A stretch of 64,000 bases of DNA, taken from positions 3,180,636 through 3,244,635 of the forward strand of contig NZ_CP102409.1 in NCBI RefSeq assembly GCF_024628725.1, in the 5' to 3' direction. The notes under the pieces are model-generated. The model was not told the origin of the DNA, ran no database searches, and saw only the letters and a list, made by a program, of their open reading frames with translations. How positions within the stretch are numbered: the first letter of the stretch is position 1; every line of letters begins with the position of its first letter. This DNA comes from Ruegeria sp. YS9. GTDB lineage: Bacteria > Pseudomonadota > Alphaproteobacteria > Rhodobacterales > Rhodobacteraceae. This document shows positions 1-64,000 of the stretch, piece by piece. The position numbers and the translations under genes are program-made.

Positions 1-2
1 TC

Positions 3-803
3 TGGAGCCTGTTATTGGGCCTGAGCGTCCTGGCGACAGCACCGCATGCGCAATCCAACAAGCGTATGCTGACTGACCGAGAGGATCTTTTGGGTTGGGA
101 GGCTGTCGGACGGCTGGATGTCCGCGACGCCTCGTATTGCACCGGCACGTTGATCGCGCAGGACATGGTACTGACCGCGGCCCATTGTGCGGTGGATCGT
201 CGTACCGGGAAGACTTACGTGCCCGAAGACATCACGTTTCGTGCAGGCCTCAGCAACGGCAACGCCTTGGCCGAACGTCAGGTCACGCAAATCGCGGTTC
301 ATCCCAGCTATGGTTCGCAGAACCCGCTTTCGCACGAAGGTGTTCAGTTGGACGTCGCACTGATGCGACTGAATGAGCCTATCCCGTATTCGGTCGCCGA
401 CCCCTTTGCGCTGCACAGCGGCCGTGTTCCGGGCAACGAGATCAGCATTGCCTCGTATGGGCGGGGCCGGTCCGAGGCGATCACCCGAGAACGGTCGTGC
501 CGTATCATCGACCGCAGGCAGGGGCTGATCACCTTTGATTGCGACATTACGTTCGGGTCTTCGGGGTCTGCAATTCTGGCGAAAAACGGTGCGCGCTGGC
601 AGATCCTGTCCGTGGTTTCGGCGGTAGGGACAAACGGCCGCAGAAAGGTGGGGTTTGGTATGGAGCTTGGCGGGATAGTCGCAGAACTCAAGGCCATCAT
701 GCGGCGCGACGCACCTCGGCCCAAGGCGTCGATCCGACGGTTGCAGGTCGGGTCCGGCAAGTCAGAATCCGGTGCCAAATTCATCCGTTCCGGCGGGGGT
801 TGA
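3..803 (+). CDS. Trypsin-like serine protease, 5' end outside window
   Basis: Secreted S1-family serine peptidase. The reading frame is open to the left edge, and its first visible residues are a hydrophobic signal-peptide core ending near Ala-Gln, so the true start lies upstream of this window. The catalytic triad is visible: His in a TAAHC motif (about 170-190), Asp in LDVALMRL (about 350-370) and Ser in FGSSGSA (about 550-575). The mature protein is about 245 residues, a single protease domain with a basic tail and no PDZ or other domain. The substrate cannot be told. The family and residues are directly visible; periplasmic or extracellular location is inferred from the signal peptide. 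Confidence 0.88.
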   Translation, partial: WSLLLGLSVLATAPHAQSNKRMLTDREDLLGWEAVGRLDVRDASYCTGTLIAQDMVLTAAHCAVDRRTGKTYVPEDITFRAGLSNGNALAERQVTQIAVHPSYGSQNPLSHEGVQLDVALMRLNEPIPYSVADPFALHSGRVPGNEISIASYGRGRSEAITRERSCRIIDRRQGLITFDCDITFGSSGSAILAKNGARWQILSVVSAVGTNGRRKVGFGMELGGIVAELKAIMRRDAPRPKASIRRLQVGSGKSESGAKFIRSGGG

Positions 804-926
804 ACTCGGCGAAATCGCTACCCATGTGATGAGTATCGGACCGCCTGAACGGGGTCCGGTGTTTGATATTGCCCGTCCGATGCGAGGGCACTGATCACAA
901 ATCGCTCAAGAATGAGGATATGACAC

Positions 927-1394
927 ATGCGTACGTTTGATTTTGCACCGCTGCACCGCGCCACCATTGGCTTTGACCAGATCGCCGACATGATGGATCG
1001 CGTTCTGACCAACGATGGCGCCCAGCCCAGCTATCCACCTTACAACATCGAAAAAACCGATGTCGACACCTACCGAATTTCGGTGGCCGTTGCCGGTTTT
1101 TCGGAAAACGACCTGACCGTAGAAGTGAAAGAGAATTCACTTGTCGTGTCAGGCAAGAAAGCCGCTGAAGACAAAGAGCGCACCTATCTGCACCGTGGCA
1201 TCGCCACCCGCGCGTTCGAGCGTCGGTTTGCCCTGGCGGATCATGTCCGCGTCACCGGTGCGAGCCACGAAAACGGTATGCTGAACATCGAACTGAAGCG
1301 CGAGGTTCCAGAGGCCCTGAAACCGCGCCGGATCGAGATCACCTCGGCCAAAGCCATCGAAAAGGATGTGGTGGACGCCAAAGCCGTGAACTGA
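927..1394 (+). CDS. Small heat-shock protein, Hsp20 family
   Basis: ATP-independent holdase chaperone of 155 residues, the normal length of IbpA-like Hsp20 proteins. The alpha-crystallin domain runs from about residue 33 (PPYNIEKTD) to residue 135, and contains the family features AVAGFSENDLTV, LVVSGKK and, near the end, ENGMLNIELKREVPE. The N-terminal segment resembles IbpA (LHRATIGFDQIADMMDRV). The ATG follows a GAGGAT ribosome site. No heat-shock sigma-factor promoter or ROSE-type thermometer could be identified with confidence in the 120-base leader. A strong terminator follows, so it is transcribed alone. Confidence 0.95.
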   Translation: MRTFDFAPLHRATIGFDQIADMMDRVLTNDGAQPSYPPYNIEKTDVDTYRISVAVAGFSENDLTVEVKENSLVVSGKKAAEDKERTYLHRGIATRAFERRFALADHVRVTGASHENGMLNIELKREVPEALKPRRIEITSAKAIEKDVVDAKAVN

Positions 1395-1444
1395 GGCTTC
1401 TGACTATCCCGCGGCAGTCCACTCCTCCCGGGCTGCCGCATCAC

Positions 1445-1482
1445 ACGCCCCGCGTTCCTCCAGACGCGGGGCGTTGTGTTTT
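1445..1482 (+). terminator. Rho-independent terminator of hsp20
   Basis: Ten-base arms ACGCCCCGCG / CGCGGGGCGT (1445-1454 and 1465-1474) close a ten-base loop and are followed by TTGTGTTTT. A second GC-rich stem (GCGGCAG / CTGCCGC) sits just before it at 1411-1439. The hairpin lies inside the possible longer N-terminus of the next gene, which supports the later start chosen for that gene. Confidence 0.85.
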
Positions 1483-1538
1483 GGGCATGCGCGAAAATTG
1501 GTTCCCAGCAAATTATCCGCCTGATAGTCTTGGGTATT

Positions 1539-3764
1539 ATGGAAAGCCGACCAAAACGTCGACTAGCAGCTATCCTGGCAGCCGACATCGCCGGCTACTC
1601 AAGATTGGTTGGTCTGGACGAAGAAGGTACCATCGCAAGACTTCGCCTGATCCGCAGCGAAGTCATAGAGCCGGCGATCGCCCGGCATTCAGGACGTATC
1701 GCGAACACTGCTGGAGACAGCTTTGTGATCGAATTTCGCAGCGCCGTCGATGCGGTTCATGCCGCCGTGGAAATTCAGGCCGAGCTTGCAAAGAGAAATG
1801 CGGGAACCGATCAGGATAGCGTCATAACGCTTCGGATCGGACTGAATGTCGGCGATGTGGTTTCGAACGGGGATGACATCCTTGGCGACGGCGTGAACGT
1901 TGCCGCGCGGCTCGAGGCACTGGCAGATCCCGGTGGTATCATTGTTTCACAATCCATCGTCGATTATGCGCGCAACAAAGTGCCCTATGGTTTTGCCCCG
2001 ATCGGGCCACAGAACGTCAAGAACATCGCAGACCCGGTTCAGGCCTTTCGCGTGGAAGCGGAAACTTTGCCTTCCCCGCGAAAAAGCCGCACGAAGAGGA
2101 AATCCCGCTGGCTGCCACTGTCGGCTCTATTGGTGATGTTGGCGGTCGTTGGGCTTTTTCTGACGAAACCGTGGAAGACCGGCCAATTGCGTGCCTCAGA
2201 GGCGCAGATGGTTTACCCCTTGCCGGATCTACCTTCCATCGCAGTGTTGCCGATTGCGAATTACACCGATGGCGCGTCCAAGGACATGCTGATCAACGGT
2301 ATCTCTGAGGATTTGATCACGGACTTGTCCCGAATATCCGGTTTGTTCGTCATCGCGGGCAACTCATCCTTCGCATACCGCGACAGAAACATAGATATCG
2401 CACGTTTTGCCGAAGAGCTGGGGGTTCGATACGTCGTTGACGGCAGCGTGCGACGTGCGGATGAAGATTTCCGGATCAATATTCGCCTGACCGACACATT
2501 GAGCGGGCGATTGATCTGGGCGGACAGGTTTGATGGCGCGATTGATGACATCTTTGAAGTGCAGAAAACCATTGTTCTCGCAATTGCTCAGGAGCTGGAT
2601 CTTCCACTCGACCCTCAAAGCCGGCAGGCCATCGAAAGCGTGGAAACCCAGACCATTGCAGCACGCGAAGCCTTCCAACGCGGGTGGGAGTTGTATTCGC
2701 AGTTCAACGAACAGGACAACCTTGCGGCAATTCCCCATTTTGAAAAGGCCGTGGAACTGGACCCGGATTATGGGCGTGCCTGGGCGACGCTTGCCCTGGC
2801 GCATTTGCGACCGCACATCTTTCATCATTGGAATGGGTTCGCAGGGTCAGGCGCGCAAATGCACATTGGCCTGTTTTTCAAGTATTACCGGGATGTGATA
2901 GAGCAGGACACCGCCCTGGTGCACGTTATCCGGGCTATTGTCAGTCTCAGTCTTCCGGATTGGAACAGTGCCGAAGGGGTAGGCCGGGGGACGGAAGACG
3001 CCAGACGAGAAGCGGCGAAAGCCATTGCGCTGCAACCCAGTGACCCCGAGGCGCATCTGACGATGGGATGGGCCTTGATTGCAGCGGGTGAGCCCGAGGA
3101 AGGACTGGCCTTTGTGCAGGCCGCGACCCGGCTGGATCCCAATTATCCCAGCCACTACGCGCTGTTTGAAGCGGCGGCTCTGTACGCATTGAATGACCTG
3201 ACGGGCGCAGCAGATGTGATCGAGAAAGAGTTGAACAGAAACCCTCAGGCAACCGAGCTGATGCCATTTGCAGCCTCGGTTCTGGCCCTGAATGGAGATC
3301 GCCGTGCGGGCAGGGCCATCATCGACCGATGGCAAAAGGGCAAGCATGCCGGTGTCATACAGGACGCTGTTCAGAATTACCTTTTTATCATCCACTGGGT
3401 TGGAGAAAACCAGCATCTGAACGCCCGGCTGAACGATGGGCTTCGTCTGGCGGCGTTGCCTCCGGAAAAAACCATAGCAAGTCTGAGGGCAGATCTGTCA
3501 CGGGGGGATGCCAAAGATCAGAGGACGGCAGCCCAATCACTGGCCCTGTTTGGTCCCGAGGCAGAGCCAGCGGTGCCGGAATTGATCGCGCTTCTTGAAA
3601 GCCCGTCGGTGTTTGTCCGGAAAGAGGCAGCAATTGCATTGGGGAAAATAGGTGGCGCGGCGTCGTCTGCATTGCCCGCGCTGGAAGCGATGGTGGACGG
3701 TTCGTTGCAGGGAAAGTTCGCGGCCCGCGCAATCGAACAAATCCGCGACAAATCCGCAGACTAG
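1539..3764 (+). CDS. Class III adenylate cyclase fused to TolB-like, TPR and HEAT modules
   Basis: Predicted membrane-anchored signalling protein of 741 residues. Residues about 1-175 form a class III nucleotide cyclase domain: the first metal-binding Asp is in AADIAGYSR and the second region is GDDILGDGVNVAARL. One transmembrane helix (about 189-210) follows. Next come a TolB-amino-terminal-like segment beginning SIAVLPI (about 235-350), tetratricopeptide-like helices (about 385-620) and a C-terminal pair of HEAT/PBS-lyase-like repeats (PEAEPAVPELIALLES...). The catalytic domain precedes the membrane helix, so the C-terminal part should be periplasmic. The ATG at 1539 is preferred over GTG 1476, which lies within the preceding terminator. 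The cyclase family is clear; signal and partners are unknown. Confidence 0.88.
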   Translation: MESRPKRRLAAILAADIAGYSRLVGLDEEGTIARLRLIRSEVIEPAIARHSGRIANTAGDSFVIEFRSAVDAVHAAVEIQAELAKRNAGTDQDSVITLRIGLNVGDVVSNGDDILGDGVNVAARLEALADPGGIIVSQSIVDYARNKVPYGFAPIGPQNVKNIADPVQAFRVEAETLPSPRKSRTKRKSRWLPLSALLVMLAVVGLFLTKPWKTGQLRASEAQMVYPLPDLPSIAVLPIANYTDGASKDMLINGISEDLITDLSRISGLFVIAGNSSFAYRDRNIDIARFAEELGVRYVVDGSVRRADEDFRINIRLTDTLSGRLIWADRFDGAIDDIFEVQKTIVLAIAQELDLPLDPQSRQAIESVETQTIAAREAFQRGWELYSQFNEQDNLAAIPHFEKAVELDPDYGRAWATLALAHLRPHIFHHWNGFAGSGAQMHIGLFFKYYRDVIEQDTALVHVIRAIVSLSLPDWNSAEGVGRGTEDARREAAKAIALQPSDPEAHLTMGWALIAAGEPEEGLAFVQAATRLDPNYPSHYALFEAAALYALNDLTGAADVIEKELNRNPQATELMPFAASVLALNGDRRAGRAIIDRWQKGKHAGVIQDAVQNYLFIIHWVGENQHLNARLNDGLRLAALPPEKTIASLRADLSRGDAKDQRTAAQSLALFGPEAEPAVPELIALLESPSVFVRKEAAIALGKIGGAASSALPALEAMVDGSLQGKFAARAIEQIRDKSAD

Positions 3765-3836
3765 CCGTGTCACCGTCGACTGGGCCGCCGCTATACACTT
3801 GTTTTTACAACGACGCGATCGCGTTTCCGGATGCGG

Positions 3837-3867
3837 GGTCTCTGCCCGCCGCAATGGGACAGAGACC
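3837..3867. terminator. Hairpin between convergent genes (possible gabD terminator)
   Basis: Perfect eight-base arms GGTCTCTG / CAGAGACC with an inner CCC/GGG pairing lie nine bases beyond the gabD stop codon, between the converging cyclase gene and gabD. There is no T-run on either side, so it may be a Rho-dependent or mRNA 3'-end-protecting stem rather than a classical terminator. Confidence 0.45.
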
Positions 3868-3875
3868 GTATTGGA

Positions 3876-5351
3876 TCAGACCGACATGCAGACGTATTTC
3901 ATCTCCAGATAGTCTTCCATGCCGTGATGGCTGCCTTCGCGGCCCAGACCGGATTGCTTGACGCCGCCGAACGGGCCCAGCTCGGTCGAGATGATGCCGG
4001 TGTTCACGCCGACGATGCCGTATTCCAGCGCTTCGGCCACCTTGTAGACGCGGCTCAGGTCCTTGGCATAGAAATACGAGGCCAGACCAAAAATCGTGTC
4101 ATTGGCCATGGCGATCACGTCGTCTTCGTCTTCGAACTTGAACAGCGGGGCCAGCGGGCCGAAGGTTTCGTCCTGCGCCACCAGCATGTCCTGAGTCACG
4201 CCGGTCACGATGGTTGGCTGGAAGAACGTACCGCCCAGATCATGGGGCAGGCCGCCTGTCAGAACCGCGCCGCCCTTGTCGGTCACGTCCTTGATATGTT
4301 CTTCGACTTTGGCGACCGCGTCGGCATTGATCAGCGGGCCGGTGGTGGTGCCTTCGGTCAAACCGTCGCCGATTTTCAGCGCTTCCACTGCCGCTTTCAG
4401 TTTGGCCGCGAACGCGTCATAGACACCGGCCTGCACATAGATTCTGTTCGCGCAGACGCAGGTCTGACCGTTGTTGCGGAACTTGCACAGCATCGCGCCT
4501 TCGACGGCGGCATCCAGATCGGCATCGTCGAACACGATGAACGGCGCGTTGCCGCCCAGCTCCATCGAACACTTCATGACCTGATCTGCCGCCTGCCGCA
4601 GCAGGATGCGCCCCACTTCGGTCGAGCCGGTAAAGGTCAGCTTGCGCACGCCGGGGTTTTCGCAGAACTCCTTGCCGATCTCACTGGCCCGGGATGAGGG
4701 CACCACGTTGAACACACCCGCGGGCACGCCGGCCTGTTCCGCCAGCAGCGCAAGTACCAGCGCCGACAGGGGCGTTTCGGTGGCCGGACGCGCCACAAAG
4801 GCGCAGCCGGCGGCCAAAGCCGGGCCTGCCTTGCGGGTGATCATGGCATTGGGAAAATTCCAGGGCGTGATCGAGGCCGCAACGCCGATCGGCTGTTTCA
4901 TCACCATGATCCGCTTGTCGCGCTGATGGCCGGGAATGGTCTCGCCATAGACACGCTTGGCCTCTTCACCGAAGAACTCGATGAAAGACGCGCCATAGCC
5001 GATCTCACCGATGGCCTCTGCCAGGGGCTTGCCCTGTTCAGCGGTCAGGATCTTGCCCAGGTCCTCGGCGTTTTCCATCATCAGATCGAACCAGCGCCGC
5101 AGGATGGCTGCACGTTCCTTGCCGGTCAGCTTTGCCCATTCTTTCTGCGCGGCTTCAGCCTGTGCGATTGCTCCGGCGACCTGAGCACGGCTGACGTCTG
5201 CCACCTCGGCGACCACATCGCCCCGAGCGGGGTTTGTGACTTTGAACGTGCCATTGTCACCGTCTACCCACTGACCGCCGATATAGGCTTTGGTTACAAG
5301 CAATTCGGGGTTCTTCAGAATTGACTTCAGATCGGTCGTTGCGTCCAGCAT
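3876..5351 (-). CDS. gabD: NAD(P)-dependent succinate-semialdehyde dehydrogenase
   Basis: Oxidises succinate semialdehyde to succinate, the last step of 4-aminobutyrate degradation, in the cytosol. The 491-residue protein has the standard aldehyde dehydrogenase fold: Asn in TPWNFP, the Glu general base in MELGGNAP, and the nucleophilic Cys in NNGQTCVCANR. The C-terminus (GVNTGIISTELGPFGGVKQSGLGREG) is typical of GabD rather than of other aldehyde dehydrogenases. The ATG at 5351 has a GGAGG site upstream, so the 18 extra residues possible upstream were not included. No transaminase gene is nearby. Glutarate semialdehyde is a possible alternative substrate. Confidence 0.9.
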   Translation of the reverse strand: MLDATTDLKSILKNPELLVTKAYIGGQWVDGDNGTFKVTNPARGDVVAEVADVSRAQVAGAIAQAEAAQKEWAKLTGKERAAILRRWFDLMMENAEDLGKILTAEQGKPLAEAIGEIGYGASFIEFFGEEAKRVYGETIPGHQRDKRIMVMKQPIGVAASITPWNFPNAMITRKAGPALAAGCAFVARPATETPLSALVLALLAEQAGVPAGVFNVVPSSRASEIGKEFCENPGVRKLTFTGSTEVGRILLRQAADQVMKCSMELGGNAPFIVFDDADLDAAVEGAMLCKFRNNGQTCVCANRIYVQAGVYDAFAAKLKAAVEALKIGDGLTEGTTTGPLINADAVAKVEEHIKDVTDKGGAVLTGGLPHDLGGTFFQPTIVTGVTQDMLVAQDETFGPLAPLFKFEDEDDVIAMANDTIFGLASYFYAKDLSRVYKVAEALEYGIVGVNTGIISTELGPFGGVKQSGLGREGSHHGMEDYLEMKYVCMSV

Positions 5352-5635
5352 GATAAGCCTCCGGCGTGAATTGGGTTGCGCGCACCCAATCAGGTGATGT
5401 CTCAATTGTCTATGGCCACTCTGGATGTGGAATCAATCCAGATTTGATCAAAAATTTACTTAACAAGTTAATTTAATCGAGTCACCCGAAATCTGCGCGT
5501 TTCATTGGCCGGTCTCGCCTTTCTTTTTGCGAAGGAGTTTGCCAAAGTCTGGGTGAATTTTGAGGCCCAGGGGATGTAAATCGGTGTAACATTCCCTATC
5601 TTATTGGGTAATTAAAGAAAAAGAGGACAGCAGAG

Positions 5636-6715
5636 ATGTCGAACCAGCAATTCGAAGCGTTGATAGAAGAGACTCAAGCCAAAGTGCGCGAAAGCCAGTC
5701 TCAGATCGAAGGGCTGACTTCGCGCATTGAAGCGGCCCGCGCCAAGATCGGCACCGCCGAGGCGGATATCGACATCGAAAACGCCACGCTCGAAGATGTG
5801 CACGCCCATACCGAGGTGATGAATGCCAATATCGCCGAGCTGATCATGGGGCTGGACGACGTCACCAGCGCCTTTTCCAAAGATTTTGACGAGATGCGTT
5901 CGAAAACCGGGTGGGAGTCGTTTGTCGGCATCTTCTCGAAAGGTAAATCCGAGTCGATGCGGCAGGAGCGGATGCGCACCGCCAATATCGATGACAAGCT
6001 GCAAGACCTGATCGCCAAATCCGACGTGATCGTGAAGCTGCTGCAAGGGCAACTGGCCGTGCTGGAAGAACAGCGCGTCAAGGTCGAGGACAACCTGACC
6101 GTCACGCTGGACGACCGTGAGGCGACCGTGGCCGAGTTGGAGGCGCTGCGCGCCGAAATTCAGGGCATGGACCCGACGATCATCACGCTGGAGAACAAGA
6201 TCAGCGTCGAACAGGACGCCGCCGCGCGGACCCAGCTGGAAACCGAACTGGCCGAGCTGAACAAGCAATACAACGCCAAGGTTCAGGACGAGCAGGTCAA
6301 ACTGGCCAAAAGCCAAACGCTGGAGCGCTATATTGAAAAGGGCAAGACTTGGGTCGATTCACTGCAAAACCAGGCGGCGACGCAGATGGTTCTGATCAAC
6401 AAGCTACAGACAGACACGCAGCAGCGCGTGGTGCTGTATGACGCCCTGACCAAATCGCTGAAAACCGCGCAGCAGCAGGACGTGGCCCACCGCATCAACG
6501 AGATCGGTGTGCATACGGATCAAGAGGCGCAGACGGCGATGGCCGCCATCGGCACCGCGACCAACCAGAAGATGGCCGACATGCTTGAGGCGCATGAGGA
6601 CCACATGGTCTTTGCCCGCGACGTGCTGGAGAAAAAAGCCAAGGCGGATGAACGCTTTGCCCGCCGTTTTGCCTCGATTGTCGAGAAGCATGACAAGAAT
6701 TTGTATGGGGGTTGA
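5636..6715 (+). CDS. Coiled-coil protein, first gene of the AAA+ cluster
   Basis: Soluble 359-residue protein with no signal peptide or membrane helix, almost entirely heptad-rich helix with high Glu, Gln, Ala and Lys. Coiled coil covers about residues 5-60 and 130-345, interrupted by a short Gly/Trp-containing stretch (GWESFVGIFSKGKSES, about 92-107). The second half (many helices with Q/E/L heptads, then LYDALTKSLKTAQQQDV) faintly recalls the TelA toxic-anion-resistance fold, but I cannot establish homology. An AGAGGA ribosome site precedes the ATG. It opens a same-strand run of eight genes to 12978, so it is probably a scaffold or substrate of the AAA+ protein encoded downstream. Function unknown. 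Confidence 0.8.
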   Translation: MSNQQFEALIEETQAKVRESQSQIEGLTSRIEAARAKIGTAEADIDIENATLEDVHAHTEVMNANIAELIMGLDDVTSAFSKDFDEMRSKTGWESFVGIFSKGKSESMRQERMRTANIDDKLQDLIAKSDVIVKLLQGQLAVLEEQRVKVEDNLTVTLDDREATVAELEALRAEIQGMDPTIITLENKISVEQDAAARTQLETELAELNKQYNAKVQDEQVKLAKSQTLERYIEKGKTWVDSLQNQAATQMVLINKLQTDTQQRVVLYDALTKSLKTAQQQDVAHRINEIGVHTDQEAQTAMAAIGTATNQKMADMLEAHEDHMVFARDVLEKKAKADERFARRFASIVEKHDKNLYGG

Positions 6716-6717
6716 GC

Positions 6718-7140
6718 TTGGACGAAGTGAGCTTGAGCCGATCTGAACAAACCAGTTGGACGCTCTATCGCTGGTTAGCTGGCAACGTCGGTCTACTGTT
6801 TGTAATGATGTATACGATGGGCTGGTACTTTCTTTTCTCAGCTCCTTTGTTGGCGTTGTTCGGACTTTGCGCAACGCTTGTGTATTTCCTTACGGGTAAC
6901 GGCGAAGGCGCGCTTGGGATCACTGCATTATTGTTTGCTCCATTGTCGATAACATTCCTCGTATGGCAAATGATCAGGTTTATTGGGCCGACATTTGTAG
7001 GATTATTTCGGCGATGTGGGTTTTTCGGTCAGTACTTGCACCGTTTTTCTCCGAGCGACCTTCTTGAAATGGCGCGCACCCATCGACAGATTGCGTCTGC
7101 CGACCTTCGCAGGCTATGGGACAAAGCTGTTGGACACTGA
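6718..7140 (+). CDS. Small A/T-rich integral membrane protein
   Basis: About 140 residues with three to four hydrophobic helices in the first 90 residues (around LLFVMMYTMGWYFLF, LLALFGLCATLVYFL and ITALLFAPLSITFLV), then a basic cytosolic tail. The TTG at 6718 is chosen because GGGGG at 6707-6711 gives it normal ribosome-site spacing; TTG 6712 (overlapping the previous stop) and GTG 6727 are alternatives. Base composition is visibly more A/T-rich than both neighbours. The 3' end overlaps the probable start of the next gene. No family recognised. Confidence 0.6.
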   Translation: MDEVSLSRSEQTSWTLYRWLAGNVGLLFVMMYTMGWYFLFSAPLLALFGLCATLVYFLTGNGEGALGITALLFAPLSITFLVWQMIRFIGPTFVGLFRRCGFFGQYLHRFSPSDLLEMARTHRQIASADLRRLWDKAVGH

Positions 7141-8251
7141 TCCCATCCAAGACCATGTTGGCCTGACCGACACCTTCGCCTCGCGCCGGTATTTCCGGAA
7201 ATTTGAGGTGATCACCGTCCACCTCCTGCGCGTGGCTGCGACGATGGAGGCCGAGGGCGCGATCAGCAAGCAAGAAGTGCGGATCGTGTCGCGCTACCTC
7301 TCGGGGTTGCTCTACACCTTCCGCGCGCTCTCCATGAAGTATCTGTTGGTCGGGCGCGATACGGGGCGGTTCTTTGGCAGTCTCGCCATGGACAAGCGCG
7401 ATAGCGGCTTTCCGGTGGCGGCCGAGTTGCTGACCATGGCCAATGACGCGCAGCAGGCGCAGGTGCATCTGGCAAACATGCCCTTGGAAGACGACCTGAA
7501 AACCGACATGGTGCGAACGATCATTGGCGATCAGGAAATCCCCACCAAGCTGCAATTCGCTCTCTCCCAAAGGCTCTATTACGAAGAACTGTTAAAAGGT
7601 CAGCTGTTCTGGGCCCGTAATGATCCCGAGTGCCACTGGATCGGAAATGAGGGGGACCGACGCAAATTCATGATCCACTGGGCGGTCTATGACAGCCAGA
7701 TCAACCTGCCCGTCATCTATCTGATGCAGCTTGAGGACAGCGGCAAAACTGCCCTGCCCAAGGATCAGCGCCGCTGGCCCGAGGTTCAGGCGCATCTGAT
7801 GGCGCAAGCGCTGGGTGGGTTGAAACTGGTGACGATTGCCAAAGGCTTCGATCAGGATTTCGACGACCTGCATCCCAAACACCTGCGCCGCATCCATGTG
7901 GGTCCGATGTATTCCTCGGCCTATACCGAGCAATCCGGCCCCCTGCGGCAGGTGCTGGAGGACGCGCAATCTCCGCAAGGTCAGGATTGGGCACTGGCCT
8001 GGACCACCGAAGAACTGGAAAGCGAAGAGGTGATCGAAGAGCGCTCCGGGTGGTTCTCGACCGTTGAGCGCGAGATTTTTGCGCTGGACCCGTTCGGCGG
8101 GCAAGGGGCCGAGACCGGGGCCACACGCACTCAGCGCTCGATCATCCTGCCCCAGCGTCCGTTTCAGGTGCTGGCCGAGCGCAACCCGCCGGGTTTTGCC
8201 GATGTGCGCAAGTTCGTCGTCAGCAAGACCGGGCAGGTGTTGAGATATTGA
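7130..8251 (+). CDS. Uncharacterised protein of the AAA+ cluster
   Basis: About 373 residues, soluble, no signal peptide and no recognisable domain. The N-terminal part is helical and rich in charged residues (FRKFEVITVHLLRVAATMEAEG...). The middle holds aromatic-rich stretches (ARNDPECHWIGNEGDRRKFMIHW) and the C-terminus is Pro/Arg-rich, ending VSKTGQVLRY. The start is uncertain: TTG 7130 follows GGGA at a suitable distance and overlaps the upstream stop, while GTG 7016 would give 411 residues but lies inside the preceding gene and has a poor ribosome site. Codon use is ordinary high-GC, unlike the A/T-rich gene before it. Placed between the coiled-coil and ATPase genes, it probably works with them. 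Confidence 0.72.
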   Translation: MDTDPIQDHVGLTDTFASRRYFRKFEVITVHLLRVAATMEAEGAISKQEVRIVSRYLSGLLYTFRALSMKYLLVGRDTGRFFGSLAMDKRDSGFPVAAELLTMANDAQQAQVHLANMPLEDDLKTDMVRTIIGDQEIPTKLQFALSQRLYYEELLKGQLFWARNDPECHWIGNEGDRRKFMIHWAVYDSQINLPVIYLMQLEDSGKTALPKDQRRWPEVQAHLMAQALGGLKLVTIAKGFDQDFDDLHPKHLRRIHVGPMYSSAYTEQSGPLRQVLEDAQSPQGQDWALAWTTEELESEEVIEERSGWFSTVEREIFALDPFGGQGAETGATRTQRSIILPQRPFQVLAERNPPGFADVRKFVVSKTGQVLRY

Positions 8252-8257
8252 ATTTTT

Positions 8258-8296
8258 CGCCTCCGGCGGGAGTATTTTTGAAAAGATGAAGCAAGG
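8258..8296 (+). repeat. Intergenic repeat copy A (hairpin + TATTTTTG...GATGAAGCA)
   Basis: A small stem (CGCC-TCC-GGCG) is followed by GGAGTATTTTTG and then AAAAGATGAAGCAAGG. The second half matches a segment at 58854-58880 almost base for base (TATTTTTG, four variable bases, GATGAAGCA). Both copies follow the 3' end of a gene, so this looks like a family of terminator-associated intergenic elements. Here it lies between two genes of the same cluster, so it may reduce rather than stop read-through. Confidence 0.5.
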
Positions 8297-8308
8297 GCGG
8301 TTTTTGAG

Positions 8309-10240
8309 ATGAGTTTGACGTCAGATCAGATGGAATTGCGCGAAGACGACATTCGCCAGCATTATCCCGCAGCAACCGCCTTGCTGAACGGGTTCGAACA
8401 CGCGCCGCGGATCGCCAAACCCGTTGAGGCCGCCGTCGAACGCTCTCCGGGTGTGTCAACGGCACGGCGGTTTCGGTCGACGACCCCGGGGTTGGTGACG
8501 CGGCGTACGGTGCGCGCGGATGGGGTACATCTGGTCGAACGGATCGAGGCGTCGGATGATGGCGATGCATTGGTCTCGCCACCTCAGGCCACAACGCAGC
8601 AGGCCATTCGTCGGGCCATTGCCATTGCGCTGGCCGTGGCTGAAGCTTTTGCCGAACAAACCCCGCTGGCCGATCTGAAGCGGGCGAATCTGGCCGGGGA
8701 TCTGCCCGCCGCCCGCAAGACCGAATTCTCGGAATTGCTGACCGCTGAAGCTTTGATCACGCTACATACGTTCGGCAACGCGCTTGCCTATCTGATGTCT
8801 TCGCATCTTGGCGAAATCACGGTTGATCTCGGTGAGATCGAAGAGGTTCTGACCGACAATGGCCAGCTTGCCCTGCATGGCGCGCTGTGGGAGCTGGATC
8901 AGGTGCTGGCCAAACACGCCCCCGACGACGCCCGTCTGATCGCGGCCACCAGCGCCTATGCCGAACAACTGATGGAGAAAGCCGCCCTGCGTGCAGGGTC
9001 GGCAGGCCATCTGGCCCCGTTCCAGAACGCCGCCTGGCATATCGAGGCAGACGATCTGACGATCCGGGGGTTTGAGCCGGCCTCAAAAGCCAAATCCACC
9101 ACCCTGACCATGACGTTCAAGAAGCCGAACGAGGTGGTCGGCAACCATATCGCCAAATATCAGGCCATGAAGCTGGCCAAGATGGTGATGGCCTATGATT
9201 TCGACCGCCGCCTGAACCCGTTTGCCGAGCTTGGCGGGTTCATCTTTACCTTCATGGGCGACGGCAAACCGGGCACCGGTAAGACCACCCTGATCCAGAT
9301 GATGGCCGGGCTGATCAACGACTATTGCCAGAACGCGGGCTATCCGTTCCGCTATCAGAACCTGAGCACCGACAATATCGACAGCTATCAGGGCAAGTCC
9401 GGTCAAAACGCCAAGGCGTTTATCAACACGATCATCGACCCTTCGGTTATCGGGTTCGGCACCATCGACGATATCGACCAGCTGGCGGGCAAACGCGGCG
9501 ACCGGCAGTCGTCAGCCGGTCAACTGGAAATCACCGCCGTGCTGATGGAGAGCTTTGCGGGCGCCAACACCGTCGTGCGCGGCAACTGCACCTTTGGCAT
9601 GTTCTCGAACTACCCCGAGAATGTGGACGACGCCCTGCGTCAACGGGCGGGTGCGCGGTTTCTGGTGGACGGGCCACAGACGCGCGAGGATTACATCGAC
9701 ATCCTACACCTGCTGATGGGCCGCAACCATGACATCCCGCTGGGTGAGCACGAGGCCTATGCCGCGCAGGAAATCAAAAAGGCTGTCGCCGCCAGTTTCG
9801 AAAGCCACTCCCGCCCGCATGAGGACGCTCTGCTTCAGGTCTATGACCGGGTTTCGGCTGAGATCGGCCAGATGGACACCATCGCCAAGCTGGGCACCTA
9901 CCTCAAGGCGATCCAGCAGGCGGATGAGCGCTTTACCGGCCGCGCGATCAAGAACATCACCGACGCGGTCAAAGTCCGCGCGATGGATTTCGAACTGCCC
10001 GACGAGTGGATGGAAAACCCCGACCTGTTCCTGTTCCGCGACTACGACACCAAGAAAGCGATGATCGAGGACCTGCGCCAGCCGATCACGGTTGAGATGG
10101 TGATGCAGGAAATCAACCGCTACGCCGACAGCGAGTTCCGCTATGCCGACAAGAGCGACGAGGTCGCCATCGAGAACGCGGTGCGCGAGATGGGCCGGAT
10201 GGAAGAGGCCAAGCGGCGGTATCTGGAGGGGAAGGGGTGA
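8309..10240 (+). CDS. AAA+ ATPase, classical clade type, central gene of cluster
   Basis: A 643-residue cytosolic ATPase. Residues 1-300 are a helical domain I do not recognise. The AAA+ module follows: Walker A GDGKPGTGKTT (about 318-328), a pore-loop-like SYQGKSGQNAKAF (about 355-367), Walker B region IGFGTIDDID (about 379-388), a sensor-1 Asn in MFSNYPENVDDAL and an arginine-finger-like RQRAGARF (about 445-452). A helical C-terminal lid follows. The order and spacing resemble the FtsH/p97/Vps4-type remodelling ATPases, but Walker B ends Asp-Asp instead of Asp-Glu. A ring-forming protein or membrane-complex remodeller is inferred. The stop overlaps the GTG start of the next membrane protein. 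Confidence 0.88.
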   Translation: MSLTSDQMELREDDIRQHYPAATALLNGFEHAPRIAKPVEAAVERSPGVSTARRFRSTTPGLVTRRTVRADGVHLVERIEASDDGDALVSPPQATTQQAIRRAIAIALAVAEAFAEQTPLADLKRANLAGDLPAARKTEFSELLTAEALITLHTFGNALAYLMSSHLGEITVDLGEIEEVLTDNGQLALHGALWELDQVLAKHAPDDARLIAATSAYAEQLMEKAALRAGSAGHLAPFQNAAWHIEADDLTIRGFEPASKAKSTTLTMTFKKPNEVVGNHIAKYQAMKLAKMVMAYDFDRRLNPFAELGGFIFTFMGDGKPGTGKTTLIQMMAGLINDYCQNAGYPFRYQNLSTDNIDSYQGKSGQNAKAFINTIIDPSVIGFGTIDDIDQLAGKRGDRQSSAGQLEITAVLMESFAGANTVVRGNCTFGMFSNYPENVDDALRQRAGARFLVDGPQTREDYIDILHLLMGRNHDIPLGEHEAYAAQEIKKAVAASFESHSRPHEDALLQVYDRVSAEIGQMDTIAKLGTYLKAIQQADERFTGRAIKNITDAVKVRAMDFELPDEWMENPDLFLFRDYDTKKAMIEDLRQPITVEMVMQEINRYADSEFRYADKSDEVAIENAVREMGRMEEAKRRYLEGKG

Positions 10241-10569
10241 ATTATTTGATCGCCATAGGTCTGCCTCTACTGCTGAGCACTGTGGTTGCTGTTCCAATAG
10301 GGTTCCGAGCCTATCGAACGTCTCGCGCGGCTAAAGAAAGCGGAAAGGAATGGTTGCTTCTATTCTTAGCATATGGCGCGGCTTGCACTGTTCTTACAAT
10401 TCTTGCCAGCTACACTTTGATGGATTTTTTTGTCGACCGATTTGCCGTGGACGTTGGTAACGCAAATCCCGCAGATGTTATGGTCTATTTTCAGCTACAG
10501 TTCTGGTTGATTGCAATACCCCTTGGTTTCGCGATCATTTTTGCATTTGCAAAAGGACTGAGAGCATGA
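10237..10569 (+). CDS. Small A/T-rich membrane protein overlapping the AAA+ gene
   Basis: 110 residues with three hydrophobic helices (LIAIGLPLLLSTVVAVPIGF, LLLFLAYGAACTVLTILASY and the segment around FWLIAIPLGFAIIFAFA). The GTG start overlaps the ATPase stop codon (GTGA), which indicates translational coupling. Like the membrane gene at 6718-7140, it is clearly richer in A and T than its neighbours. No family recognised; a membrane partner of the ATPase is a reasonable inference from the overlap. Confidence 0.62.
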   Translation: MNYLIAIGLPLLLSTVVAVPIGFRAYRTSRAAKESGKEWLLLFLAYGAACTVLTILASYTLMDFFVDRFAVDVGNANPADVMVYFQLQFWLIAIPLGFAIIFAFAKGLRA

Positions 10570-10611
10570 GTTTCGAATTCATGGAGTACAGGTTTCTTTT
10601 TGAGAGTGATA

Positions 10612-10660
10612 TCGCGGCGCAGCCGCGACGCGCCCGACCCGCCCCCCAGGGCGGGCGCGT
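10612..10660 (+). other. Two strong GC-rich hairpins between cluster genes
   Basis: TCGCGGC-GCA-GCCGCGA (10612-10628) is a perfect stem. It is immediately followed by a second stem of CGCGCCC-type arms around CCCGCCCCCCAGGGCGGG (to 10660). There is no T-run, so this may be a processing or attenuating structure separating the first five genes of the cluster from the last three. Confidence 0.5.
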
Positions 10661-10717
10661 TCAGCACCCACCCTCAGGCCGGGCGCATCGCTACCGTTGC
10701 GCGGGAAGGCAATTGTT

Positions 10718-12055
10718 ATGATCCGCCTCATCGAAAAAGGCCTGATGTTCGGCAATCTCGTCCACATCTCCAGCCCGGCTCTGGTCGAACGGTATAACCG
10801 CGCGTTGCAGCATCTGGCGGGCAAGACCACGGCGCTGACGGATTTTCATGTCGATATCTCGGGCTATTCGCCGGAGGTGGGGATTGAGCTGGACGACCCG
10901 CTCTACCTCAACCCCAACGGGGTCAACCGGCAGTTCATCCTGCTGACGACCGAACAAAAACGCGCGCCTTTGCTGAACGTCAAATTCTCGACCTCGCGCG
11001 ATATTCTGCGAGACTTCATCGAGATGAACGAGGCGCAGCTGTTCGCCCTGACCGCCACCGATGCGGTGGCCGGAGAGTTGGTGAACTCGGTCTTCAAACT
11101 CACCACACCGCGCGACCTGCTGAACCTGCGCAAGATCGAGATTGAGGCCGACACAACAGGCGGCACCCTGCGCAAGGCACAGCAACTGGCAGGCATGGTC
11201 GAACGGTTCAAAACCAAAGAGGACGCCTGGTTCGATGATGTGCTGATCGCCAAGATGATCGAAACCGCCAGGGAAACCGGTGACGTCACCCGAAACCCGG
11301 TGCGCCTGCGTCATACGGATTTTGAGCAGCGAAACTTCTGGACGGCACATTTCGGTGGGCTTTATCTTTTTCCCGACGTTGATCACCCGGCAGCGATTTG
11401 CATGGGTGAAAAGCCTGACGACCTGCCGATCAAATACACGTTTGATCCGTCGCAGCGGAACCAGATTGCCAAATTTCTGGACTACAACGATCTGGTTGAG
11501 CCCATCGTCAAGGCGCGCGGCGTGGATGCGGCCGCGATCCTGCAACAGAAGATGGATTTCCTGACCGTCGATGCGGCGGCGGATGCGGATGTTGACCTGA
11601 CCGGGCTGGATCGCAGCGACATGCGGCGGTTGGCACGGAACCACGCGGATCGCCTGCCGCAGGCCTATCACGGGCTTGCGCAACTGCTGCGCTGGGCAAG
11701 TGATGGGGGTCCGTGGCCGCGCATCACTTCGGACCATCCGGCCTATTTCTACACGCTACGCGCCGCCGATACGCCGAACCGCGATCTGGTGAACATGCTG
11801 CTTTCCGAATTGGCCCCGCTGGACCCGCGCCAGATGTTCATCTGCCACAAAGAATTGTTCTACCGAACATATTCGGGCTGGCCCGAGAGCAAGAAGGCCT
11901 ATGTGGCCGACTTCCTTGCGCGCGAATATCAGGTGGACAAACAAGGCGCCCGCGCCGCCCTGTTCGGACATGAGCTGGATATGAGCGGCGACGATCGCGT
12001 CAGCGATGACATAATTGCCCGGGTCGGTCCGTGGGGTTCGGTGAGGAAAGGTTGA
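10718..12055 (+). CDS. Uncharacterised 445-residue protein of the AAA+ cluster
   Basis: Soluble protein with no signal peptide or membrane helix and no domain I can name. It begins MIRLIEKGLMFGNLVHI and is of mixed alpha/beta character, with a long charged helical region (around residues 140-200), a middle part with Asp/Pro-rich loops, and a C-terminus ending in DDIIARVGPWGSVRKG. ATG 10718 is chosen because GGGAAGG lies just upstream; TTG 10697 would add seven residues. Its stop is one base from the ATG of the following membrane protein, so the three last genes of the cluster form one translational unit. Confidence 0.78.
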   Translation: MIRLIEKGLMFGNLVHISSPALVERYNRALQHLAGKTTALTDFHVDISGYSPEVGIELDDPLYLNPNGVNRQFILLTTEQKRAPLLNVKFSTSRDILRDFIEMNEAQLFALTATDAVAGELVNSVFKLTTPRDLLNLRKIEIEADTTGGTLRKAQQLAGMVERFKTKEDAWFDDVLIAKMIETARETGDVTRNPVRLRHTDFEQRNFWTAHFGGLYLFPDVDHPAAICMGEKPDDLPIKYTFDPSQRNQIAKFLDYNDLVEPIVKARGVDAAAILQQKMDFLTVDAAADADVDLTGLDRSDMRRLARNHADRLPQAYHGLAQLLRWASDGGPWPRITSDHPAYFYTLRAADTPNRDLVNMLLSELAPLDPRQMFICHKELFYRTYSGWPESKKAYVADFLAREYQVDKQGARAALFGHELDMSGDDRVSDDIIARVGPWGSVRKG

Positions 12056-12056
12056 A

Positions 12057-12323
12057 ATGATTGGATTATTGCGCCTTTTGCTGATCTTGCTGGTGATCCA
12101 GACGATTGCCTATGTCGGGCTGTCTTTCTATTCGCGCGGCATACGTCGGCGCAAATTGGAGAACTGGTGGGACGAAAAGGGCAAGACGGGCAACAAAGAA
12201 GCCTTTGTCGAACGCGGATTGCATGTGTATGACAACTCGTTTCGGCGTAAACTGATCCTAGGTGTCTATATCGTGCCGTGGGTGGCGATTGGCGCGCTGA
12301 TCTACATCGTGAATTACATGTGA
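12057..12323 (+). CDS. Small two-helix membrane protein
   Basis: 88 residues: an N-terminal membrane helix (LLRLLLILLVIQTIAYVGLSF), a charged cytosolic loop with Arg/Lys clusters (GIRRRKLENWWDEKGKTG) and a second helix near the C-terminus (LGVYIVPWVAIGALIYIVNYM). One base separates its ATG from the preceding stop, and ten bases separate it from the DUF1523 gene. Function unknown; it probably forms a membrane complex with its neighbours. Confidence 0.78.
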   Translation: MIGLLRLLLILLVIQTIAYVGLSFYSRGIRRRKLENWWDEKGKTGNKEAFVERGLHVYDNSFRRKLILGVYIVPWVAIGALIYIVNYM

Positions 12324-12333
12324 GGGTTTAGGC

Positions 12334-12978
12334 ATGGCCTATGTGAAATGGGCGTTCATTATCATTTTCTGGGGCACGATTGCCGTGATCCTGCAATATT
12401 CTCTGCCCCAGCATGACATTGTGCGCATCGTCAACACCTATGAAGAACGGCAGGATCTGAACGACTGGACCCGGATCTTCTGGTCAGAGCCGGAAGATCA
12501 ATCCACCAGCCTGTCCAACCGGGATGTGCAGTTCATTCAGGCGGTGCGGGCCAATGGAAAACCCATCGTGTACCGAAATGAGGATACCGGCTGGGGATGG
12601 CCGCCGTATTTCAAGTTCGACACGGCGAACCTGTATACCGAGGCCAATGATGCGAAATCGACCAAGGAGAACCCGAAATGGGTGGTCGTGACCCATTACG
12701 GGTGGCGCAATGAATTCATGTCGATCTTTCCCAACGCCATTTTCATCAAGCATGTGGATGGCCCGGATGTGCGGATCATTCCATGGTTCAATATCATCTT
12801 CCTGACGATCTTTGCGGCGTTCGTTTGGGCGGTATGGGTGCGTTGGCGCAGGTTCCGGCAATCCCGGATCGATCCGATGATCGAAAACGTTGAAGACGGC
12901 CTGTATGCGGCCGGTGATGCCATTGAAGAGCGGCGCAACAGGTTTCGCCGCTGGCTGGACAGCTGGAAATCGAAATAG
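12334..12978 (+). CDS. DUF1523 family membrane-anchored protein
   Basis: 214 residues. The start MAYVKWAFIIIFWGTIAVILQYSLPQHDIVRI, with PQHDIVRI(V/T)NTYEER right after the first membrane helix, is the recognisable signature of DUF1523, a family of unknown function common in Rhodobacteraceae and also seen in a phage. The central 120 residues should be extracytoplasmic and are Trp/Tyr-rich. A second helix (IIPWFNIIFLTIFAAFVWAVWV, about 147-168) is followed by a basic, coiled cytosolic tail ending in KSK. Last gene of the cluster. Confidence 0.82.
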   Translation: MAYVKWAFIIIFWGTIAVILQYSLPQHDIVRIVNTYEERQDLNDWTRIFWSEPEDQSTSLSNRDVQFIQAVRANGKPIVYRNEDTGWGWPPYFKFDTANLYTEANDAKSTKENPKWVVVTHYGWRNEFMSIFPNAIFIKHVDGPDVRIIPWFNIIFLTIFAAFVWAVWVRWRRFRQSRIDPMIENVEDGLYAAGDAIEERRNRFRRWLDSWKSK

Positions 12979-12992
12979 ACCGCAGCTGAGGC

Positions 12993-13013
12993 GGGCGTGG
13001 CAGCAGCACGCCC
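12993..13013. other. Hairpin between convergent cluster and flgI
   Basis: GGGCGTG and CACGCCC form a perfect seven-base stem with a seven-base loop in the 54-base gap between the converging DUF1523 and flgI genes. It probably protects or ends one of the two transcripts; it lacks a T-run. Confidence 0.4.
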
Positions 13014-13032
13014 ATCCGGCTGGCTGTGCCCT

Positions 13033-14127
13033 TCACCTGACGATGAATTCCGCATGCAGCGCGCCTGCTGCCTTGATCGTTTTCAGAATGTCGATCATGT
13101 CCTGAGGCGAGACCCCAAGCGCGTTCAGGCCTGCGACAACCTCGGACAACGTGGTGGCCTCGGGGATTTCGGCGAGGCCGGTTCCCTCTTCTTCTTCGAT
13201 CCCTGCGATTGTCCGTGGCACGACCACTGTTTCACCTCTGGCGAACGGGTTGGGCTGCACTGCAATCGGTGCTTCCTGAACCGTCAGAGTCAGGTTGCCT
13301 TGAGACACCGCAACACGCGAAATTCGGACCTCTTGCCCCATGACAATGGTGCCAGAGCGCTGATCGACAACAACGCGCGCTTTCGATTCCGGTTCAACCA
13401 GAATGTTTTCAATGCGCCCAATGGCATGGGCTGTCGAAACCGCCTGAGTCGCCGCGACGTTGAGCTCAACCGTGCCGGAATCCCGCATAATCGCCACGGC
13501 TCTGTTGAACTCGGTGTTTATCGCGGTTTCGATGCGCGCGGCTGTGGTGAAGTCTGGCTCTCTGAGTGCGAGGCGCATCTGAGTGAGAGTTGACAAGTCG
13601 AAGTCAATTTCACGCTCGACCCTCGCGCCGGATGGGATCACGCCCGAAGTTGGCACCCCGCGCACGACTGAAGCTGCCTCTCCTTCAGCCGAAACGCCGC
13701 CCGCAAGGATTGTGCCCTGAGCGACCGCATAGATTTGGCCGTCGGCCGCGTTCAGCGGGGTCATGATCAGAGTGCCCCCCAAGAGGCTGCTGGAATCGCC
13801 TATGGCTGAAACCGTTACATCGATTTGACCACCCACCCGTGCAAAAGGCGGAAGGCTGGCCGTGACCAATACCGCTGCCACGTTTTTGGGCCGGAAATCC
13901 TCACCGGTGACGTTGACGCCAAGACGTTCGAGGATGTTGGACATGATTTCTTCGGTGAAGGGCGCGTTGCGTAATCCATCACCGGTTCCGTTCAAGCCGA
14001 CCACCAGGCCATAACCCACCAGATCGTTGCCCCGTACACCGTCAAAATCCACGAGGTCCTTGAGACGGATTGTCCCTGCCCAAGCCATGCCGGGAAGGAG
14101 AAGCAGGAGAAGTATCAGCGCCCTCAT
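13033..14127 (-). CDS. flgI: Flagellar P-ring protein
   Basis: Forms the periplasmic P-ring around the rod in the peptidoglycan layer. 364 residues with a cleavable signal peptide (MRALILLLLLLPGMAWA) followed by the hallmark TIRLKDLVDFDGVRGNDLVGYGLVVGLNGTGD. Length is normal for FlgI. Its ATG overlaps the flgL stop (ATGA), so it is the last gene of a flgE-flgK-flgL-flgI run. The matching L-ring gene flgH and chaperone gene flgA lie in the divergent operon at 23.2-24.4 kb. Confidence 0.97.
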   Translation of the reverse strand: MRALILLLLLLPGMAWAGTIRLKDLVDFDGVRGNDLVGYGLVVGLNGTGDGLRNAPFTEEIMSNILERLGVNVTGEDFRPKNVAAVLVTASLPPFARVGGQIDVTVSAIGDSSSLLGGTLIMTPLNAADGQIYAVAQGTILAGGVSAEGEAASVVRGVPTSGVIPSGARVEREIDFDLSTLTQMRLALREPDFTTAARIETAINTEFNRAVAIMRDSGTVELNVAATQAVSTAHAIGRIENILVEPESKARVVVDQRSGTIVMGQEVRISRVAVSQGNLTLTVQEAPIAVQPNPFARGETVVVPRTIAGIEEEEGTGLAEIPEATTLSEVVAGLNALGVSPQDMIDILKTIKAAGALHAEFIVR

Positions 14128-15131
14128 CTCAGAAAGTTCACCAGTGAAAGGTTCGCATTGCGAACGGTTACGGAATACAGGCTTTCCAATTGAAATTGCA
14201 CCGTTTGCAGTTTTGCTGCCGTCTCATAAGGATCGGCCGCGATCAGTTCGTTCCGGCTGAATTCCAAGCTGGTCCGGGCCGAGGAATTGCGTGTTGCAGC
14301 CTCTTCGATGCGGGCTTCGGCCGCTCCGACTTTTGCCCGGAGTTTTACGGTGGCATCCTGTGCGTTGGCCAGATCGACCCCTAACTGCGTGAACAATGCG
14401 GTGCGCTGATCGGGCGAAAGTGCCAATGCGCTGTCGGTGGCCAGCGCCGCAACGGCGACATCCCTGAGTGCGGCCTTGAACGCCGGATCCGTTGCCGTGA
14501 TCGGCAGCGTGACGCTTTCGTTTTCCGAAATCTGCATCGGAGACAGTGTGCTGCTTGACCCCTGATAAATCACGGCGTCGAAACCGGCCGGGTCATTGAA
14601 CCAGTTTTCTGCCGCCAGCCTGATATCAGCGACCGTCGCAAGCCCCGTCAACTGCGACTTCAGCGCCGTCAAAAGATCGTTCGAAGATTGCAGAGGCGAC
14701 ACATCGGTGGCGGTGCCGGAAAACAGGCTGCGCCCTCCCACGCGTGTGTTCAGTGCCGAGATCATCGTGTCCAGCTCGTTTTTCGCCTGTTGGGACGCTT
14801 GTTCATGATTGACGGGCTGATTGGCGGTTCCGTAGGCCAGCAAAGACGCGGTCATGTCTCCGACCGAATCTCCGAAGGTTTTCAGGCTCAGTTGCATGGT
14901 GTCGGTGAACAGGGCGGCTTCGGACGTTGCGATGCCAAAGGCGTCGAGTCTGGCGAGGCTGCGGTCGAGATCCAGAATTTGCGAATAATCCCCGCCAAGC
15001 CGACCCGAGACGTCCTGTACCCGCCCGGTGGACATTTCATAAGAGAGGGTTTCGATCTGGGTTTTGATATCTGTTGCGCGGGTTCGCAAGGTCATTCCTC
15101 GCGCCAAATCGCCGATAGAAGTGATGTTCAT
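14124..15131 (-). CDS. flgL: Flagellar hook-filament junction protein FlgL
   Basis: Second junction protein (HAP3) between hook and flagellin filament. 335 residues; flagellin-like N-terminal helix (MNITSIGDLARGMTLRTRATDIKTQI) and C-terminal helix (ETAAKLQTVQFQLESLYSVTVRNANLSLVNFL). ATG 15131 is preferred over GTG 15137 because GAGG upstream is correctly spaced only for the former. It begins directly after the flgK stop. No flagellin gene is nearby. Confidence 0.94.
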   Translation of the reverse strand: MNITSIGDLARGMTLRTRATDIKTQIETLSYEMSTGRVQDVSGRLGGDYSQILDLDRSLARLDAFGIATSEAALFTDTMQLSLKTFGDSVGDMTASLLAYGTANQPVNHEQASQQAKNELDTMISALNTRVGGRSLFSGTATDVSPLQSSNDLLTALKSQLTGLATVADIRLAAENWFNDPAGFDAVIYQGSSSTLSPMQISENESVTLPITATDPAFKAALRDVAVAALATDSALALSPDQRTALFTQLGVDLANAQDATVKLRAKVGAAEARIEEAATRNSSARTSLEFSRNELIAADPYETAAKLQTVQFQLESLYSVTVRNANLSLVNFLR

Positions 15132-15133
15132 GG

Positions 15134-16585
15134 TCACAACCTCAGAAGAGTTTCCATAAGCTCGTCAACAACCGAGATGACACGGGCGTTCGCGGCATAG
15201 GTCTGTTCGACCTGCATGAGCCGTTGCAGTTCCTGATCGGTATCCACGCCCTGCGCGGCCTCGATCTGCGCCATTTGCTGCTGGAAGCTGTTTGCAAAAG
15301 TCTTGCGTTGATCCGCGGCATGGGCGTGCGCGCCCGCTTTCGACAACAGGGCCTCGGTCAACTCGGCAGCGCGCATGTTTCCCGTGCCGAACAGCCCGCC
15401 GGGTACCGGGCGCGCGTCGTTCAATATGTTCCCGAACGCGCGCAGTTGAGCCGCCTGCCCGGGGTCACCCGGTGTTGCGGCACCCAGACCCGCGCGCAGT
15501 TTCCAACTGTCCCCGCCATTGTCAGGGTCGACCGTCGAATTGAGTGAGATCCGTGATGCAAGTCCGACAACAGATGCAGGATTGAATCGGTTGCCGTCGT
15601 CGGTGAACAGACCGGGATCTGTCGCAAGAGCCGTCGAATCCAAACCGGGCGTTTCAAATCGTTCAATCAGGTCCCTTGCAACCGTGTCGAGCTGAACCTG
15701 TGCCTCGACTGCCAAATCGTCGCGGATGGTGAACTGCGCCATCAGTGCCCCGCCGCGGATTTGAGCGTTACCTGCGCTTGTCCGCACCGGGTTGCCGTTC
15801 ATCTCCAGACCGGACAACAGACCATTTGCCACGGTCATGTGAGGCTTTGTTTCACCGGTCGTGGAAAAAGTGAACTCCGAGGCCGTGCCTTCCAGCAGGA
15901 TCAGCCCGCCCTCCGAGTACAGGGATACCTGATCATTGGCGCGGGGCACGACATTGACCGGGATCAGGGTATTGACCTGGTCGATCAGGACATGCCGCTG
16001 GTCCAGCAGGGCACCGATGTCACCGCCAGAGTTTTGAATGGCAGGAATCTTGGCGTTCAGGTCTTCGATATCTTTCAGAGTCTGATTCAGGGTTTCGATC
16101 TGAGCGCCAATTTTCCGATCAGCATCCGAGCGTGCCTGGCGTACGCCTTCTGATGCTGCGTTCAGCTCGTTGGTCAGATCGCGGGCCGAGCGCGCAACCT
16201 GATCCAGCCGTTCGATCGAGTCAGGCAGACTGGCCGCCGTGATGAAGGCGTTTTCCAATGAGGACAGACGGGTAGACAGCGAAGGGCCGTCATCAAGAGA
16301 CCCCACCAGATGTTCGAACCGAGCGTGAAAATCTGAAACGTCCGACCGAAAGGCGAGTTCAGCATCAGAGGAACGTCTGTTGGCTGTCAAAACCGGATCC
16401 TGATGCCGGATCACGCCCACGGTGCGTACGCCATTTCCGGATATAGGGCTTGTTGCAAGCTCGAGGGACCGGCGCGCATAGCCGGGGGTCAGCGCATTCG
16501 CGATGTTTCCGGACACCACAGCGGCCCCGCGACTGGCCGCAGTCAGCCCGCCCAGTGCGTTATTGAGTGCTGTCGACATGTTCAT
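15134..16585 (-). CDS. flgK: Flagellar hook-associated protein 1
   Basis: First junction protein between hook and filament, secreted by the flagellar export apparatus. 483 residues. N-terminus NMSTALNNALGGLTAASRGAAVVSGNIANALTPGYARR is the flagellar rod/hook-type N-terminal domain. The C-terminus (QRLMQVEQTYAANARVISVVDELMETLLRL) is the matching axial-protein C-terminal domain. The ATG at 16585 follows AAAGGAG with seven-base spacing. Confidence 0.96.
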   Translation of the reverse strand: MNMSTALNNALGGLTAASRGAAVVSGNIANALTPGYARRSLELATSPISGNGVRTVGVIRHQDPVLTANRRSSDAELAFRSDVSDFHARFEHLVGSLDDGPSLSTRLSSLENAFITAASLPDSIERLDQVARSARDLTNELNAASEGVRQARSDADRKIGAQIETLNQTLKDIEDLNAKIPAIQNSGGDIGALLDQRHVLIDQVNTLIPVNVVPRANDQVSLYSEGGLILLEGTASEFTFSTTGETKPHMTVANGLLSGLEMNGNPVRTSAGNAQIRGGALMAQFTIRDDLAVEAQVQLDTVARDLIERFETPGLDSTALATDPGLFTDDGNRFNPASVVGLASRISLNSTVDPDNGGDSWKLRAGLGAATPGDPGQAAQLRAFGNILNDARPVPGGLFGTGNMRAAELTEALLSKAGAHAHAADQRKTFANSFQQQMAQIEAAQGVDTDQELQRLMQVEQTYAANARVISVVDELMETLLRL

Positions 16586-16617
16586 GAGGCCGCTCCTTTC
16601 TTTGGGTCAGAGCCGGA

Positions 16618-17913
16618 TTAACGCTTCAGGTTTGTCGTTTCCTGCAACATCTCGTCCACCGTCTGGATCACCGTGGCGCTGGAAGAGTAAGCACGTTGCG
16701 TCTGAATCAATGAGGTCAGCTCGGTCGCTACATCCGTGGTGGATTCCTCACGCGCGAAAGAAACAAGATCCCCGGTCGGGCCTTCGCCCGCATTCCAAAG
16801 AAAGAACGTACCGCTTTCACGGGAAGGCGCGTAAGTTTGGCTGTCCAGCGCGGTCAAACCGTTGGGATTGGGGACATCTGCCAGCGGAATCTGATACATT
16901 CGGCGGCTGACGCCGGTGTCGTACAACGCATAGACATATCCGTTCTCATCAACCTGGACGCTGGTCATTGTGCCAACGGCAGAACCATCTCGTGTGATCG
17001 AAACGGGCGCGAACGTATCGGACAATTGGGTTATACCATCTGCATCCCCGATCAGGCCAATATTTACCTCCATCGGTCCGCCGGCGACGTTGACCATGAC
17101 ACTGCCCGTTGCTGGATCATAAGCACCGCCTGAAACAGCTGTGACGCTGGCCAGAGTGCCACCTGCCGTTCGGTTGTCGGTGAATGTCAGCGTGTATTCA
17201 CCGATGATCGCGCCACCCGAGGCCGAGTCACGCAAGACCATGGTCCATTCGTTGCTGCTGCCGGTTGCGGGAACAGTTGGAACCAACTGGATATCGACGC
17301 TTTCAGACTTGCCGAGATTGTCGAAATACTCAACTGACAAAGGTTGAATGTCGCCCGGCGCGCCCGCATCTGTCGCCGTGGCCGGAAGGTTCATACGCAG
17401 TTTCATTTCCGTGGTTGGGGAACCCGACAGCTGATTCACGCTGAGCTGAATGGGTTCAAGCGCGGCGGGTGTGTCGCGCGAAACCGGTGGAATAGTGCCA
17501 TCAGGTGCCGCCCGCCACCCCAGAAGAACAAGACCGGATTCGGTAACCAAATACCCCTCGTCGTTGGTGCGGAATGACCCGGTTGTTGTCAGCAGCATCT
17601 CGTTCGAGCTATTCCCGATCTGCGAACTGGGGCGCACAGGCAACATGCCGCGCCCGCGAACTGCCAGATCGGTTGAGTTGCTGGTCGTGACCAGGGGCCC
17701 GCGTTGATCAATCATGCGCTGGCTTGTCGTCCGCACGCCGCCTGCCGAATAGCTGCCACCCTGGCCCGACGTGACCATTGAATGAAAATCCGTCTCGACC
17801 CGTTTATACCCATAGGTCGAAGAGTTCGCGATGTTGTCGGAAATCGTCGCCAACCTGTTGGCATTGGCTTTCAGCGCCGCCACACCGGCATTGAGCGAAG
17901 AGGAAATGGTCAT
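16618..17913 (-). CDS. flgE: Flagellar hook protein
   Basis: Builds the flexible hook. 431 residues, with the N-terminal motif MTISSSLNAGVAALKANANRLATISDNIANSSTYGYKR and the C-terminal motif ELTSLIQTQRAYSSSATVIQTVDEMLQETTNLKR, plus a Gly/Thr/Ser-rich middle typical of the hook D1/D2 domains. ATG 17913 with an AAGGGC ribosome site is chosen over an in-frame GTG that would add 12 residues. A near-perfect CtrA box lies 54 bases upstream of the ATG. Confidence 0.96.
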   Translation of the reverse strand: MTISSSLNAGVAALKANANRLATISDNIANSSTYGYKRVETDFHSMVTSGQGGSYSAGGVRTTSQRMIDQRGPLVTTSNSTDLAVRGRGMLPVRPSSQIGNSSNEMLLTTTGSFRTNDEGYLVTESGLVLLGWRAAPDGTIPPVSRDTPAALEPIQLSVNQLSGSPTTEMKLRMNLPATATDAGAPGDIQPLSVEYFDNLGKSESVDIQLVPTVPATGSSNEWTMVLRDSASGGAIIGEYTLTFTDNRTAGGTLASVTAVSGGAYDPATGSVMVNVAGGPMEVNIGLIGDADGITQLSDTFAPVSITRDGSAVGTMTSVQVDENGYVYALYDTGVSRRMYQIPLADVPNPNGLTALDSQTYAPSRESGTFFLWNAGEGPTGDLVSFAREESTTDVATELTSLIQTQRAYSSSATVIQTVDEMLQETTNLKR

Positions 17914-17967
17914 GGGTGCGCCCTTCTGTTGCGTCCGTCTTTGATGCAACAGGTAACGCGCTGCCCC

Positions 17968-17982
17968 TTAACAGCGCGCTAA
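17968..17982 (-). promoter_or_regulatory. CtrA-type box upstream of flgE
   Basis: TTAACAGCGCGCTAA fits the alphaproteobacterial CtrA site TTAA-N7-TTAA at seven of eight positions. It lies in the short motB-flgE gap, 54 bases before the flgE ATG, close to the same distance found upstream of motB and fliI. Confidence 0.6.
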
Positions 17983-18004
17983 CATGTAAAATACGCTCTA
18001 TCAT

Positions 18005-18844
18005 TTAGGGCTGGCGCAGGAAGATCACTTCGATCCTGTTGTTCCGCGCAGCCATGGGATTTTCGGCGAACAGTTCTCTGTCGGCATGGCCCGCAACACG
18101 ATCCATCCTTTGTGCCGCAACGCCCTTGTCTTGCAGCAACTGGCGCAATTTTTGAGCCCTTGCCGTGGACAACTCCCAGGCTGTGTTGCGCGCCTGTACG
18201 ACCGGAGATGCGCTGACATGCCCTTCGACAGCGATCGAATTGACGACAAGATCCGAGGCTCGGGCGAGGATCAGGGCCAGGGACCGCAGAAAGCTGGTTG
18301 GTTTGTCAGAGCCCGATTCGAACAATGCCTGATCGTCGGTGTCGAACAGTTCCACCACCAATCCTTCATCTGTGACCCGTGTGACGATATGCTTGAGCAG
18401 CTTGTCCGAGACCTCGCTTTCACCCGTGCGCCCCAGCAGTTGCGCCTCCAACGTAGTGAAGTCTTCCTTGTTCCCTTTGCCGCCGCCCTCGGCATTCACT
18501 CCGATCGAGCCGCGGGCCTGATGCGATTCGGTCGGGTGTGTGGTCGTGGCACCCTGACCGTCCCGCAGCAGCACTTCTTCAGACAGCATGCTGTCGCCGC
18601 CAAACGCCCCGTCTCCGCCGCCGGATTCCGGGCTCAGCGGGATTGTTGGCGCGAAATAATCCGCCAACCCTTTTCGTTGCTGTTCCGTTGTTGCGTTCAG
18701 CAGCCACATCAACATGAAGAAGGCCATCATGGCCGTCACAAAGTCGGCATACGCGACTTTCCACGCGCCACCGTGATGGCCATCGCCACCCGATACACGC
18801 TTCTTCTTGATGATGATTGGCGCCGCATTGGTTTGCGCACCCAT
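18005..18844 (-). CDS. motB: Flagellar motor stator protein MotB
   Basis: Anchors the stator to peptidoglycan and carries the ion-binding Asp. 279 residues: a basic N-terminus (IIIKKKRVSGGDGHHGGAWKVAYADF), one membrane helix beginning at the catalytic Asp in YADFVTAMMAFFMLMWLLNA, a periplasmic linker, and a C-terminal OmpA-like peptidoglycan-binding domain (SIAVEGHVSASP...NTAWELSTARAQKL...MAARNNRIEVIFL). ATG 18844 has AGGTGG at good spacing. The stator partner MotA is not adjacent, which is unusual. Confidence 0.94.
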   Translation of the reverse strand: MGAQTNAAPIIIKKKRVSGGDGHHGGAWKVAYADFVTAMMAFFMLMWLLNATTEQQRKGLADYFAPTIPLSPESGGGDGAFGGDSMLSEEVLLRDGQGATTTHPTESHQARGSIGVNAEGGGKGNKEDFTTLEAQLLGRTGESEVSDKLLKHIVTRVTDEGLVVELFDTDDQALFESGSDKPTSFLRSLALILARASDLVVNSIAVEGHVSASPVVQARNTAWELSTARAQKLRQLLQDKGVAAQRMDRVAGHADRELFAENPMAARNNRIEVIFLRQP

Positions 18845-18891
18845 CTCCACCACCTTTTTATCACCCGACTATCGGGATAGCAGCGCAGGTC

Positions 18892-18906
18892 TTAAGGTGG
18901 CCTTAA
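18892..18906 (-). promoter_or_regulatory. Perfect CtrA box upstream of motB
   Basis: TTAAGGTGGCCTTAA is an exact TTAA-N7-TTAA match, in the 85-base gap between fliI and motB, 47 bases before the motB ATG. CtrA control of flagellar genes is established in Rhodobacterales and Caulobacter. It implies that motB has its own promoter although fliI is transcribed toward it. Confidence 0.72.
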
Positions 18907-18929
18907 CACTTAAAACTGTTCAGAGTTCG

Positions 18930-20267
18930 CTAACGCGGCAGGCCGGCCGAAGCACGGCGCAGAATCAGGGACAGCCGGTTAAAGCTGTTTTCAATCCCTT
19001 CGGAATCGGGTTTGCCGAAAAATGCGTCCAACTCCTCATGAACGCGCACGGCCTGATCCAAGAGCGGGTCTGATCCTTCTGAATACAGCCCGGCCTTTAT
19101 CATGACTTCGGATTGTTCGTAGCTGCCGACAAGTTTGCGGGTTTCGTTGATCATCTGGTTCTCGGCCTCGGACGCGGCCTCTGGAAGGCTGCGGGATACG
19201 GATTTGCTTAGATCGATGGCCGGGAAGCGCCCGCGTTCGGCAATCTCGCGGCTGAGCACGATATGCCCGTCCAACACACCGCGCAGAATGTCGGCGATGG
19301 GTTCATCCATGTCGGACCCCGCAACCAGGACGCTGAACACGGCAGTGATATCACCCTGCTCCTGCGTGCCGGGGCCTGCGCGTTCACACAGGTTGGCAAT
19401 CAGGGGGGTGACAGAGGGCGGATACCCTCGGAGTGACGGGGCTTCGCCCATGGCAACGGCGATTTCACGGTGCGCTTCCGCGAAACGGGTTACCGAATCG
19501 GCCAGAAACAGAACGTTCAGCCCCAGATCCCGCAGGAACTCGGCCGCCGACATGGCCGACCACGCGCACCGCCTGCGCGCCAATGCAGACTGGTCGGACG
19601 TCGCGGCGACCACGATAGTGCGCTTCATGGCTTCCGGGCCTATGGCGCGGGCAACAAACTCGTTCACTTCACGCCCGCGTTCGCCGACAAGAGCCACCAC
19701 AACCACGTCAGCCTGCATGAAGCGCGCCAGCGTCGACAGCAGCGTCGATTTCCCCACACCCGATCCCGCAAACAACCCAACGCGTTGACCGCGTACAATC
19801 GGCAGCATGGTGTTGAGAACCGATAGTCCGGTGGCCATCCGCTTTCCCAATGGCTTGCGCGCCACCGCAGGCGGGGGGGCTTGCATGATGTCGCGATCCT
19901 GTGGCCCGTTCAGCAGGGGTTTTCCGTCCAGCGGTTTGCCAAACGGATCTATGACGCGCCCAAGCCAGTGCAATGCAGGCGCGAACCCCGGCGAGGGATC
20001 AAGGTACACACGGTCCCCCAGGCTGACACCGTCCGGGGCGGAACCCGGAATCATGTGAACATGGTCTGCACCGACATGCAGCACTTCACCGGCCAGATCG
20101 GGCCCCGCGCGCCGCCGCAATGTAAGCAAGTCTCCGATTCGGGCATGTTCGTTGAGGCCACTGATCTCGATCAACCCTTGTGCGACGCCGCTGACCAGGC
20201 CCACGTGGCGGATCGAAGTCATCCGATCAAATTCATGTTTCAGAAGCATCGGGTCGAGATCAGACAT
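18930..20267 (-). CDS. fliI: Flagellum-specific export ATPase
   Basis: Hexameric ATPase that energises flagellar protein export, related to F1 beta subunits. 445 residues; Walker A is GLFAGSGVGKSTLL, Walker B VVVALVGERGREVNEF, and the family segment PSLRGYPPSVTPLIANLCERAG is present. ATG 20267 has a GGAG site, and the long open frame upstream of it is a shadow of flgB. It is divergent from flgB over an 87-base gap. FliH, its usual regulator, is absent here; a FliJ-like gene lies 4.7 kb away at 24933-25319. Confidence 0.95.
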   Translation of the reverse strand: MSDLDPMLLKHEFDRMTSIRHVGLVSGVAQGLIEISGLNEHARIGDLLTLRRRAGPDLAGEVLHVGADHVHMIPGSAPDGVSLGDRVYLDPSPGFAPALHWLGRVIDPFGKPLDGKPLLNGPQDRDIMQAPPPAVARKPLGKRMATGLSVLNTMLPIVRGQRVGLFAGSGVGKSTLLSTLARFMQADVVVVALVGERGREVNEFVARAIGPEAMKRTIVVAATSDQSALARRRCAWSAMSAAEFLRDLGLNVLFLADSVTRFAEAHREIAVAMGEAPSLRGYPPSVTPLIANLCERAGPGTQEQGDITAVFSVLVAGSDMDEPIADILRGVLDGHIVLSREIAERGRFPAIDLSKSVSRSLPEAASEAENQMINETRKLVGSYEQSEVMIKAGLYSEGSDPLLDQAVRVHEELDAFFGKPDSEGIENSFNRLSLILRRASAGLPR

Positions 20268-20316
20268 CTTGGGTTCTCCAATTGGGTTCTGAAAACGGTT
20301 TTTAAAGGAATCGGGG

Positions 20317-20331
20317 TTAAGCCTTGATTGA
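20317..20331. promoter_or_regulatory. CtrA-like box in fliI/flgB divergent promoter
   Basis: TTAAGCCTTGATTGA matches TTAA-N7-TTAA at seven of eight positions. It is 49 bases upstream of the fliI ATG, the same spacing as the motB box, and 23 bases before the flgB ATG. A further TTAA at 20302-20305 could form a weaker site for flgB. Confidence 0.45.
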
Positions 20332-20354
20332 AATTGATCGAGGGAGAAGCCCCG

Positions 20355-20741
20355 ATGTTCTATGACTTGAACGTCCTTAAGACTGCGTACGCAATGGCAA
20401 CCCATGCCGGGCAACGGCAGGCGGTGATTGCGCGCAACATGGCCAATTCGGATACGCCAGGCTACCAGCCGCGCGATATCGAACCCTTCCATACAGCACT
20501 TGAAACCTCGGGACGCGAAGTGACCATGGTGGCTACGCGGCGGGGTCATCTGCACGGCGGTACAGGTGCGCAGCCATGGGCAGAGCATCAGGCCGTTCCG
20601 TCGGGTGATCCAAATGGCAACGGTGTATCGCTTGAAGAAGAGATGCTGAAATCGGTCGAGGTCAAACGACAGCACGACCGCGCGTTGGCGATCTACAAAT
20701 CCTCGATCAACATCCTTCGCACCAGTCTGGGACGTGGATAA
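20355..20741 (+). CDS. flgB: Flagellar proximal rod protein FlgB
   Basis: Proximal rod component. 128 residues with the rod N-terminal motif KTAYAMATHAGQRQAVIARNMANSDTPGYQPRDI and a C-terminal helix (EEEMLKSVEVKRQHDRALAIYKSSINILRTSLGRG). ATG 20355 has GAGGGAGAA upstream; a TTG nine codons earlier is rejected. First gene of a tightly packed operon flgB-flgC-fliE-fliQ-flgF-flgG-flgA-flgH-fliL. Confidence 0.94.
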   Translation: MFYDLNVLKTAYAMATHAGQRQAVIARNMANSDTPGYQPRDIEPFHTALETSGREVTMVATRRGHLHGGTGAQPWAEHQAVPSGDPNGNGVSLEEEMLKSVEVKRQHDRALAIYKSSINILRTSLGRG

Positions 20742-20752
20742 GGGGGCCGAGG

Positions 20753-21139
20753 ATGAGCGATTTTTCCCACTCACTTGCGGCATCCGCCAGCGCCCTGCGT
20801 GCGCAGGCAGCCCGTCTGCGCCACGTGTCCGAAAACATATCGAATGCGGATACGCCCGGGTATCAGCGCAAGACGGTGCCGTTTGAGACCATAGAAAAAG
20901 ATGGTCAGAACGTGGTGCAAGCCGGCCGCGTAAAGCTTGATCGACGCGACCTGACACGAATTTTCGACCCCGGCCACCCGATGGCAGATGCCAGTGGTCA
21001 CTATCTGGGATCGAATGTCGATCTGATGATCGAAATAGCCGACGCGCGCGAGGCGCAACGGAGCTACGAAGCCAACCTCAAGATGTTCGATCAAACACGG
21101 CAAATGTCGTCGTCATTGATGGAACTGCTCAGAAAATAA
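20753..21139 (+). CDS. flgC: Flagellar proximal rod protein FlgC
   Basis: Proximal rod component of 128 residues. It shows the axial N-terminal motif (LAASASALRAQAARLRHVSENISNADTPGYQRK) and the FlgC C-terminus with IADAREAQRSYEANLKMFDQTRQM. Eleven bases after flgB, twelve before fliE. Confidence 0.95.
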   Translation: MSDFSHSLAASASALRAQAARLRHVSENISNADTPGYQRKTVPFETIEKDGQNVVQAGRVKLDRRDLTRIFDPGHPMADASGHYLGSNVDLMIEIADAREAQRSYEANLKMFDQTRQMSSSLMELLRK

Positions 21140-21151
21140 AGGACAGCCAGA

Positions 21152-21442
21152 ATGGACATCCGATCATTGAACGCCGCGCAGAATTATGCCGGCGCCCGTC
21201 CTGCAACCCAGGCCGACCCCGATCACCCGGGCATGGTGCAGGGGCTGAAGGCAAGTTTTCAGGACTTTGCATCCACGTTGAAACACAGCGAGCAGATGTC
21301 GCAGACCGCGATGGTCGGGCAAGCCGACCCGCACGCGCTGGTGCAGGCGCTGGCACAGACCGAACTGGCCGTTGAGACAGCTGTGATCGTTCGCAACAAG
21401 GTGGTCGAGGCCTATCAGGAAATCCTTCGGATGCCGGTCTGA
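21152..21442 (+). CDS. fliE: Flagellar hook-basal body protein FliE
   Basis: Connects the MS-ring to the proximal rod. 96 residues; C-terminal signature ALVQALAQTELAVETAVIVRNKVVEAYQEILRMPV is diagnostic. Normal length for alphaproteobacterial FliE. Sits between flgC and fliQ, spaced 12 and 4 bases. Confidence 0.94.
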   Translation: MDIRSLNAAQNYAGARPATQADPDHPGMVQGLKASFQDFASTLKHSEQMSQTAMVGQADPHALVQALAQTELAVETAVIVRNKVVEAYQEILRMPV

Positions 21443-21446
21443 TACG

Positions 21447-21719
21447 ATGCTGAGCGAAGGTCTTTTCTATGACATCGTGCGTCAGGCTCTTTGGATCGCC
21501 GTCATCACATCGGTCCCGATTCTGGCAGTTGCTCTGGTGTCAGGCCTGGTCGTTGGTCTGTTTCAGGCTCTGACGTCGATACAGGAAATGACGCTGACCT
21601 TTGTTCCCAAACTGATCGCCATCGTCGTCGTGTTCTGGATCTCGATGGGGTTCATGACTCAGACCCTTGTTACGTTTTTCACCGGTACGCTTGTTCCATT
21701 GATCGCAGGAGGTCGCTGA
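21447..21719 (+). CDS. fliQ: Flagellar export gate protein FliQ
   Basis: Small subunit of the FliPQR export gate. 90 residues with two membrane helices and the conserved loop LVVGLFQALTSIQEMTLTFVPKLIAI. Its stop overlaps the ATG of flgF. FliP, its obligate partner, is not in this window, whereas FliR is at 26.4-27.2 kb. Confidence 0.95.
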   Translation: MLSEGLFYDIVRQALWIAVITSVPILAVALVSGLVVGLFQALTSIQEMTLTFVPKLIAIVVVFWISMGFMTQTLVTFFTGTLVPLIAGGR

Positions 21720-22429
21720 TGGACACCGCCTATGTCACCCTGTCCCGCCAGTCCGGGCTGATGAATGAAATGCGCCTGGTGGCGAATAACATCGCAAATG
21801 CCAACACGACCGGCTATCGCCAGCAGGGGCTGGTGTTCTCGGAATACATTCGAGATATGCCGAACAGCCCCTCCCTCTCCATGAGCCGGGCCGAGGCGCG
21901 AAATACGTTAATGCAACAAGGCGTGCTGACGCAAACCGGCGGGCAATTTGATTTTGCCATCGAAGGCGACGGTTTCTTCATGGTCGAAACCCAGGATGGC
22001 AACCGGCTGACGCGGGCTGGCAGCTTTTCTCCCAATGCCGATGGCGATCTGGTTTCAATGGATGGCGCGCGCGTGCTCGATGCCAATGGCGCGCCTGTGT
22101 TCATCCCGCCTGACGCGGCGTCAATCGATGTCGGCAGCGACGGAACGCTGAGTGTCGATGGTCAGCTTCTGGGTCAGCTGGGCGTTTTCAACGTCGCCGA
22201 TACGAATGAACTTGTACGCGAAGGAAACACTCGTTTCCGCACCGACGGTGCAATTGAGCCGGTCGACGAGCCGGTGGTTTTGCATCGCTTTCTCGAAGGG
22301 TCAAACGTGAATGCGATTCAGCAAGTGACCCGTTTGGTGGAAATCCAGCGCGCCTATGAGCTGGGGCAAAGCTTTCTTGAGAGTGAAGATGAGCGCGTGC
22401 GTGGAGCACTCAAGGCGCTGATGCGCTGA
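21719..22429 (+). CDS. flgF: Flagellar distal/proximal rod protein FlgF
   Basis: Rod component of 236 residues. The N-terminus TAYVTLSRQSGLMNEMRLVANNIANANTTGYRQQGLVFSEYI and the basal-body C-terminal motif VTRLVEIQRAYELGQSFLESEDERVRGALKALMR define it. The ATG overlaps the fliQ stop (TGATG) with GGAGG upstream, so the longer open frame is not used. Followed by flgG, its usual partner. Confidence 0.94.
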   Translation: MDTAYVTLSRQSGLMNEMRLVANNIANANTTGYRQQGLVFSEYIRDMPNSPSLSMSRAEARNTLMQQGVLTQTGGQFDFAIEGDGFFMVETQDGNRLTRAGSFSPNADGDLVSMDGARVLDANGAPVFIPPDAASIDVGSDGTLSVDGQLLGQLGVFNVADTNELVREGNTRFRTDGAIEPVDEPVVLHRFLEGSNVNAIQQVTRLVEIQRAYELGQSFLESEDERVRGALKALMR

Positions 22430-22450
22430 TTTGGATGAGGAGAGTTGGAC

Positions 22451-23236
22451 ATGCGGGCCCTTAAAATTGCCGCCACCGGGATGACAGCACAACAGATGCG
22501 GGTCGAGACGATCTCGAACAACCTCGCGAATATGAATACCACCGGCTACAACGCGCGACGGGCCGAGTTCGCCGACCTGCATTATCAACAGATGGCGCGG
22601 GCCGGCACCGTGAATGCGTCGGACGGAACGGTTCTGCCCACGGGTATTCAACTGGGTCTGGGTGTGCGACCGGCAGCGGTGACAGTGCAATTGGAACAAG
22701 GCGCCTTGTCGGCCACCGGGAGCGATCTGGATGTTGCAATCGAAGGTCGCGGATATCTGGAGGTGACCTTGCCCAGCGGTCAGGCCGCTTATACGCGCGA
22801 CGGCAGCTTGAAGCGGTCGGCGGAAGGACTGATCGTTACCTCTGACGGGTTTGCGGTTTCGCCTGAAATCACCATCCCCGACGATGCGCGTTCTGTTTCG
22901 ATCAACGCGTCGGGCGAGGTCTATGCATATTTTGACGATTCCCCCGAAGGTCAGTTGCTTGGCGAGTTTACGCTGGCCAGTTTTTCGAACGCCAAAGGGC
23001 TGGAAGCCGTCGGAAGCAATCTGTTCAAGGAAACCGAAGCGTCCGGTGCTCCGGTTCTGGGTGCGCCGGGCGAAGACGGTCTGGGAACTTTGCGGCAGGG
23101 ATATCTGGAAGACAGCTCGGTTGACGCCGTTCGCGAAGTTACCGAGCTGATCGAAGCGCAACGCGGCTATGAGATGAATGCCAAAGTCATCACCGCGGTG
23201 GACCAGATGATGAGCGCGACAACGCAGGTACGGTGA
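22451..23236 (+). CDS. flgG: Flagellar distal rod protein FlgG
   Basis: Distal rod, 261 residues as in other bacteria. N-terminus MRALKIAATGMTAQQMRVETISNNLANMNTTGYNARR; C-terminus VTELIEAQRGYEMNAKVITAVDQMMSATTQVR. ATG 22451 is spaced properly from GGAGA; TTG 22445 is too close. Its stop overlaps the flgA ATG. Confidence 0.97.
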   Translation: MRALKIAATGMTAQQMRVETISNNLANMNTTGYNARRAEFADLHYQQMARAGTVNASDGTVLPTGIQLGLGVRPAAVTVQLEQGALSATGSDLDVAIEGRGYLEVTLPSGQAAYTRDGSLKRSAEGLIVTSDGFAVSPEITIPDDARSVSINASGEVYAYFDDSPEGQLLGEFTLASFSNAKGLEAVGSNLFKETEASGAPVLGAPGEDGLGTLRQGYLEDSSVDAVREVTELIEAQRGYEMNAKVITAVDQMMSATTQVR

Positions 23237-23652
23237 TGCGATATCTGGTTCTTTCTCTGGTGCTGCTGGCGCCAATTGCCGCCCAGGCTGACATCGTGGT
23301 GCCGACACGCACGATCCGGGCCAAGGAAGTCATTTCTGCGGCCGATCTCGAGTTGAAGCCAACAGATGTTGCGGATGCAATTTCCGACCCTGACCTTCTG
23401 ATCGGACAAGAGGCCCGGGTGGCGCTCTACCCCGGTCGGCCAATTCGCGGCTCTGATGTCGGGCCACCTGCCATCGTGGATCGAAACGATCTGGTCGTGC
23501 TGGTGTTCAGCAGCCAACCCTTGTCGATCACCACAGAGGGCCGGGCCTTGGGGCGCGGTGCGGCGGGGGATCGCATTCGGGTCATGAACCTTTCATCCCG
23601 AACAACCGTAACAGGCCGAATCCGTCCGGACGGTCAAATCGAGGTACAGTGA
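23236..23652 (+). CDS. flgA: P-ring assembly chaperone FlgA
   Basis: Periplasmic chaperone for FlgI. 138 residues with a signal peptide (MRYLVLSLVLLAPIAAQA) and the SAF domain (VVPTRTIRAKEVISAADLELKP...YPGRPIRGSDV). It lacks the long N-terminal domain of enterobacterial FlgA (about 219 residues); the short form is common in alphaproteobacteria. Overlaps flgG and flgH by one base at each end (TGATG). Confidence 0.92.
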   Translation: MRYLVLSLVLLAPIAAQADIVVPTRTIRAKEVISAADLELKPTDVADAISDPDLLIGQEARVALYPGRPIRGSDVGPPAIVDRNDLVVLVFSSQPLSITTEGRALGRGAAGDRIRVMNLSSRTTVTGRIRPDGQIEVQ

Positions 23653-24383
23653 TGCACGGATTGCCAAAAACCCTTGTCCTGACGGCTTTTGTCTTGTCCG
23701 CATGTGGTCGAATGGATCATTTGGGCAAACCGCCAAGTTTCACACCCAACGAGGATTCCCCGGAACAGGTTGCAATGTTGTGGCCGGGTTTGCCATTGCA
23801 CACCCAACCCCAGCGAAACGTCGACCGGTCCTCTTTGTGGAGCGGCGGGCAGCATTCGCTTTTGGGCGACCAGCGCGCGATCAAGAAAGGCGACATCCTG
23901 ACCGTTGTCATCGAGTTGGACGAGAAGGCCGAAATTTCGAACAACACCAGACGATCCAGATCTGGGTCCGAGAACCTTGAAGTCCCCAGCCTCTTTGGCC
24001 TGCCTCAGCGTGTGCAAAAGAACCTGCCCCAGGGCGCGTCCTTGGATGAAGCCGTTTCGATTGAGGCGGATTCCTCAAGCTCTGGCCGCGGATCCGTCAG
24101 GAGAAACGAAAAACTGACTCTGCGTGTTGCCGCAACGGTGCTGGATGTGTTGCCGAACGGAATTCTTTCAATATCGGGATCCCAGGAGTTGCGGGTCAAC
24201 TTCGAGCTGCGAGAACTTCTTGTCACGGGATATGTCCGCCCGCAGGACATCTCGCGGCAAAACGAAATAACCTATGACAAAATCGCGTCAGCGCGCGTGT
24301 CATATGGCGGCAGAGGGCAGATAACGGATGTCCAGCAACCCCGCTATGGTCAGCAAGTTCTTGATTCCCTTTTGCCGTTCTGA
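23652..24383 (+). CDS. flgH: Flagellar L-ring lipoprotein FlgH
   Basis: Outer-membrane L-ring. 243 residues. A lipobox (LVLTAFVLSAC) gives an acylated Cys at about residue 17. The FlgH core follows: SLWSGGQHSLLGDQRAIKKGDILTVVI..., LPNGILSISGSQEL, and the C-terminal GYVRPQDISRQNEITYDKIASARVSYGGRGQ. Start overlaps the flgA stop. Confidence 0.96.
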   Translation: MHGLPKTLVLTAFVLSACGRMDHLGKPPSFTPNEDSPEQVAMLWPGLPLHTQPQRNVDRSSLWSGGQHSLLGDQRAIKKGDILTVVIELDEKAEISNNTRRSRSGSENLEVPSLFGLPQRVQKNLPQGASLDEAVSIEADSSSSGRGSVRRNEKLTLRVAATVLDVLPNGILSISGSQELRVNFELRELLVTGYVRPQDISRQNEITYDKIASARVSYGGRGQITDVQQPRYGQQVLDSLLPF

Positions 24384-24392
24384 GGTGAGACC

Positions 24393-24899
24393 GTGGTTGC
24401 GAAATTGATCCCCGTGATTTTTCTGATTGTTGGACTCGGCGCGGGTATTGGCGCGGGGCTGGCTTTTGCACCTGCGAAAAAACCTGAAACCGCGGTTGCC
24501 GAAGAAAAAGCAGTCAAAGAGGACAAGGCGACCGGCAAGAAAACAGGAAAATCAAAGGAAAAGGGCGAGGCGAAAAGCTTTGAATATCTGAAAATGACCA
24601 AGCAATTCGTCGTCCCCGTTGTGAAAGACGACCAGATCGAAGCCATGGTAACGCTGTCGCTGAGCCTTGAGGCGAACCCGGCAATTACAGAAACCTATTA
24701 TGCAATCGAGCCTAAACTCAGGGATGGCTTTCTTCAGGTTCTTTTTGACCAAGCAAACACGGGTGGTTTTGACGGGGCTTTTACAGAATCCGGGAACCTG
24801 GATGTATTGCGGAAATCCTTGCTGGAAGTGGCGCGCAAAGAATTTGGCGACGACGTGTCCAAAGTGCTGATCCTGAGTGTAAACCGACAAGACAGCTGA
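24393..24899 (+). CDS. fliL: Flagellar basal body-associated protein FliL
   Basis: Inner-membrane protein that supports the stator. 168 residues, GTG start: one N-terminal membrane helix (LIPVIFLIVGLGAGIGAGLAF), a Lys/Glu-rich linker and a periplasmic FliL domain ending in LLEVARKEFGDDVSKVLILSVNRQDS. Last gene of the flgB operon; it converges with the FliJ-like gene after 33 bases. Confidence 0.9.
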   Translation: MVAKLIPVIFLIVGLGAGIGAGLAFAPAKKPETAVAEEKAVKEDKATGKKTGKSKEKGEAKSFEYLKMTKQFVVPVVKDDQIEAMVTLSLSLEANPAITETYYAIEPKLRDGFLQVLFDQANTGGFDGAFTESGNLDVLRKSLLEVARKEFGDDVSKVLILSVNRQDS

Positions 24900-24932
24900 C
24901 ACTGGTCAGCCCGAAACTTCGGACCGGTCAAG

Positions 24933-25319
24933 CTATGGCCCGAAGTGCTTTTTGGTTTTTGCTTTTCGGTTTGCCTGCTGAACGTTCTTCCGCAGTGTTT
25001 CCACGGCTTGTTTTCGCCCAAAAGCAGCACGTAAAGCTTCCATTCCGGCCAGTTTCTGCGCGAGGGTTCGTGCCAGTTGCAGGTTCAATTGTCTCCGCGT
25101 CGCGGACTCCCAACTATTCCAGAGAACGTCGGTTCCTGAAACCTGATAGCCTTCGACCTTGGTGCTGTCTTGGCGCGCCTGATGGAGTTGACTGTCCAAT
25201 CTGGCAAGTTGCTGCCTGATCCGTGCCTCGGCCTCCAGGATCGGTCGCAGCGCTTGAAATTGCTTCTGAAACGCTGCGTCGGTCACTTTTTCCAGATCGG
25301 GTAATTGCGTGCGAGTCAT
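24933..25319 (-). CDS. FliJ-like coiled-coil flagellar protein
   Basis: 128 residues, soluble, mostly two long helices with heptads (FQALRPILEAEARIRQQLARLDSQLHQARQ and later RRQLNLQLARTLAQKLAGMEALRAAFGRKQAVETL) and a Trp-containing joint (VLWNSWES). Length, antiparallel coiled-coil layout and the bulky-residue pattern before the second helix resemble FliJ, the export ATPase stalk. Sequence identity is too low to name it firmly. It follows flhB with a four-base overlap, so it belongs to the export-gate operon. It could instead be a general export chaperone. Confidence 0.6.
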   Translation of the reverse strand: MTRTQLPDLEKVTDAAFQKQFQALRPILEAEARIRQQLARLDSQLHQARQDSTKVEGYQVSGTDVLWNSWESATRRQLNLQLARTLAQKLAGMEALRAAFGRKQAVETLRKNVQQANRKAKTKKHFGP

Positions 25320-26404
25320 AGTACTTGCTCCTTCGCGCGTTTTCGCATCGCTTCGGCAAACCGGATCGCGGCGGCAACAGGACGATAGTGCTCTTCGGCG
25401 ATCTCCTGACCTATGTCCACGGTCGCGTGAAGTGCGCGCGCTGTGGGAGGGTCCGAATGGATCGGAACGCCTGCTTCTCCTGCGGCGGATCGGATGGTGG
25501 CGGCGATTTCGTCCACCCCCTTGGCAACACAAACCGGGGCGCTGCCCGCAACCCGTGTCCATTTCAGCGCCACGGCATAATGGGTGGGGTTTACGATCAC
25601 GACATCCGCGCCGGGAACATCTGCCAACATTTGGTTGGTTGCGATTTCCTGTGCACGCTGGCGCCGGTGTTGTTTGACATGGGGGTCGCCCTCGGCATCC
25701 TTGGTTTCATCCATGATCTCCTTGCGCGACATACGGTTCTTGCGCATGTGCTCGGCATATTGCCAAAGGAAATCGACAACCCCGATGGCCAGTGCGATTG
25801 CGATCACGATGAACAGAAAGCGAAACAGCAGGTTCATCATCAGCAGAATGGATGATTTTGCCGGCGCCGCGCTGGCAGACAGAATCTCGGTTAGATTGGC
25901 CTTCAGAAACAGCGCAAGGCAGGTGCCGTAGATCAACAGTTTGGTGGTGCTTTTGGCAAACTCGAACAACCCGCCCCGCCCGAACTTGTTCTTTGCGTTC
26001 GAAATCGGCGAGATACGCGAAAGTTTTGGTTTCAGTTTGCTTGGGGCAAAGATCAGCGCGCGCTGGGCGATCAAGTTCAGCAGAACAGCCGCGGCAGGAA
26101 GGCAGAACAGCAAAGCAACAGGCAGCAGGGCACTTTTCAAAACCCCCGCAACCGGAGCATGCGATGGCCCATCCGTCAGAAGCCGTGCAAATGCGTCGGA
26201 CTGATCGATCAGGACCATGAACACGGTGCCCATATGCTCGACGGTGTATTGACCGACTGTAAGCAGGGCGATCAGAAGCCCGGTATATGCCGCCACAACC
26301 GACAAGTCGTTGGATTTTGGAACCTCACCTTTCTCGCGCGCTTTCAGCAGTTTTTGCGGTGTCGGTTCGTATGACTTGTCGCTTTCGTCATCACCTGCGC
26401 TCAT
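25316..26404 (-). CDS. flhB: Flagellar export gate protein FlhB
   Basis: Export gate and substrate-specificity switch. 362 residues: N-terminal GDDESDKSYEPTPQKLLKAREKGEVPKSNDL, four membrane helices, then the cytosolic domain with the autocleavage motif NPTH (VIVNPTHYAVALKW). Start overlaps the fliR stop and its own stop overlaps the FliJ-like gene. Confidence 0.96.
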   Translation of the reverse strand: MSAGDDESDKSYEPTPQKLLKAREKGEVPKSNDLSVVAAYTGLLIALLTVGQYTVEHMGTVFMVLIDQSDAFARLLTDGPSHAPVAGVLKSALLPVALLFCLPAAAVLLNLIAQRALIFAPSKLKPKLSRISPISNAKNKFGRGGLFEFAKSTTKLLIYGTCLALFLKANLTEILSASAAPAKSSILLMMNLLFRFLFIVIAIALAIGVVDFLWQYAEHMRKNRMSRKEIMDETKDAEGDPHVKQHRRQRAQEIATNQMLADVPGADVVIVNPTHYAVALKWTRVAGSAPVCVAKGVDEIAATIRSAAGEAGVPIHSDPPTARALHATVDIGQEIAEEHYRPVAAAIRFAEAMRKRAKEQVL

Positions 26405-27174
26405 CTTTGCGCTCCTATCGGGTTGGTGAAGAAAGCGGCCAGCGCGTCAGCCCACACGGAAAGGATCAGCGGTGTGCCTGCGAACAGCAGAAACAGCCCA
26501 GCAAAGGTAATCGCCGGAGCACCGACGAAGGCCACCATCAACTGTGGCATTGCCCGGTTGATGACCCCAAGTGCCAGATTGTAGATCAATGAGGCGATGA
26601 CGAACGGCGTTGCCAGTGCAAAAGCCAGCCCGAAGCTGTTGGCGACCTGATGCAATCCCCAGCGCGACACATCCGAGGCTTCGGGTGCCAAACCTATTGG
26701 AAACAGGGCATAACTCTGGATCAGGAACTGTGCGGCCCGGACGTGCAGGTCCATGATTACCGCGAGTGTCAGCCCTGCCAGGGTTAGCAGGTATCCCATG
26801 GCGGGGACCGGATCGGCCGCCGCGCCACCCAGCAGTTGCGACAATGACGTGGACTGAGCCGCAATAGACCCTGCGGTTTGCAGTGCGAGAACGAAAAGGC
26901 GCAAGCCTATCCCAAGGACAAGCCCGATCAGAACTTCGGTGCCGACCAGCCGCACGGTCGCCCAAAGGCTGGGGTCAATTCTGACGGGAGGCGCAGCGGG
27001 CAGTATGATCAGCGTGAAAGCAACGGAAGCACCAAGCTTTACCCGTGTCGGAATACTACGTTCACCGAAAGCTGGAAGCAGCGAGACAAGAGCGGAGACG
27101 CGCAGAAACACGACAAAGGCCTGCCACATTGCTTCGGCCAGCTGCGACAGCATTTCTGGCGGCAGGGCAATCAC
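26401..27174 (-). CDS. fliR: Flagellar export gate protein FliR
   Basis: Integral membrane component of the export gate, 257 residues with about six helices. Family signatures include the N-terminal FVVFLRVSALVSLLPAFGERSIPTRVKL and the C-terminal INRAMPQLMVAFVGAPAITFAGL. Overlaps flhA and flhB by four bases on each side. Confidence 0.95.
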   Translation of the reverse strand: MIALPPEMLSQLAEAMWQAFVVFLRVSALVSLLPAFGERSIPTRVKLGASVAFTLIILPAAPPVRIDPSLWATVRLVGTEVLIGLVLGIGLRLFVLALQTAGSIAAQSTSLSQLLGGAAADPVPAMGYLLTLAGLTLAVIMDLHVRAAQFLIQSYALFPIGLAPEASDVSRWGLHQVANSFGLAFALATPFVIASLIYNLALGVINRAMPQLMVAFVGAPAITFAGLFLLFAGTPLILSVWADALAAFFTNPIGAQR

Positions 27175-29258
27175 GCTGCAACAGTTCCGACCAAGGCAGG
27201 ATTGGCTTCCAGCCCGATTTCTTCGAAGGACAAAACCGGGTTGGACACGCCGCGTGCCTGCATGACGGTGCGCAGCAACCGACGGCGCCGGGTCGAGGTC
27301 ACGACAGCCGGAAACAGGCCGTTGTCAGCGGATTTGGCGATGCTGCTCACAACTCCGTCGGCCAGTTTGTTGAACACGTTCGGGGGCAGCGCGACGTCCA
27401 TACCGGTATTTGGGGCGTCGATCTGGTAAGAGGCAAATGTGTCCTCCCATTCCGGGGCCAACTGGATCAGAGGGATCGAACCATCCTCGCGCTTCATGTC
27501 CGCGACCAGCTGAAAGCCAAGACGCTGACGCACCAGTTCACAGATGCCTTCGGGCTGGGTTGTGGTCAGCCGCGCCTCGGCGACACTTTCAAGGATCAGC
27601 GCCATGTTCCGGATCGACACACGTTCGTCAAGCAGCAGGCGCAGAACCGCGTGCAAAGTGTCGATCGGCACTTTGTCGGGGATCAGTTCATCCAGCAGTT
27701 TGCGGTTGGCTTCGGCGCGTACCGGGTCGCTCAGACGGGTCATTTCCGACAGCAGGCGACGGAGGGATTTCAGGGTCAGCAGGCGCGAGAAGTTCTGTTT
27801 GATGATCTCCAGCAGATGGGTGGCAAGAATTTCGGGCGGTGAGACTATAGTGGCTCCATTCAGCGCGGCGTCCTCCTGATCCTTGGGCAGGATCCAGCGT
27901 GCCGGAGCACCATAGACCGGCTCGGTCACGTCATTGCCCTCCGGCAAAAGGTCAAAACCGTCCTGCACGAGCGCCAGGATCAGATCGGGGTGCAAGACAC
28001 CGCGTGCCTGTTCGACGCCCTGAACCTTGATCACATACGTTCCGGTCGGCAGGTCGGCGCGGTCGGTCAAGCGGATTTCGGGCAGGATCAGGCCAAAGGT
28101 CGACGCCACATAGGTCCGCATATTGGCAATTCGGGCGTCCAGCCCGGTGCCCGGATTCAGAACCATGCTGACCAGATCCGGCGCGAACTCCAGATGGACA
28201 TCATCCAGGTCCAGGATGTCGCCGATAGCTTGGGATGTCGGCGCTTCGGTTTCGGTCGAGGGCAGGTTTGCCGATGCGGTTGCGTCTTTCTGTTTTCGGT
28301 GAACATTGTAAGCCGCGTATCCCAGAATGGCCGCGCCAAGGATGAATGGCAGAAAAGGGAGACCGGGCACCAGCGCGAACAGGACCATGAGCACCGCGAC
28401 AGTGGACAATGCTGCCGGGTGGCGGCCGAGTTGAGAAAAGATGGCGGTGTCTGTTGCCCCCTGCGTGCCGCCCCGTGCCAGCAGCAGGGCAGACGCTATG
28501 GAAATGATGACGGCGGGAATTTGCGACACCAACCCGTCGCCGACGGTCAGAATCGCATAGGTTTCGAACGCCGAGGCCACGGGCATTCCATGCACGACGA
28601 CGCCCATGACCAGGCCCATGACGAGGTTCAGCAACGTGATCAGAAGCCCGGCGACGGCGTCTCCCTTCACGAATTTCGACGCACCATCGAGAGAGCCAAA
28701 GAATGTCGTCTCCTGCTGTTCCAGCTCTCGCCGTTCCTTGGCTTGCTGATGATCGATTGCCCCGGCGGACATGTCGCTGTCGATCGCAAGTTGTTTGCCG
28801 GGCATCCCGTCCAACGCAAAGCGTGCGCCTACTTCGGCCATGCGGGCGGCGCCCTTGGTGATGACCATGAAATTCACGATCAGCAGAACGCCGAACACCA
28901 CCAGCCCAAGAAAAATGCTGCCGCCCATGACGAAACTGGCAAAACCTTCGATCACGTCTCCTGCCGCATTCGGGCCGGTGTGCCCCTGCCCGATGATCAG
29001 TTTCGTCGACGAAACATTCAGCGACAGGCGCAACATCAGAGACGCCAGCAGAATCGTCGGGAAGGACGAAAAGTCCAGCGGGCGTTCAATGAACAGGGTC
29101 AGGGTGAAGATCAGGATCGCCAGCGCAAAAGAGGCCGCCAAACCCACGTCCAGAACCCAGGCTGGCATGGGCAGGATCATCATGACGATGACCGTCATCA
29201 GTGCAATCGCCAGCAGGACAGTAGGCGAAAACAGGGACTGGATGTCGATCTTGGGCAC
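27171..29258 (-). CDS. flhA: Flagellar export gate protein FlhA
   Basis: Nonameric export channel. 695 residues: seven to eight membrane helices in the first 320 residues, with the family motif FVKGDAVAGLLITLLNLVMGLVMGV, then a large cytosolic domain. This contains GLILPEIRLTDRADLPTGTYVIKVQG and LSDPVRAEANRKLLDELIPDKVPIDTLHAVLRLLLDE, where export substrates dock. First of a coupled flhA-fliR-flhB-FliJ-like set. Confidence 0.97.
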   Translation of the reverse strand: MPKIDIQSLFSPTVLLAIALMTVIVMMILPMPAWVLDVGLAASFALAILIFTLTLFIERPLDFSSFPTILLASLMLRLSLNVSSTKLIIGQGHTGPNAAGDVIEGFASFVMGGSIFLGLVVFGVLLIVNFMVITKGAARMAEVGARFALDGMPGKQLAIDSDMSAGAIDHQQAKERRELEQQETTFFGSLDGASKFVKGDAVAGLLITLLNLVMGLVMGVVVHGMPVASAFETYAILTVGDGLVSQIPAVIISIASALLLARGGTQGATDTAIFSQLGRHPAALSTVAVLMVLFALVPGLPFLPFILGAAILGYAAYNVHRKQKDATASANLPSTETEAPTSQAIGDILDLDDVHLEFAPDLVSMVLNPGTGLDARIANMRTYVASTFGLILPEIRLTDRADLPTGTYVIKVQGVEQARGVLHPDLILALVQDGFDLLPEGNDVTEPVYGAPARWILPKDQEDAALNGATIVSPPEILATHLLEIIKQNFSRLLTLKSLRRLLSEMTRLSDPVRAEANRKLLDELIPDKVPIDTLHAVLRLLLDERVSIRNMALILESVAEARLTTTQPEGICELVRQRLGFQLVADMKREDGSIPLIQLAPEWEDTFASYQIDAPNTGMDVALPPNVFNKLADGVVSSIAKSADNGLFPAVVTSTRRRRLLRTVMQARGVSNPVLSFEEIGLEANPALVGTVAA

Positions 29259-29267
29259 GCGAAACTC

Positions 29268-29966
29268 CTAATTGAAGGCGATAAACGCTGTTGCGGCGCC
29301 TGCGGCTGGCACCAGAGACCCAAGCGCGCCGGTACGGGGCGATGCCGCCGGAATGGGGATCAAGGGGAGTCCGGCCCCGGTGAACGGATCCCGAGTTGTG
29401 GCCGCAACCCGGGTTCGGGGGCCACCCTCGAGCTGTGCCAGCACCGTTTGAAACCGCTCTTTGTAAGCTTCGGCAAGGGGTGATGTGCGGGAATGGTAAG
29501 CCCCCGCTGCCGCGGGCCACGATCCAAGCTCGGCATGGAGTTCGTTCAGGAACCGGGCGGCGTAGGTTGCATTCTCATCTGGATCGAACATCGCGTCTAT
29601 CGAACGGAAGGCTTTGCCGTGCCAGCGATAATTGATCTGAAAACAGCCCACATCAAAGCTGCGTGCGCCGGTTTTGAAGATTTTGAACGCATAGGCCTTG
29701 GCTTCGACCTCGGACTTGAACCAGTACCCCTGACCGCCGACATTGATCGTCCAGGGCCAGGGCTGCAACCGGCCGTCCAGCCTGCGCCCGGTTTCAACGC
29801 GCGAGATGGCGCGCAGCACGTCCAGGGGCACGCCTTCGGACAAAGCGGCGCGGCGCGCGGCCTGATCGCACATGTCACCGGTTTTGGCATCTGGCATGGC
29901 AAACCCTGCCTGCGCCAAAAGCACATGCACCAACATGAGTAACAGCGGGAACTTCTGATTTGGCAT
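29268..29966 (-). CDS. Flagellum-associated lytic transglycosylase (SltF-like)
   Basis: Periplasmic muramidase thought to open peptidoglycan for the rod. 232 residues; signal peptide MPNQKFPLLLMLVHVLLAQAGFA, then an SLT domain with the catalytic Glu in RAISRVETGR, the conserved FDVGCFQINYRWHG and the AAGAYHSRT segment. It sits nine bases before flhA, so it is transcribed with the export gate. This matches the Rhodobacter SltF arrangement, where a separate enzyme replaces the muramidase half of FlgJ. Confidence 0.88.
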   Translation of the reverse strand: MPNQKFPLLLMLVHVLLAQAGFAMPDAKTGDMCDQAARRAALSEGVPLDVLRAISRVETGRRLDGRLQPWPWTINVGGQGYWFKSEVEAKAYAFKIFKTGARSFDVGCFQINYRWHGKAFRSIDAMFDPDENATYAARFLNELHAELGSWPAAAGAYHSRTSPLAEAYKERFQTVLAQLEGGPRTRVAATTRDPFTGAGLPLIPIPAASPRTGALGSLVPAAGAATAFIAFN

Positions 29967-30017
29967 TCTGCCGGTCCGGGATTCTGATCTGTCCCGGCCA
30001 AGCTAGCCAACGATCGG

Positions 30018-30032
30018 TTTACAGAGAGTTAT
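30018..30032 (-). promoter_or_regulatory. Weak CtrA-like box upstream of slt-flhA operon
   Basis: TTTACAGAGAGTTAT matches TTAA-N7-TTAA at only six of eight positions. It lies 51 bases before the ATG of the transglycosylase gene, the same spacing as the boxes of motB, fliI and flgE. The call leans on spacing. Confidence 0.3.
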
Positions 30033-30039
30033 CGCCGCT

Positions 30040-30468
30040 TCAGTTTCGATCTATCCTGCGCCCGAACACGACGCTGGTATTGGTGCGCAGGACACCGGGG
30101 ATCTTCGCCAGGTCGTCGACCAGAATGTCCAGATCCTCCAGCCTTGGCGCCTCCGCCGACAGCATAAGATCGAACTCTCCGTTGATCGACAGGCATAGCT
30201 TGACCTCGGGGTAGGCTTCGAGCCGCCTGATGATCCGGCTGGTTTCCTTTTGCTGCACTTCAAGCATGACGATGACCTGCACTTTCGGCGTGTCTTCGGT
30301 GGACCCGAGGCGCACGGAATATCCTTCGATCAGGCCACGCTGTTCCATCCGGTTTATTCGCTCGTGCACGGTTGTCCGGGCAACACCCAGCGTGGTCGCA
30401 ATCTGCGTGGTCGAGGCGCGTGCGTTGGCTTGCAGGGCGGTGATGATGCGGCGGTCAAGCTGGTCCAT
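30040..30468 (-). CDS. Lrp/AsnC family transcriptional regulator
   Basis: 142 residues. An N-terminal winged helix (MDQLDRRIITALQANARASTTQIATTLGVARTTVHERINRMEQRGLI) is followed by an AsnC ligand-binding domain (VIVMLEVQQKETSRIIRRLEAYPEVKLCLSINGEFDLML). Such proteins respond to amino acids. No amino-acid gene is adjacent; the next gene upstream is the MFS exporter on the same strand, 52 bases away, so the target is unknown. Confidence 0.92.
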   Translation of the reverse strand: MDQLDRRIITALQANARASTTQIATTLGVARTTVHERINRMEQRGLIEGYSVRLGSTEDTPKVQVIVMLEVQQKETSRIIRRLEAYPEVKLCLSINGEFDLMLSAEAPRLEDLDILVDDLAKIPGVLRTNTSVVFGRRIDRN

Positions 30469-30520
30469 TGGGGCTCTGGTTCGTGGTCATTCCGGGTTGA
30501 GATCAGATCGAAGCGTCCGC

Positions 30521-31840
30521 TCAGGGTTCGCGCGGGATGCGCGGGTGCAGATCGTCGATGATGATCGGATGCGCGTGCGGGCCTGGCCCGGCCAGATGTG
30601 GGTGATCGGGCGGCAGGTCGGGGTGATCATGGGTGATCGGTTCCTGGTCGAGGCGCGGCCAAAGGCCGATTGCACCGACGACGCCGGCCACGGACAGCGT
30701 TGCCATGCTGCTGAGTGTGACGGTCGGACCAAACACGGTCATCAGCCACCCTGCCAGCGGGTAAAGAACCAGCCAGCAGCCATGCGAAAGGGTAAACTGT
30801 GCGGCGAAGACGGCAGGGCGATCCTCGGGGTGGGCCGACCGGGTCAAAAGGCGGCCCGAGGGTGTCAGGGTGGTGGAATATCCGAAGCCGGTGAATGCCC
30901 ACAACGCGGTCAGCAACCCGAGCGACAGAGGAGCAATTGCGGCCAGCATCGCGGCGACGGCCATGGAACCAGTGGCAAAAACGGCGCCCGCGACCATGAC
31001 CCGACGGTCCTCGGTCCGATCCAGAAGGCGGGGCAAGGTAAAGGCCGCCAGCATCGATCCGCCCCCGAAGCCGGCCAGGGCAATGGCCACGGCGCTTTCC
31101 GACAGGCCCAGATTGGCACGCACGATGACCACGGTGTTCACGATCACCATCGAGCTCAGTGCCGCCGCGCTCCAGCTGAGTGCAAGCAGCCCGCGCAACC
31201 GGGGTGTTTTCAGATAGATACGTATGCCGCGTGTGGTGCGGTCATAGATGCCGCGGGGCCGGCTTGGCTTGGGTGACGGAAGCACGACCGAGACAACCAG
31301 CATTGCCGATGCGACAAAACCCAGCGCAGTACCCCAGAACAGGCTGTTGAAGCTGACCAGCAGCAGCAATGCGGCGGCGAACATCGGGCTCAGCAGGCTT
31401 TCCATATCGTAGGCCAGGCGCGACAGCGACAAGGCACGCGTGTATTCAGCTTCGTCCGGCAGCACGTCCGGAATCGTGGCCTGAAAGGCGGGCGTAAAGC
31501 CCGCCGACGCAGATTGCAGCACGAAGATCAGCACATAGATCTGCCAGACTTCGGTCACGAACGGCAGGCACACTGCCACCGCAGCGCGGATCAGGTCCAG
31601 CACGACCAGCATCTTGCGGCGATCCAGACGCTCGGCAAATGCAGCGGCGAGTGGGGCAACGGTGACGTAAGCCACCATCTTGATCGTCAGCGCGGTGCCA
31701 AGGACAAGGCCCGCGGCATTCCCGGCCAGATCAAAGGCGAGCAGCCCCAGTGCAACCGTGGCCAGCCCGGTTCCGGTCAGGGCGACGATCTGGGCCGCGA
31801 ACAGGTGGCGGTAGGTGCGGTTTCTCAGAATGCTCAGCAT
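30521..31840 (-). CDS. MFS exporter with His-rich C-terminal tail, probably metal efflux
   Basis: 439 residues with about twelve membrane helices and the MFS loop LAAAFAERLDRRKMLVVLDL between helices 2 and 3. It resembles NreB/NrsD-type and macrolide-efflux MFS exporters. The last 40 residues are unusual: a cytosolic tail with eight His (ITHDHPDLPPDHPHL, then GPHAHPIIIDDLHP). Such tails bind Ni, Co or Zn in other transporters. The gene begins three bases after a CsoR/RcnR-type metal-sensing repressor gene. Metal export is inferred from tail and partner; the metal is not known. Confidence 0.82.
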   Translation of the reverse strand: MLSILRNRTYRHLFAAQIVALTGTGLATVALGLLAFDLAGNAAGLVLGTALTIKMVAYVTVAPLAAAFAERLDRRKMLVVLDLIRAAVAVCLPFVTEVWQIYVLIFVLQSASAGFTPAFQATIPDVLPDEAEYTRALSLSRLAYDMESLLSPMFAAALLLLVSFNSLFWGTALGFVASAMLVVSVVLPSPKPSRPRGIYDRTTRGIRIYLKTPRLRGLLALSWSAAALSSMVIVNTVVIVRANLGLSESAVAIALAGFGGGSMLAAFTLPRLLDRTEDRRVMVAGAVFATGSMAVAAMLAAIAPLSLGLLTALWAFTGFGYSTTLTPSGRLLTRSAHPEDRPAVFAAQFTLSHGCWLVLYPLAGWLMTVFGPTVTLSSMATLSVAGVVGAIGLWPRLDQEPITHDHPDLPPDHPHLAGPGPHAHPIIIDDLHPRIPREP

Positions 31841-31843
31841 GGC

Positions 31844-32101
31844 TCAGAGGTACTTTGTGATCGCTTTGAACTCTTCGATCCCGCTGCCATCGTCGTCAGA
31901 GGACAGGCAGTGTTCGATATGATCATGAATCAAAGCGCGTTTGGCATTGGTGACAGCCTTTTCAACAGCAAACAACTGTTGTGCGACGTCCGAACAGGGG
32001 GCTTGCCCCTCGAGCATGGCAATGACCTTGGCCAGATGCCCATGGGCCCGCTTCAGCCGGGCCATGATCTGTGGATGTGACTCGTGGGCGTGATTTGACA
32101 T
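31844..32101 (-). CDS. CsoR/RcnR/FrmR family metal- or aldehyde-sensing repressor
   Basis: 85-residue all-helical DUF156 repressor. It carries Cys36, His61 and Cys65 (SDV after Cys36; HDHIEHC), the positions of the Cu(I)-binding triad in CsoR. It also has an extra N-terminal His cluster (His4, His6, His9) like the Ni/Co sensor RcnR and a His20-Gly-His22 pair. The identity of the inducer is therefore ambiguous. A perfect inverted repeat of the C-tract type bound by this family lies eight bases upstream of the ATG. Co-transcribed with the exporter. Confidence 0.9.
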   Translation of the reverse strand: MSNHAHESHPQIMARLKRAHGHLAKVIAMLEGQAPCSDVAQQLFAVEKAVTNAKRALIHDHIEHCLSSDDDGSGIEEFKAITKYL

Positions 32102-32108
32102 GGCTTAT

Positions 32109-32133
32109 CCATATCCCCCCGATGGGGATATGG
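32109..32133. promoter_or_regulatory. Operator of the CsoR/RcnR-type repressor
   Basis: Perfect inverted repeat with ten-base arms CCATATCCCC / GGGGATATGG around CCGAT. AT-rich ends flanking runs of C and G are the known pattern of RcnR/DmeR/CsoR operators. It overlaps the ribosome-binding area of the repressor gene, pointing to autorepression of repressor and exporter. The rnd gene on the other side starts 101 bases away and may not be affected. Confidence 0.8.
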
Positions 32134-32234
32134 TCAAGGATTTGGCATCGAATGGCCCGCGACTTTTGGACGGCGTTGAGTTTGGGGGCCAAACCGCCTA
32201 TCTCGGGGGCGATATCGCACAAAGGAATAGTCGC

Positions 32235-32849
32235 GTGGCGAACCATTTGTACAAAAACGATCTGCCGGATGGGCTGGATCTGGGCCCGGTTGTGGCCATT
32301 GACTGTGAAACCATGGGGCTGAACCCGCATCGCGATCGCCTGTGCGTGATTCAGATGTCAGGTGGTGACGGAAACAGCCATATCGTTCAGGTGGAAAAAG
32401 GCCAGACCGAGGCGCCGAACCTGAGTGCCATGCTGGAAAACCCTGACGTGCTGAAGCTGTTTCATTTCGGGCGTTTCGACATTGCCGCGATGTATCACAC
32501 CTTTGGCGCCCTGGCCGCACCGGTTTACTGCACCAAGATCGCCAGCCGGCTGGTGCGCACATACACCGACCGTCACGGGTTGAAGAACCTGTGTCAGGAA
32601 CTGATTGGCGTGGATATCTCGAAACAACAGCAGATGAGCGATTGGGGTGCTGAAACCCTTACGGATGCGCAGCTGGACTATGCGGCCTCGGACGTTCTTT
32701 ATCTGCACCGCCTGCGGGACGAGTTGAACAAGCGGCTGGCGCGCGAGGGTAGGGCCGAGATGGCGCAGGCCTGTTTTGACTTCCTGCCGATGCGTGCGAA
32801 GCTGGACCTCGCCGGTTGGCCCGAAACGGATATTTTTGCGCACTCATGA
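32235..32849 (+). CDS. Ribonuclease D-like 3'-5' exonuclease
   Basis: 204 residues, a lone DEDDy exonuclease domain without the HRDC domains of long RNase D. Catalytic residues: Asp and Glu in AIDCETMG, Asp in FGRFDIAAM, and Tyr and Asp in LDYAASDVLYLH. Probably trims structured RNA 3' ends. GTG 32235 with AAGGA upstream is chosen; the longer open frame would run through the repressor operator. Its stop overlaps the kdsD ATG (ATGA). Confidence 0.87.
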   Translation: MANHLYKNDLPDGLDLGPVVAIDCETMGLNPHRDRLCVIQMSGGDGNSHIVQVEKGQTEAPNLSAMLENPDVLKLFHFGRFDIAAMYHTFGALAAPVYCTKIASRLVRTYTDRHGLKNLCQELIGVDISKQQQMSDWGAETLTDAQLDYAASDVLYLHRLRDELNKRLAREGRAEMAQACFDFLPMRAKLDLAGWPETDIFAHS

Positions 32850-33814
32850 CCGATACCGAAGCATTCCTGAGAACCGCCCGCCAGGTCGTCACCGATGAAG
32901 CCCGTGCGCTGGACGTTCTGGCCGACAGCCTTGACGAGCATTTTGCCGAGGCCGTGCATCTGATCCTGAAAGCCACCGGGCGTATCATCATCAGTGGCAT
33001 CGGCAAATCGGGCCATATCGGCCACAAGATTGCCGCCACTCTGGCAAGTACCGGAACGCCTGCCTATTTCGTGCACCCGGCCGAGGCCAGCCATGGCGAT
33101 CTGGGCATGGTTTCCAAAGGCGATGTGGTGCTGGCGATTTCGAATTCCGGCGAAGCGCCCGAGCTGGCCAACCTGCTGGCCTTTACGCGCCGCTTTGGCA
33201 TTCCGCTGATCGGGCTATCCAGCAAGCCAGAAAGCACGTTGATGAAACAGGCCGATGTGCATCTGCTGATCCCGTCGATGGGCGAGGCCTGCGGTTATGG
33301 CATGGTGCCTTCGATCTCGACGACGCTGACCCTTGCCATGGGCGATGCGCTGGCCATTGCGCTGATGAAGTATCGCGATTTTCGCCCCGAGGATTTCCGT
33401 GCCTTCCACCCCGGCGGCAAGTTGGGAGCGCGGCTGAGTACGGTGGGTGACCTGATGCATACCGGCGACGCCCTGCCTCTGGTCGCCGCGAACACCCCGA
33501 TGAGCGACGCGTTGATCGAAATCAGCCAAAAGGGTTTCGGCGTGGCCGGTGTAACGGATGCGCAGGGGCAGTTGTCGGGCATCATTACGGACGGTGACTT
33601 GCGGCGGCACATGGATGGCCTGCTGGATAAAACGACCGAGCAGGTCATGACCGCCAATCCGACCACCATAACACCGGGCGCCTTGGCGGAAGAGGCGGTG
33701 GCGATCATGAATGATCGCAAGATCACTTCGCTGTTCGTGGTTGACGAGGCTTCATCAGGTCAGCCCCTGGGCCTTCTGCATATCCACGACTGCCTGCGCG
33801 TCGGCCTGGGCTGA
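32846..33814 (+). CDS. kdsD: Arabinose-5-phosphate isomerase (KdsD/KpsF)
   Basis: Makes D-arabinose 5-phosphate from ribulose 5-phosphate for Kdo synthesis. 322 residues: a SIS domain (residues 30-175; IISGIGKSGHIGHKIAATLASTGTPAYFVHPAEASHGDLGM, ISNSGEAPEL) and two CBS domains (from about residue 210 to the end). Length normal. Overlaps rnd by four bases and precedes lptC by eleven, the classic Kdo/lipopolysaccharide-export arrangement. Confidence 0.94.
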   Translation: MTDTEAFLRTARQVVTDEARALDVLADSLDEHFAEAVHLILKATGRIIISGIGKSGHIGHKIAATLASTGTPAYFVHPAEASHGDLGMVSKGDVVLAISNSGEAPELANLLAFTRRFGIPLIGLSSKPESTLMKQADVHLLIPSMGEACGYGMVPSISTTLTLAMGDALAIALMKYRDFRPEDFRAFHPGGKLGARLSTVGDLMHTGDALPLVAANTPMSDALIEISQKGFGVAGVTDAQGQLSGIITDGDLRRHMDGLLDKTTEQVMTANPTTITPGALAEEAVAIMNDRKITSLFVVDEASSGQPLGLLHIHDCLRVGLG

Positions 33815-33825
33815 GGGAGGCTGAA

Positions 33826-34425
33826 GTGGACAGGTATTCCCGCATGGTACAGTTCCTGAAGGTTCTGTTGCCGCTTGCGGCCATTCTAATGCTGTCCACC
33901 GTGTTCCTGCTGTCCCGCAGCATCGAAACCAACGTGTCGGTGCCATTTGCAGAGAAAGACATTGACGAGCGGCTGGCGCAGCAGGTGGTCACACAGCCGA
34001 AGTATCGCGGGACAACCCGCAAAGGCGAAGATGTCCAGATCGAAGCCATCCAAGCCAAGCAGGGCGGCGAAGACGAAACTCCGACCGCATCCGAATTTCG
34101 GGGCCGTCTGGGGCTTCTCAGCGGTGGAGCGATATTTCTGGATTCCAATTCAGGTTTGATCCGCCCTGATGAGGGCACGGCAACTTTTGTCGGCGACGTG
34201 GTGATTACAACCGCCGACGGTCTAAAGGTCACAACGGATCTGCTCAACACGTCGCTGGACGAAATCCGGGGCGACACGCCGGGGCAGGTAAATGGAACCG
34301 GGCCGATCGGCAACTTTTCCGCCGGACGCATGACCTTCGGGGCTGAAAAAAAGGACGGACCGGTCCATATTGTTTTTACAGACGGCGTGAAGCTGGTATA
34401 CGAGCCTGAAAAAGCAGAAAGATAA
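33826..34425 (+). CDS. lptC: LPS export protein LptC
   Basis: Bitopic inner-membrane protein that passes lipopolysaccharide from LptBFG to LptA. 199 residues, GTG start with a GGGAGG site; one N-terminal helix (FLKVLLPLAAILMLSTVFLLS), then a periplasmic beta-jellyroll with repeated 'GDVVITTADGLKVTTDLL' type strands. Sequence conservation in this family is low, but position before lptA and lptB settles it. Confidence 0.9.
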   Translation: MDRYSRMVQFLKVLLPLAAILMLSTVFLLSRSIETNVSVPFAEKDIDERLAQQVVTQPKYRGTTRKGEDVQIEAIQAKQGGEDETPTASEFRGRLGLLSGGAIFLDSNSGLIRPDEGTATFVGDVVITTADGLKVTTDLLNTSLDEIRGDTPGQVNGTGPIGNFSAGRMTFGAEKKDGPVHIVFTDGVKLVYEPEKAER

Positions 34426-34428
34426 CCT

Positions 34429-34920
34429 GTGTTCGATTTTCGTTTTGTTCCTTTGTGCCTTGCTCTGTTTGCAGGTGCCGTAACCGCGACTGCGCAGGAG
34501 GCGCAGGTGGCTTTTGGTTCTGCAAATGCCGACCCAAGCCTTCCGGTCGAGGTCACGTCCGAAACGTTGAACGTCAACCAGGAGGACGGTTCTGCCGAAT
34601 TCCTCGGAAATGTCGTCGTCATCCAGGGCGAAATGCGGCTGACCGCTGAACGGGTTCTTGTGATCTACAACGAGGAACGATCGGCGATTGAACGGATGGA
34701 AGCCACCGAGAATGTAGTTCTGGTCAGCCCGCCGGATGCGGCAGAGGGCGATTGGGCAGAATACACGATCGATTCCGGTGTGATCGTCATGAAAGGCAAT
34801 GTCCTGCTGACGCAAGGCCCCAGCATCATCAGCGGCGATCAGATGAACGCCAATCTGACAACCGGCACAGCGAACATGACCGGGCGCGTCAAAACGATCC
34901 TTCAACAGGGAAACAACTGA
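34429..34920 (+). CDS. lptA: LPS transport periplasmic protein LptA
   Basis: Forms the periplasmic bridge for lipopolysaccharide. 163 residues, GTG start; signal peptide ending at TATAQ; OstA-like fold with PVEVTSETLNVNQEDGSAEFLGNVVVIQGEMRLTAERVLV. Three bases after lptC; its stop overlaps the lptB ATG. Confidence 0.92.
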   Translation: MFDFRFVPLCLALFAGAVTATAQEAQVAFGSANADPSLPVEVTSETLNVNQEDGSAEFLGNVVVIQGEMRLTAERVLVIYNEERSAIERMEATENVVLVSPPDAAEGDWAEYTIDSGVIVMKGNVLLTQGPSIISGDQMNANLTTGTANMTGRVKTILQQGNN

Positions 34921-35678
34921 TGGCGCGACCCGACCTGTCAGTGGCCGAAGGCAATTCCGGGCTGCGCATCGAGAAGCTGCGGAAATCCTACCGTAAGAAA
35001 ACGGTGATCCGCGATGTCTCGATGACGCTGGACCGGTCCGAAGTCGTTGCCCTGTTGGGACCCAACGGGTCGGGTAAGACCACGACTTTTTATTCCGTGG
35101 CAGGGCTTGTTTTCCCGGAGGCCGGCAAAGTCACGATAGATGGCCAGAATGTTACGACTTTGCCGATGTACCGGCGTGCGCGAATGGGAATCGGTTATCT
35201 GCCGCAGGAGATGTCGATCTTTCGCGGCATGAGCGTCGAGGACAATATCGCTGCGGTACTGGATATCACGGTTCCTCATGCTCACAGGCGGAAAGAACGG
35301 CTGGAAGAGCTGTTGTCGGACTTCTCGATCGAACATCTGCGCCGCGCGCCGGCTCTTGCCCTTTCCGGCGGTGAGCGCCGCCGCGTTGAGATAGCGCGAT
35401 GTTTGGCCGCAGACCCGAAATATCTTTTGCTGGACGAACCATTTGCGGGTGTTGATCCGATCAGCGTCGGCGATATCCGGCATCTGGTGGCCGACCTGAA
35501 AAAACGGGGGATCGGTGTTCTGATCACCGACCATAACGTGCGGGAAACGCTGGAAATTGTCGACCGCGCCTATATCCTGCATGACGGGCAGGTTCTCATG
35601 TCCGGCACTCCTGACGAGGTCGTCGAGAACGAGAATGTCCGCCGTGTCTATCTTGGTGAAAACTTCCGTATTTCATAG
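34920..35678 (+). CDS. lptB: LPS export ATPase LptB
   Basis: ABC ATPase powering lipopolysaccharide extraction. 252 residues. Walker A GPNGSGKTTT, Q-loop region GYLPQEMSIFRGMSVEDNI (LptB-specific), signature LSGGERRR, Walker B LLLDEPFAGVDP, and switch His in TDHNVRETL. ATG 34920 overlaps the lptA stop; the longer upstream frame is only a shadow of lptA. LptF, LptG and LptD are not in the window. Confidence 0.97.
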   Translation: MARPDLSVAEGNSGLRIEKLRKSYRKKTVIRDVSMTLDRSEVVALLGPNGSGKTTTFYSVAGLVFPEAGKVTIDGQNVTTLPMYRRARMGIGYLPQEMSIFRGMSVEDNIAAVLDITVPHAHRRKERLEELLSDFSIEHLRRAPALALSGGERRRVEIARCLAADPKYLLLDEPFAGVDPISVGDIRHLVADLKKRGIGVLITDHNVRETLEIVDRAYILHDGQVLMSGTPDEVVENENVRRVYLGENFRIS

Positions 35679-35803
35679 GCTTGCTCTGGTCTGCGTCGGG
35701 TGCATGGCGGAAATCGCGTATATACACATCTGTTTTGATTGACTCTTCCGTCGTCTCTTGCCTCAATTGTCCCATGGCATTTACCCGGTTTCAGTCTGGA
35801 GAT

Positions 35804-35899
35804 CGTTGTCCCTTCGTTGAAGGGCTGGAGTTAAGACAACCGCGGAAAGTGCCTCGACCCCCCACCCGATAAAAACAAGTTCGTCACGCAACGTGACGT
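35804..35899 (+). promoter_or_regulatory. Structured hpf leader with perfect inverted repeats
   Basis: Two elements lie in the 252-base lptB-hpf gap. CCCTTC-GTT-GAAGGG (35810-35824) is nested within GTTGTC/GACAAC arms. CGTCACG-CAA-CGTGACG (35883-35899) is a perfect seven-base-arm repeat 31 bases before the hpf ATG. The second could be an operator or a leader stem. The rest of the gap holds no reading frame and, in particular, no rpoN. Confidence 0.45.
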
Positions 35900-35930
35900 C
35901 AGAATGGGTGTGAATTGTGAAGGAGATCAC

Positions 35931-36494
35931 ATGCGTTACCAAATCAGCGGAAAACAGATCGACATCGGTGCGGCGCTTCAGACTCACGTGCAGACCGAAT
36001 TGGGCGAGGTTGTGAGTAAATATGCTCAGCGGCCTACCGATGCCAACGTCGTCTTTTCCCGTTCAGCGCATGAATATGTATGCGAAACAACAGTGCACCT
36101 GTCCACCGGGCTGACCGCTCAGGCCAAGGCGCATGCAACCGAAATCTATGCAGCGTTCGAGGCATGCTGCGACAAAATGGAAACACAACTGCGGCGCTAC
36201 AAACGTCGTTTGAAGGACCACCACAAGGATCGATCCGAGCCGGTTGAACTCTTTGGGGCGTCCTCTTATATCCTCGCCTCTGACGAATCGGACACGGCCG
36301 ATGAACCCGAATCGCTACAGCCCATGATTGTGGCTGAGATGGAAACAAAAATCCCGTCTTTGAGCGTTGGTGAAGCCGTGATGCAAATGGAACTTGCCGG
36401 TGCCCCGGTGCTGGTGTTCAGAAATGAGAACAAGGATGGATTGAACGTCGTGTATCGTCGCGAAGACGGTAACATCGGCTGGATTGATCCTTAA
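35931..36494 (+). CDS. hpf: Ribosome hibernation-promoting factor, long form
   Basis: Dimerises 70S ribosomes into inactive 100S particles in stationary phase. 187 residues: N-terminal sigma-54-modulation/S30AE domain (MRYQISGKQIDIGAALQTHVQTELGEV...YKRRLKDHHKD) and the C-terminal dimerisation domain (IPSLSVGEAVMQMELAGAPVLVFRNENKDGLNVVYRREDGNIGWIDP). GGAGATCAC precedes ATG 35931. Confidence 0.94.
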   Translation: MRYQISGKQIDIGAALQTHVQTELGEVVSKYAQRPTDANVVFSRSAHEYVCETTVHLSTGLTAQAKAHATEIYAAFEACCDKMETQLRRYKRRLKDHHKDRSEPVELFGASSYILASDESDTADEPESLQPMIVAEMETKIPSLSVGEAVMQMELAGAPVLVFRNENKDGLNVVYRREDGNIGWIDP

Positions 36495-36513
36495 CAGGCA
36501 AGGATACGGGGCC

Positions 36514-36533
36514 GCACCCGCCGAGGCGGGTGC
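36514..36533 (+). other. Perfect hairpin between hpf and ptsN
   Basis: GCACCCGCC-GA-GGCGGGTGC, a nine-base perfect stem, sits 20 bases after the hpf stop and 20 before ptsN. With no T-run it is likely an mRNA stability or processing element that sets different hpf and ptsN levels from one transcript. Confidence 0.5.
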
Positions 36534-36553
36534 CGTTCCCATGGAGCGTGATC

Positions 36554-37018
36554 ATGGAGCTTTCGAGCATACTGAAGCCCGAAGCAGTGCGTGTACTATC
36601 CGCCGCTTCCAGCAAGAAGCGGTTGTTTCAGGAAATCGGCGATGTAGCAGCCGCCAATCTGGGGCTCGACTCTCAGGCGGTCGTTGACTGTCTGCTTGAA
36701 CGGGAAAGCCTGGGCCCGACCGGTGTGGGGCATGGCGTTGCGCTTCCGCACGCGCGTTTGCCCGAGCTGGATTCGGTTTCGGGCGTATTCGTCATGCTGG
36801 AAAAGCCCATCGACTTTGGGTCGGTTGATCGTCAACCCGTCGACATCGCCTTTGCACTGTTTGCACCGGAAGAGGCCGGCGTGGATCATCTCAAGGCGCT
36901 GGCGCTTGTGTCGCGCACGCTGCGGGATACTTCGGTGTGCACCAAGCTTCGGGCGAACCCTGATCCGGTCAAACTCTATGCGATCCTGACCGAAGCGCAG
37001 TCCATGCAAGCAGCGTAA
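36554..37018 (+). CDS. ptsN: PTS IIA-like nitrogen-regulatory protein PtsN
   Basis: Phosphoacceptor of the nitrogen PTS branch. 154 residues; the phosphorylated His is in GHGVALPHARLPEL, followed by VFVMLEKPIDFGSVDRQPVDIAFALFAPE, all typical of EIIA-Ntr. ATG 36554 with a GGAG site is used. A terminator follows, closing the lpt-hpf-ptsN region. Confidence 0.95.
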   Translation: MELSSILKPEAVRVLSAASSKKRLFQEIGDVAAANLGLDSQAVVDCLLERESLGPTGVGHGVALPHARLPELDSVSGVFVMLEKPIDFGSVDRQPVDIAFALFAPEEAGVDHLKALALVSRTLRDTSVCTKLRANPDPVKLYAILTEAQSMQAA

Positions 37019-37030
37019 TCAGAAAAAAAA

Positions 37031-37054
37031 CTCCCGGATTTCGGGGGCTTTTTT
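37031..37054. terminator. Terminator between ptsN and CAP-domain gene
   Basis: CTCCCG-GATTT-CGGGGG stem followed by CTTTTTT and preceded by a run of eight A, so it can act in both directions between these convergent genes. Confidence 0.8.
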
Positions 37055-37073
37055 CTTTGTACGGTGATCGGGG

Positions 37074-37589
37074 TCAGCCGCCGGTTCCCATTTCCAGCGT
37101 CCACCAGATTTTCCCGCCTTTTTCCTGATGCCAGGCGAACCCCATCTGCGTGGCCTTGGGGTCCATGATGACGGCGCGCGGTCCGGGTTCCTGCATCCAA
37201 GCAGCAAGGGTTTCGGTTTCGGTTTCGTAGGTCTCGGAAATGGCTTCACCAAGGAATGTGCCGAAATATCCGACCCGTGCAGCCCGATCGATCGGAGAAG
37301 AACCGTCGGACCCAAAGTGCCAGGGCCGGTTCTGCCTTGCCATGTCCTTGGAATGGGTCGCCGCCGCCGCGTTCAACTGCGCGTTCAGCTGGACAGGCTG
37401 CAATCCCTGGGCCTGACGCAGGGCGTTGACCGAATCAACCATGCGGAACTGTAGTTTTTCCGGGTTGCCGCGAATTTTGTAGACCGTGGGCAGCGGGCGG
37501 CCGTCCGCACCAATGGTCGTGGTGCCGGTGTCTGTACATGCCGCCAGCGCGACAAAGCAAATCAAAAGTAAAGAAACGATACGCGTCAT
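37074..37589 (-). CDS. CAP/SCP-domain lipoprotein
   Basis: 171 residues. A lipobox signal (LLLICFVALAAC) puts the acylated Cys at about residue 18, and a CAP (SCP/PR-1) domain fills the rest: FRMVDSVNALRQAQGLQPVQLNAQLNAAAATHSKDMARQNRPWHFGSDG, then GEAISETY and PKATQMGFAWH. The domain's His/Glu cavity residues appear present. Bacterial CAP proteins are envelope proteins of unknown activity. The later ATG is chosen because the signal peptide begins there. Confidence 0.87.
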   Translation of the reverse strand: MTRIVSLLLICFVALAACTDTGTTTIGADGRPLPTVYKIRGNPEKLQFRMVDSVNALRQAQGLQPVQLNAQLNAAAATHSKDMARQNRPWHFGSDGSSPIDRAARVGYFGTFLGEAISETYETETETLAAWMQEPGPRAVIMDPKATQMGFAWHQEKGGKIWWTLEMGTGG

Positions 37590-37758
37590 GATCGACCTGG
37601 TTATTGTGTCTTTACAGGGCATAGCGCGCCTGACAGCTCTGAGCAAACGCGCAATGGCCCTAACTTGCGTGATTCTGCCGGTTTGATTTGCGACTGAAGC
37701 ATTCTGGCAATAGAATGTCACGGATTTCAGACCTCACTTGAACACAGGACCCGTTGTC

Positions 37759-38358
37759 ATGGTCAAAAAGCGCATTCAAACGTCTACACGCAGGGGTTTT
37801 CTGGCTGGGGCCACCGCGACGCTGGCAACCCCCGCACTGGCACAGTACACCCCCGGTGATCCGCTGCGTCCCGCACCCGAACCCGAGCCATCGGTGCGCC
37901 GGAACGTATCGGGTTTTCGGGCACTGGATTGGCAGCCGTATTTTTCGAACACCAGAAACGGCGCCATTCTGGTCGATACCGTATCGCGCGCGCTGCACTA
38001 TTGGTCGGATGATCAAACCATATACAAACTCTACCCTTCATCGGTTCCACTGACCGAGGAACTGACCCGCCGGGGGCGTACCAGCGTGATCAGAAAGGTG
38101 GAAGGGCCCAGCTGGTCTCCGACTCCGTCCATGAAAAAGCGAAACCCGGAATGGCCTGACTATATCCCTCCGGGGCCGGATAACCCGCTGGGAACACATG
38201 CTTTATACCTGAGCTGGAAATACTATCGCATTCACGGAACGCACGATACGCGCAAAATCGGTCGCCGGTCGTCGAATGGCTGTATCGGTCTGTTCAACGA
38301 AGACATTGCCGAGCTGTTCTCGATGGCGAAGGTCGGCACGCAAGTGTTGCTAATTTGA
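37759..38358 (+). CDS. L,D-transpeptidase (YkuD family), Tat-exported
   Basis: Cross-links peptidoglycan or attaches proteins to it. 199 residues; twin-arginine signal STRRGFLAGATATLATPALA, then a YkuD domain with the catalytic His and Cys in YRIHGTHDTRKIGRRSSNGCIGLFNED. PLGTHALYL is the usual strand before it. ATG 37759 with AGGA upstream is chosen over TTG 37738. Confidence 0.93.
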   Translation: MVKKRIQTSTRRGFLAGATATLATPALAQYTPGDPLRPAPEPEPSVRRNVSGFRALDWQPYFSNTRNGAILVDTVSRALHYWSDDQTIYKLYPSSVPLTEELTRRGRTSVIRKVEGPSWSPTPSMKKRNPEWPDYIPPGPDNPLGTHALYLSWKYYRIHGTHDTRKIGRRSSNGCIGLFNEDIAELFSMAKVGTQVLLI

Positions 38359-38497
38359 CGACATTTTCGTGTGGGAACCCGCTTAGCGGTCAAGTTGCAA
38401 TTGCATTCCAGCGTCAATGCTGATTAGAAAAAACCACGAGGTAAGTCTTAGATGTGCGGTTCCGGGCATTGGAACTGCGCAAATTCTGGAGGTTAAT

Positions 38498-38680
38498 ATG
38501 AAGAAACTCGTTCTCGCTGCTGCTCTGACTGCTGCTGCTTCGACCGCTTATGCTGGTAACCTGGAAGAGCCGGTTGTTGAAGCACCTGTTGTTGTAGAAG
38601 AAACTCAGGGTTCGTCGCAGGGCATCCTGCTGCCGCTGATCCTGTTGGTCGTTGTTGCTGCTGCTGTTGCTGCAAGCTAA
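38498..38680 (+). CDS. 60-residue secreted/membrane protein, likely highly expressed
   Basis: MKKLVLAAALTAAASTAYA is a clean signal peptide. The mature part is 41 residues: an acidic Val/Pro/Glu stretch (NLEEPVVEAPVVVEE), then a C-terminal hydrophobic helix (GILLPLILLVVVAAAVAAS). An ideal GGAGG site, nearly exclusive GCT for Ala and GTT for Val, and a strong terminator suggest high expression. A leader stem GTTCC-GGGCATT-GGAAC lies at 38459-38475. Similar short proteins occur in Roseobacters; I know no function. Confidence 0.8.
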   Translation: MKKLVLAAALTAAASTAYAGNLEEPVVEAPVVVEETQGSSQGILLPLILLVVVAAAVAAS

Positions 38681-38697
38681 TTCGACACGGAATTCAT

Positions 38698-38731
38698 GAA
38701 AAAGGCGGTGGAGCAATCCACCGCCTTTTTT
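38698..38731 (+). terminator. Strong terminator of the small protein gene
   Basis: AAAAAGGCGGTGG-AGCAAT-CCACCGCCTTTTTT: an eight-base GC stem with flanking A and T runs, 20 bases beyond the stop codon. Also usable by the convergent hemH. Confidence 0.92.
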
Positions 38732-38752
38732 GTTTTCCCAAGGCTGTGCCGG

Positions 38753-39802
38753 TCAGTCCAGCCAGCCGCGCAAGTTTTCTTCGATCACCGTGCCCAATGC
38801 AGCAATGTGCGCCGCATCGTCATTGAGGCATGGAATATAGGTGAAGGTTTCGCCGCCCGCGTCTTCGAAGCTTTCCTTGATCTCTTCGTTGATCTCTTCC
38901 AGCGTTTCGATGCAGTCGGCCGAGAATGCCGGCGCGATGACCGCTATGTTCTTTTTGCCCTGCTTGGCCAAATCCGCAACATGATCCACTGTATAAGGTT
39001 TCAGCCATTCCTCGGGGCCGAATCGCGACTGGAACGTCGAAACCAGTTGATCGTCTGACCATCCCAGCCGTTCCTTCAGCAGCCGTGTCGTCTTGGCGCA
39101 CTGGCAATGATAGGGGTCACCCTGTTGCAGATACCGTTCCGGCATCCCGTGATACGAGCAGACCAGAATATCGGGTTTTGTCTCTGCCGCTGCATAAGCA
39201 CGTTCAACCGATTGCGCCAGGGCGTCGATATAGGCGGGTTGGTCGAAATAGGCCGGTACGGTTCGCGAGGCGGGCTGCCAGGTTTCGTCCATGAGTGCGC
39301 GGAAGAACTGGTCATTGGCGGTGGCCGTGGTTGCGCCCGCGTATTGTGGGTAAAGCGGGAAGAACAGAATACGGTCACAGCCCGCGGCAACCATCTCGCG
39401 CACTTTGGATTTGGTTGACGGGTTGCCGTAGCGCATACAGAAATCGACCATCACCTGATCCCCGTACCGATCCTGCATCGCGTCGCGCAGTTTGGCAGTC
39501 TGGTCCTTGGTGATCGTCATAAGCGGGCTTTCGCCCTTCTCGTGATTCCAGATCGATTTGTAGGCTTCACCCGAACTGAATGGCCGCTTGCTGAGGATGA
39601 TCCCCTGAAGAATCGGTTGCCATTTCCATTTCGGATAGTCGATGACCCGCTGATCCGACAGGAACTCGTTCAGATAGCGGCGCATCGGCCAATAGGTGTA
39701 ATCGTCCGGCGTGCCCAGATTGGCCAGCAAAATGCCAACGCGGCCCATCTTGACCTTCGGATGGTCGGCAGGGGCATGAGCGGGGCGAGTGGCATCAAAC
39801 AT
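38753..39802 (-). CDS. hemH: Ferrochelatase
   Basis: Inserts Fe2+ into protoporphyrin IX. 349 residues. Conserved parts visible: GILLANLGTPDD at the start, CMRYGNPST, FPLYPQYAGATTATAND, the active-site His in VCSYHGMPERYLQQGDPYHCQC, and GPEEWLKPYT near the C-terminal Glu residues (CIETLEEINEE). Single gene facing the small protein gene's terminator. Confidence 0.96.
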   Translation of the reverse strand: MFDATRPAHAPADHPKVKMGRVGILLANLGTPDDYTYWPMRRYLNEFLSDQRVIDYPKWKWQPILQGIILSKRPFSSGEAYKSIWNHEKGESPLMTITKDQTAKLRDAMQDRYGDQVMVDFCMRYGNPSTKSKVREMVAAGCDRILFFPLYPQYAGATTATANDQFFRALMDETWQPASRTVPAYFDQPAYIDALAQSVERAYAAAETKPDILVCSYHGMPERYLQQGDPYHCQCAKTTRLLKERLGWSDDQLVSTFQSRFGPEEWLKPYTVDHVADLAKQGKKNIAVIAPAFSADCIETLEEINEEIKESFEDAGGETFTYIPCLNDDAAHIAALGTVIEENLRGWLD

Positions 39803-39858
39803 GTGGGCATTCCTGAGTTATCGTGTTCAGACCTGAGATAAAGGGATTTGGTTGCGCG

Positions 39859-40689
39859 TCAATCCGGCAGTTTGCCCTCTTCCGTGCGCAAGGCATCTGC
39901 AAGACGCATTTGGGCTGACCCCGGGCGCAGCGGCTTTGGTTGGCTGCCATCGGGGGACCAACCGGTCAGGCAAATCAGTTCGAAGGTTGCGGCAAGGCGG
40001 CCTGTTTCCGTCGAAAAGTGATCGGAATAGACGCGCTGCGCGGTTTCGAACACTCTGCGTCGCGTCGGGCATTTCAACCGGGCAGCCAAAGCGTTGGTTT
40101 CACCCATGTCCCTCAGATCGTGCATCAGGTGCCAGATGTCGCGGTATTCTGCCGTCAACGGTACGGCATCGGCCACTGGCAATGCCAGACCGGCCCGTTG
40201 CAGCAATCCACCCAGATCGCGCAGCTCGGCCATGGGGGCGATTCGGGGGCTGAGCCCGCCCGTGACCTCGATTTCGGCCTGACCCAGCGCGGCGCGCAAT
40301 TCGTGAAGGGTCTCACCCCCGAGGCACAGGACAAGCACCAGCCCGTCTGGCTTCAAAGCCCTTTTGCATTGGATCAGCTGGCCGACCGGGTCATTGGCGC
40401 AGTGCAGCGCCATCGCATGAATCGCCAGATCATGCGCACCGGGTTGCAGTGACAGCACATCGTCATCCGCGACAATGGCGGCATCCGGAAAAACGTCTGC
40501 CCAAAGCTGTGGGAAAGGGGTCACAACCGCAGGTGCCGTAAAGCTTCTGTTAACCATGGAGAGCCGATCCTGAACCTCATCAATGGCGGCGCGGTGCAAG
40601 AACAGGGCGTCGTCCTTCGCGCGGGCGCGATGATGAAGAATGGCGTTACGGTCGAAAAGAGAGGATGCGGTGGGCTCGGGCAGTTTCAT
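39859..40689 (-). CDS. SAM-dependent methyltransferase, BioC/NDUFAF5-like
   Basis: 276 residues. The N-terminal FDRNAILHHRARAKDDALFLHRAAIDEVQDRL is characteristic of the BioC/NDUFAF5 (arginine hydroxylase/methyltransferase-like) group. A Rossmann methyltransferase core follows, with DLAIHAMALHCANDPVGQLIQCKRALKPDGLVLVLCLGGETL. The glycine-rich motif I is poorly conserved. No biotin genes are nearby, so the NDUFAF5-like assignment (complex I assembly) is more likely than BioC. Divergent from comF with slightly overlapping starts. Confidence 0.8.
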   Translation of the reverse strand: MKLPEPTASSLFDRNAILHHRARAKDDALFLHRAAIDEVQDRLSMVNRSFTAPAVVTPFPQLWADVFPDAAIVADDDVLSLQPGAHDLAIHAMALHCANDPVGQLIQCKRALKPDGLVLVLCLGGETLHELRAALGQAEIEVTGGLSPRIAPMAELRDLGGLLQRAGLALPVADAVPLTAEYRDIWHLMHDLRDMGETNALAARLKCPTRRRVFETAQRVYSDHFSTETGRLAATFELICLTGWSPDGSQPKPLRPGSAQMRLADALRTEEGKLPD

Positions 40690-41434
40690 AGGTCGCAAGT
40701 ATCGCATTGCGCGGCGGATTCAAACTGCCCTTGCATTGATCTATCCGCCGCGATGCATGGGTTGCGGAGAGCTGACGGAATCAGATTTCGGCCTGTGTGG
40801 GACGTGTTGGCGGGATACGCCGTTCATCGGTGGCACGGTTTGTGAAAGCTGTGGTGTGCCAGTGATCGGAAGCGCAGACAGGTTCCGGACCGAGTGCGAC
40901 GATTGTCTGAAAACCCCTCCGCCGTGGAAAGCGGGTCGCGCTGCGCTGATGTATGATGGGAAGGCGCGGTCACTTGTTCTGGCTTTGAAACATGGTGACC
41001 GGACCGAACTGGCCCGCCCCGCTGCGCGTTGGATGGCGCAGGCCGGACGCGAGCTGTTGCGTCCCGGGATGGTGATTGCTCCGGTGCCGTTGCATTGGTC
41101 GCGCCTGCTGAAACGGCGATACAATCAGTCTGCGCTGCTGGCACGCAACCTGGGGCGAGAAACCGGATTGGACTGCGTGCCGGATCTGCTGGTGCGCAAA
41201 CGGCGGACCCCGGTGCTGGACGGAAAGACCGCGCGGGAAAGGGGCGAGACCTTGGAGGGCGCAATTGACATCCACCCAAGGCGGGCACTGCATTTGAAGG
41301 GGCGTGATATTCTGCTGGTGGATGACGTGATGACATCCGGCGCGACGTTGGCGGCGTGCACGCGTGCGTGTCAGGCCGCAGGGGCAAATCATATTTTCGT
41401 GTTGGCACTGGCGCGCGTTGCCAAGGATGCATAA
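40670..41434 (+). CDS. ComF family protein (phosphoribosyltransferase-like)
   Basis: About 254 residues. A zinc-ribbon-like N-terminus with three Cys pairs (PPRCMGCG, LCGTCW, CESCG) is followed by a PRTase domain whose PRPP motif is DILLVDDVMTSGATLAAC. ComF proteins are linked to DNA uptake but are widely conserved outside competent species. GTG 40670 is preferred for its GAGAGGA site; ATG 40640 would overlap the divergent methyltransferase by 50 bases and has no clear site. No other competence gene is in the window. Confidence 0.85.
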   Translation: MGSGSFIGRKYRIARRIQTALALIYPPRCMGCGELTESDFGLCGTCWRDTPFIGGTVCESCGVPVIGSADRFRTECDDCLKTPPPWKAGRAALMYDGKARSLVLALKHGDRTELARPAARWMAQAGRELLRPGMVIAPVPLHWSRLLKRRYNQSALLARNLGRETGLDCVPDLLVRKRRTPVLDGKTARERGETLEGAIDIHPRRALHLKGRDILLVDDVMTSGATLAACTRACQAAGANHIFVLALARVAKDA

Positions 41435-41472
41435 TTCGCCCAAGATTGCACGAAATCCAAAGGGACCGGAAC

Positions 41473-41730
41473 ATGAAGCCCGTAGAAATCTATACCTCGC
41501 CGCTCTGTGGTTTTTGCCACGCGGCCAAGCGTCTGCTGAAGCAGAAAGGCGTTGAGTTCAAGGAAGTTGACATTCTGATGCACCCCAAACGCAAACCCGA
41601 GATGATCCAGCGCGCAGGCGGCAAACGCACCGTGCCTCAGATTTTCATCGGGACGCAGCATGTGGGCGGCTGCGACGACCTTTACGAGCTGGAGCGGCAA
41701 GGCAAGCTTGACCGTCTGCTTGCGGCCTGA
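41473..41730 (+). CDS. grxC: Glutaredoxin 3
   Basis: 85-residue dithiol glutaredoxin. Active site is CGFC, one residue different from the usual CPYC (SPLCGFCHAAKRLL). Glutathione-binding residues TVPQIFIGTQHVGGCDDLYEL are intact. Its stop overlaps the ATG of the Nit-type hydrolase, a glutathione-repair enzyme, which suggests a joint role. Confidence 0.94.
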   Translation: MKPVEIYTSPLCGFCHAAKRLLKQKGVEFKEVDILMHPKRKPEMIQRAGGKRTVPQIFIGTQHVGGCDDLYELERQGKLDRLLAA

Positions 41731-42560
41731 TGAAGACCGCGCTGCTGCAAATCACCTCGTCGGATGATCCGGTCGAAAACCTGGACATGGTGCGCGCCAT
41801 GGCGGCCGACGCGGCAGGGCAGGGGGCGCGGTTTATCCTGACGCCAGAGGTCACGAATTGCGTGTCAAACAGTACGACGCGGCAACACGAGGTTCTTCAG
41901 TACGAAGAAGACGACATCACCTTGGCCGGCCTGCGGGATCAGGCCGCCCGACTGGGCGTTTGGGTGTTGATCGGATCACTGGGGATCAAGACTCATGACG
42001 CTGACGGGCGGTTTGCCAACCGCTCTTTCATGATCGATCCGCAAGGTCAGATTGTGGCGCGCTACGACAAGATCCATATGTTCGACGTGCAGGTCACGGA
42101 AACCGAGACGTTCCGCGAATCGAAAAACTACCGCCCCGGCGAACAGGCGGTCATAGCCGAGACCGACTTTGGCAAGGTGGGGCTGACCATCTGTTACGAC
42201 ATCCGGTTTCCGTACCTGCACGCGGCTTTGGCACAGGCAGGCGCACGGGTTTTGACCGTTCCGGCGGCGTTTTCACCGGTAACGGGCGCCGCACATTGGG
42301 AATCGCTGTTGCGGGCCCGGGCGATCGAGACGGGCTGTTGGGTCTTGGCTCCGGCACAAACGGGGGAACACCCGACGACGCGTGGAAAGACACGTTTTAC
42401 CCATGGTCACAGCATGGTTGTGGACCCTTGGGGAAAGGTGCTGATCGACGCAGGGACAGATCCGGGCATTCACATTTTCGATTTGGATGATAGTTCTGTG
42501 ACAGAGGCGCGCCGTCGCGTGCCGTCGTTGACACACACCCGGTCTTTCACGGGACCCTGA
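41730..42560 (+). CDS. Nit-type carbon-nitrogen hydrolase (deaminated glutathione amidase-like)
   Basis: 276 residues with the nitrilase-superfamily triad: Glu in LTPEVTN, Lys in YDKIHMFDV and Cys in TICYDIRFP. The IHMFDV segment and overall length match the Nit1/NIT2 branch, whose members hydrolyse deaminated glutathione or omega-amides. Translation is coupled to grxC by an ATGA overlap. Confidence 0.88.
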   Translation: MKTALLQITSSDDPVENLDMVRAMAADAAGQGARFILTPEVTNCVSNSTTRQHEVLQYEEDDITLAGLRDQAARLGVWVLIGSLGIKTHDADGRFANRSFMIDPQGQIVARYDKIHMFDVQVTETETFRESKNYRPGEQAVIAETDFGKVGLTICYDIRFPYLHAALAQAGARVLTVPAAFSPVTGAAHWESLLRARAIETGCWVLAPAQTGEHPTTRGKTRFTHGHSMVVDPWGKVLIDAGTDPGIHIFDLDDSSVTEARRRVPSLTHTRSFTGP

Positions 42561-42572
42561 CAGAACTGAACA

Positions 42573-43013
42573 ATGACAGAAGACACCAATGCCCTTGCGG
42601 TCACGCTGTTCAGCGAGATCCTGACCGCGGATCAGTTGTTGCGTAACCGGCTCAGCCGGGTGCTGCCCAAGGGCATGGAAATTTCGCATTTCTCGGTGCT
42701 GAATCATCTGGTTTTTGTCGGCGACGAGCGTAGCCCCGCGCAACTGGCCAGCACATTCCACGTGACCCGAGGCGCGATGACCAACACCTTGGCCAAGCTG
42801 GAATGGGCCGGGTACATCCACATCCGCCCCGACTGGGACGACGCCCGTCGCAAGATGGTCGCGATCAGCCCCGCAGGCCGACGGGCGCGGGATCAGGCGA
42901 TTTCCTCAATCGCACCGCTGATCAACCGCGTGGTCGGAGAGCTGGGGCTGGAGCGGGTCCGCAGCGCCCTGCCAGTACTGCGGGATTTGCGGTTGCAGTT
43001 GGAGGGGGAGTAG
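42573..43013 (+). CDS. MarR family transcriptional regulator
   Basis: 146 residues, winged helix-turn-helix around LVFVGDERSPAQLASTFHVTRGAMTNTLAKLEWAGYIHIRPDWDDARRKMVAISPAGR, the usual MarR wing. Twelve bases after the Nit gene, so probably the last gene of the comF-grxC-nit run. Ligand and targets unknown. Confidence 0.92.
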   Translation: MTEDTNALAVTLFSEILTADQLLRNRLSRVLPKGMEISHFSVLNHLVFVGDERSPAQLASTFHVTRGAMTNTLAKLEWAGYIHIRPDWDDARRKMVAISPAGRRARDQAISSIAPLINRVVGELGLERVRSALPVLRDLRLQLEGE

Positions 43014-43113
43014 GGATCAGCGAACCGTTGTCCCAAGGTGGATCCAGGACTGGTGTGGTCGGGCGCTGGCAGGCTTGATGCTCATGCAATGTGCCGCGGA
43101 CTAAACGGCCACT

Positions 43114-43695
43114 TCATTCTAAGAGCATTCTATCCAGAAGCTGCCGTAAATCACGGGGATGCAAAGCAGGAAGATCAGCCAACCAAATTCCGGCCGAAGC
43201 CGCCGCCGCAAAAAGAAGGCAGGATTCAATTCCTTCTTTGCCCTCATATTGCCCACCATGAACAAGCCATACCAAATACTCTCCTTTTTCTTCTTCATTC
43301 GTGGAGAATATTCTCCCTACATTGCATCCTTCGTCAGAGAGTTCGTGTTTGGAAAATGGTTCTGTCGCCTCCTCCGTCAGTTCTAATTCGACTGGTTTCA
43401 CAAACTTGCCATCCGAAACTATCTCGGGGTCAATAAAGACGAAAAAATACAACGCCCTTACCAGATCATAGTTGTTCGAGTTCGAACCCAAGTAACGATC
43501 TGCTATTTCCTGAGTCGCCTCAGAGACTTTAGGATCGCTTACATAGCCATACAGCGGAACGCCTTCATGTTCGTACACGAACACGCCCGCATTCTCTTCT
43601 GCTGTGGCTCGTGTGTTATCGAACAAGGTAGCAGCGGAAATTGCCGCACCAAAAAATACCGCGCGCCACGGCGCGTAACTTAAAGATCGAATCAA
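43114..43695 (-). CDS. Hypothetical secreted protein, A/T-rich
   Basis: 193 residues from a TTG start with GAGG upstream. A probable signal peptide (RAVFFGAAISAATLFDNTRATA) is followed by a domain I do not recognise; it is Glu-rich with two Cys (DEGCNVG, ESCLLF). It begins ten bases after the ubiG stop on the same strand. Composition is clearly lower in G/C than ubiG and MarR, which suggests recent acquisition. Confidence 0.62.
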   Translation of the reverse strand: MIRSLSYAPWRAVFFGAAISAATLFDNTRATAEENAGVFVYEHEGVPLYGYVSDPKVSEATQEIADRYLGSNSNNYDLVRALYFFVFIDPEIVSDGKFVKPVELELTEEATEPFSKHELSDEGCNVGRIFSTNEEEKGEYLVWLVHGGQYEGKEGIESCLLFAAAASAGIWLADLPALHPRDLRQLLDRMLLE

Positions 43696-43705
43696 AAAAC
43701 CTACC

Positions 43706-44452
43706 TCACCCCGGCTTCACACTCGCCGTCACGTAATTCACGCTCAAGTCCCGGTCCGAGATCGACCAGCTCCACAGGATCGGGTTGAAGACAAACCCCT
43801 TGCGGTCCACCGGGTCCAGCCCGGCCTGACGCAGCAGGTCGAACAGTTCATCCGGGGTGATGAACTTGTTCCATTCATGCGTGCCGCGCGGCAGCCAGCG
43901 CATGACGACCTCGGCCCCGAAAATCGCCATCGCATAGGATTTCGGGTTGCGGTTGATGGTTGAACAAATCTCCAAACCGCCGGGCTTAAGCAACTGTTGT
44001 GTCGCGGTCAGATAGGACAGAGGATCAGCCACATGTTCGACCACTTCCATGTTCAGCACCACATCGAACTGCTCGCCCGCAGCGGCCATGTCCTCGGCCG
44101 TGGTGTGGCGATAGTCGATTTGCAGTCCCGATTGCTCGGCATGGATGCGGGCTACGGGCAGGTTGCCCTCGGCGGCGTCGGCACCCACAACGTCAGCACC
44201 GAGCCGCGCCATGGGTTCGCTCAGCAGCCCGCCGCCGCAGCCGATATCCAGCAGGCGCAGGCCTTCGAACGGCGTCGGCGACTTTAGGTCGCGATCGAAT
44301 TCACCGGCGATCTGCTGCGTGATATAATCCAGTCGGCACGGATTAAGCATGTGCAATGGTTTGAATTTTCCGTGCGGGTCCCACCATTCAGCCGCCATCG
44401 CCTCGAATTTTGCGATCTCGGACGGGTCCACCGTGTTCGGATGCGCTTGCAT
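43706..44452 (-). CDS. ubiG: Ubiquinone biosynthesis O-methyltransferase
   Basis: Methylates two hydroxyl groups during ubiquinone synthesis. 248 residues: [22 protein letters not shown] is the UbiG signature, motif I is [20 protein letters not shown], and [12 protein letters not shown] and [23 protein letters not shown] segments follow. UbiB and UbiE are also in this window, 15 kb away. Confidence 0.96.
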
Positions 44453-44500
44453 TCCTGTCTCCGTGTGCTCTTTTACGCTTAAGGACTATATAGGGCCATA

Positions 44501-45478
44501 ATGGACAAGTACCCGGACCAAAAGCGCGCAGTTCAATATCTGTATCCGCCGATCGACCCTTTCGATCAGCGGATGGTCGATATGGGCGATGGGCACCGTA
44601 TCTATGTGGAACAATGCGGCAATCCTGACGGCATACCCGTCGTGATCCTGCACGGGGGGCCGGGTGGTGGGTGCAGCCCGGCCATGAGGCGATACTTCGA
44701 TCCACAGGTCTACAGGGTGATTCTGTTTGACCAGCGCGGATGTGGCCGGTCGCGCCCTACCGCCTCGGTCGAAGACAACACGACGTGGCATCTGGTGGCC
44801 GACATAGAGCGGCTGCGCAAACTGATCGAGATCGAAGAATGGATCGCATTTGGTGGCAGTTGGGGTGCGACTCTGGCGTTGATCTATGCCCAGACTCATC
44901 CCGACCGCGTCAGCCGGTTGGTGTTGCGCGGTGTGTTTCTGGCGACTCAGGCCGAGCTTGACTGGTTCTATGGCGGCGGCGCCGGGCGGTTCTGGCCCGA
45001 GCAATGGCAGAAGTTCACCTCACTGCTGCCCGAGGTTGAACTGAACGACACCATTGCCGCCTATAACAAACGTCTGTTCTCGGGCGACCGAGCGACAGAG
45101 ATCCTGTACGCGCGGGCCTGGTCGCATTGGGAAAACGCGCTGGCCTCGATCCACACCAATGGATCGGTTGGCGAAAGCCCCGGCGAATACGCGCGCACCT
45201 TTGCGCGGCTCGAGAATCACTATTTCACCAACAAGGCGTTTCTGGAAACGGACGGGCAGATTCTGGATCAGATGGACCGGATCGCGCATATCCCCGGCCA
45301 TATCGTGCAAGGGCGCTATGACATGATCTGCCCGCCCCAGGCCGCATGGTCGCTGGCCGAACGCTGGCCGAATGCCGAGTTGAAGATGGTTCGTCAGGCG
45401 GGGCACGCATTGTCAGAGCCGGGCATCAGCGCAGAGCTGGTACGGATCATGGATCGTGTGGCGGAGGGTATCGCATGA
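44501..45478 (+). CDS. pip: Proline iminopeptidase (prolyl aminopeptidase)
   Basis: Alpha/beta hydrolase that removes N-terminal Pro. 325 residues, family S33: oxyanion segment HGGPGGGCSP, DQRGCGRSRP, nucleophile in FGGSWGATLAL, Asp in GRYDMICPP and His in AGHALSEPGI. Normal length, no signal peptide. Its stop overlaps the ATG of the peptide-binding-protein gene. Confidence 0.95.
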   Translation: MDKYPDQKRAVQYLYPPIDPFDQRMVDMGDGHRIYVEQCGNPDGIPVVILHGGPGGGCSPAMRRYFDPQVYRVILFDQRGCGRSRPTASVEDNTTWHLVADIERLRKLIEIEEWIAFGGSWGATLALIYAQTHPDRVSRLVLRGVFLATQAELDWFYGGGAGRFWPEQWQKFTSLLPEVELNDTIAAYNKRLFSGDRATEILYARAWSHWENALASIHTNGSVGESPGEYARTFARLENHYFTNKAFLETDGQILDQMDRIAHIPGHIVQGRYDMICPPQAAWSLAERWPNAELKMVRQAGHALSEPGISAELVRIMDRVAEGIA

Positions 45479-46296
45479 CCCGGATTGACCGCCGTGCTCT
45501 CTTTGCCTCTGGTGCCGCAGCTGCATTGCTGGCAGCGACAGGTGCATCCCTTGCCGGGACGCCCAAGAAAGGCGGGACATTGCGTCTGGCCGTTCCGCGC
45601 GATGACAGCCTCGAGCAAGTGGCGCGTGGAGCCGTTTTCGACACAATGACCGAAATCGCCCCGGATGGTACTTTGCGCGGTGAGCTTGCGACCGGCTGGC
45701 AAACCGACGCCGACGCACGGGTCTGGAGCTTTGATTTGCGTGATGACGCGGTCTTTCACGATGGCGAACCCTTGCAGATTGCCGATGTCATGGCCGTTTT
45801 GGCCGAAATCGGAAGGCCCGAGGCCCTTGCCCCCAACCGCCTGCGGCTTGAACTTGCCGAGGCAAATCCCGGATTGCCTTTCCTGCTGGCCGACAGCCGC
45901 TTTGTTGTTGCGCGCGCCGGTGAAACCGTAACACCGTTGCGCAACGCCAACGGCACCGGCTGCTATCGTGTCGAACGGGCTGAGGATGGGCGCCATTTTC
46001 TGGGCCGCCGTGTCGAGGGGCATTACAAGGATGGTCAGGCCGGATGGGCTGACGCGGTCGAAATCATTGTAATCCCGGACCCTGCTGTGCGGGCCGAGGC
46101 GCTGCGGGACGGGTATGTCGATATCGCGGCGCTTCCGGATCGGGCCGGAATGCGAGGCACGCGCGGTGTCCGGTTCCACCCCTCCGAGGCCGACATGGCC
46201 CTCGCCGTTTCGGATGCTGTCGGGATGCCGCGGCAGATTGCCGGGAACGCTGCACTGGACGATGGCCGCATCGCCGAACGATGGTGGATGGTGTAA
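45475..46296 (+). CDS. Half-length extracellular solute-binding protein (family 5)
   Basis: 273 residues, about half the usual 500 for oligopeptide-binding proteins. Tat-type signal ([25 protein letters not shown]), then [13 protein letters not shown]... and [26 protein letters not shown], typical of domain I of DppA/OppA. The large second lobe is missing. No frameshift or stop in an otherwise longer frame could be seen, and codon use is normal. It is coupled to pip, so peptide scavenging is plausible, but no permease or ATPase genes are adjacent. Confidence 0.8.
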
Positions 46297-46405
46297 ATCC
46301 GATCGCGAATCCCGCTGGGGGTTGCAGACTCGGACCATCCTGCGTATATGCAGTTTCAACAGCGGCGCGTTGGACTTCTGGCCCAAGGCTCCACCGGAAA
46401 ATTCG

Positions 46406-46428
46406 ACGGGCCGCGCGCCCGTTTTTTT
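46406..46428 (+). terminator. Terminator hairpin in rimP leader (putative attenuator)
   Basis: ACGGGC-CGCGC-GCCCGT stem followed by seven T (46422-46428). Only 28 bases separate the T-run from the rimP ATG, too few for a complete promoter. The promoter should therefore lie upstream and the hairpin within the leader of the rimP-nusA-infB operon, though it could also serve as the terminator of the preceding gene. Confidence 0.7.
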
Positions 46429-46456
46429 GTGCCCGACTGACAGGGTAGAGTACCAG

Positions 46457-47047
46457 ATGACAAACGACCTGATAGCAAAAGCTGCCATTGACCGGCGACT
46501 GGCCGAGATCATCACCCCGGTGATCGAGGATCTGGGGTATGAGCTGGTCCGCATCCGCCTGATGAGCGGCAAGCAGACCACGCTTCAGATCATGGCCGAC
46601 AAGCCCGATGGCGGTATTGAAGTGGATGACTGCGCCGAAATTTCCAACGCGGTCAGCGCCACGCTGGATGTCGAGGATCCGATCCTTGACGCCTATACGC
46701 TCGAGGTGTCGAGCCCCGGTATCGACCGCCCTCTGACCCGTCTGAAGGATTTCGAGACCTTCGAGGGATATGAGGCCAAGATCGAAACCGCCGAACTGAT
46801 CGACGGCCGCCGCCGCTTCAAAGGCGAATTGGCCGGCATAGAAGGGGATGAGGTGCTGATCAACATCCCCGAGGGGGACGAGACCATCACCATCGGTCTG
46901 CAATTCGACTGGCTGAGCGATGCCAAGCTGGTCCTGACCGATGATCTGATCAAGGAAATGCTGCGCCAGCGCAAGGACGCCGGTGCCCTGAACGAAAACG
47001 CTTTCGACGAGATTGAGACCGAAGGGTCCGAAGAGGAGACGAACTGA
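46457..47047 (+). CDS. rimP: Ribosome maturation factor RimP
   Basis: Required for 30S assembly. 196 residues: N-terminal domain ([50 protein letters not shown]), the motif [20 protein letters not shown], and a C-terminal SH3-like barrel. The acidic tail ([10 protein letters not shown]) is extended. ATG 46457 is chosen; the stop overlaps the nusA ATG. Confidence 0.95.
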
Positions 47048-48666
47048 TGGCAATCACCTCAGCCAACCAGCTGGAGCTGCTGCAGACCGCCGAGGCCGTG
47101 GCCCGCGAAAAGATGATCGACCCCGGTCTGGTTGTCGAAGCGATGGAGGAATCGCTCGCCCGTGCCGCCAAGAGCCGTTATGGCGCGGAAATGGACATCC
47201 GCGTGTCGATCGACCGCAAAACCGGCAAGGCGACCTTTACCCGCGTCCGCACCGTGGTCGAGGATGAAGAGCTTGAGAACTATCAGGCCGAGATGACTGT
47301 CGAACAGGCGCGTCAGTACATGGAAGCGCCCGAGGTTGGTGACGTCTTCGTTGAAGAAGTGCCGCCGGTTGAAATGGGTCGGATCGCGGCGCAATCCGCC
47401 AAGCAGGTGATTCTGCAGAAGGTCCGCGAAGCGGAACGTGATCGTCAGTACGAAGAATTCAAGGATCGTGCGGGCACCATCATCAACGGCGCGGTCAAGC
47501 GTGAAGAATTTGGCAATGTCATCGTCGATCTGGGCGGTGCCGAGGCGGTTCTGCGCCGCAATGACAAGATCGGCCGCGAAAGCTATCGCCCGAATGACCG
47601 GGTGCGCGCGTACATCAAGGAAGTGCGCCGCGAAGTACGTGGCCACCAGATCTTCCTGTCGCGCACCGCGCCGGAATTCATGGCCGAGCTGTTCAAGATG
47701 GAAGTGCCGGAAATCTATGACGGCATCATCGAGGTCAAGGCCGTGGCCCGTGACCCCGGTTCGCGCGCCAAGATCGCCGTGATTTCCTATGACAACTCGA
47801 TCGACCCCGTCGGTGCCTGCGTGGGTATGCGCGGCAGCCGCGTGCAGGCCGTCGTGAACGAGTTGCAGGGCGAAAAGATCGACATCATTCCGTGGAACGA
47901 GGATCAGCCGACCTTCCTGGTGAACGCGCTGCAACCGGCCGAGGTTTCCAAGGTGGTTCTGGACGAAGAAGCCGGCAAGATCGAGGTCGTCGTGCCCGAA
48001 GAACAACTGTCGCTGGCCATTGGCCGCCGCGGTCAGAACGTGCGTCTGGCCAGCCAGCTGACCGGTCTGGACATCGACATCATGACCGAGGCCGAAGAAT
48101 CAGCCCGCCGCCAGAAGGAATTCGAAGCCCGTACCAAACTGTTCATGGACAGCCTGGATCTGGACGAATTCTTTGCCCAACTGCTGGTCTCGGAGGGCTT
48201 CACCAACCTCGAAGAGGTTGCCTATGTCGAGATTGAAGAACTGCTGGTCATCGACGGCGTTGACGAAGGTACCGCGCAGGAACTGCAAACCCGCGCCCGC
48301 GAGTATCTGGAGGCACAGGCCAAAGCGGCACTGGACGCGGCGCGCGCACTGGGTGCCGAGGACAGCCTCATTGAATTCGAAGGTCTGACACCCCAGATGG
48401 TGGAGGCACTGGCCAAGGACGACGTGAAGACTCTGGAAGACTTCGCAACTTGTGCCGACTGGGAACTGGCCGGTGGCTGGACGACAGTCGATGGTGAACG
48501 CGTCAAGGACGACGGTGTACTTGAGCCTTTCGGTGTAACGCTGGAAGAAGCGCAAGACATGGTCATGACCGCGCGTATCCTGCTGGGCTGGGTCGATCCG
48601 GCCGAGCTGGAACAGGCGGAAGAAAACGTCGACGGTGACGCAACAGACGAGGAGGTCGAGGCCTGA
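47047..48666 (+). CDS. nusA: Transcription termination/antitermination factor NusA
   Basis: 539 residues. N-terminal RNA-polymerase-binding domain (1-125), S1 domain (about 135-200), two KH domains (about 200-345, including [26 protein letters not shown] and [18 protein letters not shown]), then two helix-hairpin-helix acidic repeats ([35 protein letters not shown] and a degenerate second copy). NusA is a likely effector at the hairpin before rimP. Confidence 0.97.
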
Positions 48667-48688
48667 TCTCAGGCTTCGGGTGGCGTGT

Positions 48689-49312
48689 ATGAGTCGCGGT
48701 GGCGCCCATAAGGATCGGTCAGACGGACCCGAGCGCAAGTGCATCGCCACAGGCGAGGTTCAGCCCAAATACGGGCTGATCCGCTTCGTGGCGGGGCCGG
48801 ACGGTCAGGTTTTTCCGGATGTCGCGGCGAAACTGCCGGGACGAGGGGTCTATGTGGCGGCGGATCGTGCCGCTCTGGACAAGGCCATCGGAAAGAAACT
48901 GTTTGCGCGGGGGTTCAAGGCACAAGTGACCGTGCCCAAGGACTTGGCGGAAGAGGTTGAAAAGCAGATCGCACGCCGCGTTGTCGAGTTGCTCAGCCTG
49001 GCGCGCAAGTCCGGCGACGCGGTTGCCGGGTACGAAAAGGTCAAGACGTGGCTGGACCGGGAAGAAGCACAGGTGCTGATTCAGGCCGCAGATGGATCGG
49101 GGCGCGGAAAGTCCAAGCTGAGTACGCCGCACTTCGGAAAATACATAGGTTGGCTGACCGCAGACGAATTAGGACAGGCATTTGGGCGCCAAACGGTGAT
49201 TCATGCTGCCTTGGCCTCTGGCGGACTCGCCAAACGTGTTGTAGAGGAAGCGCAGCGCCTGCGTGGCTTGCGCGAAACGGATGACGGCGGCAGGGGCCGC
49301 ACGGAAGGGTAA
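48689..49312 (+). CDS. YlxR (DUF448) - L7Ae fusion RNA-binding protein
   Basis: 207 residues. N-terminal YlxR domain with [20 protein letters not shown] and the basic-patch motif [28 protein letters not shown]. The second part (about 95-200, [44 protein letters not shown]) is an L7Ae/YlxQ-like RNA-binding domain. In Gram-positive genomes these are two separate genes between nusA and infB; here they are one. Start at ATG 48689, 22 bases after nusA. Confidence 0.9.
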
Positions 49313-49320
49313 ATAGCTTT

Positions 49321-51795
49321 ATGAGCGATAATGACGGCAAAAAGACATTGGGTCTTCGTGGCGGGGCACGCCCCGGAAATGTGAAACAGAGTTTCAGCCA
49401 CGGACGCACCAAGAATGTCGTGGTGGAAACCAAACGCAAACGCGTGGTGGTCCCCAAGCCGGGCGCAGCAAAGCCGGGTGGCGGTGCTGCACCATCGGGT
49501 GATCCGTCGCGTCGTCCTGCGGGAATTTCCGATGCGGAAATGGCGCGCCGCATGAAGGCGTTGCAAGCGGCCAAGGCACGCGAGGCCGAAGAGGCCGCAG
49601 CGCGCGAGGCTGCTGAAAAGGCGCGCGAAGAAGAGCGCGCACGCCGCCGTGCGGAACAGGAAGCCAAGGAACGCGAACAGCGCGAAGCCGAAGAGCGTGC
49701 GCGTCAGAAGGCCGAGGATGAAGAGCGCAAGCGCAAAGAGGCGGACGAAGCCGCCAAACGCGCCGCTGCCGCGCCCGCACCGGAAGAGCCCAAGGCGGCT
49801 CGCGCTCCGGCCAGCAAACCTGCGCCGGCAGCCACGCCGCGCAAACAGGACCGCGAACGTGAACAGCGTGGTCGTGGCAAGGGTCGTGACGACAATCGCC
49901 GTTCGGGCAAGTTGACTCTGGGTCAGGCGACAGGTGGCGAAGGCAACCGTCAGCGCTCGATGGCCGCGATGAAGCGCAAGCAGGAGCGTGCGCGTCAAAA
50001 AGCCATGGGCGGTGCCGTTGAACGGGAAAAGGTGATCCGCGACGTACAGCTGCCCGAGGCGATCATGGTCTCGGAACTGGCCAACCGTATGGCCGAACGT
50101 GTGGCTGACGTGGTCAAATCGCTGATGAACATGGGCATGATGGTCACGCAGAACCAGACCATCGACGCCGATACTGCCGAGCTGATCATCGAAGAATTCG
50201 GCCACAAGGTCACTCGCGTATCCGATTCGGATGTTGAAGACGTCATCAAAGAGGTCGAAGACAGCGAAGCAGATCTGCAGCCGCGTCCGCCGGTCATCAC
50301 CATCATGGGTCACGTTGACCACGGCAAGACCTCGCTGTTGGACGCAATCCGCGACGCGCGCGTTGTGGCGGGCGAGGCTGGTGGCATCACCCAGCACATC
50401 GGCGCGTATCAGGTGAAAACCGATGGCGGCGCCACGCTGACCTTCCTGGATACTCCGGGCCACGCGGCGTTTACGTCGATGCGCTCGCGCGGTGCTCAGG
50501 TTACGGATATCGTGGTTCTGGTCGTCGCGGCTGACGACGCGGTGATGCCGCAGACGATCGAAGCGATCAATCACGCAAAAGCGGCCGGAGTGCCGATGAT
50601 CGTGGCGATCAACAAGGTCGACAAGCCGGATGCAAATCCGGACAAGGTGCGCACCGATCTGTTGCAACACGAAGTCATCGTCGAGAAGATGTCGGGTGAC
50701 GTCCAGGATGTCGAAGTGTCCGCAATCACGGGTCAGGGTCTGGACGAATTGCTGGAAGCCATCGCGCTTCAGGCCGAGATTCTGGAACTGAAAGCCAACC
50801 CCAACCGCGCCGCTCAGGGGGCCGTGATCGAGGCCCAGTTGGATGTGGGTCGTGGTCCTGTGGCCACCGTTCTGGTTCAGAACGGCACATTGCGTCAGGG
50901 TGATATCTTCGTCGTGGGTGAGCAGTACGGTAAGGTCCGTGCGCTGATCAACGACAAGGGTGAGCGCGTCAAGGAAGCTGGCCCCTCGGTTCCGGTCGAG
51001 GTTCTGGGCCTGAACGGTACGCCCGAAGCCGGTGACGTTCTGAACGTGACCGAGACCGAAGCGCAGGCCCGTGAAATCGCCGCCTATCGTGAACAGGCCG
51101 CCAAGGACAAACGCGCCGCTGCCGGTGCCGCGACCACCCTCGAGCAGTTGATGCAGAAGGCCAAGGAAGACGAGAACGTGGCCGAGTTGCCGATCCTCGT
51201 CAAAGCCGATGTGCAGGGTTCTGCCGAGGCCATTGTTCAGGCGATGGAAAAGATCGGGAACGACGAGGTGCGCGTGCGCGTTCTGCACTCGGGTGTGGGT
51301 GCGATCACCGAAACGGATGTCGGTCTGGCGGAAGCCTCCGGCGCGCCGGTCTTTGGCTTCAACGTCCGTGCCAACGCATCGGCGCGGAACACGGCGAACC
51401 AAAAGGGTGTCGAGATCCGCTATTACTCGGTGATCTATGATCTGGTCGACGACGTGAAAGCGGCCGCATCCGGTCTGCTGAGCGCCGAGATCCGCGAAAA
51501 GTTCATCGGCTATGCCGAGATCCGCGAAGTCTTCAAGGTTACCGGTGTCGGCAAGGTTGCTGGCTGTCTGGTCACCGAAGGTGTTGCGCGCCGTTCCGCA
51601 GGCGTCCGCCTGCTGCGCGACAACGTGGTGATCCACGAAGGCACGCTGAAGACGCTGAAGCGCTTCAAAGACGAAGTGGCCGAGGTTCAGTCGGGTCAGG
51701 AATGCGGTATGGCGTTCGAAAACTACGACGATATCCGCCAGGGCGACGTAATCGAGATCTTCGAGCGCGAAGAGGTTACCCGCACCCTGGATTGA
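49321..51795 (+). CDS. infB: Translation initiation factor IF-2
   Basis: 824 residues. A long Ala/Glu/Arg-rich charged N-terminus (to about 225, nearly all helix) precedes the GTPase module: G1 [10 protein letters not shown]3 DTPGHAAF, G4 [10 protein letters not shown]5 SAITGQGLD. Domains II-IV run to the end, IF2-C being the last ([25 protein letters not shown]). Length typical of alphaproteobacteria. A terminator follows directly, so rbfA and truB are not co-transcribed here. Confidence 0.98.
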
Positions 51796-51815
51796 TCCGA
51801 AGCGGGATGAACTCA

Positions 51816-51852
51816 AAAAAAAACAGCGGCACCGATCGGGCCGCTGTTTTTT
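51816..51852 (+). terminator. Terminator after infB
   Basis: A-run, CAGCGGC (51824-51830), loop ACCGATCGG, GCCGCTG and a T-run (51847-51852). It can also stop the convergent kynB transcript. Confidence 0.92.
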
Positions 51853-51869
51853 GTTTGAAAAATGCCTCG

Positions 51870-52694
51870 TTACGTGTCGGACAGGAATGTCCCGGAATGC
51901 AGGATGATGTCGAAATGGTGCATTCCGTGTTTCAAGGCAAAGCTGACCGAGTGCCCGGCCTTGCGCAGCCGTTCCGCATAGTCGCGGCTTTGACGAATGA
52001 ATTCGCCGGTGTCCCGTTCCCCCACTGAAACATGATAGCGGGGCCCCGGTGGGGGCAGGTTGCGGATCGGGGACAGATCGTTCACTTCGACCGGCGTCAG
52101 GTGCAGCGGATCATTCACGGACGTCAAACTGACGGGTTCCAGATCATAAACACCGCTGATCAGAAGCACATCACGCACGCGCAGCCCGGCGCGGGCCAAT
52201 GCGCCGGCCGAGCTTGCCATGACCATGCTTGCCAGATGGGCGCCGGCACTGTGCCCTGACAAGGTGATCCGTGTCGGGTCGAATCCCAGTGCCCCGGCCT
52301 GGGACGCAAGCCACAGAAGGGCGTCGCGGCATTCGTCGACCATTTGATCCAGCCGCGCATCCGGGGCGAGCGTGTAGTTCAAGGTGGCAAAGGATTGCTC
52401 GGCCTGGATCAGCGCCGGGGCCATCATGGCCGATTCGCGCTGGCTGAGATCCTGCCAATACCCACCGTGAATAAAGACATGCAACGGGGCTCCGGCCCCC
52501 TTCGCGGGAAAGAAATCCAGCACCTGGGCCGGGGTGTCGCCATAGGCCAGGTTGGCCTGAACGGGCAGCTCGGCGCGGGCCTGCGCACTGAGCGCTTGAT
52601 AACTGGCAAGATAGGGGGCTAGGTCACCACCGATCATCGAACTGGGAGAGTACTCCCGCTCCAGTTCGGCTTGTGAAAATCCGCGATACAGCAT
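51870..52694 (-). CDS. kynB: Alpha/beta hydrolase, probable kynurenine formamidase (AFMID type)
   Basis: 274 residues. HGGYWQDLSQRES is the oxyanion motif typical of the eukaryote-like arylformamidases, the nucleophile is in LSGHSAGAHLASMV, and the catalytic His is in HGMHHFDIIL near the C-terminus. It follows tryptophan 2,3-dioxygenase by three bases, so it should hydrolyse N-formylkynurenine. It belongs to the alpha/beta hydrolase formamidases, not to the metal-dependent bacterial KynB fold; the symbol reflects function, not homology. Confidence 0.86.
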   Translation of the reverse strand: MLYRGFSQAELEREYSPSSMIGGDLAPYLASYQALSAQARAELPVQANLAYGDTPAQVLDFFPAKGAGAPLHVFIHGGYWQDLSQRESAMMAPALIQAEQSFATLNYTLAPDARLDQMVDECRDALLWLASQAGALGFDPTRITLSGHSAGAHLASMVMASSAGALARAGLRVRDVLLISGVYDLEPVSLTSVNDPLHLTPVEVNDLSPIRNLPPPGPRYHVSVGERDTGEFIRQSRDYAERLRKAGHSVSFALKHGMHHFDIILHSGTFLSDT

Positions 52695-52697
52695 GGC

Positions 52698-53582
52698 TTA
52701 GCCTTGCCCGCTGTACATCAGTTCCGTCCGCACATCGTAGAGGTCATGGAAGAACCGCAACTCAAGTGCTTTTCGCAGGAAAGCCACGCCGCTGGAACCT
52801 CCGGTGCCGGGTTGCATTCCGATCACACGTTCAACCGCGGTGGCGTGGTCAAAGCGCCAGCGTTGAAACAGGCTTTCCACATCCATGAGTTTTTCGGCCA
52901 GCGCGTACAGATCCCAGTACTTGTCCGTGTTGCGGAACACGTCGACCCAGATCTGAACCACGCGCGGATCACCGGAATACGGCTCGGAGTAGTCCCGCTC
53001 GATCAAGTCCCGTGGAACGTCGAACCCCTGTCGGGCCAGCATGTGCAACACTTCGTCATACAGGGACGGTTTGGTCAGGGCGGCGGTCAGCATCTCCATC
53101 ACCTCAGGGTCATGCTCGTGCACTTTCAGGGTCGAGGCATCCTTGTTGCCAAGAATGAACTCGATCTGCCTGTACCCATAGCTTTGAAACCCGGAAGAGT
53201 TGCCCAGGGCCTGCCGAAACGTCATATAGTCGGCCGGCGTCATGGTCAGCAGGGTTTCCCAGGCCGCAATCAATTGCCGTTGAATGGCCTTGATGCGGTC
53301 GAGGTTCTTCATGGCGGGTCCGAATTCATCTTGTTGCAGGAACCGGCGGACCTCGACCAGTTGGTGATGCATCAGTTTCAGCCACAGTTCACTGACCTGA
53401 TGAATGATGATGAACAGCATTTCGTCAGGTTGTGCGGGGTCCTGAAACGTCTTTTGCAGGTTCAGCAGCGTCTTCAGTTGCAGGAAGTCGCCATAGCTTT
53501 TGCGGTGCGTTTCGGCGAAATCAGTGACCAGGGTGTCTTCGACCCCCCGCTGCAACAGACGATCGTCTTTGTCCTCGCCCAT
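52698..53582 (-). CDS. kynA: Tryptophan 2,3-dioxygenase
   Basis: Haem enzyme that opens the indole ring of tryptophan, first step of the kynurenine pathway. 294 residues, with family segments DEMLFIIIHQVSELWLKLMHHQLVEVRRFL, SGFQSYGYRQIEFILGNK, WRFDHATAVERVIGMQPGTGGSSGVAFLRKAL. The haem-binding His is in WRFDHATAVE and the substrate Arg in YRQIEF. Translationally coupled to the formamidase gene. Kynureninase is not in the window. Confidence 0.96.
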   Translation of the reverse strand: MGEDKDDRLLQRGVEDTLVTDFAETHRKSYGDFLQLKTLLNLQKTFQDPAQPDEMLFIIIHQVSELWLKLMHHQLVEVRRFLQQDEFGPAMKNLDRIKAIQRQLIAAWETLLTMTPADYMTFRQALGNSSGFQSYGYRQIEFILGNKDASTLKVHEHDPEVMEMLTAALTKPSLYDEVLHMLARQGFDVPRDLIERDYSEPYSGDPRVVQIWVDVFRNTDKYWDLYALAEKLMDVESLFQRWRFDHATAVERVIGMQPGTGGSSGVAFLRKALELRFFHDLYDVRTELMYSGQG

Positions 53583-53646
53583 CTCATGCCTCCCTTGTGC
53601 AAGTTCTGCACCTGTCTAGGGGCTGAGGTTGCAACTTTCCAGCGCG

Positions 53647-54690
53647 TTAGGTCCAGTCCAGAACAACCTTGCCGGACAGGCCTGATTTCATCGCGGAAAA
53701 CCCTTGGGCGAAATCATCAACCGCAAAGCGGTGCGTGATCACGCGGGACACATCCAGACCGTTTTGCAGCATGGCGATCATCTTGTACCACGTCTCGAAC
53801 ATCTCACGCCCATAGACCCCCTTGATCGTGATCGCCTTGAACACGATGCGCGACCAGTCAACCGGAGACTTGCCCGGTGGAATCCCCAGCAACGCGATCT
53901 TTCCACCCATCACCAACGCTTCGACCATCTGGTCCAGGGCGGCCTGCGAGCCGGACATCTCAAGCCCGACATCGAACCCTTCTTTCATCCCAAGCTCGGC
54001 TATGACGTCCTGCAAATCCTCGGTGGATACATCGACGGTCCGCACCGAAGGAACCACATGTTCCGCCAGTTTCAATCGGTCTGCATTGATGTCGGTGATG
54101 ACTACGTTGCGCGCACCCGCGTGACGAGCGACGGCAGCGGCCATGATGCCGATGGGGCCTGCACCCGTGATCAGAACATCCTCGCCCAGCAAATCAAAGC
54201 TGAGGGCAGTATGCACTGCGTTGCCCAGCGGATCGAGGATGGCTCCGATCTCATCCGGTATGTCGTCGGGCAAGGGAACCACGTTGAAAGCAGGCAGTTT
54301 CAGATACTCGGCAAATGCGCCCTGTTCGTTTACTCCTATGCCCCGAGTACCCGGATCCAGGTGGAACTTTCCGGCGCGGCTCTGGCGGCTGTCGGTGGTG
54401 ATCAGATGACCTTCGCCCGAGCACCGCTGGCCGATTTCAAGCCCTGTCACGTTGCGTCCGATCTCGACGATCTCTCCGGCAAACTCATGGCCGGTGATCA
54501 TCGGAACCGGCACGGTATGAGAGGCCCATTCATCCCAGTTCCAGATATGGATGTCGGTGCCGCAGATGCCCGTCTTGTGGATGCGGATCAGCACGTCATC
54601 CGGGCCGATTTCGGGGATCGGGGCCTGCACCATCCACAGCCCCTCTTCGTGTTTGGATTTTTCCAGTGCTTTCATCGTGTTGGGTCGCAT
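53647..54690 (-). CDS. tdh: L-threonine 3-dehydrogenase lacking structural-zinc cysteines
   Basis: Oxidises threonine to 2-amino-3-oxobutyrate using NAD. 347 residues, strongly similar to Escherichia coli Tdh throughout ([80 protein letters not shown]). Catalytic-zinc residues Cys43, His68, Glu69 are kept. The four structural-zinc cysteines of the lobe loop are all replaced (Thr98, Ser101, Ser104, Asp112). ATG 54690 has GGGAG correctly spaced. Last gene of kbl-PLP enzyme-tdh. Confidence 0.94.
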
Positions 54691-54694
54691 GGAC

Positions 54695-55645
54695 TTACTC
54701 CCACAAATCGGTCGACAGGTATTTCAGGCCGCTGTCACACATGATGATTGCGACGCATCCGCCTTCCTCGGGACCGCGAAGCAGTTCAATTGCCGCGGCA
54801 AGGTTCGCGCCTGCCGAATAACCGGCGAATATCCCCTCGGTGCGGGCCAGAAGCCGGGCACAATCCCGCGCGGCCTTTCCCGAAACAGAAAGGTGTCCAG
54901 CCAATTGGGTGCCCTTCAGATGCACCAGATCACCCATGGCGTAACCACCGCCCTGAATGGGGTGATCCGGGATCGAAACCGGTTCACCGGCCAATGCGCG
55001 TGCGCCTTCGGGTTCTATGGCATAACACCGTACGCCGTGTCGGTTCAGATACTCTGCCGCGCCAGCCAGTGTTCCACCGGATCCTGCAAAATCGCAGAAT
55101 GCCGTAACGGTGCCTTCGGATTGCGCCCAGATCTCGGGCCCGGTCCCGGTTTCGTGGGCCTTGGGATTTCCCGAATGACCAAATTGATCGGCACGATATG
55201 CGTTACGTTCGGCTGTGATGCGTTTCGCCTCGACATCGACCAGTTCAAGATCGGCGCCCGAGACTTCGCCGGGTTTGCTGCCCGGGGCCTGGGGCACGAT
55301 GACAACTTCGGCCCCCAGGGCCCGCATCATACGTGCACGTTCGACCGAGTTCCCGGCGCTCATGACTGCCACGAAAGGATGGCCCAGAATACCGCAAACG
55401 ATAGCCAGCCCGGTTCCCATATTGCCCGAGGTCAGCTCGACCACCGTTTGCCCAGGTGACAGAGAACCGTCTGCGCGCGCCGTTTCGATGATGGACTTTG
55501 CCGCGCGGTCCTTTTTCGAAAACCCCGGCAGCAAGTAGTCGAGCTTGGCGATGATACGCCCGTTCAGCTTCTGCTGGGCACACACGCGCGACAGTTCAAC
55601 CATGGGGGTGTCGCCGATCAAATCAATGACCGATGGAAGGATCAT
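54695..55645 (-). CDS. PLP-dependent cysteine synthase/CBS-like enzyme in threonine operon
   Basis: 316 residues, fold-type II PLP protein. Schiff-base Lys in [11 protein letters not shown] (usually SxKDR), the substrate loop [10 protein letters not shown] (usually TSGNTG), and the phosphate loop [11 protein letters not shown]. The N-terminus [14 protein letters not shown] and late [13 protein letters not shown] are typical of cysteine synthase relatives. It sits between kbl and tdh, overlapping the kbl stop, so it may act on a threonine-, serine- or glycine-derived compound. A role in cysteine synthesis is less likely from context. Confidence 0.85.
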
Positions 55646-56829
55646 TAGATGACCCCCAGTTCTTTGCCGACCTTGCCAAATGCGGACAGGGCGCGGTCCA
55701 GTTCATCCCTGGTCAGCGCCGCGTTCATCTGCGTTCTGATCCGCGCTTGCCCGCGTGGGACGACCGGGAAGAAGAAACCGGAAACATATACGCCTTCGTC
55801 GAACAGTCGTGAGGCCATGTCTTGTGCCAGTGTCGCCTCACCCAGCATTACCGGGACGATCGGGTGTTCCCCGGGCAGCAGGTCAAAACCAAGCTTTTCC
55901 AAGCCAGCGCGCCAGTACTTGGCGTTGCCGAACAGTTGCGCGCGCAGCATGTCGCCTTCTTCGACCAGACGGATCGCTTCCAATCCGGCAGCGACGATGG
56001 AGGGCGGCAGCGAGTTTGAGAACAGATAGGGCCGCGCCCGCTGCCGCAGCAGGTCGATCACTGGCTGCGGCCCGGCGATATAGCCGCCGATTGCCCCCCC
56101 AAGTGCCTTGCCCAAGGTTCCCGTCAGAATATCCACATCGACGCCGAAATGATCCGGTGTGCCGGCCCCGTTCGGCCCCATGAAGCCGGTCGCGTGGCAA
56201 TCGTCCACCATGACAATCGCATCGTATCTATCGGCCAGTTCCCGGATTTTCGGCAGGTTGGCCAAATAGCCGTCCATCGAGAACACGCCATCGGTGGCGA
56301 TCATGATGTGCCGCGCCCCGTCCTCGCGCGCCTGTTTCAGCCAGGCTTCGAGGTCATTCATGTCGTTGTTCAGATAGCGATAGCGTTTGGCCTTGCACAG
56401 CCGCACGCCGTCGATGATCGAGGCGTGGTTCAGGCTGTCCGAAATGATCGCGTCTTCCGGTCCCAGCAGAGGTTCAAACAGCCCGCCATTGGCGTCGAAA
56501 CAGGCGGCAAAAAGGATGGAGTCGTCCTTGTTCAGGAAACTGGCAAGACGTTGTTCCAGTTCGCGGTGAATGTCTTGCGTGCCACAGATGAACCGAACCG
56601 ACGCCATGCCGAAACCCTTGGGGCCCATGGCTTGTGTTGCAGCCTCGATCAGCGCGGGATGATCCGCCAGACCCAGATAGTTGTTGGCACAGAGGTTGAT
56701 CACCTGCTTGCCGCCGACAGTAATCTCACCGCCCTGAGGCGAGGTGATCATTCGTTCGCGTTTGTAAAGACCCTCAGATTCGATCTGCGCAAGTGTGTCC
56801 GTGATATGGGACAGGAATGCATCTGCCAT
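55645..56829 (-). CDS. kbl: 2-amino-3-ketobutyrate coenzyme A ligase
   Basis: Cleaves the Tdh product with CoA into glycine and acetyl-CoA. 394-residue fold-type I PLP enzyme (alpha-oxoamine synthase): N-terminal [54 protein letters not shown] with the PLP Asp/His, and the Schiff-base Lys in [16 protein letters not shown]. First gene of the operon, 110 bases after the XRE-cupin regulator. Confidence 0.97.
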
Positions 56830-56872
56830 GGCGACCTCCGTTCAACTGAGTCGCACATCTAACATAGCGGAT

Positions 56873-56932
56873 GAAATTCCCAAATAGGGGAAATTCAATA
56901 TGAAGGAAAAAAATCCGTGAAGGTGGAATTTC
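56873..56932. promoter_or_regulatory. Repeated GAAATTC elements upstream of kbl
   Basis: GAAATTCCC and GGGAAATTC form an imperfect inverted repeat (eight of nine pairs) around AAATAG at 56873-56896. A third related unit GGAATTTC lies at 56925-56932. These are candidate binding sites for the XRE-cupin regulator encoded next door; the A/T-rich tract between them may hold the promoter. Confidence 0.42.
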
Positions 56933-56939
56933 GCGGGTG

Positions 56940-57503
56940 TCAGGCGTTTTTTACGATCAGGAATACCCGGGCCGGTCCTTTGGCACAGATGGAATGCGCA
57001 ATGTCGGCGGCATATCGGGCCGTGTCCCCCTGGTTCAACTCGGTCACCGCATTGCCTGAAGTGACCTTGACCGCGCCTTCCAGCACGGTGAGCTGCTCAC
57101 GGGCACCGCGGGCATGGGGTTGGCTGTTCAGGGCCCCGTCCTCGTCGAATTCGATATCATAGACTTCATGACCCCCGGCCTCTTCAGGCGGTGACAGGAT
57201 GCGAATTCGGCAGTTCTGCCCCATATTGTCGATGCTGGGGACCTCGGAGCTTCGCAGAACCTCGATCTGGTCCGTGGCCTTTGCGCCCTCCAAGAGACCG
57301 GCGAAATCCACCTGCAACGCGCGTGTCAGGTTCCACAGAGTCGAGATCGTCGGGCTGCTTTCTCCGCGTTCGATCTGACTGACCATGGACCGGGACACGC
57401 CGCTGAGATTGGCGACCGCTTCCAGGGACAGGCCCTTGGCCCGTCGCGCCTCTTTCAAGCGGGCGGGCAGGAGGTTCAGGATATCGTCTGTGTCTTCCGT
57501 CAT
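56940..57503 (-). CDS. XRE-family regulator with cupin domain
   Basis: 187 residues: helix-turn-helix (LPARLKEARRAKGLSLEAVANLSGVSRSMVSQIERGESSPTISTLWNLTRAL) and a C-terminal cupin (REQLTVLEGAVKVTSGNAVTELNQGDTARYAADIAHSI). Similar regulators (PuuR type) sense amino-acid-derived compounds. Upstream of kbl on the same strand and divergent from the thiolase gene, so either could be its target. ATG 57503 is the most likely start; 57515 and 57590 are possible. Confidence 0.85.
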   Translation of the reverse strand: MTEDTDDILNLLPARLKEARRAKGLSLEAVANLSGVSRSMVSQIERGESSPTISTLWNLTRALQVDFAGLLEGAKATDQIEVLRSSEVPSIDNMGQNCRIRILSPPEEAGGHEVYDIEFDEDGALNSQPHARGAREQLTVLEGAVKVTSGNAVTELNQGDTARYAADIAHSICAKGPARVFLIVKNA

Positions 57504-57619
57504 GACGGAATCCATGGGGGCTGCGCAACGCAATGTCAATTCCCGCCGTGACGGGACGTCTGGGGCGACAGTGCCATTCTGCGCATGCATAATGCAGCGA
57601 AATTCAGGAGGAGTAGCTC

Positions 57620-58795
57620 ATGAGCGATATCGTTATTCTCGACGGTGCCCGCACCGCAATTGGCACCTTTGGTGGTGCGCTGGCTTCAACCGCGCCGATT
57701 GATCTGGCCACTGTCGCGACGGAAGCGGCGCTTGAGCGCTCGGGGGTTGAGGGGGCGCAGATCGGGCATGTGGTGTTCGGTCATGTGATCAACACTGAAC
57801 CGCGTGACATGTATCTGTCGCGTGTTGCCGCGATGCAGGCGGGCATTCCCAACGGCACACCGGCCATGAATGTGAACCGTCTGTGCGGATCCGGCGCGCA
57901 GGCGATCGTGTCAGCCGTGCAGTCCCTGATGCTGGGCGATGCTGACTTTGCCGTTGCGGGCGGAGCAGAGAGCATGTCACGAAGCCCCTACATCGTTCCG
58001 CAGGCGCGCTGGGGCGCGAAGATGGGCGACGTCACCTCTCTGGACATGATGCTGGGTGCGTTGAACTGCCCGTTCGGCACAGGACATATGGGGGTGACGG
58101 CCGAAAACGTGGCGGATGAGCATCAGATCAGCCGTGAACAGATGGATGCGTTCGCTTTGGACAGCCAGACACGTGCGGCAGCGGCGATCGAGGCCGGGTA
58201 CTTCGACAGCCAGATCACTCCGGTACAGGTCAAGGTCAAGCGGGACATGGTCGATTTCAAAGTCGACGAGCATCCAAAGGCGACGACCGCCGAAGCGTTG
58301 GCCGGTCTGCGCCCGGTGTTCAAAAAGGACGGGCGAGTGACGGCCGGCAATGCCTCGGGCATCAATGACGGGGCGGCGGTGATGGTGTTGGCGACAGCGG
58401 ATGCGGCCGAAAAGGCTGGGTTGAAACCGAAGGCGCGTGTCATTGGGTATGCGCATGCAGGCGTGCGGCCGGAAGTTATGGGCATTGGCCCTGTTCCGGC
58501 AGTGCAAAACCTGTTGAAGAAGACGGGCTTGTCAGCAGAAGATTTCGACGTGATCGAAAGCAATGAAGCCTTCGCCGCGCAGGCTCTGGCCGTGAATCAG
58601 GAGCTTGGATTGGACGCAAGCAAGGTGAACCCCAACGGCGGTGCGATTGCGTTGGGGCATCCGGTGGGGGCCACGGGTGCGATCATCACGCTGAAAGCGC
58701 TGTACGAGCTGGAACGCACCGGAGGGTCCAAAGGGCTGATCACCATGTGCATCGGGGGCGGTCAGGGGATTGCCATCGCCATCGAACGGCTCTGA
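57620..58795 (+). CDS. Acetyl-CoA C-acetyltransferase (thiolase)
   Basis: 391 residues. Nucleophilic Cys in NRLCGSGAQA, the HGH-type motif NEAFAAQAL with Glu, His in ALGHPVGATGA, and the second Cys in CIGGGQGIAI. These are the features of biosynthetic/degradative thiolase II (PhaA/AtoB/BktB-like). GGAGGAG precedes ATG. Acetoacetyl-CoA or 3-ketoacyl-CoA substrate cannot be decided. A GC-rich repeat element follows the gene. Confidence 0.94.
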   Translation: MSDIVILDGARTAIGTFGGALASTAPIDLATVATEAALERSGVEGAQIGHVVFGHVINTEPRDMYLSRVAAMQAGIPNGTPAMNVNRLCGSGAQAIVSAVQSLMLGDADFAVAGGAESMSRSPYIVPQARWGAKMGDVTSLDMMLGALNCPFGTGHMGVTAENVADEHQISREQMDAFALDSQTRAAAAIEAGYFDSQITPVQVKVKRDMVDFKVDEHPKATTAEALAGLRPVFKKDGRVTAGNASGINDGAAVMVLATADAAEKAGLKPKARVIGYAHAGVRPEVMGIGPVPAVQNLLKKTGLSAEDFDVIESNEAFAAQALAVNQELGLDASKVNPNGGAIALGHPVGATGAIITLKALYELERTGGSKGLITMCIGGGQGIAIAIERL

Positions 58796-58809
58796 TCCGC
58801 AAGTGGTGC

Positions 58810-58880
58810 GGGGGGCTGTCTGCCCCCCATCGCGCAAGGCGCGATTCCCCCCGAGGATATTTTTGGCCAGATGAAGCAGG
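58810..58880 (+). repeat. Intergenic repeat copy B (two stems + ATTTTTGG...GATGAAGCA)
   Basis: GGGGGGC-TGTCT-GCCCCCC (58810-58828), then ATCGCGC-AAG-GCGCGAT (58829-58845), then CCCCCCGAGGATATTTTTGGCCAGATGAAGCAGG. The last part matches the element at 8258-8296. It follows the thiolase stop by 14 bases and is probably its terminator. Confidence 0.6.
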
Positions 58881-58890
58881 TAGGTTGGTT

Positions 58891-60420
58891 TTAGTTGAGC
58901 GCGCTGATCAGCAAGACCAGCGCTGCACCTGCTGCGGCTCCGAACGTGGCAGGCAGAACAATGGACCACAGGGTGGACGTCTGCGGTTCGTCTTTCTGGG
59001 TTTGCGCGATCAGTGCGTTTTCGACGAGGGCCGGCAGACGCGGGCCGAAGCGGGCCAGAACCATCGCGGTTTTTCCCAAATCCCGCAGGGCCGCCCGGGG
59101 GCCGATGGATTGTTTGATGTAGTCTTCGACCACGGGGCGGGCGACCTCCCAGATGTTCATATGTGGGTCGAGTGAGCGCGCGACGCCTTCGACGACAACC
59201 ATGGTGCGTTGCAGCAGGATCAACTCGGTTCGTGTTTCCATCCCGAACCGTTCGGTCACTTCGAACAGATAGCTCAGCAACCGCCCCATGGAAATATGCG
59301 TGGCATCCATGCCGAAGATCGGCTCGCCCACGGCCCGCAGAGCGCGGGCGAACTCGTCCACGTCCTGGTTGGCGGGAACATAGCCGGCTTCGAAATGCAC
59401 CTCGGCCACGCGTTTGTAGTCGCGGCGGATGAAGCCGAACAGGATTTCGGCATAGACCCGGCGTGTGTATTCATCGATATGCCCCATGATGCCGTAATCA
59501 TAGGCTATGATGTCTCCGTTCGCGGCGACCTTCAGGTTGCCCTGGTGCATGTCGGCGTGGAAAAAGCCGTCGCGCAGGGCATGGAGAAGGAACAGGCGCA
59601 GGACACGTTCGGCCAGATCATTGCGGTTGTGACCTGCGGCATCCAGAGCATCATTGTCACCCAGTGCGATCCCGTCCGCCCAACTGAGCGTCATGACGCG
59701 GCGCGCGGACAGTGACCATACAACGGGGGGCAGCCAGAAGCCGGCGTCGTCCTTGGTGTTGGCGGCATATTCTGAGGCCGCCGCGCTTTCCAGACGCAGA
59801 TCCAGTTCGCCGCGTACGACACCGTCAAAATGCTCGATCACTTCCATCGGGCGCAGACGGCGCGCGCCAGGCGCGCAGAGTTGTACCATGCGGGCGGCGA
59901 AATAGAACGCATCGACATCTTTGCGGAACGCGCGTTCGATCCCCGGGCGCAGGACTTTGACCGCGACATCCTCACCCGTGCTGGTCAACTTGGCCTTGTG
60001 AACCTGCGCAATAGATGCAGCGGCAATCGGCTCGCTGAATTCGCTGAACATGTCCGAGATCGGCTGACCCAGTTCTTTCTCGACTTCGGCCATCGCGTCG
60101 GCTTTGGAGAAAGGCGGTAGCTTGTCTTGCAGAACGCGCAGTTGCTCGGCCAGTTCATTTCCAACGACGTCCGGGCGGGTCGAAAGCACTTGACCGAATT
60201 TTATATAGGCGGGGCCAAGCGCCGTCAGGGCGCGCGTGGCGGGTGGCATCCCGGGGTCGCCCTTGTAGCCAAGCCATTGAAAGGGTTTGCCCAATGCGTG
60301 GGCCAGGATGCGAACGGCGCGCGGGGCTTCGAACGCATCCAGTACCACGTTCATTGCGCCGGTGCGCTCGAGCGTGGCGCCTGTGCGGATCAGGCGGATG
60401 ATGTTATGGGGACCACGCAT
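58891..60420 (-). CDS. ubiB: Ubiquinone biosynthesis kinase-like protein UbiB
   Basis: Atypical kinase/ATPase (ABC1/ADCK family) needed for ubiquinone synthesis. 509 residues: KxGQ motif in AYIKFGQVLSTRPD, the Ala-rich loop in PIAAASIAQVHKA replacing the glycine-rich loop, VKVLRPGIERAF, and the HADMHQGNLKV-IAYDYG catalytic segment. The C-terminus has one membrane anchor (LWSIVLPATFGAAAGAALVLLIS). Three bases after ubiE. Confidence 0.96.
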   Translation of the reverse strand: MRGPHNIIRLIRTGATLERTGAMNVVLDAFEAPRAVRILAHALGKPFQWLGYKGDPGMPPATRALTALGPAYIKFGQVLSTRPDVVGNELAEQLRVLQDKLPPFSKADAMAEVEKELGQPISDMFSEFSEPIAAASIAQVHKAKLTSTGEDVAVKVLRPGIERAFRKDVDAFYFAARMVQLCAPGARRLRPMEVIEHFDGVVRGELDLRLESAAASEYAANTKDDAGFWLPPVVWSLSARRVMTLSWADGIALGDNDALDAAGHNRNDLAERVLRLFLLHALRDGFFHADMHQGNLKVAANGDIIAYDYGIMGHIDEYTRRVYAEILFGFIRRDYKRVAEVHFEAGYVPANQDVDEFARALRAVGEPIFGMDATHISMGRLLSYLFEVTERFGMETRTELILLQRTMVVVEGVARSLDPHMNIWEVARPVVEDYIKQSIGPRAALRDLGKTAMVLARFGPRLPALVENALIAQTQKDEPQTSTLWSIVLPATFGAAAGAALVLLISALN

Positions 60421-60423
60421 GTG

Positions 60424-61176
60424 TCAGATCTTCCAGCCGGAATGCAGCGCGGCGATACCCATGCTCAGGTTCCGGTATTTGGCGTTTTCGAAACCTGCGG
60501 TGCGAACCATGTTCAGGAACGTTTCCTGATCGGGGAATTTTCGGATCGATTCGACCAGGTATTGATAGCTGTCATAGTCATTGGCGATCAGTTTCCCCAT
60601 GCGCGGGATGACGTTGAAACTGTAGAGGTCATAGAGTTTCTGAAGCCCGTCATTGGGCAGTTGGCTGAATTCCAGAACCATCAGGCGGCCGCCGGGTTTC
60701 AGCACACGGTAAGCCTCGTTCAAAGCTTCTTGCGGGCGGGTGACGTTCCGAATGCCGAACGAGATCGTATAGACATCGAATGTATTGTCTTCGAAAGGCA
60801 GGGCCATGGCATCGCCCACGACCCAGTTCAGGCTGTCCGACATCTGATCTGCTTCGGCGCGTTGCCGCCCTTCGATCAGCATCGGCTCGGTCAGGTCCAG
60901 CACCGTGGCGTGGCCGTGGCCCGCGCGCTTGAGGAACCTGAACGAGATGTCGCCCGTTCCGCCGGCCACGTCCAGCAGCCGCTGGCCGGGGCGCGGCGCC
61001 AGCCAGTCCATCATCGCGTCCTTCCAGACCCGGTGGATGCCCATCGACATGACATCGTTCATCACGTCATATTTCGAGGCAACCGAGTTGAATACGCCCT
61101 GCACACGCCCGGCCTTTTCGGCCTCGGGGACGGTTTCGAAACCGAAATGAGTGGTCTTGTCGCTGTTGTCGGACAT
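60424..61176 (-). CDS. ubiE: Ubiquinone/menaquinone C-methyltransferase UbiE
   Basis: C-methylates the quinone ring. 250 residues: signature [29 protein letters not shown], motif [61 protein letters not shown]. Divergent from mutM with an 86-base gap; coupled to ubiB. Confidence 0.97.
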
Positions 61177-61262
61177 TTGCCTTGCCGTTTGTCGAATTTC
61201 GCCTCTGTTATAGGGCCAAGAGAGGCGGGCACAATGCGGCCCTTTGAATTAGGAGCCCTGTA

Positions 61263-62114
61263 ATGCCCGAATTACCTGAGGTCGAGACAGTAAGACGCGG
61301 CCTGAGCCCTGCCATGGAGGGGGTCGTGATCGAACGGGCTGATGTGAATCGCCCCGATCTGCGCTGGCCGTTCCCTGAACGTATGGCCGAACGGCTGACC
61401 GGGCAGCGGGTAGAGCGGCTGCGGCGGCGGTCGAAATACATCCTGGCGGATCTCAGCAGCGGCGAGACGTTGTTGATCCACCTGGGTATGTCGGGGCGGA
61501 TGACGGTGTCGGGCGACCCGTTGGGACAGTTCGTCCATGACCATCCCGCCGTGCAGAAACATGACCATGTGGTCTTTCATATGGCCAATGGCGCACGCAT
61601 CACCTTCAACGACCCTCGCCGGTTTGGCGCGATGGACCTGTTGCAAACGGACAACGCCGAAAACCACAAGCTGCTGTCGGTTCTGGGGCCCGAACCCTTG
61701 GGCAACGATTTTCACGACCAACACCTGATCGATGCGTTCAAAGGCAAGAACACGCCTGTCAAATCCGCCTTGCTGGATCAGGGAATCGTTGCCGGTCTGG
61801 GCAATATCTATGTTTGCGAAGCTCTTTATCGCGGCCGAGTGTCGCCACGTCGCAAAGCCGGACAGATTTCGGCACCCCGCGTGGCGGCGCTTGTTCCGAT
61901 CATCCGGCAGGTGTTGCAAGACGCCATAGAAGCCGGCGGGTCCTCGCTGCGGGATTTCCGCCAAGCCGATGGAGAACTTGGATATTTTCAGCACAGCTTT
62001 GATGTCTACGGTCGCGAGGGCGAGGCCTGCCGAACCGAAGGGTGCGGAGCGCCGATCAAGAGAATCACCCAGTCCGGTCGCTCATCCTTCTATTGTGCGC
62101 AATGCCAAAGATAG
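61263..62114 (+). CDS. mutM: Formamidopyrimidine-DNA glycosylase
   Basis: Removes oxidised purines from DNA. 283 residues: catalytic Pro2-Glu3 in [14 protein letters not shown], Lys in [15 protein letters not shown] segment region, H2[21 protein letters not shown], and the C-terminal zinc finger [28 protein letters not shown] with four Cys. Starts 5 bases after a weak GGAG site. Confidence 0.97.
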
Positions 62115-62180
62115 CTTGATCCAAGTTTTTCGCGTGGTAAGGAATCGTACCTGAACGGAACAACCGGAAGCTTTCCTCTC

Positions 62181-62957
62181 ATGGCTTTTGAGACGATCAT
62201 CGTCGAAATCGAAGACCACGTCGCACTTATCAAACTCAACCGACCGGATGCGTTGAACGCGTTGAACACCCAGTTGCTGGGTGAGCTCTGCACCGCGCTG
62301 GAAGATGCGGACAGCAATGACAAAGTGCGCTGCATCGTGATCACCGGATCGGACAAGGCCTTTGCCGCCGGCGCGGACATCAAGGAAATGTCCGAGATGA
62401 GTTTTGTCGACGTCTACAACATCAACCTTTTTGCCGACGCGAATGATCGTGTGACCGCGATTCGCAAGCCGATCATTGCGGCCGTGGCAGGCTATGCGCT
62501 GGGCGGTGGATGTGAACTTGCCATGCTGTGCGATTTCATCATCGCGGCGGACACCGCAAAATTCGGCCAGCCCGAGATCAATCTGGGCGTCATTGCCGGA
62601 TTGGGTGGAAGTCAGCGTCTGACACGGTTTGTGGGTAAATCCAAATCGATGGACATGAACCTGACGGGGCGTTTCATGGATGCGGACGAAGCTGAACGCG
62701 CAGGTCTCGTGAGCCGGGTGGTGCCGGCCAAGAAGCTGATCGAAGAAGCCGTGAGCGCAGCACAGAAGATTGCCGAGAAATCGCAGCTGACCGCAATGGC
62801 CGCGAAAGAAGCGGTGAACCGCAGCTACGAGCTTCCGCTGAGCGAAGGTATGTTGTTCGAGCGTCGTGTCTTCCATTCGATGTTCGCAACCGAAGATCAG
62901 AAGGAAGGCATGGCTGCTTTCCTGGAAAAGCGCACTGCGCAATTCCGCGACAAGTAA
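62181..62957 (+). CDS. Enoyl-CoA hydratase
   Basis: 258-residue crotonase, hydrates short-chain trans-2-enoyl-CoA. Oxyanion loops [15 protein letters not shown] and [15 protein letters not shown], with both catalytic Glu (in CELAML and in [15 protein letters not shown]) kept. Normal single-domain length. Located between mutM and rpsT, with its own terminator. Confidence 0.93.
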
Positions 62958-62974
62958 CGCGCGGGATCTCTATG

Positions 62975-63002
62975 GCGGGTGGGCTTGAGCCCGCTCTTTT
63001 TT
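62975..63002 (+). terminator. Terminator after enoyl-CoA hydratase
   Basis: GCGGG and CCCGC arms enclose GGGC-TTGA-GCCC and are followed by TCTTTTTT. Confidence 0.8.
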
Positions 63003-63180
63003 CCTGGCCATGGTTTGAAGAATCAACTTGGCAACTCCCCAAAACTTGGGTAAAGAGCGCCGCTATACATGCGCGTGCGGCCCGCTTGGCCCGACTCACA
63101 CTCGTGATTTCTGATCCGGTGCGGATATGTCCGTGGCGCGCAACCCAAGATTAACGTACCGTACAAAAGGTCAGAGACAC

Positions 63181-63444
63181 ATGGCTAATTCGCCTCAGGC
63201 AAAGAAACGCGCCCGTCAGAACGAAAAGCGTTTCGCAATCAACAAAGCACGTCGTTCGCGCATCCGCACCTATCTGCGCAAAGTCGAAGAAGCGATCGCA
63301 TCCGGCGACAAGGACGCGGCGACCGCGGCCCTGCGTGCGGCTCAGCCCGAGCTGATGCGTGGCGTCACCAAAGGTGTCTTCCACAAGAACACTGCGGCCC
63401 GCAAAATGTCGCGCCTGTCCGCGCGTGTCAAAGCGCTGGGTTGA
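63181..63444 (+). CDS. rpsT: 30S ribosomal protein S20
   Basis: 87 residues, very basic: [39 protein letters not shown] and [25 protein letters not shown] are typical. ATG 63181; AAGGTCAGAGACAC upstream. It normally immediately precedes dnaA in Rhodobacterales. Confidence 0.98.
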
Positions 63445-63490
63445 GCTTTCGGGTGACCCTGCGTCACGTCAGAAAAGCTGAACTATTCTG

Positions 63491-63520
63491 AAAGGCGTCG
63501 CACATTGCGACGCCTTTTTT
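63491..63520 (+). terminator. Terminator after rpsT
   Basis: AAAGGCGTCGCA-CAT-TGCGACGCCTTTTTT: perfect stem, three-base loop and T-run, 47 bases after the stop. Confidence 0.93.
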
Positions 63521-64000
63521 CGTGTTGCCAGAAAACCGCGCCTTCACGAAACCGAGAGATTCTTTCGGCCAAAGACCCGAGTCAATATCGAAGTTTCGTT
63601 GCCGCGCCCCGCTTCGAATTGCTACCACTGATGTCAGCGATTCACTCGCTTGGGGGGACAGGCTGTTTACCCGATTGAACTGACGGGCATCAGAACGATC
63701 TGGGGACAATTGTCGACGACTGGCGCAAGCCAGGCTGCCGATCTGTCGTGGTTTCCGGGTTATACCCGGTGATCTCGGCCCTGTCTAAAAAATTGAGATT
63801 GCGACGTGCAACCCGGTTTTCGGGGCGCTCTGTTATTGTTGAGCGTCAGATTTGGGGTTTGCCGAGCATTCCGGGACAGTCCCGCCAAGCCATTTGGTTT
63901 GGCGACAGGATACCTATTGCGTGTGAATACAACACCGGGAAACCGGCTTCGTCTGAATAAGGCTGACAGGCCAATAAGAATGGGATGCGTGAGGCGCTTA
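63521..64000. promoter_or_regulatory. Gene-free region, probable dnaA/oriC upstream control region
   Basis: No convincing coding sequence in these 480 bases; the open frame at 63748-63960 has no ribosome site and no recognisable protein. Visible elements are three GANTC (CcrM methylation) sites at 63558, 63579 and 63639, a perfect palindrome CCGGGT-TAT-ACCCGG (63755-63769), and one DnaA-box-like TGTGAATAC (63922-63930). Position after rpsT makes dnaA the expected next gene beyond the window; that gene is not seen here. Confidence 0.4.

Follow-up and report, generated by a model that had tools for sequence, protein, structure and literature searches.

A four-gene AAA+/coiled-coil/DUF6638 core with exchangeable cargo slots in Ruegeria sp. 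YS9 and its relatives: a candidate conflict platform

When considering a tight run of genes that includes an AAA+ ATPase, a coiled-coil protein and several membrane proteins, a preliminary question is important: do all these genes make up one machine, or does a conserved core carry changing company? The question is raised by a locus in a window of 64,000 nucleotides from Ruegeria sp. YS9, the whole stretch of DNA analysed here. Eight plus-strand open reading frames, each verified at its claimed position, encode proteins of 359, 142, 373, 643, 110, 445, 88 and 214 residues (P1 to P8). Start-stop overlaps connect P1 with P2 (6712-6715), P2 with P3 (7130-7140) and P4 with P5 (10237-10240), and P6 is separated from P7 by 1 nt. 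The initial annotation placed these strand-coherent, overlapping frames correctly and took all eight for a conserved Rhodobacterales system. In 51 further loci the order P1-P3-P4-P6-P7-P8 is kept on one strand, so that the run is far beyond chance. A conserved eight-gene unit is nevertheless ruled out, since P2 and P5 differ among loci as variable cargo, and DUF1523, the family of P8, is common without the system. No account of the operon was found in the open literature searched.

The conserved part consists of P1 (5636..6715, a coiled-coil protein), P3 (7130..8251, start at 7130), P4 (8309..10240) and P6 (10718..12055, start at 10718), which represent an old four-gene core, passed on largely with the chromosome. 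The complete quartet is present in 63 of the 149 sampled genomes of the family; counted gene by gene, P1 occurs in 65, P3 in 63, P4 in 63 and P6 in 69, and the genome sets of P3 and P4, compared by eye, are identical. The 7 other genomes with P1 or P6 show contig edges, low completeness or remnants. Co-occurrence therefore holds for these four genes, which do not occur separately in most genomes. Since P4 is missing from 86 of the 149 genomes, the quartet is dispensable. A single-sequence search of 142 genomes of the class gave matches confined to the same family; a profile search and a plasmid search brought up diverged quartets in Sinorhizobium, Shinella, Vibrio and a genome of another class, which rules out a Rhodobacterales-only distribution and makes the original attribution too narrow. 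Core distances follow the distances of TelA (Mantel r 0.69-0.81 in 20 genomes, with 0 of 2000 permutations as high), whose gene is located about 1 Mb from the core in genome G000. A phage origin of the core was considered and rejected, P4 having no match among 50,697 phage records.

As to the proteins themselves, P4 is a classical AAA+ ATPase, as judged from its Pfam match (AAA, PF00004; 45.4 bits versus a cut-off of 21.2) and from the motifs conserved in alignments, namely Walker A (317-327), Walker B (TIDDID, 385-390, with DD instead of DE) and the arginine-finger region (444-450). P6 is a clear member of DUF6638 (PF20343; 778 bits, profile positions 1-439 of 439 covered), and P8 is a clear member of DUF1523 (PF07509; 240 bits versus a cut-off of 23). 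Thus, of the earlier statement that only the DUF1523 and AAA+ proteins belong to known families, both assignments stand, and P6 has to be added to them; P1, P2, P3, P5 and P7 gave no Pfam match above cut-off. Pfam assigns no function to either DUF, and we know of no function for the quartet; DUF6638 is not mentioned in the open literature searched. P1 is 71-92% identical in 27 relatives, 43% identical to its Sinorhizobium and 40% to its Vibrio counterpart and, like P4, is of near-constant length and conserved up to its ends. P3 has a confident predicted structure (pLDDT 91.5), for which Foldseek found no match in the PDB at E<=0.001; the P6 model has a pLDDT of 79.8. Comparison of P1 with TelA (PF05816) by hhalign yielded a probability of 0.5% over 29 columns of shallow alignments. 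ESCRT-III/PspA proteins are paired with a Vps4-type AAA ATPase, and here, similarly, membrane proteins and a soluble coiled-coil protein are encoded next to a classical AAA ATPase; the P1 profile, however, retrieved no PspA, Vipp1 or ESCRT-III chain from the PDB at E<=1, and P1 did not match the Pfam PspA family at E<=0.01.

Between the core genes, there are two frequent insertion slots, A between P1 and P3 and B between P4 and P6, and one rare slot, C, between P3 and P4 (8252..8308 on the plus strand, empty in this genome). The genes that occupy the slots are unrelated and change fast, and their starts directly follow P1 or P4. A gap of at least 180 nt is found in 78 of 117 distinct loci at slot A, in 108 at slot B and in 14 at slot C, and in 0 of 116 loci at either the P6/P7 or the P7/P8 junction. 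P2 (6712..7140, plus strand, an ORF call of 142 residues with about two transmembrane segments) and P5 (10237..10569, plus strand, an ORF call of 110 residues with about three) are exchangeable cargo of slots A and B, respectively, outside the conserved set. In the clustering of slot contents, P2 (family F32) has a sole family partner, in locus L194, and P5 (F33) has one in L127, 83% identical. The 30 loci of the Ruegeria clade have P4 DNA that is about 88% identical, but a cargo family is common to only 27 of 406 pairs at slot A and 35 of 435 at slot B, and both slots' families to only 3 pairs. Where the cargo does belong to the same family, its divergence exceeds that of P4 in all 27 comparisons at slot A and in 39 of 40 at slot B, and cargo G+C is below that of P4 in 67 of 81 cases at slot A and 97 of 110 at slot B. 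Altogether, 35 families occur in at least two loci (43 when genomes counted in both locus sets are retained, 35 after removal of duplicates) and 97 in a single locus, some of the latter being spurious ORFs. None of the 35 is mixed between slots, as compared to a mean of 22.4 and a minimum of 14 in 2000 shuffles; this sorting may reflect exchange through the flanks alone. Decay of the slot-A family F5 was also considered and dismissed: in the two matches flagged for a stop, this stop precedes the start codon, and the reading frames are uninterrupted.

Could faulty assembly or ORF calling have produced this variation? Many of the loci are on draft contigs, some small ORFs in G+C-rich gaps, such as family F11, are surely spurious, and an unrelated ORF upstream of P6 in genome G237 might stem from misassembly. 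However, the longest ORF covers a median of 95-101% of the slot length, the first cargo start is 0-15 nt from the preceding stop in 70 of 80 cases at slot A and in 95 of 110 at slot B (counts that are favoured by the ORF caller, which takes the first start codon in an interval beginning 20-23 nt before the slot), and 35 families recur across distinct loci. With these data at hand, an artefactual origin appears extremely improbable.

The manner of exchange can be judged from scars. Six slots retain flanking scraps of core genes, most clearly in loci L122, L124, L128 and L143, so that cargo moves with core flanks: it carries flanking core pieces, as recombination through core genes would yield. 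The same feature is known from CDI/Rhs loci, where, according to a published account (PMC4927057), displaced orphan modules keep core-gene sequence. It is conceivable, albeit quite improbable, that the cargo provides immunity or exclusion in a system for interbacterial competition or self-recognition, and that the small membrane genes found in tandem with core scraps are old immunity genes that were kept, as in CDI/Rhs. Small membrane proteins arranged in tandem, with core remnants between them, do resemble the displaced CDI modules described in that account (PMC4927057), and slot C tends toward lipoproteins, its longest ORF being lipobox-like in 7 of the 14 loci. A CDI system, though, has an exported protein with an exchangeable C-terminal toxin and an immunity gene, whereas here no polymorphic toxin-bearing protein is seen, the operon contains no large exported protein, and P1 and P4 remain conserved up to their ends. 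Whole genes are swapped instead of C-terminal domains, and this happens at two independent slots: A and B sharing coincides in the 3 pairs only, unlike what would be expected of toxin-immunity pairs.

What, then, does the cargo consist of? A transmembrane segment is predicted in the longest ORF of 70 of 78 slots A and 84 of 108 slots B, the majority of the cargo being small membrane proteins. Pfam and PADLOC matched few of 91 mostly short ORFs scanned, and because most of the small cargo match no known family, its role is a guess. The larger slot-B cargo includes AbiJ, putAbiC, Mrr, DUF559 and DUF2971 proteins. Specifically, among 37 slot-B ORFs scanned, AbiJ_NTD4 was found in 3 (all F15) and Mrr in 2 (both F35), and DUF559, putAbiC, AbiP, DUF2971/PDC-S31, DrmA-like, HNH/mREase_IV and CARF-HEPN matches were found once each, these being raw counts, without a matched control set, in which some single matches perhaps belong to one protein. 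Two cargo proteins had no match among the 50,697 phage records; when compared with plasmids, one gave 2 weak partial matches and the other none. The initial annotation had suggested an envelope remodelling, stress or conflict machine, and of these options conflict gains weight from the Abi, restriction-nuclease and HEPN-like cargo. Alongside the direct observations of core, slots, turnover and scars, we infer a defence role, and we give an even chance to the reading that the locus is a platform for conflict, fixed in the chromosome, whose effectors can be exchanged.

Such a platform, most likely anti-phage, would be located at the inner membrane. There, P4 would form an AAA+ ring that acts on the coiled-coil protein P1, and P3 and P6 would serve as adaptors or sensors. 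The cargo would supply interchangeable effectors: small membrane proteins might prevent entry or cause depolarisation of the cell, and enzymes of the HEPN, Abi or restriction type would halt phage replication. Fast replacement of the effectors could outpace the counter-measures of phages, with the chassis unchanged. In BREX and related defence loci, as described in a published account (PMC12839542), auxiliary or backup effectors are embedded, and BREX resembles the present locus in having a multi-gene conserved core that includes an ATPase, with nuclease effectors lodged inside. Unlike in BREX, the cargo here is mostly small membrane proteins and the core tracks the chromosome, and none of the eight proteins matched PglZ, BrxC, BrxX or any other BREX model of PADLOC at E<=1, so that the locus does not belong to BREX. 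CBASS with TRIP13/HORMA likewise has membrane or nuclease effectors that vary around a core, and P4 shows a weak PADLOC similarity to TRIP13 (E 6.5e-6); P1 is similarly weak in its matches to coiled-coil models (E 0.002). However, none of the eight proteins matched a PADLOC model for CD-NTase or HORMA, which sets the locus apart from CBASS too.

Alternatively, the quartet could be an ordinary envelope or stress machine, in which the AAA+ protein remodels a coiled-coil scaffold and P7/P8 or DUF2333 proteins are the membrane partners, the slots being tolerant, well-expressed landing sites for hitchhiking defence or selfish genes. Most defence systems are not chromosomal and largely vertical, unlike this core, the inheritance of which fits such a machine and counts against the defence reading; the weakness of all PADLOC matches to the core proteins counts against that reading as well. 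Furthermore, three of the 117 loci (L065, L083 and L090) and the Vibrio locus contain no cargo whatever, so the core has some activity without it; the same aldehyde dehydrogenase gene often adjoins the core; and other membrane proteins follow it in rhizobia (DUF2333) and in genome G907. Yet a passenger site would not obviously be expected to sort families by slot, although exchange through the flanks could still bring this about, nor to show so strong a bias toward small membrane proteins, and the dispensability of the quartet also speaks against such a machine. On balance, we consider this explanation rather unlikely.

Returning to the conflict platform, we tentatively suggest, with somewhat less than an even chance, a new kind of proteobacterial immune chassis: an AAA+/coiled-coil/DUF6638 four-gene core with long chromosomal retention and three compartment-biased slots, each refilled independently of the others through recombination across the core genes next to it. 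As a tendency, slot A would receive inner-membrane proteins, slot B multi-pass proteins or cytosolic Abi proteins and nucleases, and slot C lipoproteins. Populations with such a chassis would swap effectors and keep the sensing and loading machine constant, and the locus makes it testable how bacteria can rapidly renew immune effectors without gain or loss of an entire system. If the defence role is real, new small membrane effectors would be on offer in the slots as a natural catalogue that is already sorted; should the core have a housekeeping function instead, the entry of foreign genes, together with core flanks, into fixed, start-stop-coupled slots of a conserved operon would still be a clear case of cargo exchange that can be counted.

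Downstream of the core, P7 (12057..12323, plus strand, an 88-residue membrane protein) and its partner, the DUF1523 protein P8 (12334..12978, plus strand, with about two transmembrane segments by eye), form a module separate from the quartet. DUF1523 is present in 130 of the 149 family genomes; P7 adjoins P6 and P8 in all 51 of the 51 ordered loci and is found by tblastn also in 9 of 22 loci with DUF1523 only. Of the four membrane partners proposed at the outset, P7 and P8 alone are constant, and this is limited to loci of the Rhodobacteraceae type. The small family F0 adjoins DUF1523 in 12 genomes without P4; therefore, some cargo may serve P7/P8 instead. A link to the flagellar genes from 13033 onward was rejected: among 80 loci of up to 20 kb, flgI is present only in L042, from the same genus. 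In genome G237, the unrelated ORF mentioned above lies in the 3.2 kb upstream of P6. Finally, the gap between P5 and P6 contains a G+C-rich, REP-like palindrome without assigned strand (10625..10665; a hairpin, with a match at 10639-10654), which the spurious family F11 spans, and similar palindromes precede P6 in several loci.

All eight plus-strand ORFs proposed in the initial annotation are present where it placed them, namely, the coiled-coil gene P1 (5636-6715), P2 (6712-7140), P3 (7130-8251), the AAA+ gene P4 (8309-10240), P5 (10237-10569), P6 (10718-12055), P7 (12057-12323) and P8 (12334-12978). In Pfam, P4 matches AAA, P6 matches DUF6638 and P8 matches DUF1523, and P1, P2, P3, P5 and P7 have no match over the cut-off; NCBIfam, PADLOC and PHROGs yielded weak matches for P1-P8, mostly of the coiled-coil or P-loop type, and the structure models of P3 and P6 retrieved no telling PDB match. 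In the collection of named genomes, the closest relatives of P4 among the matches listed (at least 80 loci) come mostly from Ruegeria species, with 94-97% identity, which places the window in that clade. The open literature searched contained no mention of DUF6638 and no published account of the P1-P8 operon. The core of four genes (P1, P3, P4 and P6) is new in the sense that it is claimed by no tested family or system.

Within the family, represented by 149 genomes of which 132 are good, P4 and P3 share one set of 63 genomes, whereas P1 is present in 65 and P6 in 69 (for P4, P3, P1 and P6, 58, 58, 58 and 61 of the good genomes, respectively; genome sets were compared by eye), and the order P1-P3-P4-P6-P7-P8 is found in 51 loci. 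Seven additional genomes contain P1 or P6 only: in three (G185, G249, G287) the match lies at a contig edge, G237 and G288 are 73-77% complete, G209 (76% complete) carries degenerate pieces of both genes, and G289 retains a P6 remnant of 59 positions. In G237, an unrelated ORF occupies the 3.2 kb 5' of P6, so that a contig edge is not the reason for the absence of P4. Unlike the quartet, DUF1523 (P8) is present in 130 of the 149 genomes. Among 22 DUF1523 loci that lack the core, 9 gave a tblastn match to P7 and 9 one to the aldehyde dehydrogenase gene located upstream (67% identity or more); hence, the same chromosomal site exists with and without the quartet. At locus L114 (genome G217), which lacks the core, an ORF 5' of DUF1523 is 36-47% identical to F14, a family of genes found between P1 and P3, and is likely, judging from this similarity, to be a leftover of a lost operon. 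Given this ORF and the P6 piece in G289, at least some of the core absences are losses.

P2 and P5 are not conserved between loci. When the 124 loci with all four core genes were reduced by 7 with identical P4, to 117 distinct loci, gaps of at least 180 nt were found in 78 loci between P1 and P3 (slot A), in 108 between P4 and P6 (slot B) and in 14 between P3 and P4 (slot C), and in none of 116 between P6 and P7 or between P7 and P8. The median share of a slot taken up by its longest ORF is 101% (A), 98% (B) and 95% (C). In 70 of 80 slot-A and 95 of 110 slot-B cases, the first cargo gene starts at the stop of the gene before it or no more than 15 nt away, often with an overlap of start and stop that suggests coupling of cargo to core; the count is favoured by the ORF caller, which accepts the first start codon of a window opening 20-23 nt before the slot. 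The G+C content is below that of P4 in 67/81 (A) and 97/110 (B) cases. In simple scans for hydropathy and motifs, most slot-A proteins are small and have one to three hydrophobic segments (at least one in 70 of 78), slot B holds three- to four-segment or larger proteins (at least one in 84 of 108), and a lipobox-like N-terminus is seen in 7/14 slot-C, 4/78 slot-A and 5/108 slot-B cases, as compared to 7/115 shifted-frame ORFs of P4.

The cargo is replaced quickly. Among 30 loci of the Ruegeria clade (the window, L122-L148, L150 and L188; mostly Ruegeria, with two MAGs), the median P4 DNA identity is 0.885 in an ungapped comparison, and a common family is found in slot A for 27 of 406 pairs, in slot B for 35 of 435, and in both slots for 3 pairs. 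Even where the family is common, the cargo proteins are more diverged than P4 (27/27 comparisons in A, 39/40 in B), with a median identity of 0.64 (A) and 0.54 (B) versus 0.96 for P4. Clustering of 266 slot ORFs of at least 55 aa gave 43 multi-member families, with some genomes counted twice; the 249 slot ORFs of the 117 distinct loci form 35 families that recur in at least two loci (A, 16; B, 19) and 97 families confined to one. No recurrent family spans slots A and B, whereas after shuffling of the labels 22.4 families were mixed on average and 14 at the minimum.

A route for this exchange is indicated by the 45 slots (12 A, 33 B) with two or more ORFs, some of them likely spurious: six carry a scrap of an adjoining core gene, namely, the start of P3 (slot A of L122, L124 and L128), the last 150 nt of P4, including the stop codon (slot B of L143), or the start of P6 (slot B of L066 and L063). 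In L122, L124, L128 and L143 the scrap lies between two clear cargo genes; the ORFs around it in L066 and L063 are less clear. Local alignment scores of the scraps are 28-120 versus null maxima of 12-17 (300 shuffles each), and in five of the six slots the other flanking core gene scored no higher than its null maximum. L122 shows pieces of both core genes: its P3 scrap runs straight into a copy of the P1 end (score 22, null maximum 12), the arrangement that joining of two cassettes with core-gene flanks would produce. Thus, cargo travels with core flanks, which accounts for the confinement of families to one slot.

Of the 60 slot-B ORFs with at least 150 aa, 37 were scanned to see what the cargo encodes (up to four per family made 43, and six that looked chance or extended were dropped). 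Pfam (E<=0.001) identified AbiJ_NTD4 in three ORFs of one family, Mrr in two of one family, and DUF559, putAbiC, DUF3825, DUF2971, a thioredoxin-like domain and HATPase in one each, and PADLOC found single members of PDC-S31, mREase_IV (HNH), DrmA, AbiP and CARF-HEPN; some of these matches are the same proteins, and the defence-cargo counts have no matched control set. A further 91 ORFs, comprising 89 of the 186 shorter than 150 aa plus two longer ones from slot A, gave Pfam matches to DUF4279, to a Phd/YefM antitoxin and in one marginal case, and a single, marginal PADLOC match. The Abi and nuclease cargo, as judged from sequence, are members of general defence families. The three small or medium families that were tested are, by the positions of their matches, largely special to this site. 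F5, present in 7 of 54 same-genus genomes, occupies slot A in every case; the four strong matches of F1 all fall in slot B, with another five, weak, at other positions; and of the 37 matches of F0 (34 genomes), 36 lie, by eye, no more than ~1 kb from DUF1523 or a core gene. Since F0 adjoins DUF1523 in 12 genomes without P4, F0-P7-P8 appears to be a separate module; F0 is a small multi-pass family, located just 5' of DUF1523 where the quartet is missing, e.g. in G143, G166 and G248.

Judging from its motifs, P4 is most likely a ring-forming AAA+ ATPase that would act on P1, the coiled-coil protein; P3 and P6 are putative adaptors or sensors, and the cargo would be exchangeable effectors, presumably translated beside P1 or P4 from a shared transcript. 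From the kinds of cargo, its quick replacement and the resemblance to defence loci in which effectors are embedded, we infer an anti-phage role of core and cargo. BREX-type loci contain embedded auxiliary nucleases (PMC12839542), much as the quartet loci hold cargo; CDI loci contain displaced modules that keep core sequence (PMC4927057), as do the quartet loci. With these precedents, embedded, exchangeable cargo is not new as a principle. By PADLOC search and membership tests, the quartet belongs to neither BREX nor CDI.

In the chief rival explanation, the core would be an envelope machine of general function, with the slots serving as tolerant landing sites; this view draws support from the vertical inheritance of the core and from cargo-free loci in Vibrio. 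The core follows the chromosome, as the distances for P1, P3, P4 and P6 correlate with those for TelA, a reference gene ~1 Mb distant in genome G000 (Mantel r 0.69, 0.76, 0.72 and 0.81; 0.54 for P8; 20 genomes; 0 of 2000 permutations as high for each gene); phage records contained no P4 match. The Vibrio loci run P1, P3, P4, DUF6638 and then mfd, and no cargo, P7 or P8 was found in them. The cargo-free quartet with mfd was seen on plasmid records of V. parahaemolyticus and V. vulnificus (L218, L221; ~0.88-0.94 Mb), the locus proteins being ~98% identical between the two.

Across the phylum, the P4 profile matched 20 of 299 genomes: 10 of the same family, 9 others of the class and one (G332) of another class, in which 2 of 369 genomes have P4. 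The G332 locus retains the complete P1-P3-P4-P6-P7-P8 order, with a core 60-76% identical (P4 72% identical to that of the window) and gaps of 12-141 nt, none cargo-sized; from its sequence, transfer between classes is possible. Besides Vibrio, plasmid records extend the range to Sinorhizobium, Shinella and Rhizobium. In Sinorhizobium and relatives, a DUF2333 protein is encoded 3' of P6, and slot B of S. meliloti holds a DUF559 gene, a relative of which fills this slot in 4 of 8 loci of one genus (L224-L231). On one R. leguminosarum plasmid, a relative of P1 adjoins DUF2333, and the annotation shows no P3, P4 or P6 next to them. Genome G907 shows the quartet in the same order, followed by two other membrane proteins (profile-match E-values, computed for that stretch alone, of 1e-12, 4e-9, 3e-69 and 6e-51 for P1, P3, P4 and P6).

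As to the surroundings, a REP-like G+C-rich palindrome lies at 10639-10654, and a palindrome just 5' of P6 is also seen in several other loci, e.g. L043, L045, L053, L062 and L127. A 762-aa ORF at 1476-3764 appears, by eye, to combine an adenylate-cyclase domain with TPR and HEAT-like repeats. Convergent to the operon are flagellar genes (13033-18853), which we take to be flgI-, flgL-, flgK- and flgE-like together with a gene for a MotB-like protein; among 80 fetched loci, flgI adjoins the operon only in the same-genus locus L042.
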